Positions 1 to 64,000 of a stretch of 64,000 bases of DNA are shown here, piece by piece. Source of the DNA: Quercus robur (Eukaryota; Streptophyta; Magnoliopsida; Fagales; Fagaceae); assembly GCF_932294415.1 (NCBI RefSeq), contig NC_065535.1, positions 15,290,282-15,354,281 on the forward strand, in the 5' to 3' direction. The translations under genes were made by a program, and so were the position numbers. The notes beneath the pieces are model-generated. The model ran no database searches. It was not told the origin of the DNA and worked only from the letters and a program-made list of their open reading frames with translations. The stretch's first letter is position 1. Each line of letters opens with the position of its first letter.

Positions 1-1
1 G

Positions 2-1129
2 TTGTCTGAGGAGCAAAAGTTATACAAACGCTCTTTCTTAGGGCCATACTTGCTTTGTGTCCATCCCGAGGCAGTGAAGCCACTTTTTGAGGAGTTACAT
101 AAAGGGATATATGGAAGTCATATAGGGGGCAGATCATTATCGCACAGAGCTCTCACCCAGGGGTATTGGTGGCCCAGCATGCAAAAAGAGGCGTAAGAAT
201 ATGTTAAGAAGTGTGATCAATGCTAGAGATTTGCTCCAAACATTCACCAGCTTGGGGGAGTACTTAATCCTCTGTCTAGCCCATGATCATTTGGTCAATG
301 GGGCCTGGATATTGTGGGACCATTCCCCAAGGCTGTGGGAAACCAAAGATGGCTTTTAGTTGGAACTAATTACTTCACAAAGTGGGTCGAAGCTAAGCCA
401 TTGTCCAACATTAGAGATATTGATGCAAAGAAGTTTGTTTGGAAGAATATTGTAACTCGATTTGGAATTCCTCATACCCTCATCTCGGATAACGGGCTTC
501 AGTTTAATAGTAAAGCCTTCAGGCGATATCGTTGTGAGCTGGGCATTAGGAACAGATATTCAACCCCGGCCTATCTGCAAGGAAATAGACAGGCTGAAGC
601 AATCAATAAAGTCATAGTTAATGGACTTAAGAAAAGGTCGGATGAAGCAAAGGGTAGATGGGTTGAAGAACTGTCACATGTTCTTTAGACATATCAGACA
701 ACTCCTTGTCGATCAACTGGGGAAACACCTTTTTCAATGACATATGGGTCCGAGGCTGTGGTCCCTTTAGAGACTGGGTTTCCGACGCTAAGGACAAGCT
801 TGTTCATCCCAGACAATAATGATTAATTACTAGAAAGGATTTTGGATTTGGTCGATGAATGAAGAGAAGCAGCCATGGTACAACTGGCACATTATCAGCA
901 AAAACTTAAGTAGGGATATGATAAAGGTGTGAGGGCTAGACCATTGGCACCGAGTGACTTGGTGTTAAGAAAAGTAGTGGGGACTGCAAAGAACCCATCT
1001 TGGGGAAAACTAGGTCCCGATTGGAATGGGCTATATCGCATCACCTCAGTGGCTGGTATAGGAGCTTATTTTCTAGGAGATTTAGATGAAAATGTTGTAC
1101 CACGTCTGTGGAATGTAAACAATCTTTGA
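2..1129 (+). pseudogene. Ty3/gypsy retrotransposon integrase fragment (dead)
   Basis: One reading frame runs through the whole stretch and encodes the end of a gypsy polyprotein. It has an HHCC-type zinc-binding region (H near GSHIGG, then CDQC), the integrase core with the first Asp in GLDIVGP, the second in ISDNG and the Glu in RQAEA, and a C-terminal chromodomain-less tail ending near WNVNNL. Seven in-frame stops interrupt it (194, 224, 284, 686, 824, 860, 911) but there is no frameshift, and the natural stop is at 1127-1129. Integrase inserts the cDNA copy into host DNA; this copy cannot make the protein. The upstream pol domains lie outside the window. The order pol, spacer, antisense ORF, LTR downstream fits the Tat/Retand branch of Ty3/gypsy (inference). 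Confidence 0.9.
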
Positions 1130-1202
1130 AGGTATTATTATTAATGAAAGGCAATCTCACCATCTTTTGTTTTGACTATTATGTGATTTAATCTTATTCA
1201 TC

Positions 1203-1436
1203 TAAGTGTTAAACAGAACCTTAATTATGTTTGGTCCCTCGGACCACGTACCTTAGGTAAATTAATGTTTTTTACTTTCCTAAGTGTTAAACAGAACCTC
1301 AATCATGCCTGGTTCCTCGGACCACATACCTTGGGTAAATTAATGTTTTTGACTTTCCTAAGTGTTAAACAAAACCTTGGTCATGCTTGATTCCTCGAAC
1401 CACATACCTTTGATGAATTAATGCTTTTTACCATTA
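1203..1436. repeat. three 78-bp tandem repeats downstream of integrase
   Basis: Units begin TAAGTGTTAAACA at 1203, 1281 and 1359, spaced exactly 78 bp apart. The first two are close; the third has diverged. Each holds a CCTCGRACCACRTACCTT core. They lie in the spacer between the integrase end and the antisense ORF region, where Tat-type elements often carry tandem repeats. Confidence 0.85.
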
Positions 1437-2043
1437 ATGGATAACAAAGACTCTAAATGCAACACCCTAATTGAAGAAATCTCCATGAGCATCACTTAAA
1501 ACATTTGAAAGTATATCTATAAAATATTCTTTGGTGATAAGCATAATTTCATTATGCATTGCTCCTCAAATTTCATACTTTGAATGCATTGACATCACTC
1601 ACTTGATCCAATTTCAAGTACATAGGTGCTCTCTTAAATATGTCTTTTGCTTTGTTGCTTGGGTATTGATGAATGTACTGGAATAATTTGGGGCCAATTG
1701 ATAATCTTTGGGAATTTACAAGTTATTTTTATACATTTAGATGTAGCCATGATTGAGATAAGGTTGATAACAATGTGTATTATACTTGAAAAAAAAAAAA
1801 AAAAAAAAAAGAGAGAGAGAGAAAAGGGATTAGAATAGTAGCATATGCCTTGAAGTAATTAAAATTTTTCATTAAGTAAAGCTGAGACTTTTCATTGGAT
1901 CACAGAATCTTCCCTTAGGAAAAAACAAAGAGGGTACAATACACTTGGTATTACTTCCTTTCTAGAAACAACATGTTAAAAAAAATTTAAAAAAAAAAAA
2001 AAAAAAAAGCAACTGAACAGGTACAGGATAGAATGGTAATGCC
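1437..2043. other. retrotransposon spacer, no gene seen
   Basis: AT-rich spacer between the 78-bp repeats and the antisense ORF. It holds poly(A) tracts near 1790-1810 and 1978-2008. No coding signal was seen on either strand. It is most likely internal, non-coding retrotransposon sequence. Confidence 0.5.
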
Positions 2044-4093
2044 CTAGTTAACAGTGGATTGGGGGGGGGGGGGGTCTCCTTTAGCCCCTGACTGGGAGGA
2101 GGGTTCAAGTGCTTTGCTTTGAGTTGCCTCCTTCTCTTCGGAAGCCTTTTGGGTTGTTGATAGAGGTTTAGTTTGCTCAAGCGCTTTGCCTAGGGCTACC
2201 TCTTTCTTCTGAGAAGCCTTTTTAGGCATTGGTGGAGGCTTAGTTTTTTCAGGCACTGTATCTTTGGCTGCTGCTTTCTCCTCGCCTTTTGAGCTTACCC
2301 TTTTGGACTCCTTAGAGGTCTCTGAAGTGGTTGGAAGGGTACTAGCATAAGCAGGCTGGGCAGGTTTAGGCGCTTTAGGAGCAATGACCACCTGTGAGCT
2401 AGGTTGAATTGCTACACACAAGGCTGAGGGATAGAAGATATTCTATGTTCTCCTTAACTCTGAAGAAGCACTCACCTCGGCCAAGTTCAATGCCTCGGTC
2501 CATACTTGAAGGCAGTAACCTCGGCAAACTCTTATGACCTGGGCCCTCAGGATGTCTTCAGTCTCTTTTACCCCAATGTCATAACCATTTTGCTCGGCCA
2601 GAGCTGTAGCTTCCTCTACCTTCTCCATTTCTTTTTTCTGAGCTTTTATTTGCTCTTTAGCAATCGTAAGCTGCTCCTCGGCTTTACACAATTGCAAGCA
2701 TTGGTCCTTAGCCTGCTTCTCAGCACCAGCTCGTACAATTTCAGTGCGTTTCCTCTCCCTATCTGCCTCGGTCAGCTTGGTGACAAGGTCTTTTATTCTT
2801 TTCTCCACTATAGCTAAAGTTTGGATAGCAGCAATACGCCTTGCCTTCTTATCCTTTAACTGAGCGTGGGCATCATCCACCCATTCCTCAGTGATGTTTG
2901 TTGCTTGGATGGCCTAGAAGAAAGCAAAACAGTGAATCCTTTAAATAAGACAAAGTATCTATTTATGTAGCGATGACGGTGAAAGAAAGGTGTATATATT
3001 TAATATAAAAGGTGAAACGAAGGGAATCAATAGCTAAGTCTGTCTTTAAGGTCAGGAACACCTCATGCTTCTTGAGAGTTCTCAGGTCAACCATGTCCTG
3101 AGGCAGAAGTAGGGGTTGTTCCAGTACTTTGGCCACATAACCAGCCTTGCCCTTCTAGAAGTCCCTAATGGAGGAGTCCAAGGGGAGTGGGGTTCCGTTC
3201 AGTACAAGTGATGGGTTCTAAGTCGGAATCCTGAGGCGACACTCAAGCATTCTCTCCATGTCTGTACCCTCAGTCGAGGTCTTCCTTTGTGCCCCTTTGG
3301 CAATTTTTGCCCCTTTTTGAGGTTCAATCTCTTTGGAATAAGCAACCTCACCTTCCTCGGACACATCCTTCCCTTGTTTATCCCTCTTCCTCTTCTTGTC
3401 TGCTGGCTGGGAACGAAAGGCATGGGTGGGAAGGGGGGTGGGGGGACGGGTTTAGATAGCCACCTCGTGAGCAGACCCTCTAGCATGTGACTCTAATAAT
3501 TTGAGGAGGCTAGTGTTCTTCTTCCTTTGGAGCACCATGGCTTCAGGAACGTTGAATGGCTCTTGGTTGCTACTTACTTGAGCAGAGGGTAGGTGGGAAA
3601 AGGAAGCGTGTGGAGACTTGGCAGGGGGCGATTGATCAAGAACCTCGAAGTCTTCTTCAGATTCTGTGACCTCAATTAGTTTGAATGTCTCTTCTTCCAA
3701 AGCGCGATGTGAAGAAGTTGCTTCTTCCCTAGTTACACGTTGAATGGGCAACTCAATTTTTTGAGTGCTTTTAGGTGGAGGACTAACGAGGAACCTAGGC
3801 ACTGCAATGTTAATCTGTTGTAATCAGGGGTCTTTCGCCTTAATTACATACTTCGGGGACTGAAAGTTTGTTGATATTAGCTTGTACCGAGGATGACGTG
3901 GGCGGCTCGCAATTGTCCATCCGAGTGGAGGAAAATCTCGGATTGGAGTATCCTGGTAAAATCGAGCTCGTTAATGAAGCTAAAATTAGGGGTTGTGAAA
4001 TTTTTGTCTGCAAAAATCCAAGAAACAAAAGTGTAATTAGAGAAAGGGTTCAATAAACAAAAAGAAATAAAATTTTGAACCTAAGAAAAAAAA

Positions 4094-4124
<31 letters not shown>

Positions 4125-4675
4125 CAAACAAACAAACAAAACAAATAAGAAACTATGAAATTAGAATGTTCAGTGTTAAAATAGGGAGCCTAAGCCTAAA
4201 ATATCCCACCTGGCTTCCCCTTTCGTGTTAGACAATGAAGACCATCATGCCACTCACCCGAGATAATCAAAAAATCTTGGTCCATGCCCTTATTAGATTC
4301 GGGGAGACATGAGATAAGCCTGACTTTTAGGTGTTGGCAATTATGCACCCAATTGACATCGTGATGGGTAAGATTTACTCCCATCTTGTCATTAAGGCCG
4401 TCCACACTACCTAGTATCCTAAATAGATTTGGGGAACACTGGGTCGGGTAGAGTTTATGAGCAATTAAAAAATCCCTAGTCACTCTCCCCATAGGGATCC
4501 TCATCCCTCCCTCTATAAAGGCAATCATAGGGATTACCAACTCTCCTTCTGATCTCAAGACATGCCATTCTCCTTGAAGGCAATGCCGGATCGAAACCCC
4601 AGTTGGTATGTTATAGCAGGCCTTAAAGCTCTCTATGCCCTCTGGGGTGTCAACCAAGCTAGCAAATCCACCCAT
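2044..4675 (-). pseudogene. antisense ORF of a Tat-type retrotransposon (degraded, intron-containing)
   Basis: The minus strand encodes a discontinuous protein. It starts MGGFASLVDTPEGIESF at 4675 and gives a globular N-terminal part to about 4211, like the plant transposon-associated domain found in many uncharacterised retroelement proteins. A plausible intron follows (donor CCAG/GTGGG at 4210/4209, acceptor TTTTTGCAG ending at 4008). A second possible intron (3851-3802) is only 50 nt. Then come a Ser/Glu/Pro-rich segment (3801-3452), a frameshifted basic and proline-rich segment (3486-3199), a strong Lys/Glu coiled coil (2880-2443) and a low-complexity Lys/Ala/Glu/Pro tail (2421-2044). Antisense ORFs between pol and the 3' LTR are known in Grande-like Tat elements; their role is unknown. 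Frame changes between segments mean it is probably broken, though unrecognised introns could explain part of this. Confidence 0.6.
4089..4143. repeat. (CA)n / (CAAA)n microsatellite
   Basis: A run of CA dinucleotides followed by ACAA units, lying within the first putative intron of the antisense ORF. Confidence 0.9.
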
Positions 4676-5863
4676 TTTAGACGTGAGTGGAGGATGTTAG
4701 AAGAATAAGGTGAAAATTAGGAGGCCGAGGAAGAAAAGGTCCTAAAAATAAGTAGGTGGGCTAAAGGTTACTTACAGAAATATAGGAAAGAGCACCTCGG
4801 ACTGGTTCTTGAGAGTTGAAGATTCAAAAAGTGGGGCATATGGATTCTTCGAGCAATTTATATAGGAGGGGAAAATAAGTGGGAAAGTTCTCGCTTGAAT
4901 CCCTATAGAAAATCTCCACTGTAAGATTTTCATCATATCGTAGAACGTGGAAGACAGGGTGCCGTGCAGAGTAAATGCTGCAGCGTCCCAGATGCCAAGC
5001 GTCAGGAGCGTGCTCATTGCAGGTGAAAAGATGCCCACATGTAAGAAAATGTCATAAGCGTGGGAGGTACAGTAACCTAAAATCAAAACTCTACTTTTCC
5101 CTAAGGAAAGAAATAGTATAATTTCAAGGGGTTATTATAGGGATGAAAGGCCCAGGTAAGGATATTGGGTCGTGGGCTGCACCCGAGGACGTCAAAGAGC
5201 CCGAGGACAGATAAGTACTAGTGAAGGCAAGTAGATTATTGAGTCAAGGAAGAGGCCATACATGATAAACAGGTGAAGTTGTCCGAGGAGCCACCCTTCC
5301 TCAACCAACAGGGTGGAAGCTTGAAGTTCGACCACCCATCAAGTACTGGGTAGTGGGCAACTGTGCTTGGGAGGATAAGATTCAAAGAGAGGTAAATTAA
5401 TAGAAAATTGATAAATATCTAGAAAGAAAGTTGCTACCACCTAATCAACTGGCCACATTAATGTGGAAGTGATACCTAAACAGTGATTTCTAGCCTTACA
5501 ACTACTCACAAAGACTTTAGGAAGGTGTTGATGGGACAAGTATCAAGGAGATTAGTAATCTGATCTACATGTGGAAGGCTAAGATGAAAGAAGGGAAAGG
5601 AGTATAACAGGGGAAAGATTCCATCACAGAAGAGATCATTAGAAACCAAAAAAAAAAAAAAAAACCACTGTGTAACCAAGAACTTGAATATTTGTATAAG
5701 TCTAAGAAATATCTATAAGAACATACCATCCTTGGGCATGACCGAGGAGTCTTTTTCTTTTCAACTTGTTCATTCTAGCCCTTCCAGCACTAATTAACCT
5801 ATTGTGGCTTATATCTAACTCATTGAATGTTTAGTAACAAACCCACTCTCTAAAAAATCTATT
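4676..5863. mobile_element. probable 3' non-coding region and 3' LTR of the Tat-type element
   Basis: Downstream of the antisense ORF, no coding signal is visible. The sequence is rich in short CCGAGGA/CCTCGG words (for example near 5188-5215 and 5285) and has purine tracts that could be the polypurine tract (around 5100-5145 or 5581-5620). Exact LTR ends cannot be set because the 5' LTR lies outside the window. The region ends at the target duplication of the hAT element starting at 5872. Confidence 0.45.
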
Positions 5864-5871
5864 GTTGTGGG

Positions 5872-6445
5872 TAGGGGTGTCCACGGGTCGGGTTTGTGCC
5901 TGACTCGGACTTGACCCAAATCTATTGGGTGGGTGAAAACGGAACCCGTAACCGACCCAGAATGCTAGTCGAATCGGCCTGTTCGGGTCACGTCGGGCTT
6001 TGGGTTGTACCGATCGGTTTCGGGTTTCATTGTCGGTGCCGTCATTTTGGCCGGATTCGTCGAGATCTGGCCAGATCACGACAAGAACTCGTCGAATCTC
6101 AACGAGATCTCACCAGATCTTGTCGAATCTGGACTAGATCTCGACAAGATCTCACCGTATCTCATCCGATCTAATGGGTTTTAAGTAAATTTTCGCCGAA
6201 GAACACCAGTTTTTGTATGTTTTCGCCGGAGAACTCCAAATATCGCTGGAAGTTTTTTGTTATATGCTCGGGTCAAGTTGCTCGGGTTTTAGGAGAGGAA
6301 ACCCGCCAACTGACCCGCAAACGTAGGGTTCTGTGGGCGGCGACCCGCCATCGACCGTCGGAGTGGTCGGTTCAGGCAATTTCCGGTTTAGGTTCGTGTG
6401 GGTTGCTCGGGTTAGTCGGGTTCCGGGTTGGGTTGGACAATCCTA
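5872..6445. mobile_element. non-autonomous hAT element A1 (574 bp) with perfect 8-bp TSD
   Basis: The left end TAGGGGTGTCCACGGGTC and right end GGGTTGGACAATCCTA form imperfect terminal inverted repeats. The flanks are identical 8-bp duplications GTTGTGGG at 5864-5871 and 6446-6453, the size made by hAT transposases. The interior is GC-rich, with subterminal GGGTCGGG/CGGGTT words and repeated GATCTCG/CAGATC motifs, and has no transposase. A related copy lies at 44117-44779. Short ORFs here are compositional. Confidence 0.88.
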
Positions 6446-6453
6446 GTTGTGGG

Positions 6454-6600
6454 CCTATTGGGCCATTGTCCGAATCTTTTGAGCTGTGGATCAAATTGAG
6501 TCCGTACACACACACACACATATATATATATATAATCTAAAATGAAATTTGATAATTATTATAACAGTATTTATTATGCCTATATTTGTATATTGACATA

Positions 6601-6631
<31 letters not shown>

Positions 6632-9310
6632 ATATTAGACATATATTAGGATTGTGTCTGAAGTTTTTTTTTTTTTTTTTTTTTTTTTGAGAAAAGTGTC
6701 TGAAGTTGAACTATATCTCTTAACATTGATAGAAAATATGATATGCTAAGACTTTATTAAAAGTTTAAATATAGAATAAAATTTAAATTCAATTAAAATA
6801 AAAAGAGAATTATGACTTGTAAAATTAAAAGACAGCAAAAGTTTGTGTGGCAATATTTAAGATGTCAACAAAAAGTTAAACATCTTCAGTTTTATATATA
6901 TTAGATTATAGATTAAACACATCACGTCGTAGGGGTGTATATATACTGTATGGGTTACAATTGAGTTCCAAATTTACCTAGGTAAATTATCAGGCACAAT
7001 TTATTTAAGTCATGTAAATTTGTTAGCTACTTAAAATAAAATAAAATCAAGGCGCTTTATTTTGGCTGTGTGAATGAAGGCATTTGTAATTGTAATCATA
7101 CATGAGACACATCTTGTGTGGGACCGATTTTTGGTTCATCTATGCTAGTGCTAGAATTATTGGTTAAATAATTATATTTATTGTTTCTCAACGTCTTAAG
7201 TTTTTTTTGGAGAACTAGTAAATTAACAGTTAGTAGTTTTTGTGTATGAAAATATGAGTTGTTTTAAGTAGCTCAACCGATGTTTATCGTCAAATATGAG
7301 ACTTGGGTACACAAAATAGATAATTCAGGTCTGGTGCCCATCCTGCAAAATAGATAACTCAGGCATGAGAATTTTTCCACATAAACTTCTATGCAAATTT
7401 TTTTTTTGTAGTGTAGTTTTGTTATACACACTCTGTCACACATAACTTATTTGCCCATACATATATACCTCATCCTAGCTATCACATTCACAAACGACAC
7501 ATCTTATTCTATTTCTTGTCATTTACCTCTCTCTCTTTTTTTCCTCTTATTTAATGGAGCCAGATTTAGAAATGGATTTTGTTCGAGGAAGACTTTGGAC
7601 GTAAGAGGGAGCCTAACATGCCATTGAGCCAGGTGACTTTTGGCAAGTAGTAGTATACAATACGTATTAATTTAATAACTCCACACCCTTATACCAAAAC
7701 AAGAAAAATAAAACAGAAAACAATGAGATATACAATGAGAAAAAGATATCTCCTTGCTTTTATCAGCAAAACGGTCATGAATTGGGTTCATGATAAACAC
7801 GTTGAAAAAAAAAAAAAAAACTCTTCACAATTTCAAATATTTATGACGCAAAGTCAAACTTGGATACTGAAATCATAAGAGTTATCTCACGGCAACGAAA
7901 AATTCATCATAGTTAACTTCATATGGACCATATCTGGCAGATTATTATTTGTTTGCACTTTTTTCCAAAGAGAAAATATATCATTGTTTGTGTTGTCTTT
8001 TTTCCAAAGAGCAATCTCATTGCTATCTTTCCCTAATAGATCATTAGTTACCAAGGAGTGTGTAGAAAGGGTCAACCAACTTTTCCCCAAGTCCAACACA
8101 ACAATTTTTCCTCTAAACAAGCACTAGATGTCAAAACTTTCATATTAATAAAGCTTCCTTATAGTTATTTGGTAAAGATAAGTAGGTATTAGTGCAATCA
8201 GTTATTGGATTTTAGCATTTTATTCCTCTTTCACGTGTCTTTTGCCTTATATTCAAGGTATGAAAGAGAGAAAAAAAAATGGAAAGATCTTATCCTTTTT
8301 TTTTTCTTTTTTTTTGAAGTTGAAAAATGAGTTGAGTAAAGGCCGAAAATGATAAGTATCTTTTTTTTTTTTTTTTTTCTTAGTAAAAAAAAGGGGGGGT
8401 GTTTTGAATGTGGTCTCATCAACCCCACGCTGCGTGATAGTAACAAGGAATACAACGTGTACCACATGAACCTTATTGAGATTATCACTCGAACCGCTCA
8501 TTTGAGAGTGCTGGAATAAGGACCTCTACTATTGAGTCACGCTCCATGTTTTAAAATCGATAGGTACTAGTATCAACCAGTTGGGGGTTGAATAATAAGG
8601 AGAATTTGGTCAAATACAGTAGTAGTCTAGAAACCAATCATTTTGGAGCTTATAGTATGATTTGAAAGGATGGGCATTATAATATTTATAGATAAAGTTG
8701 GATGCAAATTGAGAATTTAAAGGGACATATTAAATGAGGGTAAATAGGAGTTGGGAAGATAAGGAAGTGGGAGTAATGATGGTAGGTGTGATAGTGGGGG
8801 CTAGAAAGAGTCATTGGGGAAGAGATTCTAGATGTGGGGGCCGAAGACCAAAAAGACACTCATTCATATATATGTACTGAACCAGTTATGGAAGAGCAAC
8901 ACATTTTCACAGCCACAGGGTTAAGCCTTTTTGGTTCCTTTGGTTTGGGGGTTTGAGTTTGTAAGACTAAAAGAAGAGACCCATTCATTGTCATGATTAT
9001 CACTCATCTGATGTTATCATCACCCTCGGCGCCACGCCTCGATCATGCAAAATTTGCCACACGCCAATTACACACATGGCCCTTTAGAAAGCAGATTCTC
9101 TCTCTCTCTCTCTCTCACAAAGGTTTCACAATGTGAAGTCAAAAATGTAAATGCCAGATGGGTTTTTTTTTTTTTTTTGTACGTACTCTTAATTTATCTT
9201 TTTCCCTTCAAGACGGATCTATGTGCCATGAACAGCTATTATGTGAACTCAAAAAGTCCACATGTAAACAGTTTACACAAAAGCCAACAGGAAATTAAAC
9301 AATTTTTTAT
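6454..9310. other. intergenic AT-rich DNA, no gene seen
   Basis: Contains (CA)n/(TA)n microsatellites at about 6507-6533 and 6597-6620, several poly(A)/poly(T) tracts (6667-6688, 7806-7820, 8361-8379) and a (TC)n run near 9097-9116. Short ORFs near 7887-8120 and 8231-8501 on the minus strand have no recognisable motif and are largely poly-Lys/Phe. Confidence 0.5.
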
Positions 9311-9710
9311 TAAATTATAATTTATACCCTTCAAATTTGGGATAATATTGATTTTATCTTCTTAAATTTTCAAATTTTAGATCTGTACTCCTAACATTAC
9401 AAATCGTATGAATTTAATCTCTTTCGTCCATGCATCATGACGTTAAATATTACCTTGATTTTTATTTTTTTTTGGTAGAAAAATATCATCTTGATTCAAA
9501 ACAACATAATGTTGTGAATCTAAAATTTGAAACTTTATGAGACAACCAAAATCACCTCAAACTAAATTGTAGTTTAGTCAAAATAATATATGCAACTAAC
9601 ATGGCTTAAATTTCAAATGATATATAATGTCATGGATACGGATCCAAATTTAAAACTCTAGAGGACAAAATCAAAATTACCCTTAAGGTTACGAATTGCA
9701 ATTTAGTCCT
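9311..9710. repeat. imperfect inverted-repeat element (foldback/MITE-like)
   Basis: The first roughly 90 bp (around 9311-9400, including ATACCCTTCAAATTTGGG) is an imperfect inverted copy of 9615-9710 (including ACCCTTAAGGTTACGAATTG). The interior is AT-rich and non-coding. I could not find a clear target duplication, so borders are approximate. Confidence 0.45.
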
Positions 9711-10598
9711 CTTTTTTTTTTTTTCTTAACAATTCGTATATTGAGACAACACAATATGAGTGAAGGGTAATAATTAATATAATAAATAAATAAACTATCC
9801 ATGTAAATATTTTAGGTAAAATATAAAAATCACCCTTAGTTTGGGCTAATACCAAAAAGGTACTACCAATATATTTTTTTTTTTTGATAATACATAATTT
9901 ACTCCTTAAGTACAAGTGGCACTTAGCACAGATCGAAATTCCCTTACTCCAAATTTTCAAATAATGTTAAGTGATGTTTGTATTGAGAGAGTAATTTGAA
10001 TATTCTAAAAGGTTTTAGTAGCAACTAATATTAATCCAAACCTCATAAATAGTTCTGGTATTTTAGCCTAAAAGTCATTATCCACCGCTTATGACTTATC
10101 ACTTCAACGAATTGTATTAATTAAGTGGTATCTATAGTTATTTGATTATTATCGAAACTCCCTTTCCTTCAAGAAAATGGACAGTAAAACTATGCACACA
10201 GATTTTCCCTTACACTTATCACAACATGTTCAACTAGCAAGTTGTGATTAGTAACTAAAAATAATAATACTATTGGTAGGCACGTATTAAAGTAGTTTGT
10301 ACTTTGTACTTGTATCCCAGATATTTTTCATTTTAAAAATTATTGTAATTTTATTGTACTTTGTAATTGTAATTACAGTAAATTTTGTAAATTCCCAGTT
10401 ATTTCTCTTCCAAATTAATTTGTACTTCACATCTAGAATGTTTTCGAGTAGTGTTTTAATATATGCAACTATGAAAGCAACTTGAAATAACAATGGTAAA
10501 TTATCAACCTGTTAAAGAAAGGAACTTTTAACATGTTTAACAATCAGTTCAAACAACAAATAAGAAACTCAAGAAAAGAAAAGGCTAAACGAAAACTA

Positions 10599-11190
10599 AA
10601 AGGGTAAATTACAATATATCCTCTTGTTGTTTGGTCCAGTCACAATTTACTTCACAAATTTTTTCCATTGTCATATTTGATTTCCTATTTGGATTAAAAT
10701 ACTCCAAATTAACAAATTTTATATTTATGGGACATACAACTTACCTATTGTGGTTTGACCCAATAACAATCTAGTCTTACAAACTTTTTCAATTATTAAA
10801 TTTTAACCTTAAACCTAAAGTTTGGATTCAAATGTAATCTATTTAGTTTTGAATGGAACCCTAACAATTTGCATTGTTCTCCAACCCTTAAATGATCATA
10901 TGTAACAATTGAAAAAGTTAATAGACAAAACTATGTCAAGGTCTTTCATAAAAGAAGTTCTACATCTACAACATTTTTACAACAAATCTTAATTATCATG
11001 TTTTTACGGGTTTATAATTTGAATCCACAACTAATATTATTTTCTTACCTTGTTAGTAATAACAAATAACAACCCACCACGTAAAATTTGTTGTGAAAAT
11101 GTTGTAAATATAACATTTCTCTTTATTAAAAATAAATAAAAAAAACTATGAGAAGGCCAAACAACAATAGGGTAAATGGTAATTTTCCAT
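10599..11190. repeat. inverted-repeat element, about 0.6 kb
   Basis: The left side reads GGGTAAATTACAA followed by CTCTTGTTGTTTGG. The right side near 11150-11190 carries CCAAACAACAATAGGGTAAA and GGTAATTTTCC, its inverted counterpart. There is no ORF and no certain target duplication. Probably an old MITE. Confidence 0.4.
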
Positions 11191-11604
11191 AAAAGAAATA
11201 ACTAAAGTACTTTTGAAAATTATTAGATAAGAAGGGGGGGGGAAGAGTGTGTGCTAATGCGACATAGGCATAGGCATGCATTCTGTGTTTATATGATGAA
11301 GAGCTTGAAAAATAGCAATCATGGTGGATTGTTTTTCACGAAATGCATTTAATTTTTGTACAGGGAGACATTGATTGTTGATGGTTACCACGCAAAAGCA
11401 AAGGCCGCGGCACCATTCTACTGCTGGATTCTTAACGGCTATGATGTAGGACAAATAATTTCGAAAGGTCCACTATTATTTCTCCTTTTATTTGTGATAG
11501 AGAAAAATTAACAAACAGTTTAAAGACATTTATTTAAAAATAAAAATATTTTATTAAAAAAAAAAGTTATAAAATTTTTTTTACGACTTTTTTATAATTT
11601 TCAT
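11191..11604. other. intergenic DNA, no gene seen
   Basis: A short minus-strand ORF (11454-11254, 66 aa) has no recognisable motif. This is the left flank of the hAT insertion. Confidence 0.45.
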
Positions 11605-11612
11605 GAAGGTGG
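11605..11612. repeat. 8-bp target-site duplication, left
   Basis: GAAGGTGG, repeated exactly at 15821-15828, brackets the autonomous-type hAT element. Confidence 0.95.
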
Positions 11613-11630
11613 CAGTGGCGGCGCCACGTA

Positions 11631-11664
11631 CAGGTCAGGGTGTTCCCAGGAACACCCTGACCTG
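11631..11664. repeat. subterminal palindrome of the hAT element
   Basis: Two perfect 16-bp arms (CAGGTCAGGGTGTTCC and its complement) are separated by 2 bp, 18 bp inside the left end. The arm sequence GGAACACCCTGA recurs near the right end, so it may be a transposase binding site (inference). Confidence 0.85.
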
Positions 11665-12424
11665 AAAAAAATTAAAAAAAAAAAAAAAAAATTTATATTT
11701 AATCTATGCTAGGAACACCCTCATCCCATAATTAGGAACACCCTGAATCAAAAAATTAGGAATACCCTCAAATTAAATAATTAAAAAAAAAATTTATCTG
11801 TCCTACTTTCAAGCCAAAAAAAAAAAAAAAAACCCAAAAAAAAATTTTGAACTAAAATCTGAAAAAAAAAAAAAAAAATTTGTTAACAGAACCAAGCCCA
11901 CTGCCCACGGCAAGCCAAGCCCACGGCAAACCCGGAAAGCCCAACATAATACGGAGGTAGCAAAACCCATGGATTCTCACCCAAAAAAAAAAAAAAAAAA
12001 AAAAAAAATCAGAGAAAATCAGAAATCAAACCACGGTCACGTCGTTGGCAGAGATCAAGACAGCCTATACTCTATACAAAGCCAAAACAAATCAAACCCC
12101 ATTACCCAACACTGCAATACAGTCATACAGAGGCGTTTATCAAAAAAAAAAAGAAACCAAATACAGAGCAAAAGAGAAACAAAATACAGAGCAAAAAAGA
12201 AACCCCAAACCCAGAGCAAACCAAACCCACGGTGGCGCCTAGTGGCAGCTCGCAGGCGCAGGCGCAGCTCGCTCGCTCCGTGACCTCCGCCGCTCCTCGT
12301 CTAGTCGTCGTCGCTCGTCGCCCGCCGTCGTCGCTCGTCGCTGGCCCGTCGTCGCAGATCAGAACGGTCTCACCGTCTCAGCTGTTCCGCCGTCGTCGCT
12401 TGCCCGTCGCCAGTCGGCCTCAAG

Positions 12425-12450
12425 GTATTTCTCCCCCTTTTTCTCTCTGA

Positions 12451-12487
<37 letters not shown>

Positions 12488-13336
12488 TGAAATGCAAACC
12501 GTGAAATGATAAAATGCAAAAGTCTGATGCCTCTCTCTCTATTTATTCTAGTCTTTAAGTCATTATCTCTCTCTCTCTCTTTTGAAATTTGAACTGGAAT
12601 AATCTGATTGGCTGGCTGTGCCAGTGTGCCGAATCTTTACTCTTTCTTTTTTTTTTTTTCTTTTTTTTTGGGAACCAATCTTTACTTTTAACTTTATTTT
12701 GTTTTTTTGTCTGTTTTTTTGGCTTTATCTTATAGCTTTATTCGTTGCTTTTGTCTGTTGGGCAGTGATTCAGTGTGTTGCTGATTAGTAATATGTATTG
12801 TGATTGTGAAATTTTCTGATTGGCAGGTTGTGATTGGGGGATGATTTGTGCTTGTCTGTTGAGTGGGGTTGAGTGGGGTAGGGATAAATGGGCTGATAGG
12901 CAGTGGGCACATGGGGCCGGACAGTAAATGATAATTAAAGCAGTGTAATGTGTTGCACATTACACTGCTTTTATTATGCTGCACATGATATGTATAATGT
13001 TTAGCTCTTTTAGTGTAATGTGCACAAAGAACTAAACAATATAACAAATTAAAGTAATATAATTAATAACAAATAAATTAAAGTAATATAGTTTATTGTT
13101 ACGCTAAACAATAATAATTAAAACAGTATAATTAATCAATGTATTATAAAAGACAAATAAATTAAATTATGTTAGGCTAAATAATAATTAATAATTTTAT
13201 AATTAATGAAACAATAATGTAACAAATTATAGTTTATAAAAAACAAATAAATTAATAAAACAACTAAACAATAATAATTAATAATTTTATTAATATTTCA
13301 AATAAACTTATAGTTTTTTGTTTATTCTTTTGCTAG
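12425..13336 (+). other. intron in the 5' leader of the hAT transposase gene
   Basis: The donor CTCAAG/GTATTT follows a GC-rich leader, and the acceptor TTTTGCTAG lies 4 nt before the transposase ATG. A (TC)n run (about 12457-12482) and AT-rich repeats fill the intron. A leader intron of this kind would leave the coding exon whole. It is predicted from splice-site fit only. Confidence 0.55.
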
Positions 13337-13340
13337 AATT

Positions 13341-15695
13341 ATGGACAAATATTTGATAAGAAAACCACGTACCCAAGATTCAGCTCCTGCACAAGATTCA
13401 TCTTCATCTTCTAAGCGAGTTCGTGTTGACTTTAACTTAGAGAATCTTCCTTCAGATCCTGGGCTACGAGAAAAAATATCATCTTATCATCCTAATCATC
13501 ATGATGAAATAAGAAGATATTATTTAACAAAAGGCCCTTGTCAACCTGTTTTACACAGTGATGATTACCCTATATCTTTTTTTTCTGGAAAGCCCCGTCG
13601 ATTTTTATCCAAATGGTATAAAGATAGATGCTGGTTGGAATATAGTATAGACAAAGATGCAGTATTCTGTTTTTATTGCTACCTATTTGGACAAGACGTT
13701 GGTAAGCAAGGGGGAGGTGACACTTTTGTAACGAAGGGATTCAAACTTTGGAATCAGAAAGATAAGTTAAATTCCCATGTTGGGGGAGTTAATAGTGCTC
13801 ATTACCAAGCTGTCAAAAAGGGTAATGATTTGTTGAATGAAAAGCAACACATTCAAAGTGTTTTTGTTAAGCAATCAAATCAAGATAAAATTGACTATCG
13901 GATTCAATTAAATGCAATAGTTGATTGCATAAGATTCCTTTTATGCCGAGGATTAGCTTTTCGTGGTCACGATGAATCTCAAGATTCAAGTGATAAAGGA
14001 AATTTCCTTGAGCTTGTACAATTTTTGGGGGATCACAATGAATCTATCAATGAAGTGTTGCAAAAAGCTTCGAAAAATTGCAAGCTTACCCACCCTGACA
14101 TTCAAAAAGATATTGTGAATGCAATTGCACGTGAAACATCCAAAGCCATCATCAAGGATCTCGACAATGGGTTCTTTTCAATATTAGTTGATGAGTCACG
14201 TGATATCTCAGTGAAAGAACAAATGGCCCTCGTTCTTCGTTATGTGAACAAAGAAGGAATTATTATAGAGCGATTCCTTGGTATTGTACATGTAGCAAGT
14301 ACTACCGCTTTGTCACTCAAGCATGCTATTGAATGTTTACTTTGTGAACATAATTTGAGTTTATCGAACCTACGTGGGCAAGGTTATGACGGGGCTAGTA
14401 ATATGCAAGGTGATATCAATGGTCTCAAAACTTTAATTTTGAAAGAGAACAAGTCAGCATTTTATGTCCATTGTTTTGCTCATCAACTTCAATTGACACT
14501 TGTTGCTGTTGCTAAAAATCACATTAACATTGCTGAATTTTTTTATGTGGTTAGTAATTTAGTAACTGTTGTTGGAGGCTCTTGTAAGAGACGAGATGCT
14601 CTTCGAGATACACAATTTGCCAAGATTAAAGAAGATTTAGAGAATGGTGTACGTAGAAGTGGGCAAGGTTTGAATCAAGAGACAAATCTTAAACGTCCTG
14701 GTGATACACGTTGGGGATCATATTATGGGACCATTCTCAGTTTGATTTTGATGTTCTCTGCTGTTGTTGATGTACTAGAGATTATTGAAGAAGATGGCCT
14801 CTCCGACCAAAAAGTTGAAGCTCGATCTATTATGAGGTCAATTCTTTCTTTTGAATTTGTCTTTGCTCTACACTTGATGAAAAATATTTTAGGGATCACA
14901 AATGAGTTGTCAATAGCATTACAAAAAAAAAATCAAGATATAGTAAATGCTATGGATCTTGTTAAAGTGTCTAAGCAACGGTTGCAAGTGATGAGAGATG
15001 ATGGATGGGCATCTTTATTGGCTGAAGTATCTTTATTTTGTACCTCACATGATATTCCTATCTTGGACATGGAAGTGATATTTGTAGTTAGTGGGAGGCC
15101 GCGACGCAACACCCAACAAAATACAAATTTACATCATTATCGTGTTGAGCTATTCTACACAGTCATAGATATGCAACTTCAAGAGCTTAACAACCGTTTT
15201 TCTGAAGCGAATACTGATTTGCTACTTTGTATGGCTTGCTTGAATCCAAGTAATTCATTTGTGGCTTTCGATAAGGAAAAGTTGATACGTCTAGCTAAGT
15301 TCTATCCCTCTGATTTTCTTGGGACAGATATTTTGGCACTTGACTCTCAACTGCAAAATTATATTTTTGATATGCGCAGCAATGACTTCTTTTTAGAGCT
15401 TCAAGGAGTTAGTGAACTTGCTGAAAAGTTAGTGAGCACAAGAAAACACGAGACTTATCCATTAGTCTATTTGCTAGTGAAGCTAGCTTTGACCCTTCCA
15501 GTTGCTACTGCAACAGTAGAAAGAAGTTTTTCAGCAATGAAATATGTAAAGAATGAACTGCGCAATCGAATGGGAGATCAATGGATGAATGATTGCTTGA
15601 TTGTGTATATTGAAAAAGATGTAGCTTGTAGCATTGATAATGAGACTATTATGCAACGATTTCAAAATATGAAAACTCGTAGAAAGCAATTGTAA
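13341..15695 (+). CDS. hAT transposase (TTF-type zinc finger, DUF4371, hAT dimerisation domain)
   Basis: A 784-aa uninterrupted ORF, a cut-and-paste transposase of the group often annotated as TTF-type zinc finger or ZMYM1-like protein. An N-terminal basic stretch is followed by the TTF zinc finger around residues 85-160 (W..R.WLEY..., CFYCYLFG). Next comes the DUF4371/RNase H-like core (about 200-400), with LVDESRDIS carrying the first catalytic Asp and GQGYDGASNM the second. The C-terminal dimerisation domain (about 690-770) has ATATVERSFSAM, which supplies the expected Glu, and ends in a run of short helices. The ATG at 13341 opens MDKYLIRKPR, the usual start of this family, and lies just after a good splice acceptor. 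No frameshift or stop is present and all three catalytic acidic residues are there. It is expected to act in the nucleus on its own element ends and possibly on related MITEs. Confidence 0.95.
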   Translation: MDKYLIRKPRTQDSAPAQDSSSSSKRVRVDFNLENLPSDPGLREKISSYHPNHHDEIRRYYLTKGPCQPVLHSDDYPISFFSGKPRRFLSKWYKDRCWLEYSIDKDAVFCFYCYLFGQDVGKQGGGDTFVTKGFKLWNQKDKLNSHVGGVNSAHYQAVKKGNDLLNEKQHIQSVFVKQSNQDKIDYRIQLNAIVDCIRFLLCRGLAFRGHDESQDSSDKGNFLELVQFLGDHNESINEVLQKASKNCKLTHPDIQKDIVNAIARETSKAIIKDLDNGFFSILVDESRDISVKEQMALVLRYVNKEGIIIERFLGIVHVASTTALSLKHAIECLLCEHNLSLSNLRGQGYDGASNMQGDINGLKTLILKENKSAFYVHCFAHQLQLTLVAVAKNHINIAEFFYVVSNLVTVVGGSCKRRDALRDTQFAKIKEDLENGVRRSGQGLNQETNLKRPGDTRWGSYYGTILSLILMFSAVVDVLEIIEEDGLSDQKVEARSIMRSILSFEFVFALHLMKNILGITNELSIALQKKNQDIVNAMDLVKVSKQRLQVMRDDGWASLLAEVSLFCTSHDIPILDMEVIFVVSGRPRRNTQQNTNLHHYRVELFYTVIDMQLQELNNRFSEANTDLLLCMACLNPSNSFVAFDKEKLIRLAKFYPSDFLGTDILALDSQLQNYIFDMRSNDFFLELQGVSELAEKLVSTRKHETYPLVYLLVKLALTLPVATATVERSFSAMKYVKNELRNRMGDQWMNDCLIVYIEKDVACSIDNETIMQRFQNMKTRRKQL

Positions 15696-15828
15696 ATTCT
15701 ATGTATTTGTGTATTTTTTGATTGTTGTTGTTGTCAATATATAAAATTTTCTTTTTATTAGATTGTGTAATTTATGCTTATTGAGGAACACCCTGAAAAT
15801 ATTTCCTGGAGTCGCCACTGGAAGGTGG

Positions 15829-17340
15829 TATTAAAAATTTTCTTAAGTATACCTGCTAACAAAACCAATTTAGTGTGACAAATATGACTAATGATGAAAC
15901 TAAAATTGTCAGTCGTTGAAGTCGTCCAGATAGCCCTGGTGCAACTTGCAAGAACACAAGAGAAGGTAGCAAAATGGGTCACCAGTGTGGTGCTGCCGGC
16001 AAGCCTCCGATGATAAAGTTAGAATGAGAGAGAGAATTGGAATGTTTTTAGCTGGTAAGAATGAGTTCAAATCTTCTGTATCACTCTCCCTATTCCACTC
16101 TATACTCCACAAATAAAAATTTGACACATGTCTACCTATTTAATTAAATGCTAATTTTTTGCCTTTTTATATTCCAAATTTTCAGTTTCCTAAAAAAAAT
16201 TTAAAACAAAAAACCAACACATGTTCAACGACCACCATCACCGGTCCAACCAGCAGAGTGAGAATAGTAATAAGGAAATCAATCAATTCCTTGCCTGCTT
16301 CAGCGAAGAGCACTTGGTGTCTCTTTTTGTCAATCAAAAGCTTCAAGCTTACCTTAGTGGCTGCCATGTTTTGTATGCTGCTTAGAGCATTTACCTTAGT
16401 GGCTAACTTAGGTCCACCGTAGTGGCTACCTTAGGTCCACATCTCAGCCGCCAGGTCCACACCAACACATGGTTTTGTTGTGTTTATTTTGTTGTGTGGC
16501 ACAGTGCTTCGTGGTTTTCTATTCTTGAAAATTTTCAGTTTCTGTGTGCTGATTGATTAATTGTGGTAATCAAAGTACGGACAAAAGGTTACGCACTGAC
16601 TTGTACCAATTTGGGGTTAAGTATCTGGTAAATTTTTGATGGATTGTTTGTTGGTGGTGACCGGTGAAGATGTGTTGGTGTTTTTTTTTTTTTTTTTTGG
16701 GTAACTGGCTAGCCGGCTAAGGTGTGGACCTGGCGGCAGTAGTGGATGGCCAATGACAATGTTGGTGATCTCTTTTTAGTGGAGCCGGCGAAGTTGGTGG
16801 TGGACCGATGCTGGTGGCCGTTGAACAAGTGTTGGTTTTTTGTTCTAATTTTTTAGGGAACTGAAAGTTTGGAATAAAAAAAAGGCAAAAAATTAGCATC
16901 TAATTAAATAGGTAGACATGTGTCAAATTTTTATTTGTGGAGCATAAAGTGGAGCAGAGAGAGTGGTACAGAAGATTTGGACTCGGTAAGAATAACTCTG
17001 TATTTGTATCATTTACCTTTGGTGGTGCGTGGTATTTATAGGTTTTCCTTCTCCTAACCGTTGGAACCACCATTAATAGTGGTTTAATTCTCTTCTTAGG
17101 TAACGTTCTTGGCATTCAATGTAGGGGAGATGGAATCTCTTGACACCTAATACTTGAATATAGGAGCCTCTAAACTGTAGCTTTGTTTCGTCCAAACCGT
17201 AACGGTTCTACTAATAATGGTGACATTTATGGCTCGTTCCTCATCCTTAGTTGCTTCGAGACGAACGATTCCATCGGGCTTATCAACTAACATCAACTAA
17301 ATGAAGACAACTGCCCCTTTATTTCCTAGGTACTTTATTA
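15829..17340. mobile_element. LTR remnant split by a Mutator-like element
   Basis: 15880-16053 and 16994-17340 read as one LTR-like sequence once the 922-bp element between them is removed. It contains CGTCCAGATAGCCCTGG, a GTCACCAGTGTGGTG stretch, CCTCCGATG...AAAGTTAG, a TATA-like TATTTATAGG and CCGTTGGAACC. The same order of motifs recurs at about 28640-29000, so this is a repeated LTR family (probably Ty3/gypsy). No internal coding region is attached. Confidence 0.55.
16063..16984. mobile_element. non-autonomous Mutator-like element (922 bp), long TIRs, perfect 9-bp TSD
   Basis: The first roughly 190 bp (GAGTTCAAATCTTCTGTA...) is an inverted copy of the last 190 bp (...TACAGAAGATTTGGACTC). 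Identical 9-bp duplications GGTAAGAAT lie at 16054-16062 and 16985-16993, the size made by MULE transposases. The middle holds repeated TTAGGTCCAC and AGTGGCT words and a poly(T) tract, with no transposase. It sits inside an older LTR. Confidence 0.92.
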
Positions 17341-19440
17341 GTTTATTGTCCTGGGCCCAAATCAGTTCTGCTTCATTATTTTTTTTGGGTAGAGGATTTG
17401 GTCCATTGTGGTTGAATTCTAGGCCTCACCAAGATATAACTGTTCACTAACCGTCAGAGCATTGTTAACCAAGCAAAACTGCACAACAATTAATAAGTAT
17501 AACCGTACCCTATGTTTAATAGTTAACTTTGTCTTAATTGCTTTCAATAATAATTTACAGATAGATATCAATCAATTCAAGGTATCGAGAATGCAAAAGT
17601 AGTTTTAGTTCAATTATTTGAAGGGGGGGAAAAATATGGGCGATCAAAGCCAGCCTAGGCTTAAGACATTAAGGACCTCCAAGAAGATCTTTAAAATATT
17701 AGACCAATAAAAGTCAAATTCAATTAAAATCCTAAAAATTATTACAAAAAAAGAAGCGATATGAGTGTGTGGAATGACCATCGAACATCAATTTTCCTTA
17801 AAAATTTATGTTTCTATAAAATTACTTATTTTTCAAAAAATAATTTTCTTTCTTTTAACTCATTTTTTCTAATACTACCCAACTCTAAAAGATGCGAAAT
17901 TTTTTTTCATCAAAACAATATTAGCATTATCCTATTTCGAGTCGGCCCCATTCCAGAGGACCAGATCATGACCCTTTTTTTTATCTGATAATATTTGTAT
18001 ATTGCATGGCATGGTCCAGACCAAATATTTATTTATATTTAATATTCTCTATTTGGTGGTGCATTGGCAGTGGTTCCTTGCATATGCAGTCTGCATTTCT
18101 GAGCCATGCAGTTGCTAGAGATCCAAGGACCACTGAACTAGGATCCTGTGCTTCTGAAAAATTTTAGATAGGTTTGGGTGTAAATGTATATCTTGAGCCT
18201 CGAAGAGTCTCCCTCTGTCAGTGAAATGTCACAGGCCTATGTCAATCATCACAAAATCAACAAAATGTTCTAACTTCGAACAGTCCAGTACTAGGATAGA
18301 TATTGAGAATTATTATTGGCTGAAAAATATTCAATTTGTTATATAAAAAGGCTGTTTTATAGTACCACAAATTTAGTCACAACTCTTTTATATAATATAT
18401 TGTAATCATTTGTTTGTCACTTTACATGAATTTATCATTTATAGTCAATCATATATAAGAATTGAGACAAAAATTATGAATTTATTTGTGGTACAAATGT
18501 TTTTTGATAATGAAATTTATCTAAAAATTAAAAAGAAGAACCAGCTAGCTATGCTAAAAAAGTTCAAACAAGACCAAGAACATTTTTTCTTTTTCATTAA
18601 ACTATCTAGAGTCTAAACCTAGTGAGAACAATTAGATCACGCACCCAAAAAGTTTGGACCCAGTGGGGGGAATCTCTTATAAGATTTTCAATTTTCCCAC
18701 TTTAGGATTGAGCCACTGACCAAGCCGAAGTTAAGTTATATTCAATACATGAATACATCTAGTCTAGTTTCATAGACCCAAAAAAGGATATCCATGCTAA
18801 AACCTCATGAAGACCATCACCTAATCATTATATAATCATGATTAAAGTTAAACAAAGGCTGGCGCTTGAAATTCATGCCCATTTGTTCAGGCACAAAGGG
18901 GTCCACATAAGCCTCAGCCTATTGTGGAATATATGTCAGAGACCTTTTTTAAGGTTTAAACTTAATTAGTAGAAATTAATAATTATGGAGAAACAGCACT
19001 CCGACTAAAAGCATGGGCAGTGAAGGAGGGGCGTGCAGCATGTGGAATCATATTTCTAATTGCGTTTACCAAAATTTTAATTATTAAGATTGGACTTAAT
19101 TAATTATATTTGCATGGGCACTTAGAGCTAATCATTAAGTTTGGGCTTAATTATAATTTTTTGGGGGAATTTGAGGTTTCACGTGGAGGAAGACGCGCTT
19201 TACAGAAACAAAAGTTACATAACCATTTTTTCACCCAAAAAAAAAAAAAAAGCAAGAAAAAGGGTTGGGGGTCACAAAACCATATGATAGGCTGCACATG
19301 AAAATGCTTAGTTTTTCCATATATTAATTAGATTATTCCTTCTATAAAGAAAATAAAAAGATGGTTCAAAATGAACATATTGTAATTTCTATTGAACACA
19401 ATCTCAAGCAGAATTGTCAAAGGTTTTCAATCATTATGCT
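17341..19440. other. intergenic AT-rich DNA, no gene seen
   Basis: Unstructured AT-rich sequence. Short ORFs on + at 17761-17988 and 18410-18616 are rich in Phe/Lys/Asn and show no domain. Confidence 0.45.
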
Positions 19441-19740
19441 ATAGTGTGCTTGTAGCCATTTTAGGGTATTATTGGTCATTTAAGAAATTTTGGGAGTATT
19501 CCAGTCATTTCAAAGGTTTTGACATATTTTTGGTCATTTTAGAAGTTTTGAGGGTATTTTAGATCAATTTAAATGTTTCAGGATTATTTTGGTCATTTTA
19601 TAGGATGCATGGTTTTTTTTTTTTTTTTTTTTGGTCATTTTAGAGGTTTCAGTAGTATTTTTGAGGTCTTAGGGGTAGTTCAATCATTTTGGGTAATCCA
19701 AAGGTACTTTTGAGGTTCAAGGAAAATTTGGCATTTTTAG
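19441..19740. repeat. degenerate tandem repeats, about 33-38 bp units
   Basis: Repeated versions of TTGGTCATTTTAGA.GTTT.G.GGGTATTTT run across the region, interrupted by a poly(T) tract at about 19613-19632. Unit length and sequence drift, which points to an old minisatellite. Confidence 0.65.
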
Positions 19741-20114
19741 GTGTTGAGACATTTTCAATCAATTGATTAATACAATAATTTTAATTGTTTATGTTTATGA
19801 AACAAAGAATTGACACAATTCAGTATATTCAATGTAGAAAATTTCCAAAAAATGTACACAATTTCAAAGAATGAATAAAATTATGTATATTTAAAATACA
19901 CTATTTTTCGAAGAATGTATACAATTTTGTATATTCAATACGTAAAATTTTAAATAAAATAAAATGTGGAATAGATAATCTAATGTTGATGTTTTGGAAA
20001 AATGATTAGATATAATAGAAAAAGTAGATTCTTATATAAAAATATACATAAATTTTTGCACGAGTTGATGCAAATCATATTAGCAATGGAAGTGCCACAA
20101 AGTATGGAGACGGA

Positions 20115-20395
20115 AACTGGGGAAGTCATTCTATTGATTGGGTAAAGCTTAATGTGGATGCCACTTGAAAAGAAGGTAGAGCTAGCAGCCTAGCATGGTG
20201 GTTTTATCTATAAACCATAGTAGAAGAAGCTCGAAGACTTCTGCCCAAAATGGCTAAGCAGTGTCTGCTTTCAACGCTAAAACACTTGAAGTTAGGCTAG
20301 CAGCTAGCTAGCAGTTGAGGTTGCATTCCTTTGAGATAAAAGTAAATTGTGACAGATTAATCCGTATCAACTTTACTGTCTAGTTAGTTTTTGTT
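20115..20395 (+). pseudogene. LINE RNase H domain relic
   Basis: One frame reads DWVKLNVDAT with the first RNase H Asp, then stops. Shifted frames give VEEARRLLPKMA and AFNAKTLEVRLA, then LHSFEIKVNCDRL. This matches the RVT_3-type RNase H found at the C-terminus of plant L1-like LINEs. Several stops and shifts show that it is long dead. It lies about 300 bp from the 3' end of the kinase gene and on the opposite strand. Confidence 0.6.
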
Positions 20396-20693
20396 GACAA
20401 ATAATAAAAAATAAAAAAGCAAAAGAACTGATACAAATGAAAAACAACAAGGCCAATTTAATTACCAAAAATAAAAGCCTACACAGTTCTTAAACCAACA
20501 TGATACAATTCTATTATTTTTACACAAATACCTATGCCCCTGATTTTGGCATGAGACCAGGTCTCTTATCGGCTATAACTTATAACTTAAAGCTTCATAC
20601 TAATAAAAAATACTAACTTATACATAAAATAGTAGTCACATGCACTTCACCAGAGACATTTGTAAGAGCAAAATCTAGCTTCAAACTAGTTAT

Positions 20694-22277
20694 TTAAGCT
20701 CTAGCTCCAGCTCGATTAACACCATGCTTTTGGTGAATTGGAGACTTATGATAGTTATGGTGATGTTGGTGTCTATCTTCTTTGCGTTTATTGGGCTTAG
20801 GATTGGGCTTAGGATTATGCTTCGGCTCAGCTACTTTTTCCTTAATAGCATTGATCTTCTCCAATTCCTCCAAAACTTCATTCATGGATGGACGATTTTT
20901 TGGGTCAGATTCTAGACATTTCTGTATTAGCTGGGCCGCACAGAATGCACCTTTAATTGGGTAATTTTCACATAGCCTTGGGTCCATTATTTTCTTCAGT
21001 TTCTTTTTTTCAGAAAGAGATGTTTTGGCCCATTCCACCAAGTTTTGTTCACCGCTGGGCCGGTTGGGGTCGAGGGCCCGTATGCCCGTTAGCATTTCGA
21101 GCAAAACGACGCCGAATCCGTAGACGTCACTTCTTACGTACAAGTGACCTGTGGATTCAACAAAAGTGCCATTTTTGATGTGGAATAGTGAAAGTGATTA
21201 CTTTCGATCCTCTCCAAAAGAGGAAAATGAAATGACTACTACTAGGTTTCTCAACCAAAAAAAAAGAAAAGAAAAGTAAAGTGACTACTAGTCTCACACG
21301 TTATGAAAATAATTGTAAAATAAAATAATGTCATTTTCTCTTGTTTTTATTTTATTTTTGTTAATAATGCAAAAGTACATTGGAGCTGACCGAGTTATAT
21401 GCTTGACTTTTTCTTTTTCAATTTTTTTTTTTTAATACTAAAGTTATATGCTTAACAATCTCTATTCAAAGATTCGGGTTGAATTTGGCACCAGATCACC
21501 AGCCCAACTATTTGAACCGATCTAGAATTAATAACTATGATTCTAAATTTCTAATATCATTATCAAAAAAATTAAAACAATATTATTGAGTAGGATTAAT
21601 ATTTTTATTATTTAAAATTTTCTTGAAAAATAAAGTAAATGAAAATTGGGTAATTACCAGTTGCAACATATTCAGGAGCGGCGTAGCCATAAGTACCCAT
21701 GACCCGGGTTGTCACATGCGAGTTCCCGTTTACTGGGCCCAATTTTGCGAGTCCAAAGTCTGACAGCTTTGCGTTGAAATTCTGGAATAACAAACATTTT
21801 ATTTTAGAGCCAAACCAAGCAATCAAAGTCAAAACCCCACAACAAGATATATAATCTGTTCTCTTCTCAAATAAATAAATAAATTTATTTATAAAATTTG
21901 TTCCAGACTTTATTATAAAATATTTATATATAAAAAAAATAAAAAAATAAAAAGTTAGAAAGAGTTTAATTTAATTACCCCATCCAGCAATATGTTGGAT
22001 GACTTAAAATCACGGTAGATCACCGATTTTTCTGATGTGTGCAAAAAACTAAGGCCTCGAGCTGCTCCTAATGCTATTTTGAGCCTCACATCCCATGCAA
22101 GTGGTTCTGCACCTCCTATTATTTCATCATAGAATTAGATCAAATGAACTAAATAAAATAATCTTCTCCATTTTTATTAGTATAAATGAAATTGCAAAGA
22201 AAAATCCATATATATCCTTTGTTTTTATTACTATCATTCGTAGTTATATATATATATATATATATATTTGTAGTTGT

Positions 22278-22311
<34 letters not shown>

Positions 22312-24427
22312 TTCTTACTTCTGAAGAGGTGGTTTTCCAGGCTTCCCTTTTGCATGTATTCGTAAACAAGGAGGTATTCTTTATCTTCCCAACAATAGCC
22401 GAGGAGCCTAACCAGGTTGGGATGAGAGAATTTCCCCAAGAATTTTACCTCCGACTGTACCCACAAATTAATACATGTAATCAACTTCAACACTATCAAT
22501 AAATTGATTCACTTCTATCTTATAATAATCTTGTGTTTTCATTGTGTTTCTGTGGTATATACAAGTCCTCTCTTCGTCTCATAAATGTATTGTTTATAAT
22601 TAAATTTGCATGGGAGGAAAATAAAAAATATATATATGTACTTTCTAAAATTTCAAGGTCTAAAGTGATTTCATTGTAACAAATAGAAATTTTTTATAGG
22701 AATATTTAAAGGTATGTTTTGTGATTTTTTTATTTTATTTTATAAATTTTTAAAGACAAGTTGTATAAAAGTATAGTATACCTATTATATATATTTTAAA
22801 AAAAAAAATGCGTCCTTTAAAAAACTATACATAAACTTGAGGCGAGAATAAGCAAGGATTTTAAAGCAAAAACAAACATTCCCTAAAAGGTAATATGCAT
22901 ATTGTTATGATTATTCTTTTAGCAGTCACATGTTTGTGAAAATGAAATTGGTACAATTAATGTACTGATATAGCATAGTTATTTATATATTCATTTCTCA
23001 AAGTAGAACCACAAGTGTTTATACAACATCTTTAAGATTTATAGAATCATTGCCAATAGGCACTTAGGGCGCAAAAACTGTTTTAAAAACAGCTTCAAAA
23101 ATAAATGAAATTGTAATTCAAAGTGATGATTATCAATGTCTCCTAGAAAGATTCCCATGCTCATTTGGTTGTGTACAATTAGAGAAAACTTGTTCAATTG
23201 AATAAAAAGCACTAGTATTTCTACAAAAAGTAGCACGGATAAACAGCAAAACATGTCGCAGTGGGTCTTCCCAATTATTAGTTGTAAGGACTTCTGGTAT
23301 CAATAAAACTCATTTCTCACCACTAAAAACACCATAAACTACAAGTAAAAACTCCTATCACATGTAATATAAACGTTAATTCACCATATAAGCAAAGAGA
23401 GAAACGGCGCCGGTTCTATTGAATTGTACCTAACTAATTAATCTAGACTCCTAGAAAATATCAATGAAACACAATTGTACTTTTATGCATTGTGCCTCCA
23501 ATTTCCTAGTCAACGTGCGGTTTGTGTATTAAACAATTTAAACTTGTACATGAACAAAAGAAAAAAAACAAAAAAGTCAATTATAATTTTTAATTACCTG
23601 CCATTCTTGCAAACCTTGAGGGCTATCAGGGTTGGATTTCTTGACTGCAACAGCGATTCCGATACCGACTTTTGATGGTGCATAGGTGGTCTCGTCGATC
23701 CAGCCTTTGAAAACTCTTCCAAAGCCACCTTCACCTAGCACTGTGTCTGGTCTGAAATTTCTTGTGGCACTCTTTAGCTCTGCCAAAGTGAACATTTTCA
23801 GGTTCGGTGTTATGACCTTGCCGGTGATCAGAGGAGGAGGAGGAAGAGGCATTTCCTCCACCCTGTTGATGTTGTTGATCTCGGCGCTGCTGTTTTGGGT
23901 GGTTGCATTATTGCTGCTGCTGCTGTTTTTTGAAGACCACAAGCTTGGTTTGCTATAAGTGACTGATGATGTTTCTGCTTATTATTCACACATGAAAGCA
24001 AAACTACGTGTCAATCATTCAAACAATAAAGCTAAATAACTATCAATAATATGAATCAGAGTTATATATTATCCAAAGTAACAAAGAATATGATTTCAGA
24101 TAAAATAAAACAGACTGACAGACAAAAAAAGAAATACATGTAATAACCCAACTTTAGTAGTTGATTGAGATAATCATTATCGACCACAAATTTCGGGACA
24201 TAGAAACATAGTTCTACAACGTATAACTGAAATAAACTTTATTTTATCTTATTTTTCTTGGAAATTTAACCAACTAGAAATAACAAGAAAACCAAGAGGA
24301 GAAAAGGAATTGATTGGTTTGATATATATATATATATATATAGGAATAGGTAGGTACCTGGGCTTGAATGTTTGGTGATACTTGGGCTGCCATGGTTGTT
24401 TACACGAGCTCCGAAACAATTTCCCAT
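20694..24427 (-). CDS. receptor-like cytoplasmic kinase, subfamily VII (PBL/PIX-type), six exons, 432 aa
   Basis: Exons: 24427-24358, 23974-23598, 22454-22319, 22115-21979, 21781-21658 and 21148-20694, all with GT-AG borders. The total is 1299 nt, an exact 433 codons. The protein begins MGNCFG, a Gly2 myristoylation plus Cys4 palmitoylation signal, so it should sit on the plasma membrane. A Ser/Asn-rich linker precedes the kinase domain: P-loop GEGGFG 104-109, Lys135 in VAVK, Glu151 in [11 protein letters not shown] with catalytic Asp230, DFG 248-250 and APE 275-277. GTYGYAAPE is typical of RLCK-VII. The tail after about residue 370 is unusually rich in His, Lys and Pro. Members phosphorylate downstream targets of cell-surface immune or growth receptors; the substrate is unknown here. 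Closest by eye to the PIX13/PBL group. The 5' leader carries a (TC)n run near 24632-24650. No lesions were seen. Confidence 0.93.
22243..22310. repeat. (TA)n microsatellites in kinase intron 3
   Basis: Two long TA runs, separated by TTTGTAGTTGTAGA, lie directly downstream (in gene direction) of the exon 3 donor. Confidence 0.9.
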
Positions 24428-25819
24428 GATGATGATCTTAATCTATCAATCGCTCTATTTTTTTTTCCTGGGTTTCAAGGCATCTAAAGCTTCGATGCTG
24501 TTAGTTATTTATGTACTTATCCATGATGCGCGAGAGTACCCAAGTCCCACGAAGGAGAAAAGAAAGTACCAAGAAATAGCTAAGCAAGGGAGAAAAGTAT
24601 AAAGACTTTCACTATGGAGTTTTTTTGGACTCTCTCTCTCTCTCTCTTTCTTGAATTTGTCTCTAATTACTATTATTATCCTGATAAAGTTATAATACTG
24701 TAATACTTTGTTTTTTTTTTCTTGCCCCTAATACGTGCTAAGTAATTAAGGGAGAGAAGAGAGAACATAAACGTAGAAATAAAGCTCGGGTTTGGTGAGA
24801 GAGGTCCATGTAATAAACTCCCAATAGTCAAGGGCGTGTCACGAAAACCAATCACCGCACGTAGATTTCCTGAGCTGTTGGGCCCATTCAAATAACTATT
24901 GATCCAGTTCTGCATTTTTTTTTTTTTTTTTGTGGCCCAAAAATAAAAACATCCAGTTCTGCATTTTCCTTTCTGCTCATTTGCCAAGATGTGAACACAT
25001 TTTTTTTTTTTTTTTGAGAAGCAGATGTGAACACATCTAACCACGAATGACGGAAGAGGAGGAAAGTCAAGGTCTTCACTATGCCTCCACCAAGTATTTT
25101 TGATAATTGAATACTGGATTTTAGTCTCAATCATGAGTTTTATAATTTAACTGACACTTATTGGTGTCTTAATACAAATAAAGAACAATGTTCATGGAAA
25201 GAACATCATAAATTTAAAATTCTGTCGTTATATATATTTTTATTTTAAAAAATGAAAAAAAATTATTTTATGATAGAAGTTAAAGATTTCTTAGAATATA
25301 AAAATATATAGTTCCACCTTATTTAAAGTTAAGTATCAATATAACCTCTTGAGGCCACTCACAAAGAATTCCTCCAAGTAATAACTTGGTGTATGTGGGA
25401 CAGTGCATATATCTGAAAGAATAGTCTAATACTTAAAAAGTTATGACTCTCGTTTATCAAAAATTAAAAAAAAAAAAAAAAAAAAAAAGTCTTTGCAAGA
25501 TTAAAAAAATATATTTAAAATGTGCACATTTATAGATTTAATAAAATTTTACTTTTTTGGGAGTTTTATTTTTTATTTTTAGGTACTCTTTGAATCATTG
25601 AATCTTAAAACTTTGAGTCAATTCTTACGAAATAAAGTTAAGCGAATTTCTACTGGCTGTGCCTGTGTGGGTCCATCTAGATGGGGCCTTATTTTTATGA
25701 CAATGATCTTAAAAAATAAAAATAAAAAATAAAAAATTATGGCAATGTAAGAAAACATCTATAAAGTGATGAAAAATGGTTTTAAATTGTGCAAACATGA
25801 AATGAAACACCTTATCCTA
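24428..25819. other. 5' flank of the RLCK gene and intergenic DNA
   Basis: The first few hundred bases should hold the promoter and leader of the minus-strand kinase gene. A TC/GA microsatellite at about 24632-24650 is visible, but I could not pick a convincing TATA box. The remainder is AT-rich with poly(T) tracts (24916-24931, 25001-25015) and a poly(A) at about 25467-25489. No gene was seen. Confidence 0.4.
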
Positions 25820-26892
25820 GACTTGGAAATTGATGCACTCCAGTCAAATGTTTTTGCTAAATGAAGTGAATCAAAGACTAAGAAACTAATCTTTCTAAGT
25901 ATTTTTTTTTTTTTAGAGAAATCTTTCTTTCTTAGTATTTATTAGATAGAAGACTAAGAAACAACATTAGTACAATGTCAGGGCCTTTCAAAAATAAAAA
26001 TAAAAAGTACAATGTCAAGGCGTGGAAAACGAAACAACCTTGTTAGTTGCATTACTTTACCTCTATAGGATATACTGACCAGATTAATACGTGATGTAAT
26101 TATCATTATTATTATTTCTAATCCGTAGTGTGTAATTGTGGCTAGTGAGAATGAGAAGGAAACAACAAAAATTATCTTTCCTAATGTTAGCGACGTTTCT
26201 CAAAAATCTAAGCTGAAAAAGAAGCATAAATTTAAAAATTAATCAATATTTGATGCACTCCAGTCAAATGTTTTTGCTAAAGGAAGTGAATCAAAGACTA
26301 AGAAACTAATCTTTCTTAGTATTTACTAGATAGAAGACTAAGAAACAGCATTTAGTACAATGTCAGGGCGTGGAAAACGAAATAACCTTTTTAGTTGCAT
26401 TACTTTACCTATACTGACCAGATTAATACGGTGTGTATCATTATTATTATTTCTAATCCGTAGCGTGTAATTGTGGCTTGTCAGAATGAAAAGGAAACAA
26501 CAAAAATTATCTTTCCTAATGTTAGCGACGTTTCTCAAAAATCTAAGCTGAAAAAGAAGCATAAATTTAAAAATTAATCAATATTTGAAGCACATTAATG
26601 ATCTTTCTATAATTTAAATATGGGAAATACCCATAAGACACTCATTAATAATCTATTTTAGAACCTCTGATAGGATATACTGACCAAATTAATACGTTGT
26701 GTAATTATCATTATTATTATTTCTAATCCGTAGCGTGTAATTGTAGCTTGTGAGAATGAAAAGGAAACAACAAAAATTATCTTTACTAATGTTAGCGACG
26801 TTTCTCAAAAATCTAAGCTGAAAAAGAAGCATAAATTCAAAAATTAATCAATATTTGAAGCACATGAATGATCTTTCTATAATTTAAATATG
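25820..26892. repeat. three imperfect tandem copies of a 270-430 bp unit
   Basis: The block CTGACCA.ATTAATACG... TCATTATTATTATTTCTAAT ... GTTAGCGACGTTTCTC ... AAAAATTAATCAATATTTGA occurs at about 26070-26250, 26410-26585 and 26680-26860. The upstream block GATGCACTCCAGTCAAATG occurs at 25831 and 26251. Copies two and three also share a following stretch with ATTAATAATC. Pairwise identity is clearly high. There is no coding signal, so this is a local segmental tandem duplication. Confidence 0.85.
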
Positions 26893-27063
26893 AGAAATGC
26901 CCTTAGGGCACTTATTAATAATCCATTTAAAAAAAGTTTTTATAGGAAATGAAAAAAAAATAATTAATATTTTGACAGCTTTTTTTATTTTCCATAAAAG
27001 TGATAACAAAACTTTCCTAAAATAGATTATTAATGAGTGCCCTTAGAGTACTCGTTAGCATAA
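26893..27063. repeat. MITE-like inverted-repeat element B1
   Basis: The left end ATGCCCTTAGGGCACTTATT and the right side AATGAGTGCCCTTAGAGTAC are inverted copies, with AT-rich DNA between. Total length is about 170 bp. A related, more diverged copy is at 30008-30179. Confidence 0.6.
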
Positions 27064-28090
27064 CCCTTTAAATATATGGTTTTGATTCTTTTGACTGTGG
27101 TCAATAAAATATAAGCGAAGTAGGTGCATTCGTATTTAAGAACCTTCACCTTAACAGAGCTTTGAAAAAAAAAAAAAAAACCTTCACCAATAAAATTGAA
27201 GTATGGGGTTTTGACTATTATCAGAAAAATAAAATAGAATAAGTGCAACCCTATTCAAGAACATTCTGAATTTCTCTTAGGCCAAATACTCAGACAGAAC
27301 TTATTTATTTTATTTATTTTGAGATAATACTTCCCTTTCATTTCATCTCTCCCATTCTGTGCATCTGTAGGTTATTGACGAAGTCTGAAAGGCAAGTCAA
27401 CATGACTTTTTCATGTGACATTCATACACACAGAGATACCTAATTGGACAGGAAGTCAATGTCATTTGTGACCTTTTCATACACAGAAATGCAACGGTGT
27501 TAAAGTTCAAGAAAATGAGATTCAAGTGGCCTCGAGAAATTAAAGAAATGAAAATGAAATCTTATAACCAAGGAATAGGGAATAGGGAATTCAAAGTCAT
27601 TGCTTGATGTTCTTAACTCTTTAAGAATATTGAGGCTCACAGCTGTAAGATCCTCATTTAATCATATATAGTACTCTTTTCTTTCTTAAAAAAACAAAAA
27701 CTAGGACTTAATCAACACTCATTCCTCTTAATAAATAAGGAAGATAGTTCCTTATTTTTTATGACAATTAAATGTAGGTTCTTAAATACCTAAGTTACCT
27801 TGTAAAAATAAGATAGTTTATGATATGTTTAATGGGTCTCATCTAGTTTCCCTTAAAAACTACTTGGATAAAAGAGCCATTGAACGTGATTAAAGCTAGC
27901 AAGTAGCAAAGCTAGGTAATATACATGAGTACATGATCATGTCTCCATTGACCTCAATCGAAAATTAATTGACACTTATATGAGGTTATACAGTGTGGTA
28001 ATGATAATCTTCTCTTTTAGCTTCACAGGTATAGAAGATGATTGCTAATTTTAGTTTGCTTACAATTAATAATGGTCTCCAACTCTCCAT
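27064..28090. other. intergenic AT-rich DNA, no gene seen
   Basis: No ORF with recognisable domains and no clear repeats beyond poly(A) tracts (27166-27181). Confidence 0.45.
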
Positions 28091-28134
28091 CGTGAGCGTT
28101 TGGTTTTAGCTGAAACCAACGTTCACGTTTCCGT

Positions 28135-28166
<32 letters not shown>

Positions 28167-28376
28167 CAGCGCATGAACAGTAAATTTATTGTGTAGAGAC
28201 AAAAATTACTGTTCATATACTGTAGCAGTACTGTTCACGTACTGTAGTAGCACTGTTCACGCATTAAAAATATTAAAAATGGGTCCCGCGGTACTTTTCA
28301 CACTTTTAAAAATTATTTTGCTACAGTGTTTTCAGTTTTCAGTTTCAGCAACAATAAGTTCAATCCAAACGGACCC
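28091..28376. repeat. MITE-like element with GCGTTTGG/CCAAACGG ends
   Basis: The left end GTGAGCGTTTGGTTTT and the right end CAATCCAAACGGACCC are imperfect inverted repeats. The inside has a poly(T) tract (28137-28166) and three tandem-like ACTGTTCAC.TACTGTAG words. It is non-coding, and the target duplication could not be settled. Confidence 0.55.
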
Positions 28377-28469
28377 ATCATGTTGGGCTTGGGATACGTT
28401 AGAACATATGTGAATCATGTTAGGAATATATGTCATTTATAATTGGGTGATCCTTTGACAAAACACACT

Positions 28470-29830
28470 TTACTTGTAATTGGGTAGATCTATGATGTAT
28501 TTAATACTTCAAGGAACAAGGTTTCAAGTCCAAGTATTAAAACCATGCAAATCTGTCCAAGAATCAAGTGAAGAAGTGTTAGATTTTAAAGCTCAACAGC
28601 TAGCTAGACAGATAGAATCTGATGATGTGCAAATTATCAGTCTTGTAGGTTCGTCCAGACAGAGCTGAATCTGTGTCACCAACTCTACAAATGTAGAACA
28701 ATGGCTCTCTTAAGGTGGTCACCGATGTGGTGTTTGCCACAACGTCTTCGATGCCAAAGTTAGTATATATGGGAGTTTTTAGAGAATAATAAGAATGTTC
28801 TGATTATAAGAGTATTTTTGGATGAATCTCTCTCTCTCTACCTGGTTTGTCTCTGGTCAGTATGTATATATACAGCTTTATGGTTTCTAGCCGTTGGGGC
28901 CTTAATTGTAGCTTTAGTGCCCTTTTTTGAAACGCCTCAAGGCTCATGAATACGAGTTTTGATGAGGCTCCAACGATTTGCCACTTGATTGGTAACTGCC
29001 CAAGGCATTGAATGCACTTATTAATGATTCGCTTGTGTTTGTCCGTGTCGTGCCAAGATGGACGAGTATATTTTGTAAAGTCGTCCAGGAAGGGGAGTTC
29101 GTCAATCTCGTTAGAATCTATCGAGGTTTAAAAGGCCGTGTAAACTCGATGCTCGACAACTGCTCGATAGATAAGCTATCTATCGAGATTTACGAAAATC
29201 AAATTTTCAGTTTTGATTTCACTCCAATCCGTGTATATTTGTTTAGGCCTTTTTTTCTCACAATCCTAAACATATATAAGGATTATTTTAAGGGCCGTCA
29301 CAACTAATGCAACTGAATGCAAAAGTTTTTCAGAAGGATATTGTGACCAGAGACATATGCCCTAGTTCATCTTCCTCTTCAAGAAGTTGTTGCGTTTGTA
29401 CACCGTAGGGTTTTGTAACCAAGGAGTTTCGTGATTTTCATCGTGTTAATGAACAGAAGAATTTTACAATCAACATCCTTCTCAAGTTGGCGGCTAGTCA
29501 TATACTTGGATCCGTGCATCGATTGGTTAGCCACGTACTGGGAGCCGTGCATTAAAAGGAGAGATTGTCACTACAGAACAAGTCCAATTGGGTATTGGGG
29601 TAAAGGTTCAACTGTAGGTTGGTATAAGGTACTAGGATTCTTTTACTTATAACCGCTTGTTATGATAATAGTGGATTCTCGAGAATGGTGACCTTAAAAT
29701 CATCCAGTGGGATTTTTGCCTTGAAGGTTTCCCCATTCATAAACAAATCATCGTGTCAACTTTATTTTCCGCTGCATATTAACTTAGTTGGTGATTTGTT
29801 TATACTACCACGCATATTGTATATTAATTA
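28470..29830 (+). mobile_element. Ty1/copia-type LTR remnant with a second LTR fragment nested in it
   Basis: The outer sequence has AAAGCTCAACAGCTAGCTAG near 28580, CTATCGAG stem words near 29115-29180, AACATATATAAGGATTATTT as a probable promoter/start region near 29270, and GGATTTTTGCC...TTTCCGCTGC near 29705-29780. This is the order I associate with long copia (Maximus/SIRE-like) LTRs. From about 28640 to 29110 it is interrupted by the LTR family also seen at 15.9-17.3 kb (TCGTCCAGA, GTCACCGATGTGGTG, GATGCCAAAGTTAG, GCCGTTGGGG). No internal ORFs are attached, so it may be a solo LTR. Borders are approximate. Confidence 0.5.
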
Positions 29831-30007
29831 GATTAATTAATTAACTTGACTAAATTAATTGATTAATTCATCACAAGAGGTCAATACATTATTGGTCTAT
29901 CAGGATACTTAAATATTAATTAGAGTAAGATTGCAAGGCAAGCTACATGCATGCGCAACTAATTATATAGAGTCATTTGCATTGTAATATATATTGGATT
30001 TTGTTAA

Positions 30008-30179
30008 TGGATGTTCTAAGAGTACCTGTTGATGAACCATCTTAGAAATATTTTTATGCAAAAAAGGGAAAAAAACTGATTTTTTTACCATTTTTTTCTA
30101 TTTTTCATAAAAGTGGTATCAAATATTTTTTTAAATGATCCATAAACAAATGTTTTGAGAGCACTCATTTACTAGACCC
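30008..30179. repeat. MITE-like inverted-repeat element B2
   Basis: The left side ATGGATGTTCTAAGAGTACC and the right side ATGTTTTGAGAGCACTCATT are inverted copies around an AT-rich middle with a TTTTTCATAAAAGTG core, also seen inside B1. Same family as 26893-27063. Confidence 0.5.
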
Positions 30180-30759
30180 ATATATATTTGTTCTTACAAT
30201 AAGCAGGATAGGGAAGTTTCGAACTCAAGTTCACACTATAAGAAGAATCGGATAATCTCATTTGACCTACAAAAGTTTAAGAGCAACCAAAACAGCAGTA
30301 AACGATGTAGATATCTATAATCTATATGGACCAAGGTTGTTATGCACTGTTAATTAGTTGTCATGCATATGTGATAGTGAGATATACCAAATAGTGCAGA
30401 GAAATTCTCAGAAAAGAGTCAGCTCATGGTTCCTAATTAATTTCTTTAGCTTGTAATTCACGTTTCAGACAATAAATAAAATGACATCCTAATTCCCAAC
30501 CAGATATTACTCTGCCGGCCAAATCTTAATTTCCCATGTGTATAAATCAAAGAAAACAAATATGGAGCAATGTTTACCCTTGCAACAGTGACAGGCGCAG
30601 GCACCTTGCCTCAAAACGTTTGGACTTTGGACTTGGAGATTATTATTTGGGTCAGAGATCAAATTTAAAAAAAAAAAAAAAACAAACGAACAAACAAAAA
30701 CAAAAACAAAAATACAAAAGAAAGAAAATTTATTAAGTAATTAACCCCTAAATTTTGAA

Positions 30760-31500
30760 ATAAAACTCTAAGGGCACAATTTGATCCAGGGCCCAAAAAT
30801 GACTCAGATAATGGCCCAATAAGCTCACTACAATAGATTTGTTATAGAATGAGTTATATATTGAACGCTCAATTAATTAAAAGTTAATCACAATGAGATA
30901 GGAAGCAAATGAAATAACTAGGGCAACAAGTTTAAAAGGAAAAATACTCCTCGGTCAAGCTCGAGGAAGGTCTATTTTTATATATGTATGTCTTTCTCAC
31001 TTATACAGATGTTTCAGTTCTTGGTTACAAAGTTCTCTCTTTTCCTCTTTTTTTTCTTTGTCATCTCCCACATATGGATCTTCCTTTTCCTTTTATATCT
31101 AAACACAAATCATCTTATTCTTACACTTGAAGGGCTAAGATTACATTCCTAGGACTTCTGTCTCATCCGAAACATACTAGTAAGCTTTTACTCTGCAATT
31201 TTAGCTGTGCCACCACTATTCACGGTCATTTCCTCATTAATGCAGCTAGGGGAGTGGTTGTCTTGTATTTAATGCGAAGGGGATGGCTTCTACACCCTTC
31301 TTCATTCATCCTTCTCGTGTTCCATGCTAAGTCTGCATTCTTTCTTTTTTGATGTTTTAACTTCATGTGCCTCACACAACTAGTGCTCGTCCCCGAGGTC
31401 TGAGGTGTATCCTTAGAAATAACCTTGGTTGCCTGTTTAAATCAGACTTGAATCCTCATCCTCACAAGAATCATACCAACTTTTGAATTAATAGTTACAG
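30760..31500. mobile_element. probable degraded gypsy LTR
   Basis: Non-coding sequence with CTCCTCGGTCAAGCTCGAGG, GTCCCCGAGGTC and a TATATGTATG region, comparable in style to the CCTCGG-rich LTR region at 5.1-5.8 kb. No PBS, polypurine tract or partner LTR was found, so this is a tentative call. Confidence 0.35.
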
Positions 31501-31904
31501 TCTTTTGACTGCTTCATATTACAATTGTGGAAAAAATATTATTTATTCCAAAAGTGTAAGTTAAAAGAAAATGATTAATTTAATAATTTTTTTTTTTTTT
31601 TTGAGGGGGATAATGTATTTATTATTTTAATCCACTTCCTCTAGTGTATATTAGTGGGTCTAACATGTAAAATTTTAATAACATCGACAGTATGTTTTCA
31701 TTACATGATAAACTACTATTTTTCCTAATTAAATGTTTAGACTAAAATATAATATATAAAAATGCATTTTGCATTATAAAAAGTAAATTTATTTATTTTA
31801 TATCATAACTTTTACGACACACCATACATTATATTCTTTATTTTGTATTACATCTTAGTAAAATAATGTTTTTTTAACACCCACCAGCTTGTACTTTTTT
31901 ATAC

Positions 31905-31906
<2 letters not shown>

Positions 31907-31956
<50 letters not shown>
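31907..31956. repeat. (GA)25 microsatellite
   Basis: A pure GA run of about 50 bp. Confidence 0.97.
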
Positions 31957-31959
<3 letters not shown>

Positions 31960-31987
31960 TTAGATGCAAAATTTATGACTAAATGTA

Positions 31988-32326
31988 GGGCAAAAATGAG
32001 CTTTTGCTCCTTTCACGCAAAAGATGTAGCAAAATACCCATATTTTTTGAAACTATCTAGAAAGAAACCTCTATTTTGAAACTCAATTTTTAGAAAATCG
32101 AGTTATAGGCAATCAAAATTAAAAATAAATAAATAAATAAAATTAGGGAACTCGAGTTCCATGTGAATTTTTCCAAATAACTCGATTTTCATCAAATTGA
32201 GTTTTACATTGAAACTCGAATTTCTAAAAATCGAGTTTCAAAACAGGGGCATTTTACTAGATAGTTTTAGAACATGGGCATTTTGCTACATCTTTTGGGC
32301 AAAAGGGGAAAATCCCCATTTTGGCC
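31988..32326. mobile_element. MULE-type MITE (339 bp) with near-perfect 9-bp TSD
   Basis: The ends GGGCAAAAATGAGCTTTTGC and GGGAAAATCCCCATTTTGGCC begin long imperfect inverted arms of about 100 bp (ATGTAGCAAAATACCCAT against ATGGGCATTTTGCTACAT). The 9-bp flanks CTAAATGTA and CTAGATGTA differ at one base. Repeated CTCGATTT/AAATCGAG words lie near the centre. No ORF. Confidence 0.8.
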
Positions 32327-32829
32327 CTAGATGTAGTGTAGTTTTGTGCTTTTTGTGTGAATAGTATTATCTATAATGCATTGTTGTGGGTTTTGAACCC
32401 AATGAGAATGCTCTAATAGCTTAATAGGATATAGTTGATTTGATCACTCAACCATGTAACACCAATAAATCACCCACCTTTGTAGGTGAGATAGTACTTC
32501 CCCATGCACGAAGTGTTTGGGAGTTCAGGAAAAGGGGGTTTGAGTTGCACATCAGCAACATATTAATGGATATATATCTAACAACATCAACAAATATATA
32601 TATATATATATATTGCAGGTTCTTCTTTTTCTTATGTTAAAAATGAGAAGTATAATCTCTCTTTTAGTTTAAATATTGAAAACCCAATATTGGTTCTTAA
32701 AAGTTTGGAGTTGCATTTTTAGTATTTTTGAGGAATAATATAAGCTTAAAAAAATGGTGAAAAATCATTTTATTGATCAAGTGGTCAAGTTTGGGGAAAC
32801 CAATTGAAAGCTCAGCTAATGCTTAATGG

Positions 32830-33330
32830 AGGGTTTGGAGGTTTAATGCAGCAACTTAAATTTATTCATTAGGGAATAGGGATGCGTCATTTACCTGGTC
32901 TTAATTAAAGTTCAAGTGGTGCCAACAATAGGGAGAGGTTGTGTAGAGCCTATAGTAAATTGACAATGGATACTATTATTTCCAAAAGCAACAGTCAAAC
33001 ACTGGCTAATCATTGGCTTAAATCATGCCCTCGTTCTTCAATGTATAGTGGAAGACCAAATCCATTTAAATTTGAAAGAAATGTGGACTACGGATCCTTT
33101 GAAAGAGGATGGTACTTACTTAAAAAAAATCAAATAACATGATCATTGTGTTTATGCCAAGCCAACTCCACAAATGCGACAACAAAATCCACCAATATCA
33201 GCCAATAAGACTATGTAACACATGCTGTATAAAATCACATGAAATTCTTGCAAGTAGAATAAGGCATATTTTGTCAAAACAGTCTCTCCATGGAAAGCTG
33301 CATTCCTTCGTGGAAGATGAATAATTCGAG
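32830..33330 (+). pseudogene. LINE ORF2 relic (endonuclease joined to reverse transcriptase start)
   Basis: Broken frames give FTWS, then RERLCRAYSK, and PFKFERN..., the usual end of an L1-type endonuclease domain. These are followed almost at once by QPIRLCNTC...EILASRIRHILSK, which matches the start of the LINE reverse transcriptase (RPISLCN...ILA.R). The normal spacer between these parts is several hundred bases, so an internal deletion is likely. Stops and frameshifts throughout. Confidence 0.6.
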
Positions 33331-33468
33331 GCCTTTTCTTTTTTGTCCTCTTTTATTTGTAAGTGAAAATTTTGGTACGTAGAAAGGTAGAATAAACATT
33401 CAAAATAATTTGTTTATATTATTCGGTTGCTAAGAAATAGGAAAAGAAATTTGGAAAGCTGGAAACCA

Positions 33469-34063
33469 ATAGGGGTGGCAAAATTGAACACGACCGGCGA
33501 ATCCGACACGACACGAAATTAGTAAGTTATGAGTTGAGGTTTAATGAGTTCGTGTCATATTCGAGTTGACACAACTAACCCGTTTAATAAACGGGTTGAA
33601 TTAATATCCATCACATGGAACTCGTTTGACCTGTATAATAAAATAACATTTTACCAATACAGCCTTCAAACTCAAGATATATAAACTTATTAATTGTTTT
33701 GGTTTATTTACTTTGACATATTATGATTGATTATTTGTAATATTGAGATATACTTTAGTTTCGAATGATTATTTCGGATACAGTTACTTGTTAGTTCTAA
33801 ATTTTATATTGAAAATATTTATTTGTTTTGTTTTTCATAATTTATATTAATTTGGTTGACAATAAAATTAGTTTTTTTTTTTTTTTTGATAAAATCAAAT
33901 AAACATGTCGACACGACTAACTCGTTTAATAAATAAGTTGTGTTAAAGTTAAAGAATTTTGACTTGTTTAATAAACATGTCAGGTTAGAGTAAACCTATA
34001 TAGTCAAATATTCATGAGTTAACACGATACGAACTCGACACGCAAAGATGTATTGCCACCCTT
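33469..34063. mobile_element. non-autonomous hAT-like element (about 595 bp)
   Basis: The ends TAGGGGTGGCAAAAT and GTATTGCCACCCTT form terminal inverted repeats. The flanks GGAAACCA and GAAAACCA match at 7 of 8 positions, allowing for age. Subterminal words such as CCGTTTAATAAACGGG and CACGACTAAC.CGTTTAATAA occur near both ends. No ORF of note. Confidence 0.75.
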
Positions 34064-34713
34064 GAAAACCAGTAGAAAGTGGGCAATCCATCCCAAGTGC
34101 CCCAACCTGAGAAATATCGCACCCACCTGAGAGCAGTGTGCGTACAATCACCCGTACCCCTCGGCCAACATTGAATGGAGGCATCCTTGTTCATTTCAGG
34201 TGAGATTCATATGAAACGGAAACCGAAACCAACCCAACCCATGATCAACCTAATGACATGCATCTAGAACCCAATATCCATACTATACAATCAAAAAATT
34301 TATTTGTTTCTAGTGGAGGTACTTCAACAAGATAATCACATTATGATGGTGGAAACTTTATAGACTGGCACATTACAAGGAAAGAAATTCATCACTGGTG
34401 CATAGTAAACACATCTAAAGGATGGCATTTTCTAGCTACAAATATTCTCCACATGGAATTGAAGTAACATATAAGCACTATTCAAATAAACAAATGCATG
34501 TCAGCATTCCACCACACCTCTCATGATTTGACGGACCAATCAGAGAGAATAGCTCTATTCAGTATGTAATACAACCGTGCAACAGGTGCAGGAAGCCAGC
34601 TGGTGAAACTGCATTATAACACAGCTGGCATGTAATTCTGCTTGCAGCAGAAAGAGAGCTTCAAGGCTTTGTAACATAGAAGCTCCATCACCCATTTTAT
34701 TGCAGATCTAAAC
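34064..34713. other. 3' flank of SLU7
   Basis: Contains the expected 3' UTR of the minus-strand SLU7 gene directly below 34714. No other gene was seen. Two short overlapping ORFs near 34000-34194 run into the hAT element and have no known motif. Confidence 0.5.
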
Positions 34714-37700
34714 CTAGTGTTGTGGGAAATTATTCATTGGATCATCACGCTGGAATCTCTTCATCCTGTAAGCCTCCATTTGCTCAGGTGTAACCTGCAA
34801 TTGATCATACAATGGTGAGAAAATCCACAAGAAGCTAGACAAACAATCCAGCACTTGCTTTTTTTCTTCTTCTTTCCTTTCAAAAATAATCTAGCAGTTG
34901 TTCATAATTCTAAATTTAGCACTTCATTCAACCATGGAATTTTAAAGATCTTACCTCATCATTCCATGTAACATTATATTTGCGCTTTCTCTCATCTTTC
35001 TCTTCTCTCTTTCTTTGATCCTCCTGTCAAAGCCAAACAAATTTTAGAATTGAATAGTGTACAAGTGAAGCAATGTTCATCAACTAATCTAACTACAAAT
35101 TTAAATGTACGACTCTGAAGTCTACCAAGCTCAACTCAAAAAATTGGATGGCAGAGAAAATTTAAGCTGTTCATACCAACAATTCATGCCCTTACTAGAT
35201 ATAGATTGCCCCTAATCTGTTACAAACGCCTACCTACATACCACCTGAGCTATACCAAGACCCTAATAAGAGTTATAGGCTGTTCGATCAAATTAGGGAA
35301 ACTCAATGGAATTCATAACCGTTTCAACTTTTTTTTTTCTCTTTATTTTGATTGCCTGAATATTCAAGAGCTAAAAGACCATTCCTTCTCACCAATATGA
35401 GATGGGTTGCAGCTATAGTCAGAAGTCCAACTGGGCCAATTGTGTGTGTGCGCGTGTGTATATATATATATATATATAACTCTTATTAGGGTCTTGGTAT
35501 AGAGAAATTACAAACACCTACCTCCATACCACCTGAGCTATACCAAGACCCTAATAAGAGTTTTATAATGGTTAGAAATCCTACACTACCACTCAAACAC
35601 ATTCCCCCACCCCCTGAACCCCAAGCTCTAAGACTTGGGGAGGTAACATCCCGCAAACAGGCAGGTATCCCTAATTAGAATTATATTAAAGAAGAAGTAG
35701 AAGTACAAAAGAATATTAAGAACAAGAGGAAGATAACAAAAATAAAACTTAGACCCTCTGTCACCTTTTTAAGTGCTTCTGCAAGTAATTTCTCATCCAA
35801 AACCAAGTCATCTGGGATTTCTGTTCCCCAAGTAGCCACCCTTTTCTCCTCCAGTAGCGTAGGCGTCTCTGTTTTCAGGTTCAAGATACAATGTCAAGTT
35901 AGATCATATACCATGGCCTTTTAAGCAGCAATAGAACAAATTGAAAACCAACACAAATTTGCTTTCTATTTCAGAAAGAATATTACAAGGAAAAGACACA
36001 GAAAAAGCCTAAATCTAATACACACCTTCAGTAGCTTCTTTCCGAGCAATATTAGCCTTCATAAGATCCGTTGCAGCCTCAGCAGCCTCTATTCCAGCAG
36101 CACCAGTGCAATAGCTGTTCCGGATTATCTGCTTGCAGCACTTGTAGCCCCATTGGTGATCCTTCCACCATGAACCCCATACACTTGTGTGGTTGTTAAT
36201 ATAAACATCTTCTTCATACTTGCTTCTGGGAAGTGCCTTCTCCTGCAAAAGCAATAAAGCATGCTACGTAAGTATGCAAGAAAATATAACATAAAAGACC
36301 AACTTTCTTTTGTAATTGAGAATTTTACTATCTAATACAAAAAATCAGAATTTCAAGACCAACAATGCCAATGAAAAGTATTCATTGCCTTAGATACAAA
36401 CACCAAATAAAATAATTAATCTCACTGAAAACAACCATAGAACAGTTCAAAGAGGCAATTCATTCTAAAAATCCTAAAACATTGTACATTAGATCATGAT
36501 CCCAGATCTAGATCCATGTCATAGCCACTGAATTACCAAGAATTTAAACCCAAAAACAATTTGGAGCAAAATATTCCCAAGGCAAACACTCCATATTGCC
36601 GCCTATCAGAGACTTGACAAGGTGATCAAAAAGCGTGGAACAAACTCATGTCCAAAAAAGCTATACATATTGCAGACCTTAATCATGCATTTCACAACTA
36701 AATGCTAGACATCAACATTGTTCAGAAACCCATGGCTCTTCATTCCAATCATCTTTTGCTCATCAAAAGTTCAAGTTTAAAACTTAAGAGAGTAAGTTAT
36801 AAAACTAAGTAAACCATTGATACACATCATACCTGCCCCTTTATGATTCTGCCGGCACGATCATATTCAACTTCTCTTTCAGTCTGTCCTAGTAGAAGCT
36901 CCCTTGGAAGTTCTCCTTCAGTAGCTGCGTTTCCATACTTCTCCAAGATGTCATCTTTTGTTTGGGACTTCAGCTTCTCCTTAATGACCTTATAATTTTT
37001 ATAAAGCAACTCAGCTTGGGATGGAGCTGCTTGCATGTGCATGTCTTGTCCCTTATCAAATGCTTCCCATGAATGAATGTTAAGCTGCTTAAACTCCAAA
37101 GCTTCACCACTATTCCTATATTGATTATCTCCCTATAATAAAAGAGTCAAAGAAACCAAAGTGAGATAAATACATATTACAAACTTGCAAAAACTGCACC
37201 CAAAGAATTCATAATACAATATCTAATCTTCAAAGAAACCTACCCCGTAGAACTTCTCATTTGGATCTGCATCTGGGAGAGGATCTTCACGCATGGACCG
37301 GGTTTTGGGATCATAATGCGCAGAGTTGACATCAAGATTCAACAGATATTTTGCGGTGTCCTCCCGAATACGCAAGTTCCTGAAAAATATATACTTCAGA
37401 ATAGTAACATACAACATCCAACCCACAGGTGGGAATATATTTCTACATAGTAGTATACAAGACCAGCAAGCACAAAAAGAAAGCATTTATTTCCATCTTC
37501 CATTAGAATGGCATTAAACTGGTGGAAATAGAAGGGAGCTCTGACCTGACAGTTCCTGTGCTTCCACCACCTGTTGTACGCACACGCTTTTCAACCTTTG
37601 CAAAGTCCATTTGTTTGCTCTCATCAACCTTGGCCTCATCTACCCTTAGATCATCTTCATCATCATCCTCATCACTGATTCCAGCTTCACCAGCTTCACC

Positions 37701-39405
37701 ATCTTCACCATTTTGGTTATTGTTTTTTTCCTCAAGTTTCTTAAGCTGCTGGTCCTTCAGGAATTTCCTTCGAGCTTCATCTCTTGCTTCGTATCTCTCA
37801 ATGACACGGGAATAGGTAGATGCATCATAGCCATTCCATCGGTCCCGTTTGCCATCATAGTCAAGCTCAAAGGTCTCTATTTTTTCATCAGGTGCAATGT
37901 GTTTGCTCGTCCACTTTGCCCCTACTTTACGGGGCCTTTCCATACATGCCTTTGAATCGTGAGTCATAGCTCCACAGCTGTTGAGAAGCAATTAAAAATA
38001 TTATTACCCCACATATGCAATAAAGAAAAAAAAAAAAGAATAACATGGGCTTTCTTTTTTATGGTAAAAAAGGGATGGTAAAAGATCCAACTAGTCAATT
38101 TTGTGGCATTACCACCACCAATAGACCTCTACAGGACGCATAGCTAGTCTAAGTTTTTCTTATTCCTCCTTTAGCTGTTGATTGCTATCTGACTTGAGTT
38201 TAGGAAATATGTTGATTCTTAAATGTGGGAGTACATTGGCTGGTGGGTGGGAAAGAGAGAGAGAGAGAGTTCACTTACTTTTCACATGCACCCTTCCTGT
38301 ATTTGTCAGCCTGGTAAATTTTGGCACCTCTGTCATACCATGATTTTGTATAATTAGGATCTGATTTCCACTTCCTTTGATGTTTTAAACTCTGAAATTC
38401 AAATAACAAATACAGAGCATTACAATTTTTGTTTTTGTTTTTACAAGTTATGCACCAGTCCAAACAATAAATCAGGGAAGACGAAGAAGTTATGCAAGGC
38501 AGTCATCAAAACGATAGATGTACTTACAGGTCTCTCAGCATTGAGATACCAAGGTGCAGATGACATATACTGCGGAATATGAGGATTGATCTCCTTTCCA
38601 TCCTCATCAACCTCAGCTGGTGCAAGCCCAGCTTTACGTGCTTCTTCTAATTCAATTTGCTTCCTATGGTCCTCCCTCGATTTAAATGCAACTGCAACCC
38701 CATAAAACAACAACAACAACAAAACCTTAGTCCCAAGTTTTAGGGTCGGCTATGGATATATACAAACATATTTTTCAATGATTAAAAATGTTCATCACTC
38801 ATCAGCTGCCAATAACGAAATACAACACTTTCACAAAACAATGAATTGAAAACCTTAGTCCCAAGTTTTAGGGTCGGCTATGGATATATACAAACATTTT
38901 TTTAATGATTAAAAATGTTCATCACTCATCAGCTGCCAATAACGAAATACAACACTTTCACAAAACAATGAATTGAACAAAATACCACAAATTTGACAAT
39001 GTAGCAAAGAAATCCAATTTATCACAATCTATTTCAATGCACAACCAATAGGCATACCAATACTGCAAAATTTCTCACTCGTTTGCAAGCCAAAACAAAA
39101 GCTGGCTTTACCCCCAAATACTGTTAAAATAAAAATGGAACAATCCCAAAAAAAACCCTAACCCTAAGGAAGACATAAAAGATGTAATTTCGGTTCCAAA
39201 ACGATCAAATTCAATGAAATAAAACCAATCCCCAAAACAAACCCTAACCCCAAAAAGTCGTACAAGATGTAATTTCGGGCCCCATAACGATCAAATTCAA
39301 AGGAATAATAGCAGGCAACAAGGTGAATCAAACGAATCAATCAGAACAATCTAAAGAAACAGAAGCGGGGAATTGAAAATAACAAGTACCTGAAGCGGTC
39401 GCCAT
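34714..39405 (-). CDS. SLU7: pre-mRNA-splicing factor SLU7, ten coding exons, 543 aa
   Basis: Exons: 39405-39390, 38691-38528, 38391-38279, 37977-37546, 37379-37244, 37132-36833, 36242-36026, 35868-35765, 35023-34955 and 34794-34714. All have GT-AG borders, and together they make 1632 nt or 544 codons, close to the usual plant length of about 535 aa. The start is MATAS, with the first intron after 16 coding bases. Features are [23 protein letters not shown], a CCHC zinc knuckle (C96, C99, H104, C109 in [14 protein letters not shown]), an acidic stretch of Asp/Glu, the conserved [12 protein letters not shown] and [14 protein letters not shown] blocks, and a C-terminus ending NNFPQH. SLU7 acts in the nucleus in the second catalytic step of splicing and helps 3' splice-site choice. 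No lesion was seen. Intron 1 carries telomere-like AAACCCTAA words (near 39163 and 39240), which are common in plant housekeeping genes. Confidence 0.97.
35220..35563. repeat. direct repeat plus 25-bp hairpin in SLU7 intron 8
   Basis: A roughly 56-bp sequence ending CTATACCAAGACCCTAATAA occurs at 35220-35274 and again at 35508-35563. Just before the second copy, at 35479-35503, lies a perfect 25-bp inverted copy of its end. This makes a hairpin (35479-35563) with a loop of about 35 nt. A (TG)n(TA)n run at 35441-35478 abuts it. Confidence 0.85.
38701..38976. repeat. tandem duplication (about 126 bp x2) in SLU7 intron 1, with SINE-like word
   Basis: 38723-38850 and 38851-38976 are near-identical. 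Each begins AACCTTAGTCCCAAGTTTTA followed by GGGTCGGCTATGGAT. That word, here preceded by (CAA)n, resembles the tRNA-related part of plant SINEs such as Au in reverse orientation (recalled similarity, not checked). Confidence 0.8.
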
Positions 39406-39477
39406 GTTTGGCCGGTTGAGCGAGAGCGGCTGCGCTGCGGCGGAGGAATACGGGATGGGCTGATCGGCGGTGGTTCG

Positions 39478-39504
<27 letters not shown>
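39478..39504. repeat. (GA)n / (CT)n run in the SLU7 5' leader
   Basis: On the minus strand this is a CT-repeat about 75-100 nt upstream of the ATG, a common feature of plant 5' leaders. Confidence 0.9.
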
Positions 39505-39509
<5 letters not shown>

Positions 39510-39588
39510 TATTGCAGAATTGGAAGAGTAAAAAATCTAATGCGTCGATAGCCAAGGTGGCTCAACCATTGGCCGGGATTGAGTTTTA

Positions 39589-39597
39589 CTATTTATA
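39589..39597 (-). promoter_or_regulatory. SLU7: candidate TATA box of SLU7
   Basis: The minus strand reads CCGTATAAATAGT, a good plant TATA box about 185 nt upstream of the ATG. A start site about 30 nt below it would give a leader that includes the CT-repeat. No experimental support. Confidence 0.55.
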
Positions 39598-39887
39598 CGG
39601 AAAAAGTTAGTGAAGTCGGTTTGGGGGATTTGGATTTGATTTCTATCAAATAGATCAACGGTCTCAAATGCACCAACTCAGATCAGATAATGTGTTATAC
39701 AATATTGTTTGCAAGGGATAAGTATGGTATGGCACTATGGATAATAGAATAGTTTGACCTCTTTTATTGGCAAATTGAATGTCTTATTTATTGGTCTTAT
39801 AATGTAAAATTTTTAGTTAAGGCTCAAAAATGTAATCAATTCCGGTCAAAAAAAAAAATGTAATCAATTGATGTTAGCTTTTTAAAA

Positions 39888-40119
39888 GGATAAATTCTAC
39901 TAACATATCTTGGAGTTTAGGTTACTAACTAGGACTAAAACTTTACAAAACTAGTCAATTTGGCCCCTAAATCCAATTTAATCTCTAATCAATTAGTTAT
40001 TTTTTTCTCAACTGTTTTAGGAACTAAATTGGTTGTAGGTACCAAATTGATTAGTTTTGAAAAGTCTTGAACCTGATTGGTATTAACCCAAACCTCAGAG
40101 GTTTGAATGAAACTTACCC
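39888..40119. mobile_element. MULE-type MITE (232 bp) with perfect 9-bp TSD
   Basis: Long imperfect inverted arms start GGATAAATT and end AACTTACCC. Identical 9-bp flanks TTTTTAAAA lie at 39879-39887 and 40120-40128. The flank is low in complexity, but the TIR ends meet it exactly on both sides. Foldback-like, no ORF. It lies about 290 bp upstream of the SLU7 TATA box. Confidence 0.75.
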
Positions 40120-40128
40120 TTTTTAAAA

Positions 40129-41208
40129 TATTATTTTCATTTTAAATGTTGTGCATTCTATTAATACGTTTTATAATGTTTACGGTAATTTAAGAGAGTA
40201 AAAGTTTTCAATCTCTTTTGAAAAATTTACTCTTCCTTTATCTCTCTATTAAAATAAAAATTATAATTAATAGTTTTCTAAACAAATTCATTATTCCATT
40301 GTTCAATAACTAAAGTCCAATAGTGCCAAGGGAGATAATGATCATCTCAGGCATGATATTTATTATGATATTAATTTTTTAGATTTATTTTTTTAGAATT
40401 AAAATTTTTTAAATATGTTATATAAATAGATGAAAATAGTCCAATTACAATTTTATGTTATGTAAAAAGGCTAGATTACTTTTCTAATTCATGTATTGCT
40501 TATAAAATAATAACAAATAATACATTCCATTTGCATGTGTAGAAAGAAGCTATCCAAAATTAAATTTGATAAAGTTCTATTTAAGATAGAATTAGTGATA
40601 TTACCAATTAAAAATGAAATCTTAGCGGAAGTTGAACATAAGAACATAATTAATAGTAATCTTGCATCTTAAAAAGCAAGAAAAATATATTTTTAAATGA
40701 AAAAAAAAATCATAACATAAATATTATTCAACTAATATTTAAAATAAGAGAAATTTGCACTAAATTCCAAAATGTATTGAGCTGGTCCTAGAATGGACCA
40801 TATTATTGCGGAATATGAATTTGTGCAATGTTTGAAATTGAATTAAGGTATTTGACAAAACAACATCATTTAAAAATTTTACAAGTTTTTTAAAATTTAT
40901 TTTATATTTAAAGTACTTTATGCATATGAAAAATCCTTATAGCAATGTGGTCATATTTTGCATGAAAGATCTTTCATGGTTTTAGCATGATCATCACAGT
41001 ATTAGTACAAAAAAATTAATTCAATTGAGGCTAAATTTGTTTAAAAAACATAAGTATTAAATTGATGACTTTGCAAAGAAATGTTTACCAAGAACCACTA
41101 TTGAATATTGGAAGAAACTAATAATTATTCCCATAAAATAAATTACAAGAAAATGCGAGCCTTAGCCCAAAATGTATTTGATTCGGACTCTCATCAACAT
41201 AATTTACA
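40129..41208. other. intergenic AT-rich DNA, no gene seen
   Basis: No ORF above background and no clear repeat. Confidence 0.45.
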
Positions 41209-41640
41209 TTGTTACATACACTTTAATTGTACAACTGTTATAATAGGATTATAGTTAACAACTATTATAGTTGGATCAGTTATGTATGGCAGTTAAGTTA
41301 GTTATTTCCTCCTAATATCCCTGTTAGTGTAGTGTATAGACATGGTTTGTAATTATTTATCAATTTAATTAATGAAATCAGTTTTTCACAAATATGTTAT
41401 GGTATCAGAGCACTTAAAACACTCCTCTGTTTTTCCCTAAAATATCTATGGTTTCATTTTTTGGTTTTCTTTTTTCTTTGCAAGAACTTGAAAGTTCATC
41501 AATGGCTTCCATTGTAGCACCTTCATCTTCAACAGCTCCTTTTGTGCAAGATCCAACTCTTGTGGAAGATGTATCAAAATCACTCTTTCTACACTATGGA
41601 GAAAACCCTGGTGCCATGCTTGTTTCTCAGCCATCATGTA
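41209..41640 (+). mobile_element. Ty1/copia 5' LTR end, primer-binding site and gag start (remnant)
   Basis: A short LTR-like segment ends near 41390 (TTTTTCACA). It is followed after a few bases by TGGTATCAGAGC at 41400-41411, the standard copia primer-binding site matching initiator Met-tRNA. An ORF with an internal ATG at 41502 (MASIVAPSSSTAPF) reads LFLHYGENPGAMLVSQP, the typical opening of the copia Gag domain, and is then lost at about 41640. The rest of the element is not recognisable downstream. Confidence 0.8.
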
Positions 41641-42098
41641 AAATAGAAAATAAATTTACTAGAAATGTGGTATAAAGCATAATTTTTATACCTCTAATAA
41701 TTTAATAGTGATGTACCACATCAAATTTGCACAAATTAAAGGATAAAGCTACATAGTCCAATCCCAACCATATACAAACACGCCATCCACCAGATATCAA
41801 GGATGTTATAGTGCTCCTCCAACAATTTTAGTAGAGTTTAAAAATGACGTCGGAGCAACTGCGAGCACTGGGCAATGAGAACTAAGCAATTGTTCATATG
41901 GGAAAAAATAAAAATAAAAACTTATTCTATAATAAATGGCTAAAAAGATGTGTTTGTTTCAAACTATCCCCTTAAACCCATCCACCACGACACCTCTGGT
42001 AGCTTGTCATCACTGATATTGCTACAGTTGCGGCTTGCCTTGGTGATACTCTAATGCATGAAGTTCAAGGAAAACATACTATGAAATTTGTGCGACAC

Positions 42099-42713
42099 TG
42101 TTGTACCCAGACCCATTTGGGCCTTGGGTTTTGACTCAGCAGTGCGGCCCATGGCCCCAATCTGAACCTACAATGGCCACAAGCCCAAGGTTTGTGCTGC
42201 TCAAAGGCCTAGAGAGTAGACAATCTACATTAGCACGCACCTTGTTTTGCCACCTGGTCCTTGCTCGGCGAACCTTCCCCGAACAAGAAGAAAGGCGTTC
42301 GAATACACATTCCCCTGTATGCCCGGCAGTGCTTCGAGGAACATCACTGCCAAGCATACCTACTAGAATGGGAACCAGTTTCAAGGCCACTCTCACCTCG
42401 CCCCACTCCCACCTAAACACCCAATTACGATTAACAATATTGGACCCCCTATTACACTAACTTTGAAAGCAATTATTATCCCTTCACTAATGCTTGGCTA
42501 TAAATATGAGAAGCTAAAGGAGGAAAAGGGGTTGGAAAGGCTTGTAAAGAAACTAACAATAAGAGGGAGGCGAGTGAACCAGAGTGATAGAAATACAATT
42601 TTGGTGAGTCTCTGTGATAAGAACAATCCAACGTAGGAAATCCAAGCCCACCTTACAAATAGATTGTGAGCCCGAGTGAGGCCCAACCCAATAGTTTCAT
42701 TTCTGGCGTGCAC
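42099..42713. mobile_element. probable solo LTR, about 0.6 kb
   Basis: Begins TGTTGTACCCAGACCCATTT and carries GGCCCATGGCCCCAATCTG and a TATA-like GGCTATAAATATGAG near 42496. A transcript-like leader follows, then GAGTGAGGCCCAACCC and TTTCTGGCGTGCACA near 42715. I recognise the order of motifs as a gypsy-type LTR. Short ORFs on both strands here are shadows. A 5-bp duplication could not be confirmed. Confidence 0.5.
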
Positions 42714-43153
42714 AAAATTCTATTAGAGATGGGGTTATTTGATTATGCTTACTAAAATTGTGAATGATGCCCCGACTACTTTTCCAAAACCAATGACCTT
42801 GTCAGAGGTTTCTTAACATAATGGCATCCTTAACAGCATCTTCTCAACAAAATGGCATCCATAACGACATCTCTATGTGCAGAGGTGAAAGCTTTAGTTG
42901 AGATTTAATTATGTTATTTGATTTTTTTCAGGGTACACTACATATTTGGTTCTTAACTTATACACCTATTACTTGTATGTTAATTTGATTCTTTACATTT
43001 TATATGTGTCAATTTAGTCCCTAACTTTTTAGTATTATGTCAAAATAGTCTTTGCCACTAAGTTATGGATGAAAAATATTGACGTGACTAATGTTTAAAA
43101 TAAAAAATTATTTATATGTCACACTAGATGGCATGTGTGCTACCATGTGGAAT

Positions 43154-43195
<42 letters not shown>

Positions 43196-43232
43196 AGCAA
43201 TACCAAAAGACAGCTTACATCGAACTTGTAGT

Positions 43233-45435
43233 TAGACATGGCAAAACAGCCGGTCGGGTCGGGTCAATCGGGTAGCGAGTCAAAACAGATCATTTTTAAA
43301 TGGGTCGATTGGGTTGCAAGTCGGGTCAGGTCCAGTTGACCCGTATTTTTCAAACAATTTATTTATTTATTTATTTATTTTCAATTACAAAAACAAAGCA
43401 ATGACAACTTGTTTTGAGAGAATGAATAAAATCAATTAAGGAAATGAATTGCACTTAATGCCACTTGTTAATATCCTTCAAATTCTGACAGTTTTAAGCA
43501 TAACAAGAATTATTTATAATCATAAATTCATGATGGAAAAGTCTTCAATGTTAATAGTTTACTGTCAAAATGCATATAATTACAGGTTTACAACTTCAAA
43601 AGGAGATAGATCTTAAAACAAACAAAACAAGTAAGCTAGCAAAGTAGTCAGCTAATCTGAATATCGGCTATACAATTCATTGTCCTGCACCAGTATATAG
43701 AAAAGCCACCCAGTAGTAGCTAGTAAGACAGCTTAATTAGCTTTAAAGGCCACCAAAACAGAATGGTTGTTAGAAGGGGAATTGTGCCAATAAGCTAGAG
43801 TCTGCTTCTACATTCACTCCTTTATCAAAGAAGTACTTGCATACTTAGGTCACAGGACACCACTTCACATGAGGGCAATACTTCTATACATACTAGTGCC
43901 ACCAGAAAGAGTGCCCATGAATCAAGAGAGAAATAAACATATGTAACCATTATATATGAATCATGACCTATCCTTATCAATAACTCTAGCACTAATACAA
44001 AAAATTCGGATTCTTGCTCTGTAAAAATTTAAATACATAATTAGCATGGAAAATCAAGATATTTAAAATAAATGTTTGATTTTTTTGTGGAAAGGTAAGT
44101 AATTTACACACATGATTAGGGATGTCCACAGGTCAAGTTTATGCATAACCTGCAACTGATCCGATGACATCGAGTTTCCAGCGAGAAAACCCGCTGCCAA
44201 CCGCAAAAACCAACGGGTCAGGTCGGATCGGAGTTGTTTGATCGACGATCGAATCGATCGAATTAGTCGAAGCAGATGATGATGCTGTTGGAGATTCCTT
44301 TTGACAGCGATCTGTATTTTTTGCCGGATCTTCACCGAATTTATGAAAAAATCACTAAATCTAAGCAAAAAAACACCAAATCGTTGCTATATTTAAGCAA
44401 AAACCGTCTGAGTTTCGCCGGATTTGAGCAAAACCCATCATATTTTCACTTGACCTAAGCCTTATTTAAGCGAAACCCACTAGATTGTAGCTGGATCTAA
44501 GCATAAACGACGAGATCTTGCCAAATCCGATGGAGATTTCATGGATCTAGCTGAGATCTTGCCAGATCTAAAAAATCTCGCCGAAAATTGCTATGAATCT
44601 TGGTCGGTTCGGGTTTCTTCGAGTTTTGGGGAGAAGATCTAAGACCGAACCGAGCAGATCAGATTTTGGAGAAGAAAACCCGCCACCAACCGTCGGAGTA
44701 GTCAGGTTGGCTGGCGGTCAGCCCAGGTCCGGTCGTATTTACCGGTGGGTCAAGCCACCGGTTGAGTTGAACACCCCTACACATGATAGCAAACTTGTAA
44801 ACTTGTAAAATGTATATTTTAAGTTTACATCACCAATAATATCATTCCCACACCCAAAAAAAAAAAAAACTACATGTCATGGACCAAAGGCGCACCATGC
44901 AAGTCAGCTAGTCAGGTTTGGCCTTTGTGGTTTCATGTTTGTGCCTTACTGCCTTTGGCTTTGGACTACAGCTAGTCAAATTGAATCACTGAATGAGATT
45001 TTTTTTTTTTTTTTTAATGGTTGTCTTGAGTCTTGACAGTCTTGTGTTGTCTTGTCAAGTTGTCTTATTCTCTCATGTCTGAAACTTAGCTCTTATTGGT
45101 TGTGACTTGTGAAACTCAAATAGTCAAATTAAATGTGAAGCTATTGTTGTCTTGTCTTGTTTTTGTTTATATCTATAAAAACTATAATCTATTGACTATT
45201 AGTTTTGGTACTTTGTGCGTTATGTACTTAGTATTAGAATGTAGTCTAAATATTTTTTTAGCGAATTTTTTTAACGGGTCGTGTCACAGGTTATTCGGGT
45301 TGGGTTGACCCGCAAAAAACGGGTCGGGTCACAGATTAACCCGTTTTTGTTTCGGGTCAAAAAAATCGGGTTTGGATCAGGTATTTTTTCTGGTCGGGTT
45401 GGATCAGAAAATTCTGACCTGTTTTGCCATGTCTA
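43233..45435. mobile_element. hAT element (2203 bp), non-autonomous, perfect 8-bp TSD
   Basis: The ends TAGACATGGCAAAACAG and CTGTTTTGCCATGTCTA are a perfect 17-bp terminal inverted repeat. Identical CTTGTAGT duplications lie at 43225-43232 and 45436-45443. Subterminal GGGTCGGGT and GACCCG words occur at both ends. The inside has no transposase ORF and includes a nested smaller hAT element (44117-44779). It is inserted in the left arm of the palindromic element. Confidence 0.95.
44117..44779. mobile_element. non-autonomous hAT element A2 (663 bp) nested in the larger hAT
   Basis: The ends TAGGGATGTCCACAGGTC and GAGTTGAACACCCCTA are bracketed by identical CACATGAT duplications at 44109-44116 and 44780-44787. 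Its interior shares CCCGCCA.CAACCGTCGGAGT and repeated GATCTCG/CCAGATCT words with the element at 5872-6445, so the two are one family. Confidence 0.92.
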
Positions 45436-46357
45436 CTTGTAGTTTCTTCTTCGTCAAGATCAAAAACAACAACTAAGACTAAAATTGGACTCTTTCTTTG
45501 AGCCCTACGTTTTATTGAACACAGCATATAGTGTCCCTTTAAATGCCAAGAATGAACAAAGAAAAGAAAAGAAAAAATCTAAAACCTCAACGGCATTAAA
45601 GCCCAGTAATTCTCTCTTTGTAATTGTCTCACTATACAAACAGTACATATGCAATCTTTTTCTAAAATTTAAAAGAAAAAAAAAACCATAAATAAAAATA
45701 AAGGTTCTAAAATAATTATTGGGTCTGTCATTTGTGAATACTTTGAATTTTTTTTGAGTCAGAATACTTTGAAATATTGGTTGATGGAGTCTTGAAATGT
45801 AAATCAGACCATTTTAAGATATGCCATGTTTGTTTAGTGAGAATCAAATGAGGAACAACGACAGTTTTGCATATGTCCTGTCTGTTTAGTGAGAAAATTA
45901 CGAAGAGAACAATATTGAGCTTTAATACTGAGATTTTAGATTTTTTTTTGTTCCTTTTCTTTTGTTCGTGTTCTTGGCAATTAAAAAGACACAACGTGTT
46001 GTGTTTTAGAAAATGTAGGGCTCAGAGAAAGAGTCCAATTTCAATACCAGTTGCTATTCTTGATCTAGACGGAGAAGAAACTACAAAACGAAATAACCTT
46101 ACTGTTGCATTTTTTTTTTTAATTTAATTCTATGTGATAGTACACTTGTCAGTTAATGTGGCATAAAAATAATATTTTATTTTAACTGTTAGCTAAATCA
46201 TCATTTTTCATCTATCATTTAACAGTAAGAACTATTTTGATACAATACCAAAAAGTTAGAGACTAAACTGATACATTTAAAATATTATATATGAACCAAA
46301 TTGACATATAGTTTGAAGGTCAGAAACCAAATATACCTAATTTATCATTTTTTTTAT

Positions 46358-47369
46358 GAGATGGGTTCAAGTTACACCTGGTGTAACTTTTTAGAGTTAC
46401 ACCTTTTCTAAACCATTAGATTTAAGTAAATCTAACGGTAAAAAAAATGACTCATTAATACTATACTCTAATTAGCATTTCATTTATTATCATTTATTTA
46501 TGACATTCCAAACCAATATTTCTTACCAAAAACGAGTTATATGTTCTCTCTCCTCCTAGATTATAGATGATTATGGGTAGCCACCATGTATTATGTTGAT
46601 TGTTGAGCACCACGAAGTCAGATTGGATACCTGTCTTGTTGCAAAGACTCTTTGTGGCCGATTTTTTTTTTTTTCATCATTAGCCTCTTTCATAAATAGC
46701 TTCATTGAATTGAAGATTTTTCTATGTAGATCTGGTTTCTCATATTGCAAAACCAATCTTGGCCAACTCCATTCCTAGTTCCTACTGCTTTTTTGACCTT
46801 GTAATCCTTGCCCTTTGAAATAATAATTTCAAAATAATTATTATGATAAGCTAAGTGAAAGAGATAATTACATTATCACGTAGAGTGTTTTAGAAAGACT
46901 CAGCCATGAGTGTTTTTTCAATTATTTTCACCTTTAGACCTATTATTTTGGCAGACCTCAAACGAAATTGGTTATAAATATTTTAGAAAAACTTAGCCAC
47001 AACAATTGTTCTCTAAAATAATTGTGACTTTGGCCATGAGTGTTTCTTAAAAAAATTTTGTTATAGCACTAATTCCAGTACCTTGAAACAATGGTGTTAG
47101 AAATCAATGATTGAGGCTTAAGTGCACAGAACCAAAAAGACGTGTGACAGAGAAAGGAGAAAACGATGACGGTGGACAAGGGAGAGTTCAATGCTGTTTT
47201 TTTTTTTTTTCTACATTTAATATGAAGAGTTAATGCCAACCACTAATTTCTAGGGAATAATTATGACATAGCAAGAGTGTTTTCTAACCATCAGATCTAA
47301 GAAAAATCTATGGTCTTAAAAAGATGTAACTCTTGTGAAGTTACACCAGGTGTAACTTGAACCCATCTC
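46358..47369. mobile_element. MULE-type element (1012 bp) with 9-bp flanks
   Basis: The left GAGATGGGTTCAAGTTACAC and the right GTGTAACTTGAACCCATCTC are perfect inverted ends, and the similarity continues inward (GTGTAACT, AGAGTTACA, AGATTT). The 9-bp flanks TTTTTTTAT at 46349-46357 and 47370-47378 are identical though low in complexity. It starts a few bases outside the right arm of the palindromic element. No transposase. Confidence 0.82.
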
Positions 47370-47378
47370 TTTTTTTAT

Positions 47379-47914
47379 ATATGTTTTTGTAAGAGTATGA
47401 TGCAAGGTGGCAAAACCCGTTCTTTTATTTAAATTTGATGTGTCACATTATTATTGATGGGTGTAAGTCCCCTTTTGGCCTTTTACAACAAATCCAGATG
47501 GGATTTAATTAAAATTTTTAAAAAAAACTTTACTGAATTTTATTTTGTTGGCTATGATGCAATGGATATAGGATAGATGCAAGTGAGATTGTTGTAATTC
47601 TTCTTCCATAGCATCTAACCGTTTTTTAATCTCAATTTTATACAACCGTTTTTTCTTTCGATTTTTCAAGTTTAGACTTATTTTATGGCCATCCTTTCTC
47701 CACTGTATCGTGTATATCACATTTAGTACATGTTGATATTATTGATTAACTAAAATCAATGAGCATCAATTGTCCTTGAAACATACAAAAACTGTCAAAA
47801 CATCAGTTTTTTTATATTTAAATTTACCATAAAAAATTTTCAAAAAATATTTCCTAGATCAATACTCTTAAGGCATCTGATAACTCTTAGTTCCTATATA
47901 TACCATACTTATGA
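47379..47914. other. intergenic AT-rich DNA, no gene seen
   Basis: A minus-strand ORF of 71 codons at 47505-47720 has no recognisable motif. Confidence 0.4.
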
Positions 47915-48630
47915 TTTGTTGTTAAAAAAATTCTAAAATTCTAAAGATGTATAGCTATTAAGGGCATTCCATTATGGACAGAAGTAGTATTAATCTTTTG
48001 GCATTCATCTTTGTTGTTCGTTGCCATTGCCAGCATTTTGCACAATTCATTCCAAAATTATGAGACATTAATTGACCTTGGTTTTAGTCCAATTAAAGGA
48101 TTCTTGAAGTAAACTTTAATTCCTATATATAGCCTACTTAGGATTTCCTGAAAATTGCAATTTTGAATAGTAAAGATGGTGCTGAAAGCATTTTGTGTGC
48201 GGATGTAAGCAAAAAGTCAAAACACATAATTCTCCTTGCTTCTACTATCTCCTTCCCACTTTCCATCTTTTGATTTGTTGTTAAAAAAAATCTAAAATTG
48301 TAAAGCTGTATAGCTATTAAGGGCATTCCATTATAGACATAAGTTGTATCCATCTTTTGGCATTCATCTGTTCGTTGCCATTGCCAACATTTTGCACAAT
48401 TCATTCCAAAATTAGGAAACATTAATTGACATTGGTTTTAGTCCAATTAAAGGATTCTTGAAATCAACTTTAGTTCCTATATATAGCCTATTTAGGATCT
48501 CCTGAAAATTGCAATTTTGAATGGTAAAGATGTAGGTGCTAAAAGCATTTTGTTGTGGATGTAAGCATAAAGTCAAAACACATAATTCTCCTTGCTTCTA
48601 CTATTTCCTTCCCACTTTCCATCTTTTATT
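47915..48630. repeat. two tandem copies of a roughly 355-bp unit
   Basis: 47915-48270 and 48271-48630 align along their length: both start TTGATTTGTTGTTAAAAAAA, both include TATTAAGGGCATTCCATTAT and CACATAATTCTCCTTGCTTC, and both end in CTTCCCACTTTCCATCTTTT. Non-coding. Confidence 0.88.
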
Positions 48631-48849
48631 TTCTTCTTTAAATTCTAACATCTACGGTCTACCACAAATAACTTAAGTCATTGGATATAGCAATGAGAAA
48701 TTTTTATTGGGACAAGTCTGGGACAATCAGTAATTTAACATGGTATTAAAACAAGAGCTCTTAAGTACGATCATTGTCTCCTTCACTCTACTTTCCATTT
48801 AAATTTTCATGTGTTGGGTCTCACCTATTAAAAGGTAGTTTCGACCTAT

Positions 48850-50120
48850 AATCCTATTGAAAAAAATGCTTCAAATACCTAGAGATGTTTACAAAGCATG
48901 AAATATTTTGAAGCAAGGGGTGTGCTTTCGAGTGGAAAATGGCAATGCAAATAATATATGGTTAAATCCATGGATATTTTACCTTCCTTCCTTTATTTCC
49001 TTGCCAAAACAAGGATCCAACCATAAAATTAAATTAATTAATTGGGTCTTAGAGTAATTATGAAATATTACGAAAGTACAATAAATGTGTCTTTCCTTCT
49101 CTTGCATAAAAGTGCGTCTCATTCATGATGAGACTCCCTTTTTGCATGAGAGAGGAGAATACACATTTAATTGTATTCCTGAAGCATTTTTATAATTTTT
49201 TGGAATTAGTTAATCAAGATATTAGGCAATTGGATCAGGGAAGTTGAGACAAAATTTTAATGAGCACATAGTACATTGAGATGTTCTAGAAAATTCATGT
49301 GCCCGGTATTTCAATTGACTACAAATTGTTTTGGTGCCCAAGTAAAAGTGGCACTTTCACCATTAAGGGTTTGTTTGGATTGAGGGGAAAAGAGAGAGTT
49401 GAGAGGAGTAGAATAAAGTTAGCTGAAAAATAGCCTATTTTCCAGCTAACACTACTCTACTCCCCCAAAATCCAAACGAACCATAAATCTTCCTATTGGA
49501 TAGATCAAACTAGTAGATTTTCTATGACAAGCCCCTAAACCAAAGGGAGTGGAAACATTGATGGAAACTGAAGGTAAATGAAAGACTTTTCTTTTTCTTT
49601 TCTTTTTTCTTTTTCTTTCTTGATGAAATGGTAATGGGAAGCCTAAATTTAAACTTGTGGAGGACGGCGAATGAGATTCTGCCCACCAAAGTCATAGTTA
49701 GGAAAATATTTCACATAGAAGATAACTTCTTCCCTAACTGTTTGATGGAATTGTAGACCATAGAGCATGGTTTCTTCAAGTGCCTTTAAGCTATAATTTG
49801 ATGGAGGTTGAACTTATCTTCCATGGCTCACCAGCATATATATTAGTTTTAAATAATTTTATTTCCAATTATTCATTTGAACATGACAAGGAAGATGAGA
49901 AAGAGTTTACTATTTTTTATGTGATTTTTTGTGACCAATCGTGGAAAGATAGGACTAACTTGGTTTTATGGTTTATAATGGCATCTTCTCTCGTTCTATA
50001 ATTAAAATTATTATTCTCTCTTTTTGGCATGAAAAGTAGCTCATCTGAAGCCTCTAATAGTTGCGGTAAAAGTTGTGATTTTTTATGTGATAGCATTTCA
50101 TCTGAATTGTAAGGGCTAAG
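48850..50120 (+). pseudogene. 3' part of a decayed LINE ORF2 (zinc-binding region)
   Basis: Broken frames give FRVGNGNA-like and WLNPWI..LPSF words near 48920-49010, WCPSKSGTFTIK near 49330-49366, then SSYWIDQTSR after a MITE. TANEILPTKVIVRK and IEHGFFKC follow near 49660-49780. This is the zf-RVT segment that follows the reverse transcriptase in plant L1-like elements. It has many stops and lies directly upstream of the fuller LINE at 50.1 kb, but it is a different, older copy. Confidence 0.65.
49367..49483. mobile_element. 117-bp MITE inserted in the LINE relic, 3-bp TAA TSD
   Basis: The ends GGGTTTGTTTGGATTGAGGG and CCCCCAAAATCCAAACGAACC are inverted. TAA lies on both sides (49364-49366 and 49484-49486). 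Taking out the element and one TAA rejoins the LINE frame exactly (FTIK to SSYW). A 3-bp TAA/TTA duplication points to the PIF/Harbinger (Tourist-like) group. Confidence 0.8.
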
Positions 50121-50162
50121 AAAATAATAAGTGACTAAACTTATTATACGGAGTTATACGGG

Positions 50163-51964
50163 ATGGCTGGCCCTATTCTCTCTAGAGAGGAAGAAGCAGA
50201 GTTAGCTCGCAGTAACAAAAAAGTGAAAAATGTTAGTCACGCCGGATTCGAGGACCATATGAGGGAAGGCCTGACATCCTTTCCTTTGAACTCAGGGGTA
50301 GCTAGACACCCTCTGTCCTTCAGGGATAAGCTTGTAGGAGAAATACCCGATGCGTATGTTCAAGCTTTTAACTTCTCTGAACTAATGGAGGCAGACAAGG
50401 ATTCAGACTCTGAGAGTTCCGATCTTAGAGAGGGCCTTGTTGCTGTTCCGTTCTCTAAAGAGCTCAAGAACCGTATTCGGTCTCCATGGAGCAAAAGTCT
50501 TATTGTCAAAGTCTATGGGAGAACTGTTGGGTTTTCTTTCCTCCATGGCCGCTTACTGTCATTGTGGAAGCCGTGGGGAAGCTTGACTGCGTGGACCTTG
50601 GTAAGGAGTTTTTTCTAGTCCGATTCTCTGTCAGAGAGGACTGTGAGGCTGTGCTTAGAAATGGTCCATGGTTTATAGGAGAAAATTTTCTTTCCATTAG
50701 GCCATGGGAACCAAACTTTAATCCAGCAGAGGCAAACATCTCGTCGGTTGCCATTTGGGTGAGGTTGAATGAGCTCCCCATTGAATATTATCATGTAGAA
50801 GCTCTCCAACTCATTGGGAATGCGATTGGCAAGGTGTTAAGAATAGATACAAATACAACTAATGAGTCTAGGGGACGGTTTGCTCGCCTATGTATTCAGG
50901 TGGACGTTGGTAAGCCGCTTACCACAGCGCTTCTCATTGGTGGAAAGGAACAACCTGTGTGTTATGAAGGAATACAGAGACTATGTTTTTCTTGCGGAAG
51001 AATTGGCCACCGACGTGAAAATTGCCCTTTTGTTGTTCGGAAATATGACTCTCAGGCGAGGGAGACTGATGAAAATAATGGTACGCCGATGAACCAAGAC
51101 GACGTTGTGCATGCTCCTGAAAATGTAGGTACCACGTCGGGCACGTCCAAGGACAAAGGAGCGTACGAGTGTATGGCAGGCGAGGATGAGTTGGTGGACA
51201 ATGCCAAGGACATTTACGGTCCGTGGATTATGGTGACACGCAAAAGGAATGGGAACAAGGTGACAAAGCAAATGGTCCCCACTGATCAAAGCACTCTAAG
51301 GATGAAAGGGGAAGAAAAGTTTGGGTCTAATATACCAACCCTTAGGGAAGGCAAGAGGAAAGGGGCCACAGAAGTTAACCCATTTGAGGCCCAAATGGCC
51401 AATGCGGTCCAATCAATCTCCAATGGGCCGAAGCATACATACCATAATCAAGGACAGCCCCACGTGGTTAACAACAGCCCAAGAACTGAGTTAAGCCCCT
51501 CTGTTAGGGGTAAGAAAGGAATGGCCAGAAATAGGGCTTCCTTAACTTTGACTAAACAAGCGACATCCAACTTTGCAATCAAAGGAGCGGTCACTAATGC
51601 AAAAATATCCTCAGTAGATAATCCGTGTGCAAATGGGAATGAAACTTTCAACTTCAAAGCCAAGTCTGTTGGGCAATCTTCAAGCTCTAGTTCTAATGGC
51701 CAACAAAACCGTTCTTGTCAAGAGGAGATGCAACCAAAAGATCAAGCGGACATGGAAGCTAGAGCTTGCTCTGTTATGGTGGAAAGTGGGGAAGATGAGT
51801 TTTCCCATGCCAAAGCTAACCCAGGAAGGGCGGAGCTCATGGCAGGAGGCCAGAATGCGAGTGGGAGTATCATGGTGGAGAAGGAGAGGCCGGGTATAGG
51901 CCATGGTGCAGCTGAGCAGATGGATTTTGAAGAAGACAAAGGAGTGGGCCCTCCCTCCAGTTGA
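50163..51964 (+). pseudogene. LINE ORF1: DUF4283 and zinc-knuckle RNA-binding protein, one frameshift
   Basis: The reading frame opens at MAGPILSREEEAEL (50163) and enters the DUF4283 domain (RIRSPWSKSLIVKVYGRTVG). It loses one base near 50577 in CCGTGGGGAAGC, after which the domain continues in another frame (KLDCVDLGKEFF) through GPWFIGENFLSIRPWEP to a CCHC knuckle CFSCGRIGHRRENC and a long polar tail ending at 51964. Apart from this single lesion, about 600 residues are intact. In L1-type plant elements this protein binds the element RNA. The annotated 492-aa ORF starting at 50486 has a false start inside the shifted region. Confidence 0.88.
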
Positions 51965-51988
51965 GGATCTTCTGTTGTCTTTCGTTCC

Positions 51989-54900
51989 TTGTTAGTTATG
52001 AATATTATTGTCTGGAACTGTAGGGGCGCCTTGAAGCCCAATTTTCAAGACTATGTTCAAGATCTTGTTAGGCATCATGATCCAGCTATTTTCGTGATTA
52101 CGGAAACTCACATTGGTGGAGCAAGAGCCCGGGATATCACGGATAGATTACCATTTGATGGTGCTATCCATACCGAGACTATTGGTCGAGTTGGGGGATT
52201 GTGGCTCCTTTGGAACTCAGACAGAGTTGAAGTGTCTTTTCTGGCTAGCTCGGAGCAAGAAATTCACGCTACAGTAAAGGTACGCTCCTCTAACTCTAGC
52301 TGGATGCTCTCTGCTGTGTATGCTAGTCCTAGGAGTACTGAAAGATGTATTTTATGGAATAATCTCTCTAGTGTAGCTGACCTCCATAATATGCCTTGGG
52401 TCATTGCCGGAGATTTTAATGAACCCCTTATTGGTGCGGATAAGTTTGGTGGTAGAGTGGTTAGTGTTAATCGGGCTCTGTTATTCAAGGATTGCTTGGA
52501 TAAATGTAACATGGTAGACCTAGGATTCTCTGGACCGAGGTTTACTTGGATTAATGGTAGGGAAATTCAGGATCTTATTCAGGAAATGATAGACAGATTT
52601 TTTGTGAATCCGGACTGGTATCTCATATACCCGGAAGCGCGAGTAACTCACCTTACCAGATGCCATTCCGATCATTGCCCAGTATTACTAGAAACAAGGC
52701 CTCTAAACAGGGTCCATTTAGAGCGTCCCTTCAAATTTCAAAAGTACTGGCTATCGGATTTATCCTTTCCAAAGGTTGTCTCTCAAGCTTGGAGACAGCC
52801 CACTCATCTCCATGACGCCGTTAAAAAATTTGCTGATGATGCTACTGTCTGGAACAGGATTCAGTTTGGTAATATTTTTTCTAAGAAGAGCCAGGTTGAA
52901 GCTCGTTTGAATGGGATTCAAAGGGTTATTGCTATTAGGCCTTCGAGCTATCTTCTAGAGCTTGAAAAAATTCTCCTTCAGGAGTTGGAAAGGATTCTTA
53001 ATCAAGAGCATGAACTGTGGGCTCTCAAATCTCGAATGAATTGGATGGTGCAAGGGGATCGTAATACGGCCTTTTACCATGTTTCCACTTTAGTGAGGAG
53101 AAATAGAAACAGGATTACTGCTATTAAAAATATGGTGGGGGATTGGATTAACAATGAGGAAGAGGTGATGGAGTTTATTCGTAGGGGTTTCTGTGATATC
53201 TATTCTTCTTCCCATAATTTGTCTTCTTGGCAGACAAGTCAATCTCAGAGAGGGCAGATTAGGCTGAATGATGAGGAAAGAGATGGTTTGTGGTCCAGGG
53301 TAACTGATGAAGAGATTAAAGCAGGGTTGTGGTCAATGAAAGCTAATAAAGCCCCTGGCCCGGATGGGCTCCATGCGGGGTTTTTCCAGCTTTTTTTGGC
53401 CAACAGTGGGGGAATCGGTGACTCGGGAAGTTAAGCAAATCTTCGCCTAAAAAAAATGCCGGAGTATCTAAACCGGACCCACATTGTGCTTATTCCAAAA
53501 ATTCAAGGTCCGGAAACTCTCGGTAATTAAAGGCCTATTAGCCTCTGTAATACAGTTTATAAAATTGTCACAAAGATTATTGTAGCTCGCCTCAGACCTT
53601 ACCTGGAGAAGCTTGTTTCCCCTCTACAATCAGCTTTTGTTCCTGGTAGGAAAGGGATAGATAATGCTATCATTGTCCAAGAATTAATCCATTCAATTAG
53701 TAGGAAGAAGGGGGCTATAGGTTACATGGCAATTAAATTAGATCTTGAGAAAGCCTATGATAAACTATAATGGAGTTTTATTCGAGAAAGACTTATGAGA
53801 TTAATCTTCCCCAAGATTTAATTGATCTAATCATGAGCTGTATGTGTTCGGTTTCCTCCTCTGTTCTTTTTAATGAGGGAAGTCTCGAACCTTTCTTTCC
53901 GTCGAGAGGAATTAGACAAGGGGACCCCTTGTCTCCTTATCTCTTCATTTTATGCATGGAGTATCTTGGTCATCTCATAGAGGGGAAGTGCAGTCAGAAG
54001 GTTTGGAATCCTGTTAAAACTTCTCAGGGAGGGTTACCTTTCTCCCATCTTATGTTTGCAGACGATGTGGTTTTATTTGCCAAAGCTGATCTTGGCAATT
54101 GCGTGGCCATTAGGGATGCTCTGGATACATTTTGTAGTAGAACTGGCCAAACTATCAGTGAAGCGAAGTCTCGGGTTTTCTTTTCTCCAAATGTGAATAG
54201 AGACAGTAGGGAGTCGCTTTGCGACGTCCTTGGTTTTGCCTCAACCCCAAATTTAGGTAAATACCTTGGGATTCCCATGAAACACCCAGGTTCTCCGCTG
54301 GACGTTAACTTCATCCTAGATAGAGTTAAGCAAAAGTTGGCGGGATGGAAGTCTAACCTCTTATCCCCTACTGGCCGCACTGTTCTCATCCAAGCCTCTT
54401 CCTCAACAATTCCTGCCTATGTCATGCAGTGTGCTCTTCTCCCTAACAAGATTCTGGAGGGCATTGATCGAGTTAACCGGAATTTTCTATGGGGGTCGAC
54501 TGAAGCAGCAAGGAAAATCCACTGGGTAGGTTGGAATAAGGTAACTAAACCTAAGAAAGCTGGCGGTCTTGGGTTGCAAAGTGCAAAAGGCAGAAACATT
54601 GCGCTGCTTACTAAACTGAATTGGAGGCTCCATACCGAAAAGGAAAGCCTTTGGGCCCGTGTGATGACGGCAAAATACTGTAATACTCGAAGAGTTAATT
54701 CCAGGAACCCGAGCAGCCTTCCTTGCTCCCCTACTTGGAAAGGTATAAAAAAAGGCTCAGAAATTTTCCGATATGGTTCTAGGTGGGTGATTGGAAGAGA
54801 AAGCAACTTGAGCTTTTGGTATGATAATTGGTCTCAACAGGGTCCTTTAAGGCAGCTGATTCAAGGCCCGCTGCCTCTGGGGGCATCTGAGTGGAAAGTT

Positions 54901-56124
54901 AAGGATATAGCCTCCATTAAGGGTTGGAATTGGGATATGGTTCCTTTTGTCATTCCCCAAGACATTAAAATGGAGATTCAGGCCACCCCTTATGCGCTCG
55001 CTGCTAGTAGCAAGGACAGATTGATGTGGAAGGACTCGCCAAGGGGTGATTTTAACATGAGAAGTGCTTATAGTATGGCTGTTGGGGTGGAGCAGCATCC
55101 AGATTTCAAAGGAGGCTGGATTTGGAAGCTTAATGTTCTCCCTAAGATTCAATTTTTCCTATGGAAATGCAACCATAATAGTATTGGAGTTAATGATTGT
55201 CTTGCTGGTCGGGGAGTGAACGTCAATCTGATTTGTCCTCTATGCCATAAGGAGCCTGAAACTATTGTTCATGCCCTTCGGAACTGCGAGAAAGTCAAGG
55301 CTGTTTGGAATGAGCTGGGAGCAGTGGGCTTTGATAGAGATTTTTTTTCCTCAGATATTGAAGATTGGATGGTGATCAATGGGAAAGCAGACACAGTTCA
55401 TAATCAAAATTTCCCTCCGTGGAAAATCATTTTCTCCTTTGCCGTGTGGAACATATGGAAGAATAGGAATCAGTTTGTTTTCAGGGAGCGGTCTCAGAAT
55501 CCAAGGTTAGCTAAGATCATCACCGACCATGCCATGGAGTTCTTCTACTGTGCTGGCCCAGCCAATGGCATGCGAACTCGGGTTACTAATCTAGTAAGTT
55601 GGGGCAGACCGGAAATGGGTTGGATGAAGTTAAATACCGATGGTTCATCTTTGGGAAACCCAGGTAGTGCAGGTGGAGGGGGTGTAATACGGGACTGGTA
55701 TGGAAGATGGGTGGTTGGTTTCTCTAGGAAGATCGGTGTTATGACTAGTTTACTGGCGGAGCTTTGGGCCATCCGGGACGGGTTGATGCTCTGTATTGAT
55801 CGCAACTTGGCTATGGTTGAAGTGGAAGTAGATGCTAAGGCTGTAGTGGACATGTTAGCCAAATCCCAGTATTCAAACAATGCAGTTGCGCCTCTGTTAG
55901 AAGACTGCAGGTACCTGGTTTCTAAGATTCCTCAAATTAGAATTAATCACTGCTATCGGGAGGCCAACAGATGCGCGAACAAGCTTGCGAGGAAGGGCGC
56001 CAAGCAGTCTTTGAATTTTATTTTGTATGAAAATCCACCTGTGGATTTATGTGAAGTTGTAGAGATGGACTGCACTGGAGTAAGTATTGCCAGGCAGTGC
56101 CCTGGAAGTTTTGTTAGTCCTTAG
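51989..56124 (+). pseudogene. LINE ORF2: endonuclease, reverse transcriptase, zf-RVT, RNase H (few lesions)
   Basis: Starts MNIIVWNCRGA with the EEP endonuclease (TETHIGG, AGDFNEP, SDHCPV), about residues 1-230. The reverse transcriptase begins at ANKAPGPDG. Its first part is hit by an extra T in the T-run near 53385, an indel in the A-run near 53449, stops at 53528 and 53768, and a further shift near 53790. It then runs cleanly from QDLIDLIMSC through GIRQGDPLSPYLF and the catalytic FADD (about 54060). A Cys/His zf-RVT region follows (CPLCHKEPETIVHAL), then an RNase H of RVT_3 type with NTDGSS, AELWA, VEVDAK and REANR..NKLAR, ending at 56124. ORF2 normally nicks DNA and copies the RNA in place; this copy cannot. 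Confidence 0.92.
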
Positions 56125-56231
56125 TTTTTTTGCTTTTCTATTCTTTCTGTATCCATTTGACCAAAAAAAAAAAAATTGCTTTTCTGTTCTTTCTGTATCC
56201 ATTTGACCAAAAAAATAAATAAATAAATAAT
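56112..56231. repeat. duplicated LINE 3' terminus
   Basis: TTGCTTTTCTATTCTTTCTG...TTTGACC plus A-run occurs twice in tandem (about 56130-56174 and 56177-56212) with one base change, then (ATAA)n(TAA)n. Confidence 0.9.
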
Positions 56232-56241
56232 AATAATAAGT

Positions 56242-58146
56242 TTTCCTATTTTTTTAAGACATTGAAGAATGATTGCTTCTATGACTTACATACTACTATA
56301 TTGTGACTAACTACCTATTACTTTATATAGACATATCACTTTTTTTTTCCCACAACTCACAATCTATCTCGTGAATAATTTTAGCAAAAATTATAGCTAG
56401 CTCTAAGTAAATCTCTACAAAGATCTGTAATTGCAGCATCAAAATTACTTTTCCACTAAGTCGTGGGAGGGAGTTGGCAATTAGTAATCTTGGAAGTTGG
56501 AAGGTGATTCCCAAAGTCAAAATGTCATAGATTTGATAAAATTGAGCTCCTACAGATCCTGCCGACTGGATGGATAAATCACAATCAACATTAGTTCTCT
56601 TTAATTTGTCTTCTTTGGGTCAACAAATTTTGTTCCCAGAAAGAGAGAGACCAACCGATTGGCTCATAAATGTAGTACTTGGGCTAAGGTCTATTCAGCC
56701 TGAGGGCCCACTCCCCATCTCTACTTTTCTACTGTTTGGGTGTTTTCTTCCTGGTCTCGTTGGGCTAGTCGCTGAGTCCCCTCTAGGCTCTAAGGGGCTT
56801 TTGCTTTGTATAACATAAATAAGTAAAAAAGAGAGACGTAAACAATTGCACATCTTGAATAAACAATTCCAATTTCCAAGCCCTTTTTGGCCCCTTCTCT
56901 AAAATATATATATATATATATATATATATTGGCCCTTCAAGTTACGCCCTGATTGTGTTTGTTCTTTGTTACTTAAAATATAAATAATAAAAAAGAAGAA
57001 GAAAACTACAAAATCTTTTTGACCTACAAGTCCACGGTATGTCGGCATCAAATATTATTATTAGTAGGTAGCCTAGCATTGAAGGATTAAATATAACTTA
57101 AAATCCTATAATATCTTTTTCTTTTTCTTTACCTATGTTAATTTAATTTAGGTCAATTGTGTGTGCGTGTGTTTTTTTTTTTTTGGGGGGGGGGGGGTGT
57201 AAATGACTCTTCAAAAAAGGTCTGAAACATGAAAGAACATCGAAATGCCATCCAGGTCAGGGTTTACCCTACAGTAATGTCCAAAAAGGAGTTATTTTTG
57301 CGACCTATAAAATATCTCAATGGGAAATGAGGACTCCAACTGTTTCCCCAAACATTGTAGGACTAATAATTGTGTTGTCGGAATATTCCTGTCCAAATTA
57401 AGGCATGGACATGACCAATAGGCTAAGATCCTACTGTCTCTCCCTTAAGTCAAATTAAAGGTGAGACTTGGACAAACAAAAAGGGTCAAATGACTCAAAT
57501 TTCATCATTTTTCGAGGTTTCAAAATGGACTATTTGAACAAAATTTTCCTTTTTTTTCTTTGAAGCATAAATGCATAAATTACATCTTTTTGGGGTCCCC
57601 TCATTCTCAGCTCGGGTCAGGTCAGCATGGCTGTAGTCTCATTATCACAGTTAACACATCAATTTAATGAAACGAAGACCAAGAATTTTCTTCTCTCTGT
57701 GTGATTGGTAACACTTCCTGGAATTTGTACATGACTTAAAAACAGTTACTATCTCAAACATAGTGGCCTGTGGTCCCAATGCCTCAAGAAAAATTGCTTC
57801 ACGTTTTCTCTTTTTGGTAGAGAATTGTTTTCTTGTCTATTGTTGAATGTTGATTGGGGTTGATGAAGTCTTTAACCCATCGTGTACTACGGATTTTCCA
57901 CTCTATTGACAGACAAAGAACCGAAAAGTATTTCCAATTATGTGATTAAAGCAAGATTAGAAACTTTATTAAAGACAAACATAATGGAAAACCATGACTT
58001 CTAGCCAAAAAACCAAACCAATCACATCACAACTTAGGGAAGTAATAGAGAAACCATGGGCGGTTTTACATAGGAGATTTAAGCCAAGGGCAAACCAATT
58101 TAAGCTACATGTGTAATGGCAAAACAATACCTTGACAACGAGTCAT
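56242..58146. other. intergenic DNA with a possible short LINE 3' end
   Basis: Near 56650-56825, + strand, CTGTTTGGGTGTTTTCTTCC and CTAGGCTCTAAGGGGCTTTT resemble the extreme 3' region of plant LINEs (weak call, from memory). (AT)n occurs at 56905-56929 and a T13-G14 run at 57171-57197. No host gene was seen. Confidence 0.35.
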
Positions 58147-58154
58147 GTTCACAT

Positions 58155-58513
58155 CAAGGGTGTCAATACCGTACCAGTTTGGCCACCGGTACGATATATT
58201 TCAAATACCGGTCAATACCGATGTACCGTTTCGGATTTACCGTTATTTTTATATTTATAAATAAATAAATATATGTATGTATGTGTCTGTGTATATATAT
58301 ATTATAATAAATATAAAAATTTACCATAAAACATTTCCTCAATTCAAAACTAATTATTCATGGTTTTAGACTTTAGTATCAATTAAAAGGGAAAAAATAA
58401 ATAAATAAAATAAAAAGCTTAAAATTTATCATTGCATACTAAGAAAACAAATAATACTAATAAATTAATGCAAATAAGTTATCATTTTGTCCTAACAAAA
58501 ATTCAAAAATTAC

Positions 58514-58554
<41 letters not shown>

Positions 58555-58714
58555 TTTTTATGTACCGGCCGGTACGCCCGATATTGCCCGAAATTGGCCG
58601 GTACGGCCAGTACGGCCGGTATTTTTTCCGGTACGAAACAGGAGAGTCAAGCGTACCGGATTGCTGGCCGATACGGTATATTCCGGCCGGTACGGTACAG
58701 AATCGATAACCTTG
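58155..58714. mobile_element. non-autonomous hAT element (560 bp) with perfect 8-bp TSD
   Basis: The left CAAGGGTGTCAATACCGTACC and the right GGTACGGTACAGAATCGATAACCTTG are imperfect inverted ends. Identical GTTCACAT duplications lie at 58147-58154 and 58715-58722. Subterminal repeats of CCGGTACGG/GGCCGGTA crowd the right side. A poly(A) of about 33 bp (58520-58552) gives false poly-Lys/Phe ORFs. Confidence 0.93.
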
Positions 58715-58931
58715 GTTCACATTCACCTTTTCCCAGCATACCAAATTTTTCTTCTTTTTAAATCAACACAACAACATGCTAACTTCTAAAGAGAGAGAGA
58801 GAGAGAGAGAATGAAGCAACTGATTAATTTTTTTCTAATATACATTCAAGAATTTATTAGACAATAAATACTCACAAGAAAATGAAAACCCTGTATTGTC
58901 TCCAGACAACTTCTTTTTCTTCTTTGAACCC

Positions 58932-59249
58932 TTAATCATGCTTGGCTAAGAAATTAAGAAATATTACAATACGAGGTCCAAAAAGAAGCAAGGGCTTCTC
59001 CACTTTGATTCCAATTTCAGCTGCACAAAAGTGGACTCTTTCCCCGTCTATTATATATGTCACCCAATCATAAGCACCTAACTGATTTTCATACAAAAAA
59101 GCTATAGAATCCAAAAACTGAATATATATATATATACACACATAAAGCATACATATATATACGCATTCTGGAGATTTATATAAAGGTATATTACATTTGG
59201 AAAATGGATTTCAACAGGTCTCTCTTCCAAATTTGACAAGGCAGCACAC
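58932..59249 (-). CDS. two exon-like segments of an unrecognised gene (3' end), tentative
   Basis: Minus strand: 59249-59195 follows a good acceptor (TTCTTGCAG) and ends at a GTAATATA donor. 59117-58932 follows ATATTCAG and ends in a TAA. Joined, they stay in frame and read CAALSNLEERPVEIHFPN, then FLDSIAFLYENQLGAYDWVT and onward to IVIFLNFLAKHD. Base composition is much less AT-biased than the flanks. I do not recognise the protein. No upstream exons were identified between 59.25 and 61.7 kb. It could be the end of a gene, an alternative 3' end of the kinase locus upstream, a gene fragment carried by a transposon, or chance. Confidence 0.35.
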
Positions 59250-59250
59250 C

Positions 59251-61685
59251 TGCAAGAACATATTGTGAAGCACACATCAATATGCAGATTCTATTATCTT
59301 CTACATTAAAATTACAGAGGAAGACAATTGCGGGAACATAAATTATATTTGCGAGGACACATCAAACTAAATTAAATTAGGAAGAGGAACTTTTTTTTGA
59401 GAATAAAACAATAGTATGTTTCTACTAAATTAACACCAGTGCAGCATGACACCTATACATAACAAATTCAAATATCTATCTATTGATTACGATGCTAAAA
59501 GCAAGTGCATGCAAATGAGTTCTTACTCAAATGAAATTTTTTCGTCCCATAAAAATGGGGTGGAGGGTGAGGTTGTGGATTTAAGACTTACTAACTAGGT
59601 GTGTGTAAAACCAAAAAAAAACAAAAAACAAAAAACAAAAACAAAAACAAAAAAGAGCTCTAGCTCACATAAAGGAGGGGCTGCTTTTCCAGTGACTCTC
59701 CTGATTCTAGCTATATGCACAATTGAGAAAGTGAATCAATCAAGTGCACTTCTTCATTTTTTTCCTTTTATCAATGAAACAGCAAGCAACCCTGTAATTG
59801 GTGCCCAATGAACAAACAAAACCCAACACAGTGAGTAACTTGGTATCTTTTTCTTTATTGGTAAGTTATACAATGGGTAACATGGTAACTAATAAAGAGT
59901 TTAGAGGATACATTGATACAAACACTAAACTATACAGATCTGGAACCACTGATACATTGCTGCATAGTATCCCTCACTGGTTATAAAGCAAATATGGAAA
60001 AAGAAAAAGATACCAAGCAAATTGGTAAGTTAAATAGGCTAAAACTTTTGCAAACGGTGGAATAACAAATACACTTCTTTTCTGTTATAATACAAAAGGA
60101 TGCTAAAAGAAAGATAAAGACAGGCGAAATTTTTTGCAAAAGCTTTACATTGGTCTGAAACTAGTTTTCTTCTTTTATGTTAACTTTTTCTGCTCCTTTC
60201 AATGATTGTTTTATAACAAAATGATGACCATATAAATAACAAAAAGATAACTCAAGAAATGATAATGGGAACAAAATTTTTTTTAACCAAAGGCTCTTTT
60301 TTTCGGACGGGGTGGGGGGAGCAGGGGCTTTTGTAGGTGGGGCTGGAAGGCTGGTTGCAGTGTCAGTGCAACGCATGCATGCAGCTTTCCTAATATATGC
60401 TTTTGCAATTGGTAATTTGGTATGCTAAGTAACCAAATAATGCTCGTTATTCTACCACTAGTCTCAAAACTTCAAACTAATAGGAAAGGGTATATTCACT
60501 TACTTAACCATAGTTGTCAAAACGTGAATAATATCCTTGATCAATTTTCGATTTTTTCATATTGTGTATTGTAAAATACACATACACTTAATAAAATTTA
60601 TATATATATATATATATTTTAGATTTACACATATAAAAGGTATATTCATTATAAATTTGAAACATATTCAACTAATGACTAATAACTAATATGTAGTAAA
60701 CTTTAAAGCTAATTAAATAAATCAAATTAAAATATGTTTATAATGTTTACATTCAAATTGATTAAAATCAAAAGTGATAATACATGACATACGAGCCAAA
60801 ATAATAATTATGTTCATCATATTCATCATCTTGCTTAATCAATTCCATCTAAGTCAACATTATCATTGATTCATTATGTTCATTATCTTGCAAAATTATA
60901 TCTTCATTGACATTTCCTTCATCATCATCAACATTTTCCATCTCTTTTTTTTTAATAACTTTTTCTTTATATTTCTTTTTGGCAATCTAGCTTCTAAGAC
61001 TTATAGTAATAGATAATAATAATAATAAAAATAATAATTATATTGTCATTTAATACCTTATTCATAGTATAGAAAAGAAATTTGCAAATGTGAAAGTGAA
61101 TTATCAAGTGTAGTCCAAATTTTGTAAGGGGGAAAAATCATGGACATGTTATTTTATTAGACTCAATCAAATATGCCAATTTATTTGTTAAATCAAAGCA
61201 CAAATTGAATCCTCCCCCACCCACCCCCCCCAAAAAAAATAAATAAATAAATAAAACCCACATGTTTCTTTATCATCTAATACACATGATTTTACGAAAC
61301 AATACAATATGCATTTGTGCATTGTATGATTCATGAGTATGGTCACTATGTATCTACGATACAATACCTTAAGTAACAACTATGCACTTCACCATTATTC
61401 TAAAACTCTCACTCACATGTGGGTCTAAACTTTCCCTTAATAAGTGGGGCCCAATGTGTGGAATTTTTACTTGTAAATGGGAGATAGGAGGGAGACATGA
61501 TTTGAACTCGCAAGCATCTTTTGTATGATAACAACATGATAAACTAAACACTTGCCCCAAAAGCTTAAGTTGATGGGAAAAGTTACTCACTTAACCATTA
61601 TTCTATCAATGACAAGTCTCAATACTAGTGAGTTAGTTCCTTACTGTTCATCAAAGCGTTTTGGCAGCTTTTTTCTTGACAACAT
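59251..61685. other. intergenic AT-rich DNA, no clear gene
   Basis: Contains (CAAA)n near 59615-59652, (TA)n at 60599-60619, ATA-rich stretches at 61000-61040 and a C-run near 61212-61230. The end next to 61686 should hold the 3' UTR of the minus-strand kinase. Short ORFs show no domain. Confidence 0.4.
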
Positions 61686-63477
61686 TCAAGCTGAAGTTGA
61701 ACTTGTTCTACAATCTGATTCCCAAGAGACATCACTTTGTGGTTTTGAAGGTGATTGAACTGTGGGACTGCGGACCCGGCCATTATGGAGTTCAGAGGTG
61801 TTGCTCTGAGCAGCCAAGTACTCGAGAGCCACGACAATATCACCAATAAGAGGGCGGAAAGTTGGCTGCTCCTGAATACACATGGCAGTAATAGCAACTG
61901 CATGATGCAAACAACGAAGAGGGAAGCGCCCTTGCAACAAAGGATCTACTAGTTGAACAAATTTCCTTCGGTCCTTTAAAAATTGACGAGACTGCAATGG
62001 AAAAACAAGTATTAAAACAAAATAATCAAGCAATATTATTGCACTATACATGTTTTTCATTTGATACATAAGGCAGCTGCATTTTCATCACTACAAAGGA
62101 ACATGACTGGACTCCCAATCAGCCAAATTGCTTGGATGATTATGATCCAAACTCATACTTAGTGTCCAGCAGTAAAAAGAGTACATTGAGAACAAAGATC
62201 AGATGATACAGCCTTACTAATGCTCTCTTTTTCTTTCCCCTGATAAGTAAGTAATGCAATTTTATCGATGATCAAAAAGCCTTACTAATGCTTAACATAT
62301 CAGCAATTTATAAAGAGATGCTTTCTTTTCTTTTTTCCTTTTAAGGTGAGGGGGCTGGGGGAGAATGAACACTGATGTGCTAGGGAGGAAGAAAGAGATA
62401 AGAGTTAGCTCACCCAAGTAACAAGGTTCTGCTCTCCTGGCTTCTTAGTGGCGTCTATTGCCCTCCGGCCGGTGATCAACTCCAAAAGAACCACACCAAA
62501 GCTATAGATATCTGATTTAAGGGTCAATTTGCCACTCATGGCATACTCTGGTGCACAATAACCATAAGTTCCCATTACTCTAGTTGAAACATGAGTATGA
62601 TCACCAACAGGTCCAAGTTTGGCAAGCCCAAAGTCTGACAGTTTTGGATTGTAGTCATTGTCCAGCAAAATATTTGCAGATTTCAAGTCACGGTAGATAA
62701 CAGGGGGACTTGCTTTGTTGTGGAGATACTCAAGGCCCCGAGCTGCACCAACAGCAATCTTTATTCGTGTATTCCAACTCAGAGGGTCTTTGCCAGGGTC
62801 CATATCTGAGTCAGAAAGTGCATCATCAGTCCAGTCAATTACAGTAATTCAAATAAGATTTTGCAGCTGAAGTGTCTACTGTACTCAGAAAAATCTCTTC
62901 CTGCCTAAGATAGGAACTTAGCAGAAAAACTATTTGTTACACTTCATCTTTCCAGGGGAAGGAGGAGGGGGGGGGGGGGGGGGGGTTTGGGGGGGGGTGC
63001 TTAAAAGAATTCCTACTCCAATCTTAGACAGTTACTTATAGTAAAACTAACTTCTACTAGATTGCTTGCTAATTTACCACTCAATTTAATTAGGGGGCAT
63101 GTATTGGTGACACTGCTTGAAAGAAAAATACTGAAACCATGGTCCCCACACCTGGTTTAAAGACAAATATTGGAGATTAAAAGGTTCTATTAAACAGGAG
63201 GTGCAGAATTGAAAGGAAAATAAATCATTTGGAAAGTACAAAAGAGCAAATAGAGATATAACTGGACTTCATAACTGAGATACTTACCAAAGAGATGATC
63301 TTCCAAGCTACCCATTGACATGTACTCATAAACCAAAAGTCTTTGATCTCCATCAGTACAATAGCCAATCAAGGTGACCAGATTAGAATGGTGTAACAAG
63401 CTTAACATGAGAACCTCCACAATGAATTCCTGAAATCCCTGGAGGCCGTCATGATTAAGTTGCTTAATTGCAACAAC
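61686..63477 (-). CDS. receptor-like cytoplasmic kinase, subfamily VII (PBL5/6/27-like), 3' three exons; 5' end outside window
   Basis: Exons seen: 63477-63288, 62805-62414 and 61991-61686 with GT-AG borders, in frame with each other, ending in a stop. They encode VVAIKQLN with the ATP-binding Lys, [29 protein letters not shown], the catalytic loop [67 protein letters not shown], and a C-lobe ending in a Ser-rich tail. The glycine loop and N-terminal acylation signal must lie above 64000. [18 protein letters not shown] and [18 protein letters not shown] place it with the PBL27/PBL5/6 clade, kinases that relay signals from cell-surface receptors to MAPK cascades. It is clearly a different clade from the kinase at 20.7 kb. 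No lesion was seen. Confidence 0.92.
62957..62998 (+). repeat. long G-run (G-quadruplex-prone) in the kinase intron
   Basis: About 40 bases that are almost all G, with one TTT break, lie in the intron between the last two kinase-domain exons. On the coding (minus) strand it is a C-run. Such long runs are often length-variable and prone to assembly error. Confidence 0.85.
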
Positions 63478-64000
63478 CTGCTTATGAAAACAAGTGATTT
63501 TCATAATTAACATTAGCAGGTAATTCAACTTAAACTCCCCCTATATAGCAGGACAGCTAATACCAAATTATTTCCAAACAAAGGCATTTTTTATTTAAAT
63601 AAATACAAATAATTCCAATACGTTCATCCATCCATAATCCAGCATTATATAATACTCCACATAAAAATTTCACAAACATTGCATTTGGATATGCGAAAAG
63701 AGCAATGACTGGAAAAGAGAGAACTCTGTATCCAAAGAAACCATTTCAATAAACTAACGCGACATTACACCTTTTACCAAATGATCTCATTTTATGTTAT
63801 TTTAAACAAACATCACATGTGAAAAATGCCATGCCTTAGAACCTAATTATATCAGATTCATATCACTAAGTATCTAATCCATCCATAGGTTTCACTAACA
63901 AAACATAGTTTATGCTTCCATATCATATTCAAGAAAATTTCACTAAATATCAATAGTCAATTCCATTCCTCAAAATTCTTATATCCCAATGCAAGCAATG
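63478..64000. other. intron of the second kinase gene
   Basis: AT-rich with no exon seen. It should be part of the intron preceding the Lys-containing exon of the minus-strand kinase, whose earlier exons lie beyond the window. Confidence 0.6.

What the first reader, a model, noticed from the sequence alone, without database searches (positions are those of the whole stretch)
11605..15828. Complete hAT transposon with intact transposase and unblemished target duplication
Identical 8-bp duplications, matching terminal repeats, a subterminal palindrome and an uninterrupted 784-aa transposase retaining the DESRD Asp, the GYDGASN Asp and the VERSFS Glu are all present in one locus. Surrounding elements are mostly broken, so this is the best candidate here for an element that is or was recently active, and it could supply transposase to small relatives.
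Basis: partly seen in the sequence, partly recalled or inferred. Interest (0 to 1): 0.7.

Follow-up and report, generated by a model that had tools for sequence, protein, structure and literature searches.

The report
Young Tip100-like jumping gene in plant
This is an intact cut-and-paste transposon of the hAT (Tip100-like) kind, with near-identical intact copies elsewhere in the same plant genome and shorter copies that have lost the transposase gene, so it was probably active recently, but it is a new member of a well-known group.

Summary
Window 11613-15820 is a 4208-bp element between perfect 8-bp duplications (GAAGGTGG), with 14-bp imperfect terminal repeats, a 34-bp subterminal palindrome and an uninterrupted 784-aa transposase (Pfam DUF4371 + Dimer_Tnp_hAT) that keeps D284, D350, R457, W458 and E727.

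The window's own 786-Mb plant genome was searchable. Two other full-length copies differ at 6 and 8 of about 4200 sites. Six copies found keep the whole frame at 98-100% identity. Well-separated intact pairs show purifying selection on the transposase (dN/dS 0.22-0.40); pairs of broken copies give 0.44-1.13.

At least 21 copies with the same ends are 1.0-2.1 kb long. Six short copies share a single deletion junction, so they multiplied without their own transposase. One has a related empty site with a single target copy.

This is a recently mobile autonomous/non-autonomous hAT family, built like morning-glory Tip100: a new member of a known kind. Present activity, transcripts and polymorphism are untested. 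Exploratory side results: a sister family has the same doubled-motif palindrome in a different sequence; the palindrome centre is rearranged in several copies; target preference looks unlike Ac or Buster.

The parts
11605..11612 (.). left target-site duplication GAAGGTGG
   Evidence: read directly; identical to the right copy
11613..15820 (+). complete hAT element, 4208 bp
   Evidence: ends and duplications; 8 of 9 other full-length copies start at the same first base and all 9 end at the same last base (L009 has lost its first base)
11613..11626 (+). 5' terminal inverted repeat CAGTGGCGGCGCCA
   Evidence: 12 of 14 bases match the 3' end; 126 genomic matches of the 31-base end, control 0
11631..11664 (.). 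subterminal palindrome, 16-bp arms, 2-base centre; contains the motif TCAGGGTGTTCC and its inverse
   Evidence: 93.6% of cells paired across 51 distinct 5' ends
11648..11768 (+). subterminal repeats AGGAACACCCT (11648, 11711, 11734) and AGGAATACCCT (11758); likely transposase binding sites (inferred)
   Evidence: a further copy near the 3' end at 15784
12425..13336 (+). putative 5' leader intron (GT...AG), untested by RNA
   Evidence: sequence; spliced frame checked
12931..12977 (.). imperfect 47-bp palindrome inside the putative leader intron
   Evidence: 89% self-complementary
13341..15695 (+). transposase ORF, 784 aa: DUF4371 (aa 127-361) and Dimer_Tnp_hAT (aa 701-760); C110, C113, H146 and H154 look like a TTF-type zinc finger (label recalled)
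15784..15796 (+). 3' subterminal repeat AGGAACACCCTGA
15807..15820 (-). 3' terminal inverted repeat (reads CAGTGGCGACTCCA on the minus strand)
   Evidence: the 18-base 3' end occurs 369 times in the genome, control 0
15821..15828 (.). right target-site duplication GAAGGTGG

Best explanation
The element is a full-length, probably autonomous hAT transposon of the Tip100 type that moved recently in this plant lineage. The 784-aa transposase, made from an mRNA with a spliced leader (inferred), is expected to bind the AGGAACACCCTGA repeats and the terminal repeats, cut the element out as hAT enzymes do (established for hAT, not tested here), and insert it at a staggered 8-bp target. The same enzyme or that of a close sister lineage also moved internally deleted copies of 1.0-2.1 kb that keep both ends. 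Shown: insertion with 8-bp duplication, several near-identical copies, a selected transposase frame in the intact copies, and amplified deletion derivatives. Inferred: expression, DNA binding, catalysis, and activity today.
For: Near-identical copies on other contigs: L010 has 6 mismatches in 4198 aligned sites, L009 8 in 4201, L011 26 in 4158. A tblastn of the transposase scored 57 of 2032 candidate places: six give the full 784 aa without a stop at 98-100% identity, and the six other listed matches that cover residues 1-784 (73-93% identity) all have stops. In the ten aligned full-length copies the same six are intact. Both-sided duplications are 8/8 in 8 of 10 full-length copies and in 8 of 10 short copies examined. 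dN/dS in the 11 well-separated intact pairs is 0.22-0.40; five intact pairs were tested, four with Fisher p 8.6e-4, 1.4e-5, 0.023 and 2.4e-4, the fifth (L012-L017, 10 changes, 0.62) with p 0.35. Of 98 5' ends and 100 3' ends compared, 31 pair within 6 kb: 21 at 1035-2101 bp and 10 at 3994-4283 bp. Six short copies (L019, L021, L024, L025, L027, L028) share one filler-bearing junction and are 96.2-98.9% alike. L021 has a diverged empty site about 1 kb away with a single GATAGAGA.
Against: No RNA evidence and no second individual or species. The window's own empty site could not be searched. The short copies are only 80-83% like the window element over their 5' 1.7 kb by BLAST with gaps counted, so mobilisation by this exact subfamily is not shown. 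Of the listed protein matches most are broken or partial. dN/dS of three broken pairs that include L011 is also below 0.6 (0.44-0.58), so the intact/broken contrast is not clean. AlphaFold gave no usable model (mean pLDDT 31.8).
Confidence: 0.9

Rival explanations
1. The element is a recently silenced relic: it moved within roughly the last million years but is now inactive by methylation or subtle protein damage.
For: No transcript data. Three of the six intact copies carry 8, 16 and 19 amino-acid differences from the window protein. Most other listed copies are broken or partial.
Against: Window, L009 and L010 differ at 6-8 sites and encode the same or nearly the same protein, which is hard to reconcile with long silence.
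Confidence: 0.4
2. The ORF is a domesticated host gene rather than a mobile element.
For: Intact frame with dN/dS below 1.
Against: Six intact copies at separate places, terminal repeats at both ends and 8-bp duplications; domesticated genes usually lose their ends and stay single-copy (established knowledge).
Confidence: 0.02
3. The near-identical copies arose by segmental duplication or assembly artefact rather than transposition.
For: None found.
Against: The copies have different flanks and their own duplications: ATCTTTTT (L010), AGTTGGTC (L011), GTTACACT (L012).
Confidence: 0.02

Closest known systems
Tip100 of Ipomoea purpurea (hAT, Tip group)
   Same: Size class (3.8 kb against 4.2 kb), single long ORF (808 against 784 aa), terminal repeat CAGGGGCGGAG against CAGTGGCGGCG here (9 of 11). 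The sister family found in this genome has CAGGGGCGGAG exactly at its 5' end. Facts on Tip100 come from passages of PMC12511174.
   Different: Activity of Tip100 is reported in tobacco and medaka (passages); here it is inferred.
Maize Ac/Ds system
   Same: An autonomous element with 8-bp duplications plus internally deleted derivatives, some with filler DNA (PMC3260210, passages).
   Different: Different terminal and subterminal repeats (hexamers in Ac, as stated there); the filler in Ds2 is mostly from elsewhere in the genome, in group 1 here it includes nearby element sequence.
BuT2 of Drosophila (Tip group)
   Same: hAT with 12-bp terminal repeats, 8-bp duplications and short derivatives (PMC3942097, passages).
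   Different: 2.8 kb, five-exon gene, 643 aa, insect host.
Sister family L039-L041 in the same genome
   Same: 62% protein identity, open 775-aa frames from the first Met, perfect 8-bp duplications in 3 of 3, and the same layout of ends: a motif doubled into a palindrome near the 5' end and present once near the 3' end.
   Different: 3.36 kb; terminal repeat CAGGGGCGGAG; palindrome of different sequence with 10-bp arms; the RW motif was not found in L041.

Membership tests
hAT superfamily | 8-bp target-site duplication | tested here: met
   8/8 at the window locus; 8 of 10 full-length and 8 of 10 short copies perfect
hAT superfamily | terminal repeat pattern [T/C]AGNGNNG (PMC6027215, passages) | tested here: met
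   CAGTGGCG at both ends
hAT superfamily | five key residues D, D, R, W/F, E (PMC6027215 section 3.4) | tested here: met
   D284, D350, R457, W458, E727 by motif; no reliable alignment to Hermes was obtained
hAT superfamily | hAT C-terminal dimerisation domain | tested here: met
   PF05699 36.0 bits, cut-off 21.4
hAT superfamily | RNase H-like fold with inserted helical domain (recalled) | tested here: inconclusive
   AlphaFold model unusable, mean pLDDT 31.8; weak Hermes sequence hit E 0.04
Tip group (Tip100-like) of hAT | transposase groups with Tip100 in a tree | not tested
Tip group (Tip100-like) of hAT | Tip100-like terminal repeat CAGGGGCGGAG | tested here: inconclusive
   9 of 11 bases here; 11 of 11 at the 5' end of the sister family with 62% protein identity; short ends alone do not settle the group
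Ac group of hAT | target preference nTnnnnAn (recalled) | tested here: not met
   4 of 64 insertions against 9.9% background, i.e. no enrichment; small sample, weak test
Buster group of hAT | target preference nnnTAnnn (recalled) | tested here: not met
   5 of 64 against 7.4% background, i.e. no enrichment; small sample, weak test
active transposon | present-day excision or insertion | not testable with these tools
   no RNA, no second individual

The most novel reading that the evidence does not exclude
The 5' end may carry a hairpin-forming double binding site that works as a palindrome rather than as a fixed sequence. A sister family at 62% protein identity has the same layout (motif doubled into a palindrome near the 5' end, single near the 3' end) with a different sequence. 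The palindrome centre also looks like a hot spot: host flank plus about half of the palindrome is duplicated in front of two separate insertions (L015, L026), and L027, L030 and L070 are duplicated or interrupted in the same stretch. The centre occurs as CA and as its reverse complement TG in several subfamilies. If so, these elements have unlike ends by design and remodel them by template switching at the hairpin tip. Separately, the family may have its own target preference, roughly nCTnnAGn.
Probability: 0.25. Interest if true: 0.5.

Novelty: new member of a known kind. Interest (0 to 1): 0.33.

Why it matters
[quoted passage not shown] Here full-length copies with open frames and their deleted derivatives can be read side by side in one genome, which gives a ready test set for which ends the enzyme uses. 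The 64 insertions also bear on a question that the BuT2 paper left open (PMC3942097, passages): what target the Tip group prefers.

Tried and rejected
Structure: AlphaFold from three near-identical sequences failed (mean pLDDT 31.8, pTM 0.24), so no fold search was run. The Protein Data Bank sequence search gave only a weak Hermes hit (E 0.04) and weak hits to Poz1. Relatives in genome contigs and viral contigs: none confirmed by tblastn.

Module swap at the 5' end: the 3' search gave many more high-identity copies than the 5' search. I first put this down to faster divergence of the non-coding leader. The recount does not bear that out fully: in seven diverged copies the non-coding stretch 1401-1728 stays at 91-96% while 421-1200 falls to 48-90%. 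So exchange of the 5' leader, or special constraint on the end of the intron, remains open.

Captured host gene in the short copies: group 1 has about 57 bases of filler that include nearby element sequence; group 2 has roughly 200 bases before its 3' end that do not match the window element. I recognised no gene, but ran no protein search on them.

Palindrome covariation: 4 pairs change on both sides (shuffled mean 1.8; 38 of 500 shuffles as high) and 6 cells do (mean 2.0; 4 of 500), but sliding the partner by 3 columns also gives 4 pairs and 6 cells; inconclusive.

Empty site at the window locus: the joined-flank search did not complete.
Full report
OBSERVATION. The element is 11613-15820 (4208 bp) between identical GAAGGTGG copies. 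Its two ends agree at 12 of the first 14 bases; further in, both carry TCAGGGTGTTCC, from base 23 at the 5' end and base 25 at the 3' end. At the 5' side this motif is doubled into a palindrome (11631-11664, perfect 16-bp arms). Single AGGAACACCCT-type repeats follow at 11711, 11734 and 11758, and one lies at 15784. The ORF 13341-15695 has 784 codons without a stop and matches DUF4371 (252 bits) and the hAT dimerisation domain (36 bits, cut-off 21.4). The five key hAT residues listed in PMC6027215 (section 3.4) are present by motif: D284, D350, R457, W458 and E727.

THE GENOME. The window is C2:15290282-15354281 of a 785.7-Mb assembly in 42 contigs, a flowering plant by its gene and repeat content (inference). 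Searching it with the first 601 bases scored 40 of 873 candidates; with the last 608 bases, 40 of 1809. I fetched 20 loci from the first search, 10 from the second, three of a sister family and 40 short 5' ends.

NEAR-IDENTICAL COPIES. Of the first 20 fetched loci, nine match the whole element at 92.4-99.6% by BLAST (L009, L010, L011, L012, L015, L017, L018, L020, L026), seven are internally deleted, three belong to a second short group, and one (L022) matches only positions 1-3028 in the stretch fetched. L010 differs from the window copy at 6 of 4198 aligned sites and L009 at 8 of 4201, plus a few short indels in A, T and CT runs. With 1e-9 to 7e-9 substitutions per site and year (recalled, not measured for this plant), 0.14% divergence means roughly 0.1-0.7 million years. 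The flanks of the window copy, L009 and L010 do not match each other and the duplications differ, so these are separate insertions. L009 has lost the first C of the element together with one target base.

INTACT FRAMES. In the aligned set, the window, L009, L010, L012, L017 and L018 keep the full 784-aa frame; L011, L015, L020 and L026 do not (6 of 10). A genome-wide protein search scored 57 of 2032 candidates, so its counts are lower bounds. It lists the same six as stop-free full-length matches at 98-100%; six further matches over residues 1-784 have stops; a 62%-identical family has three stop-free matches over residues 18-784 and one over 141-784. The window and L010 proteins are identical; L009 differs at one residue, L018 at 8, L017 at 16, L012 at 19.

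SELECTION. Nei-Gojobori dN/dS was computed for all 45 pairs. Among the 15 intact pairs, 11 well-separated ones (13-35 coding changes) give 0.22-0.40; L012-L017 gives 0.62 from 10 changes; the three pairs among the window, L009 and L010 have 1-2 changes and say nothing. Of seven pairs tested, window-L012, window-L017, window-L018 and L017-L018 give p 8.6e-4, 1.4e-5, 0.023 and 2.4e-4; L012-L017 p 0.35; the broken pairs L015-L020 and L020-L026 p 0.17 and 0.68. The six pairs of broken copies give 0.44, 0.51, 0.58 (with L011), 0.70, 0.71 and 1.13; pairs of one broken and one intact copy give 0.23-1.34, the extremes all with L011. On the whole this fits a transposase selected along lineages that move and decaying in copies that do not, but the contrast is one of degree.

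SHORT RELATIVES. Seven of the first 20 loci lack most of the region from about 1728 to 4101 of the element and are 1750-1915 bp long. Six of them (L019, L021, L024, L025, L027, L028) share one junction: the sequence runs to GCTAGAATT, then about 57 bases of filler that include a copy of nearby element sequence, then the 3' part. Their mutual identity is 96.2-98.9%. L023 has a different junction and is a separate deletion. A second group (L013, L014, L016; 2022-2101 bp) is about 94.5% alike. Genome-wide, the 31-base 5' end with up to 3 mismatches occurs 126 times, 100 listed, and the 18-base 3' end with up to 1 mismatch 369 times, 100 listed. I left out two of the 100 listed 5' ends because they are the duplicated solo ends of L015 and L026. 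Of the remaining 98, 31 pair with a listed 3' end within 6 kb: 21 at 1035-2101 bp and 10 at 3994-4283 bp. No element below 1 kb appeared, but only part of each list was shown, so small MITEs are not excluded.

EMPTY SITE. Locus L021 carries a short copy in host sequence that is repeated about 1 kb away. The repeat (76% and 83% alike on the two sides) runs through the insertion point with a single GATAGAGA. This shows insertion with an 8-bp duplication for a family member. The same test at the window locus did not complete by the server.

MECHANISM. Shown: separate insertions, duplications, a selected frame, amplified deletion derivatives. Inferred from established hAT biology: transposase binding to subterminal repeats, excision, staggered insertion. 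Internal deletions with filler are also described for maize Ds (PMC3260210, passages); interrupted gap repair after excision is the likely origin (established idea, not tested).

COMPARISON. Tip100 of morning glory has 11-bp ends CAGGGGCGGAG, 3.8 kb and an 808-aa ORF (PMC12511174, passages). The present element matches 9 of those 11 bases. The sister family L039-L041 matches all 11 at its 5' end, is 3355-3363 bp long, has perfect 8-bp duplications in 3 of 3 and is 98.2-99.1% alike by BLAST. Its frames are open, but the RW motif was not found in L041. The Tip group was defined by a tree in PMC3942097 (passages); I had no Tip100 protein for such a tree, so I call the element Tip100-like, not a proven member. 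Six answered paper searches (listings seen) showed no description of this family in their listed titles and abstract starts; that is a weak negative.

SIDE RESULTS. (a) Palindrome: the sister family also has a subterminal palindrome, at bases 25-46 to 27-48 with 10-bp arms (2 of 2000 shuffles of L039 as long), different in sequence, and its half-motif recurs once near the 3' end. L015 repeats 15 bp of host flank plus the first 33 bp of the element; L026 repeats flank plus the first 34-36 bp; L027 repeats TCAGGGTGTTC; L030 has a T-run at the centre; L070 repeats part of its 5' end; L023 and L081 have lost part of the palindrome. L024 has a flank duplication that ends at base 4 instead, against the pattern. 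The centre TG occurs in L024, L028, L057, L060 and L069, but TA also occurs (L059, L062, L064, L067, L076), so stepwise mutation is not excluded. Covariation of the arms is inconclusive: 4 of 500 shuffles reach the count of doubly changed cells, but the +3 slide gives the same counts (66 ends aligned, 51 distinct; L029, L030, L031, L034 and L038 left out). (b) Target sites: the left 8 bp of 64 insertions show T3/A6 (60 of 128, expected 41, p 5.8e-4) and C2/G7 (39 of 128, expected 23, p 7.3e-4), from 16 symmetric tests without correction, against a flank background that is more AT-rich than the sites. The Ac pattern nTnnnnAn is at 4 of 64 and the Buster pattern nnnTAnnn at 5 of 64, neither enriched. 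For the 40 short 5' ends only the left side was seen; L009, L029, L030, L031, L033, L034 and L038 were left out. (c) In seven diverged copies the leader at 421-1200 is far less alike (48-90%) than the non-coding stretch 1401-1728 (91-96%); unexplained.

For that reason the probability of the novel case is 0.25 instead of 0.20. The draft's rejection of a 5' leader exchange was withdrawn.

VERDICT. An intact, recently mobile Tip100-like hAT family with its own deleted derivatives. It is a new member of a known kind.

Noticed in passing
L015:622-669; L026, L024 5' flanks; L027, L070 5' ends: Stuttered 5' ends: host flank plus the first 33-36 bp of the element is tandemly duplicated in L015 and L026, ending near the palindrome centre; L024 duplicates flank plus CAGT; L027 and L070 duplicate part of the end itself.
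   Followed up: partly
L039, L040, L041: Sister Tip100-like family (62% protein identity): three 3.36-kb copies with open frames, 98-99% alike, 5' end CAGGGGCGGAG, perfect 8-bp duplications, and a subterminal palindrome of different sequence; the RW motif was not found in L041.
   Followed up: partly
L029, L030, L032, L035-L038 against window 11613-15820: The leader at element positions 421-1200 is far more diverged (48-90%) than the non-coding stretch 1401-1728 (91-96%) next to the ORF; leader exchange or constraint on the intron end are both possible.
   Followed up: partly
left 8 bp of 64 insertions: Weak symmetric target preference nCTnnAGn; Ac and Buster patterns not enriched; exploratory.
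   Followed up: partly
L021:3380-3660: Paralogous empty site in a diverged repeat of the host sequence, with a single GATAGAGA.
   Followed up: yes
window 50163-56124: L1-type retrotransposon with DUF4283 ORF1, endonuclease, reverse transcriptase and RNase H-like segments; the second reading frame is interrupted between 53434 and 53770.
   Followed up: no
window 37503-37991: Minus-strand segment matching splicing factor Slu7 (Pfam PF11708, 61.5 bits); gene or fragment not determined.
   Followed up: no
window 12931-12977: 47-bp imperfect palindrome in the putative leader intron (CAGTGTAATGTG ... CACATTACACTG); possible remnant of a small nested insertion.
   Followed up: no
L033: Rearranged family members: two 3' ends facing outwards and a separate inverted 5' end.
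   Followed up: no
window 16063-16248 and 16801-16984; 47903-48642; 25830-26928: Local inverted and direct repeats seen in the window self-comparison.
   Followed up: no
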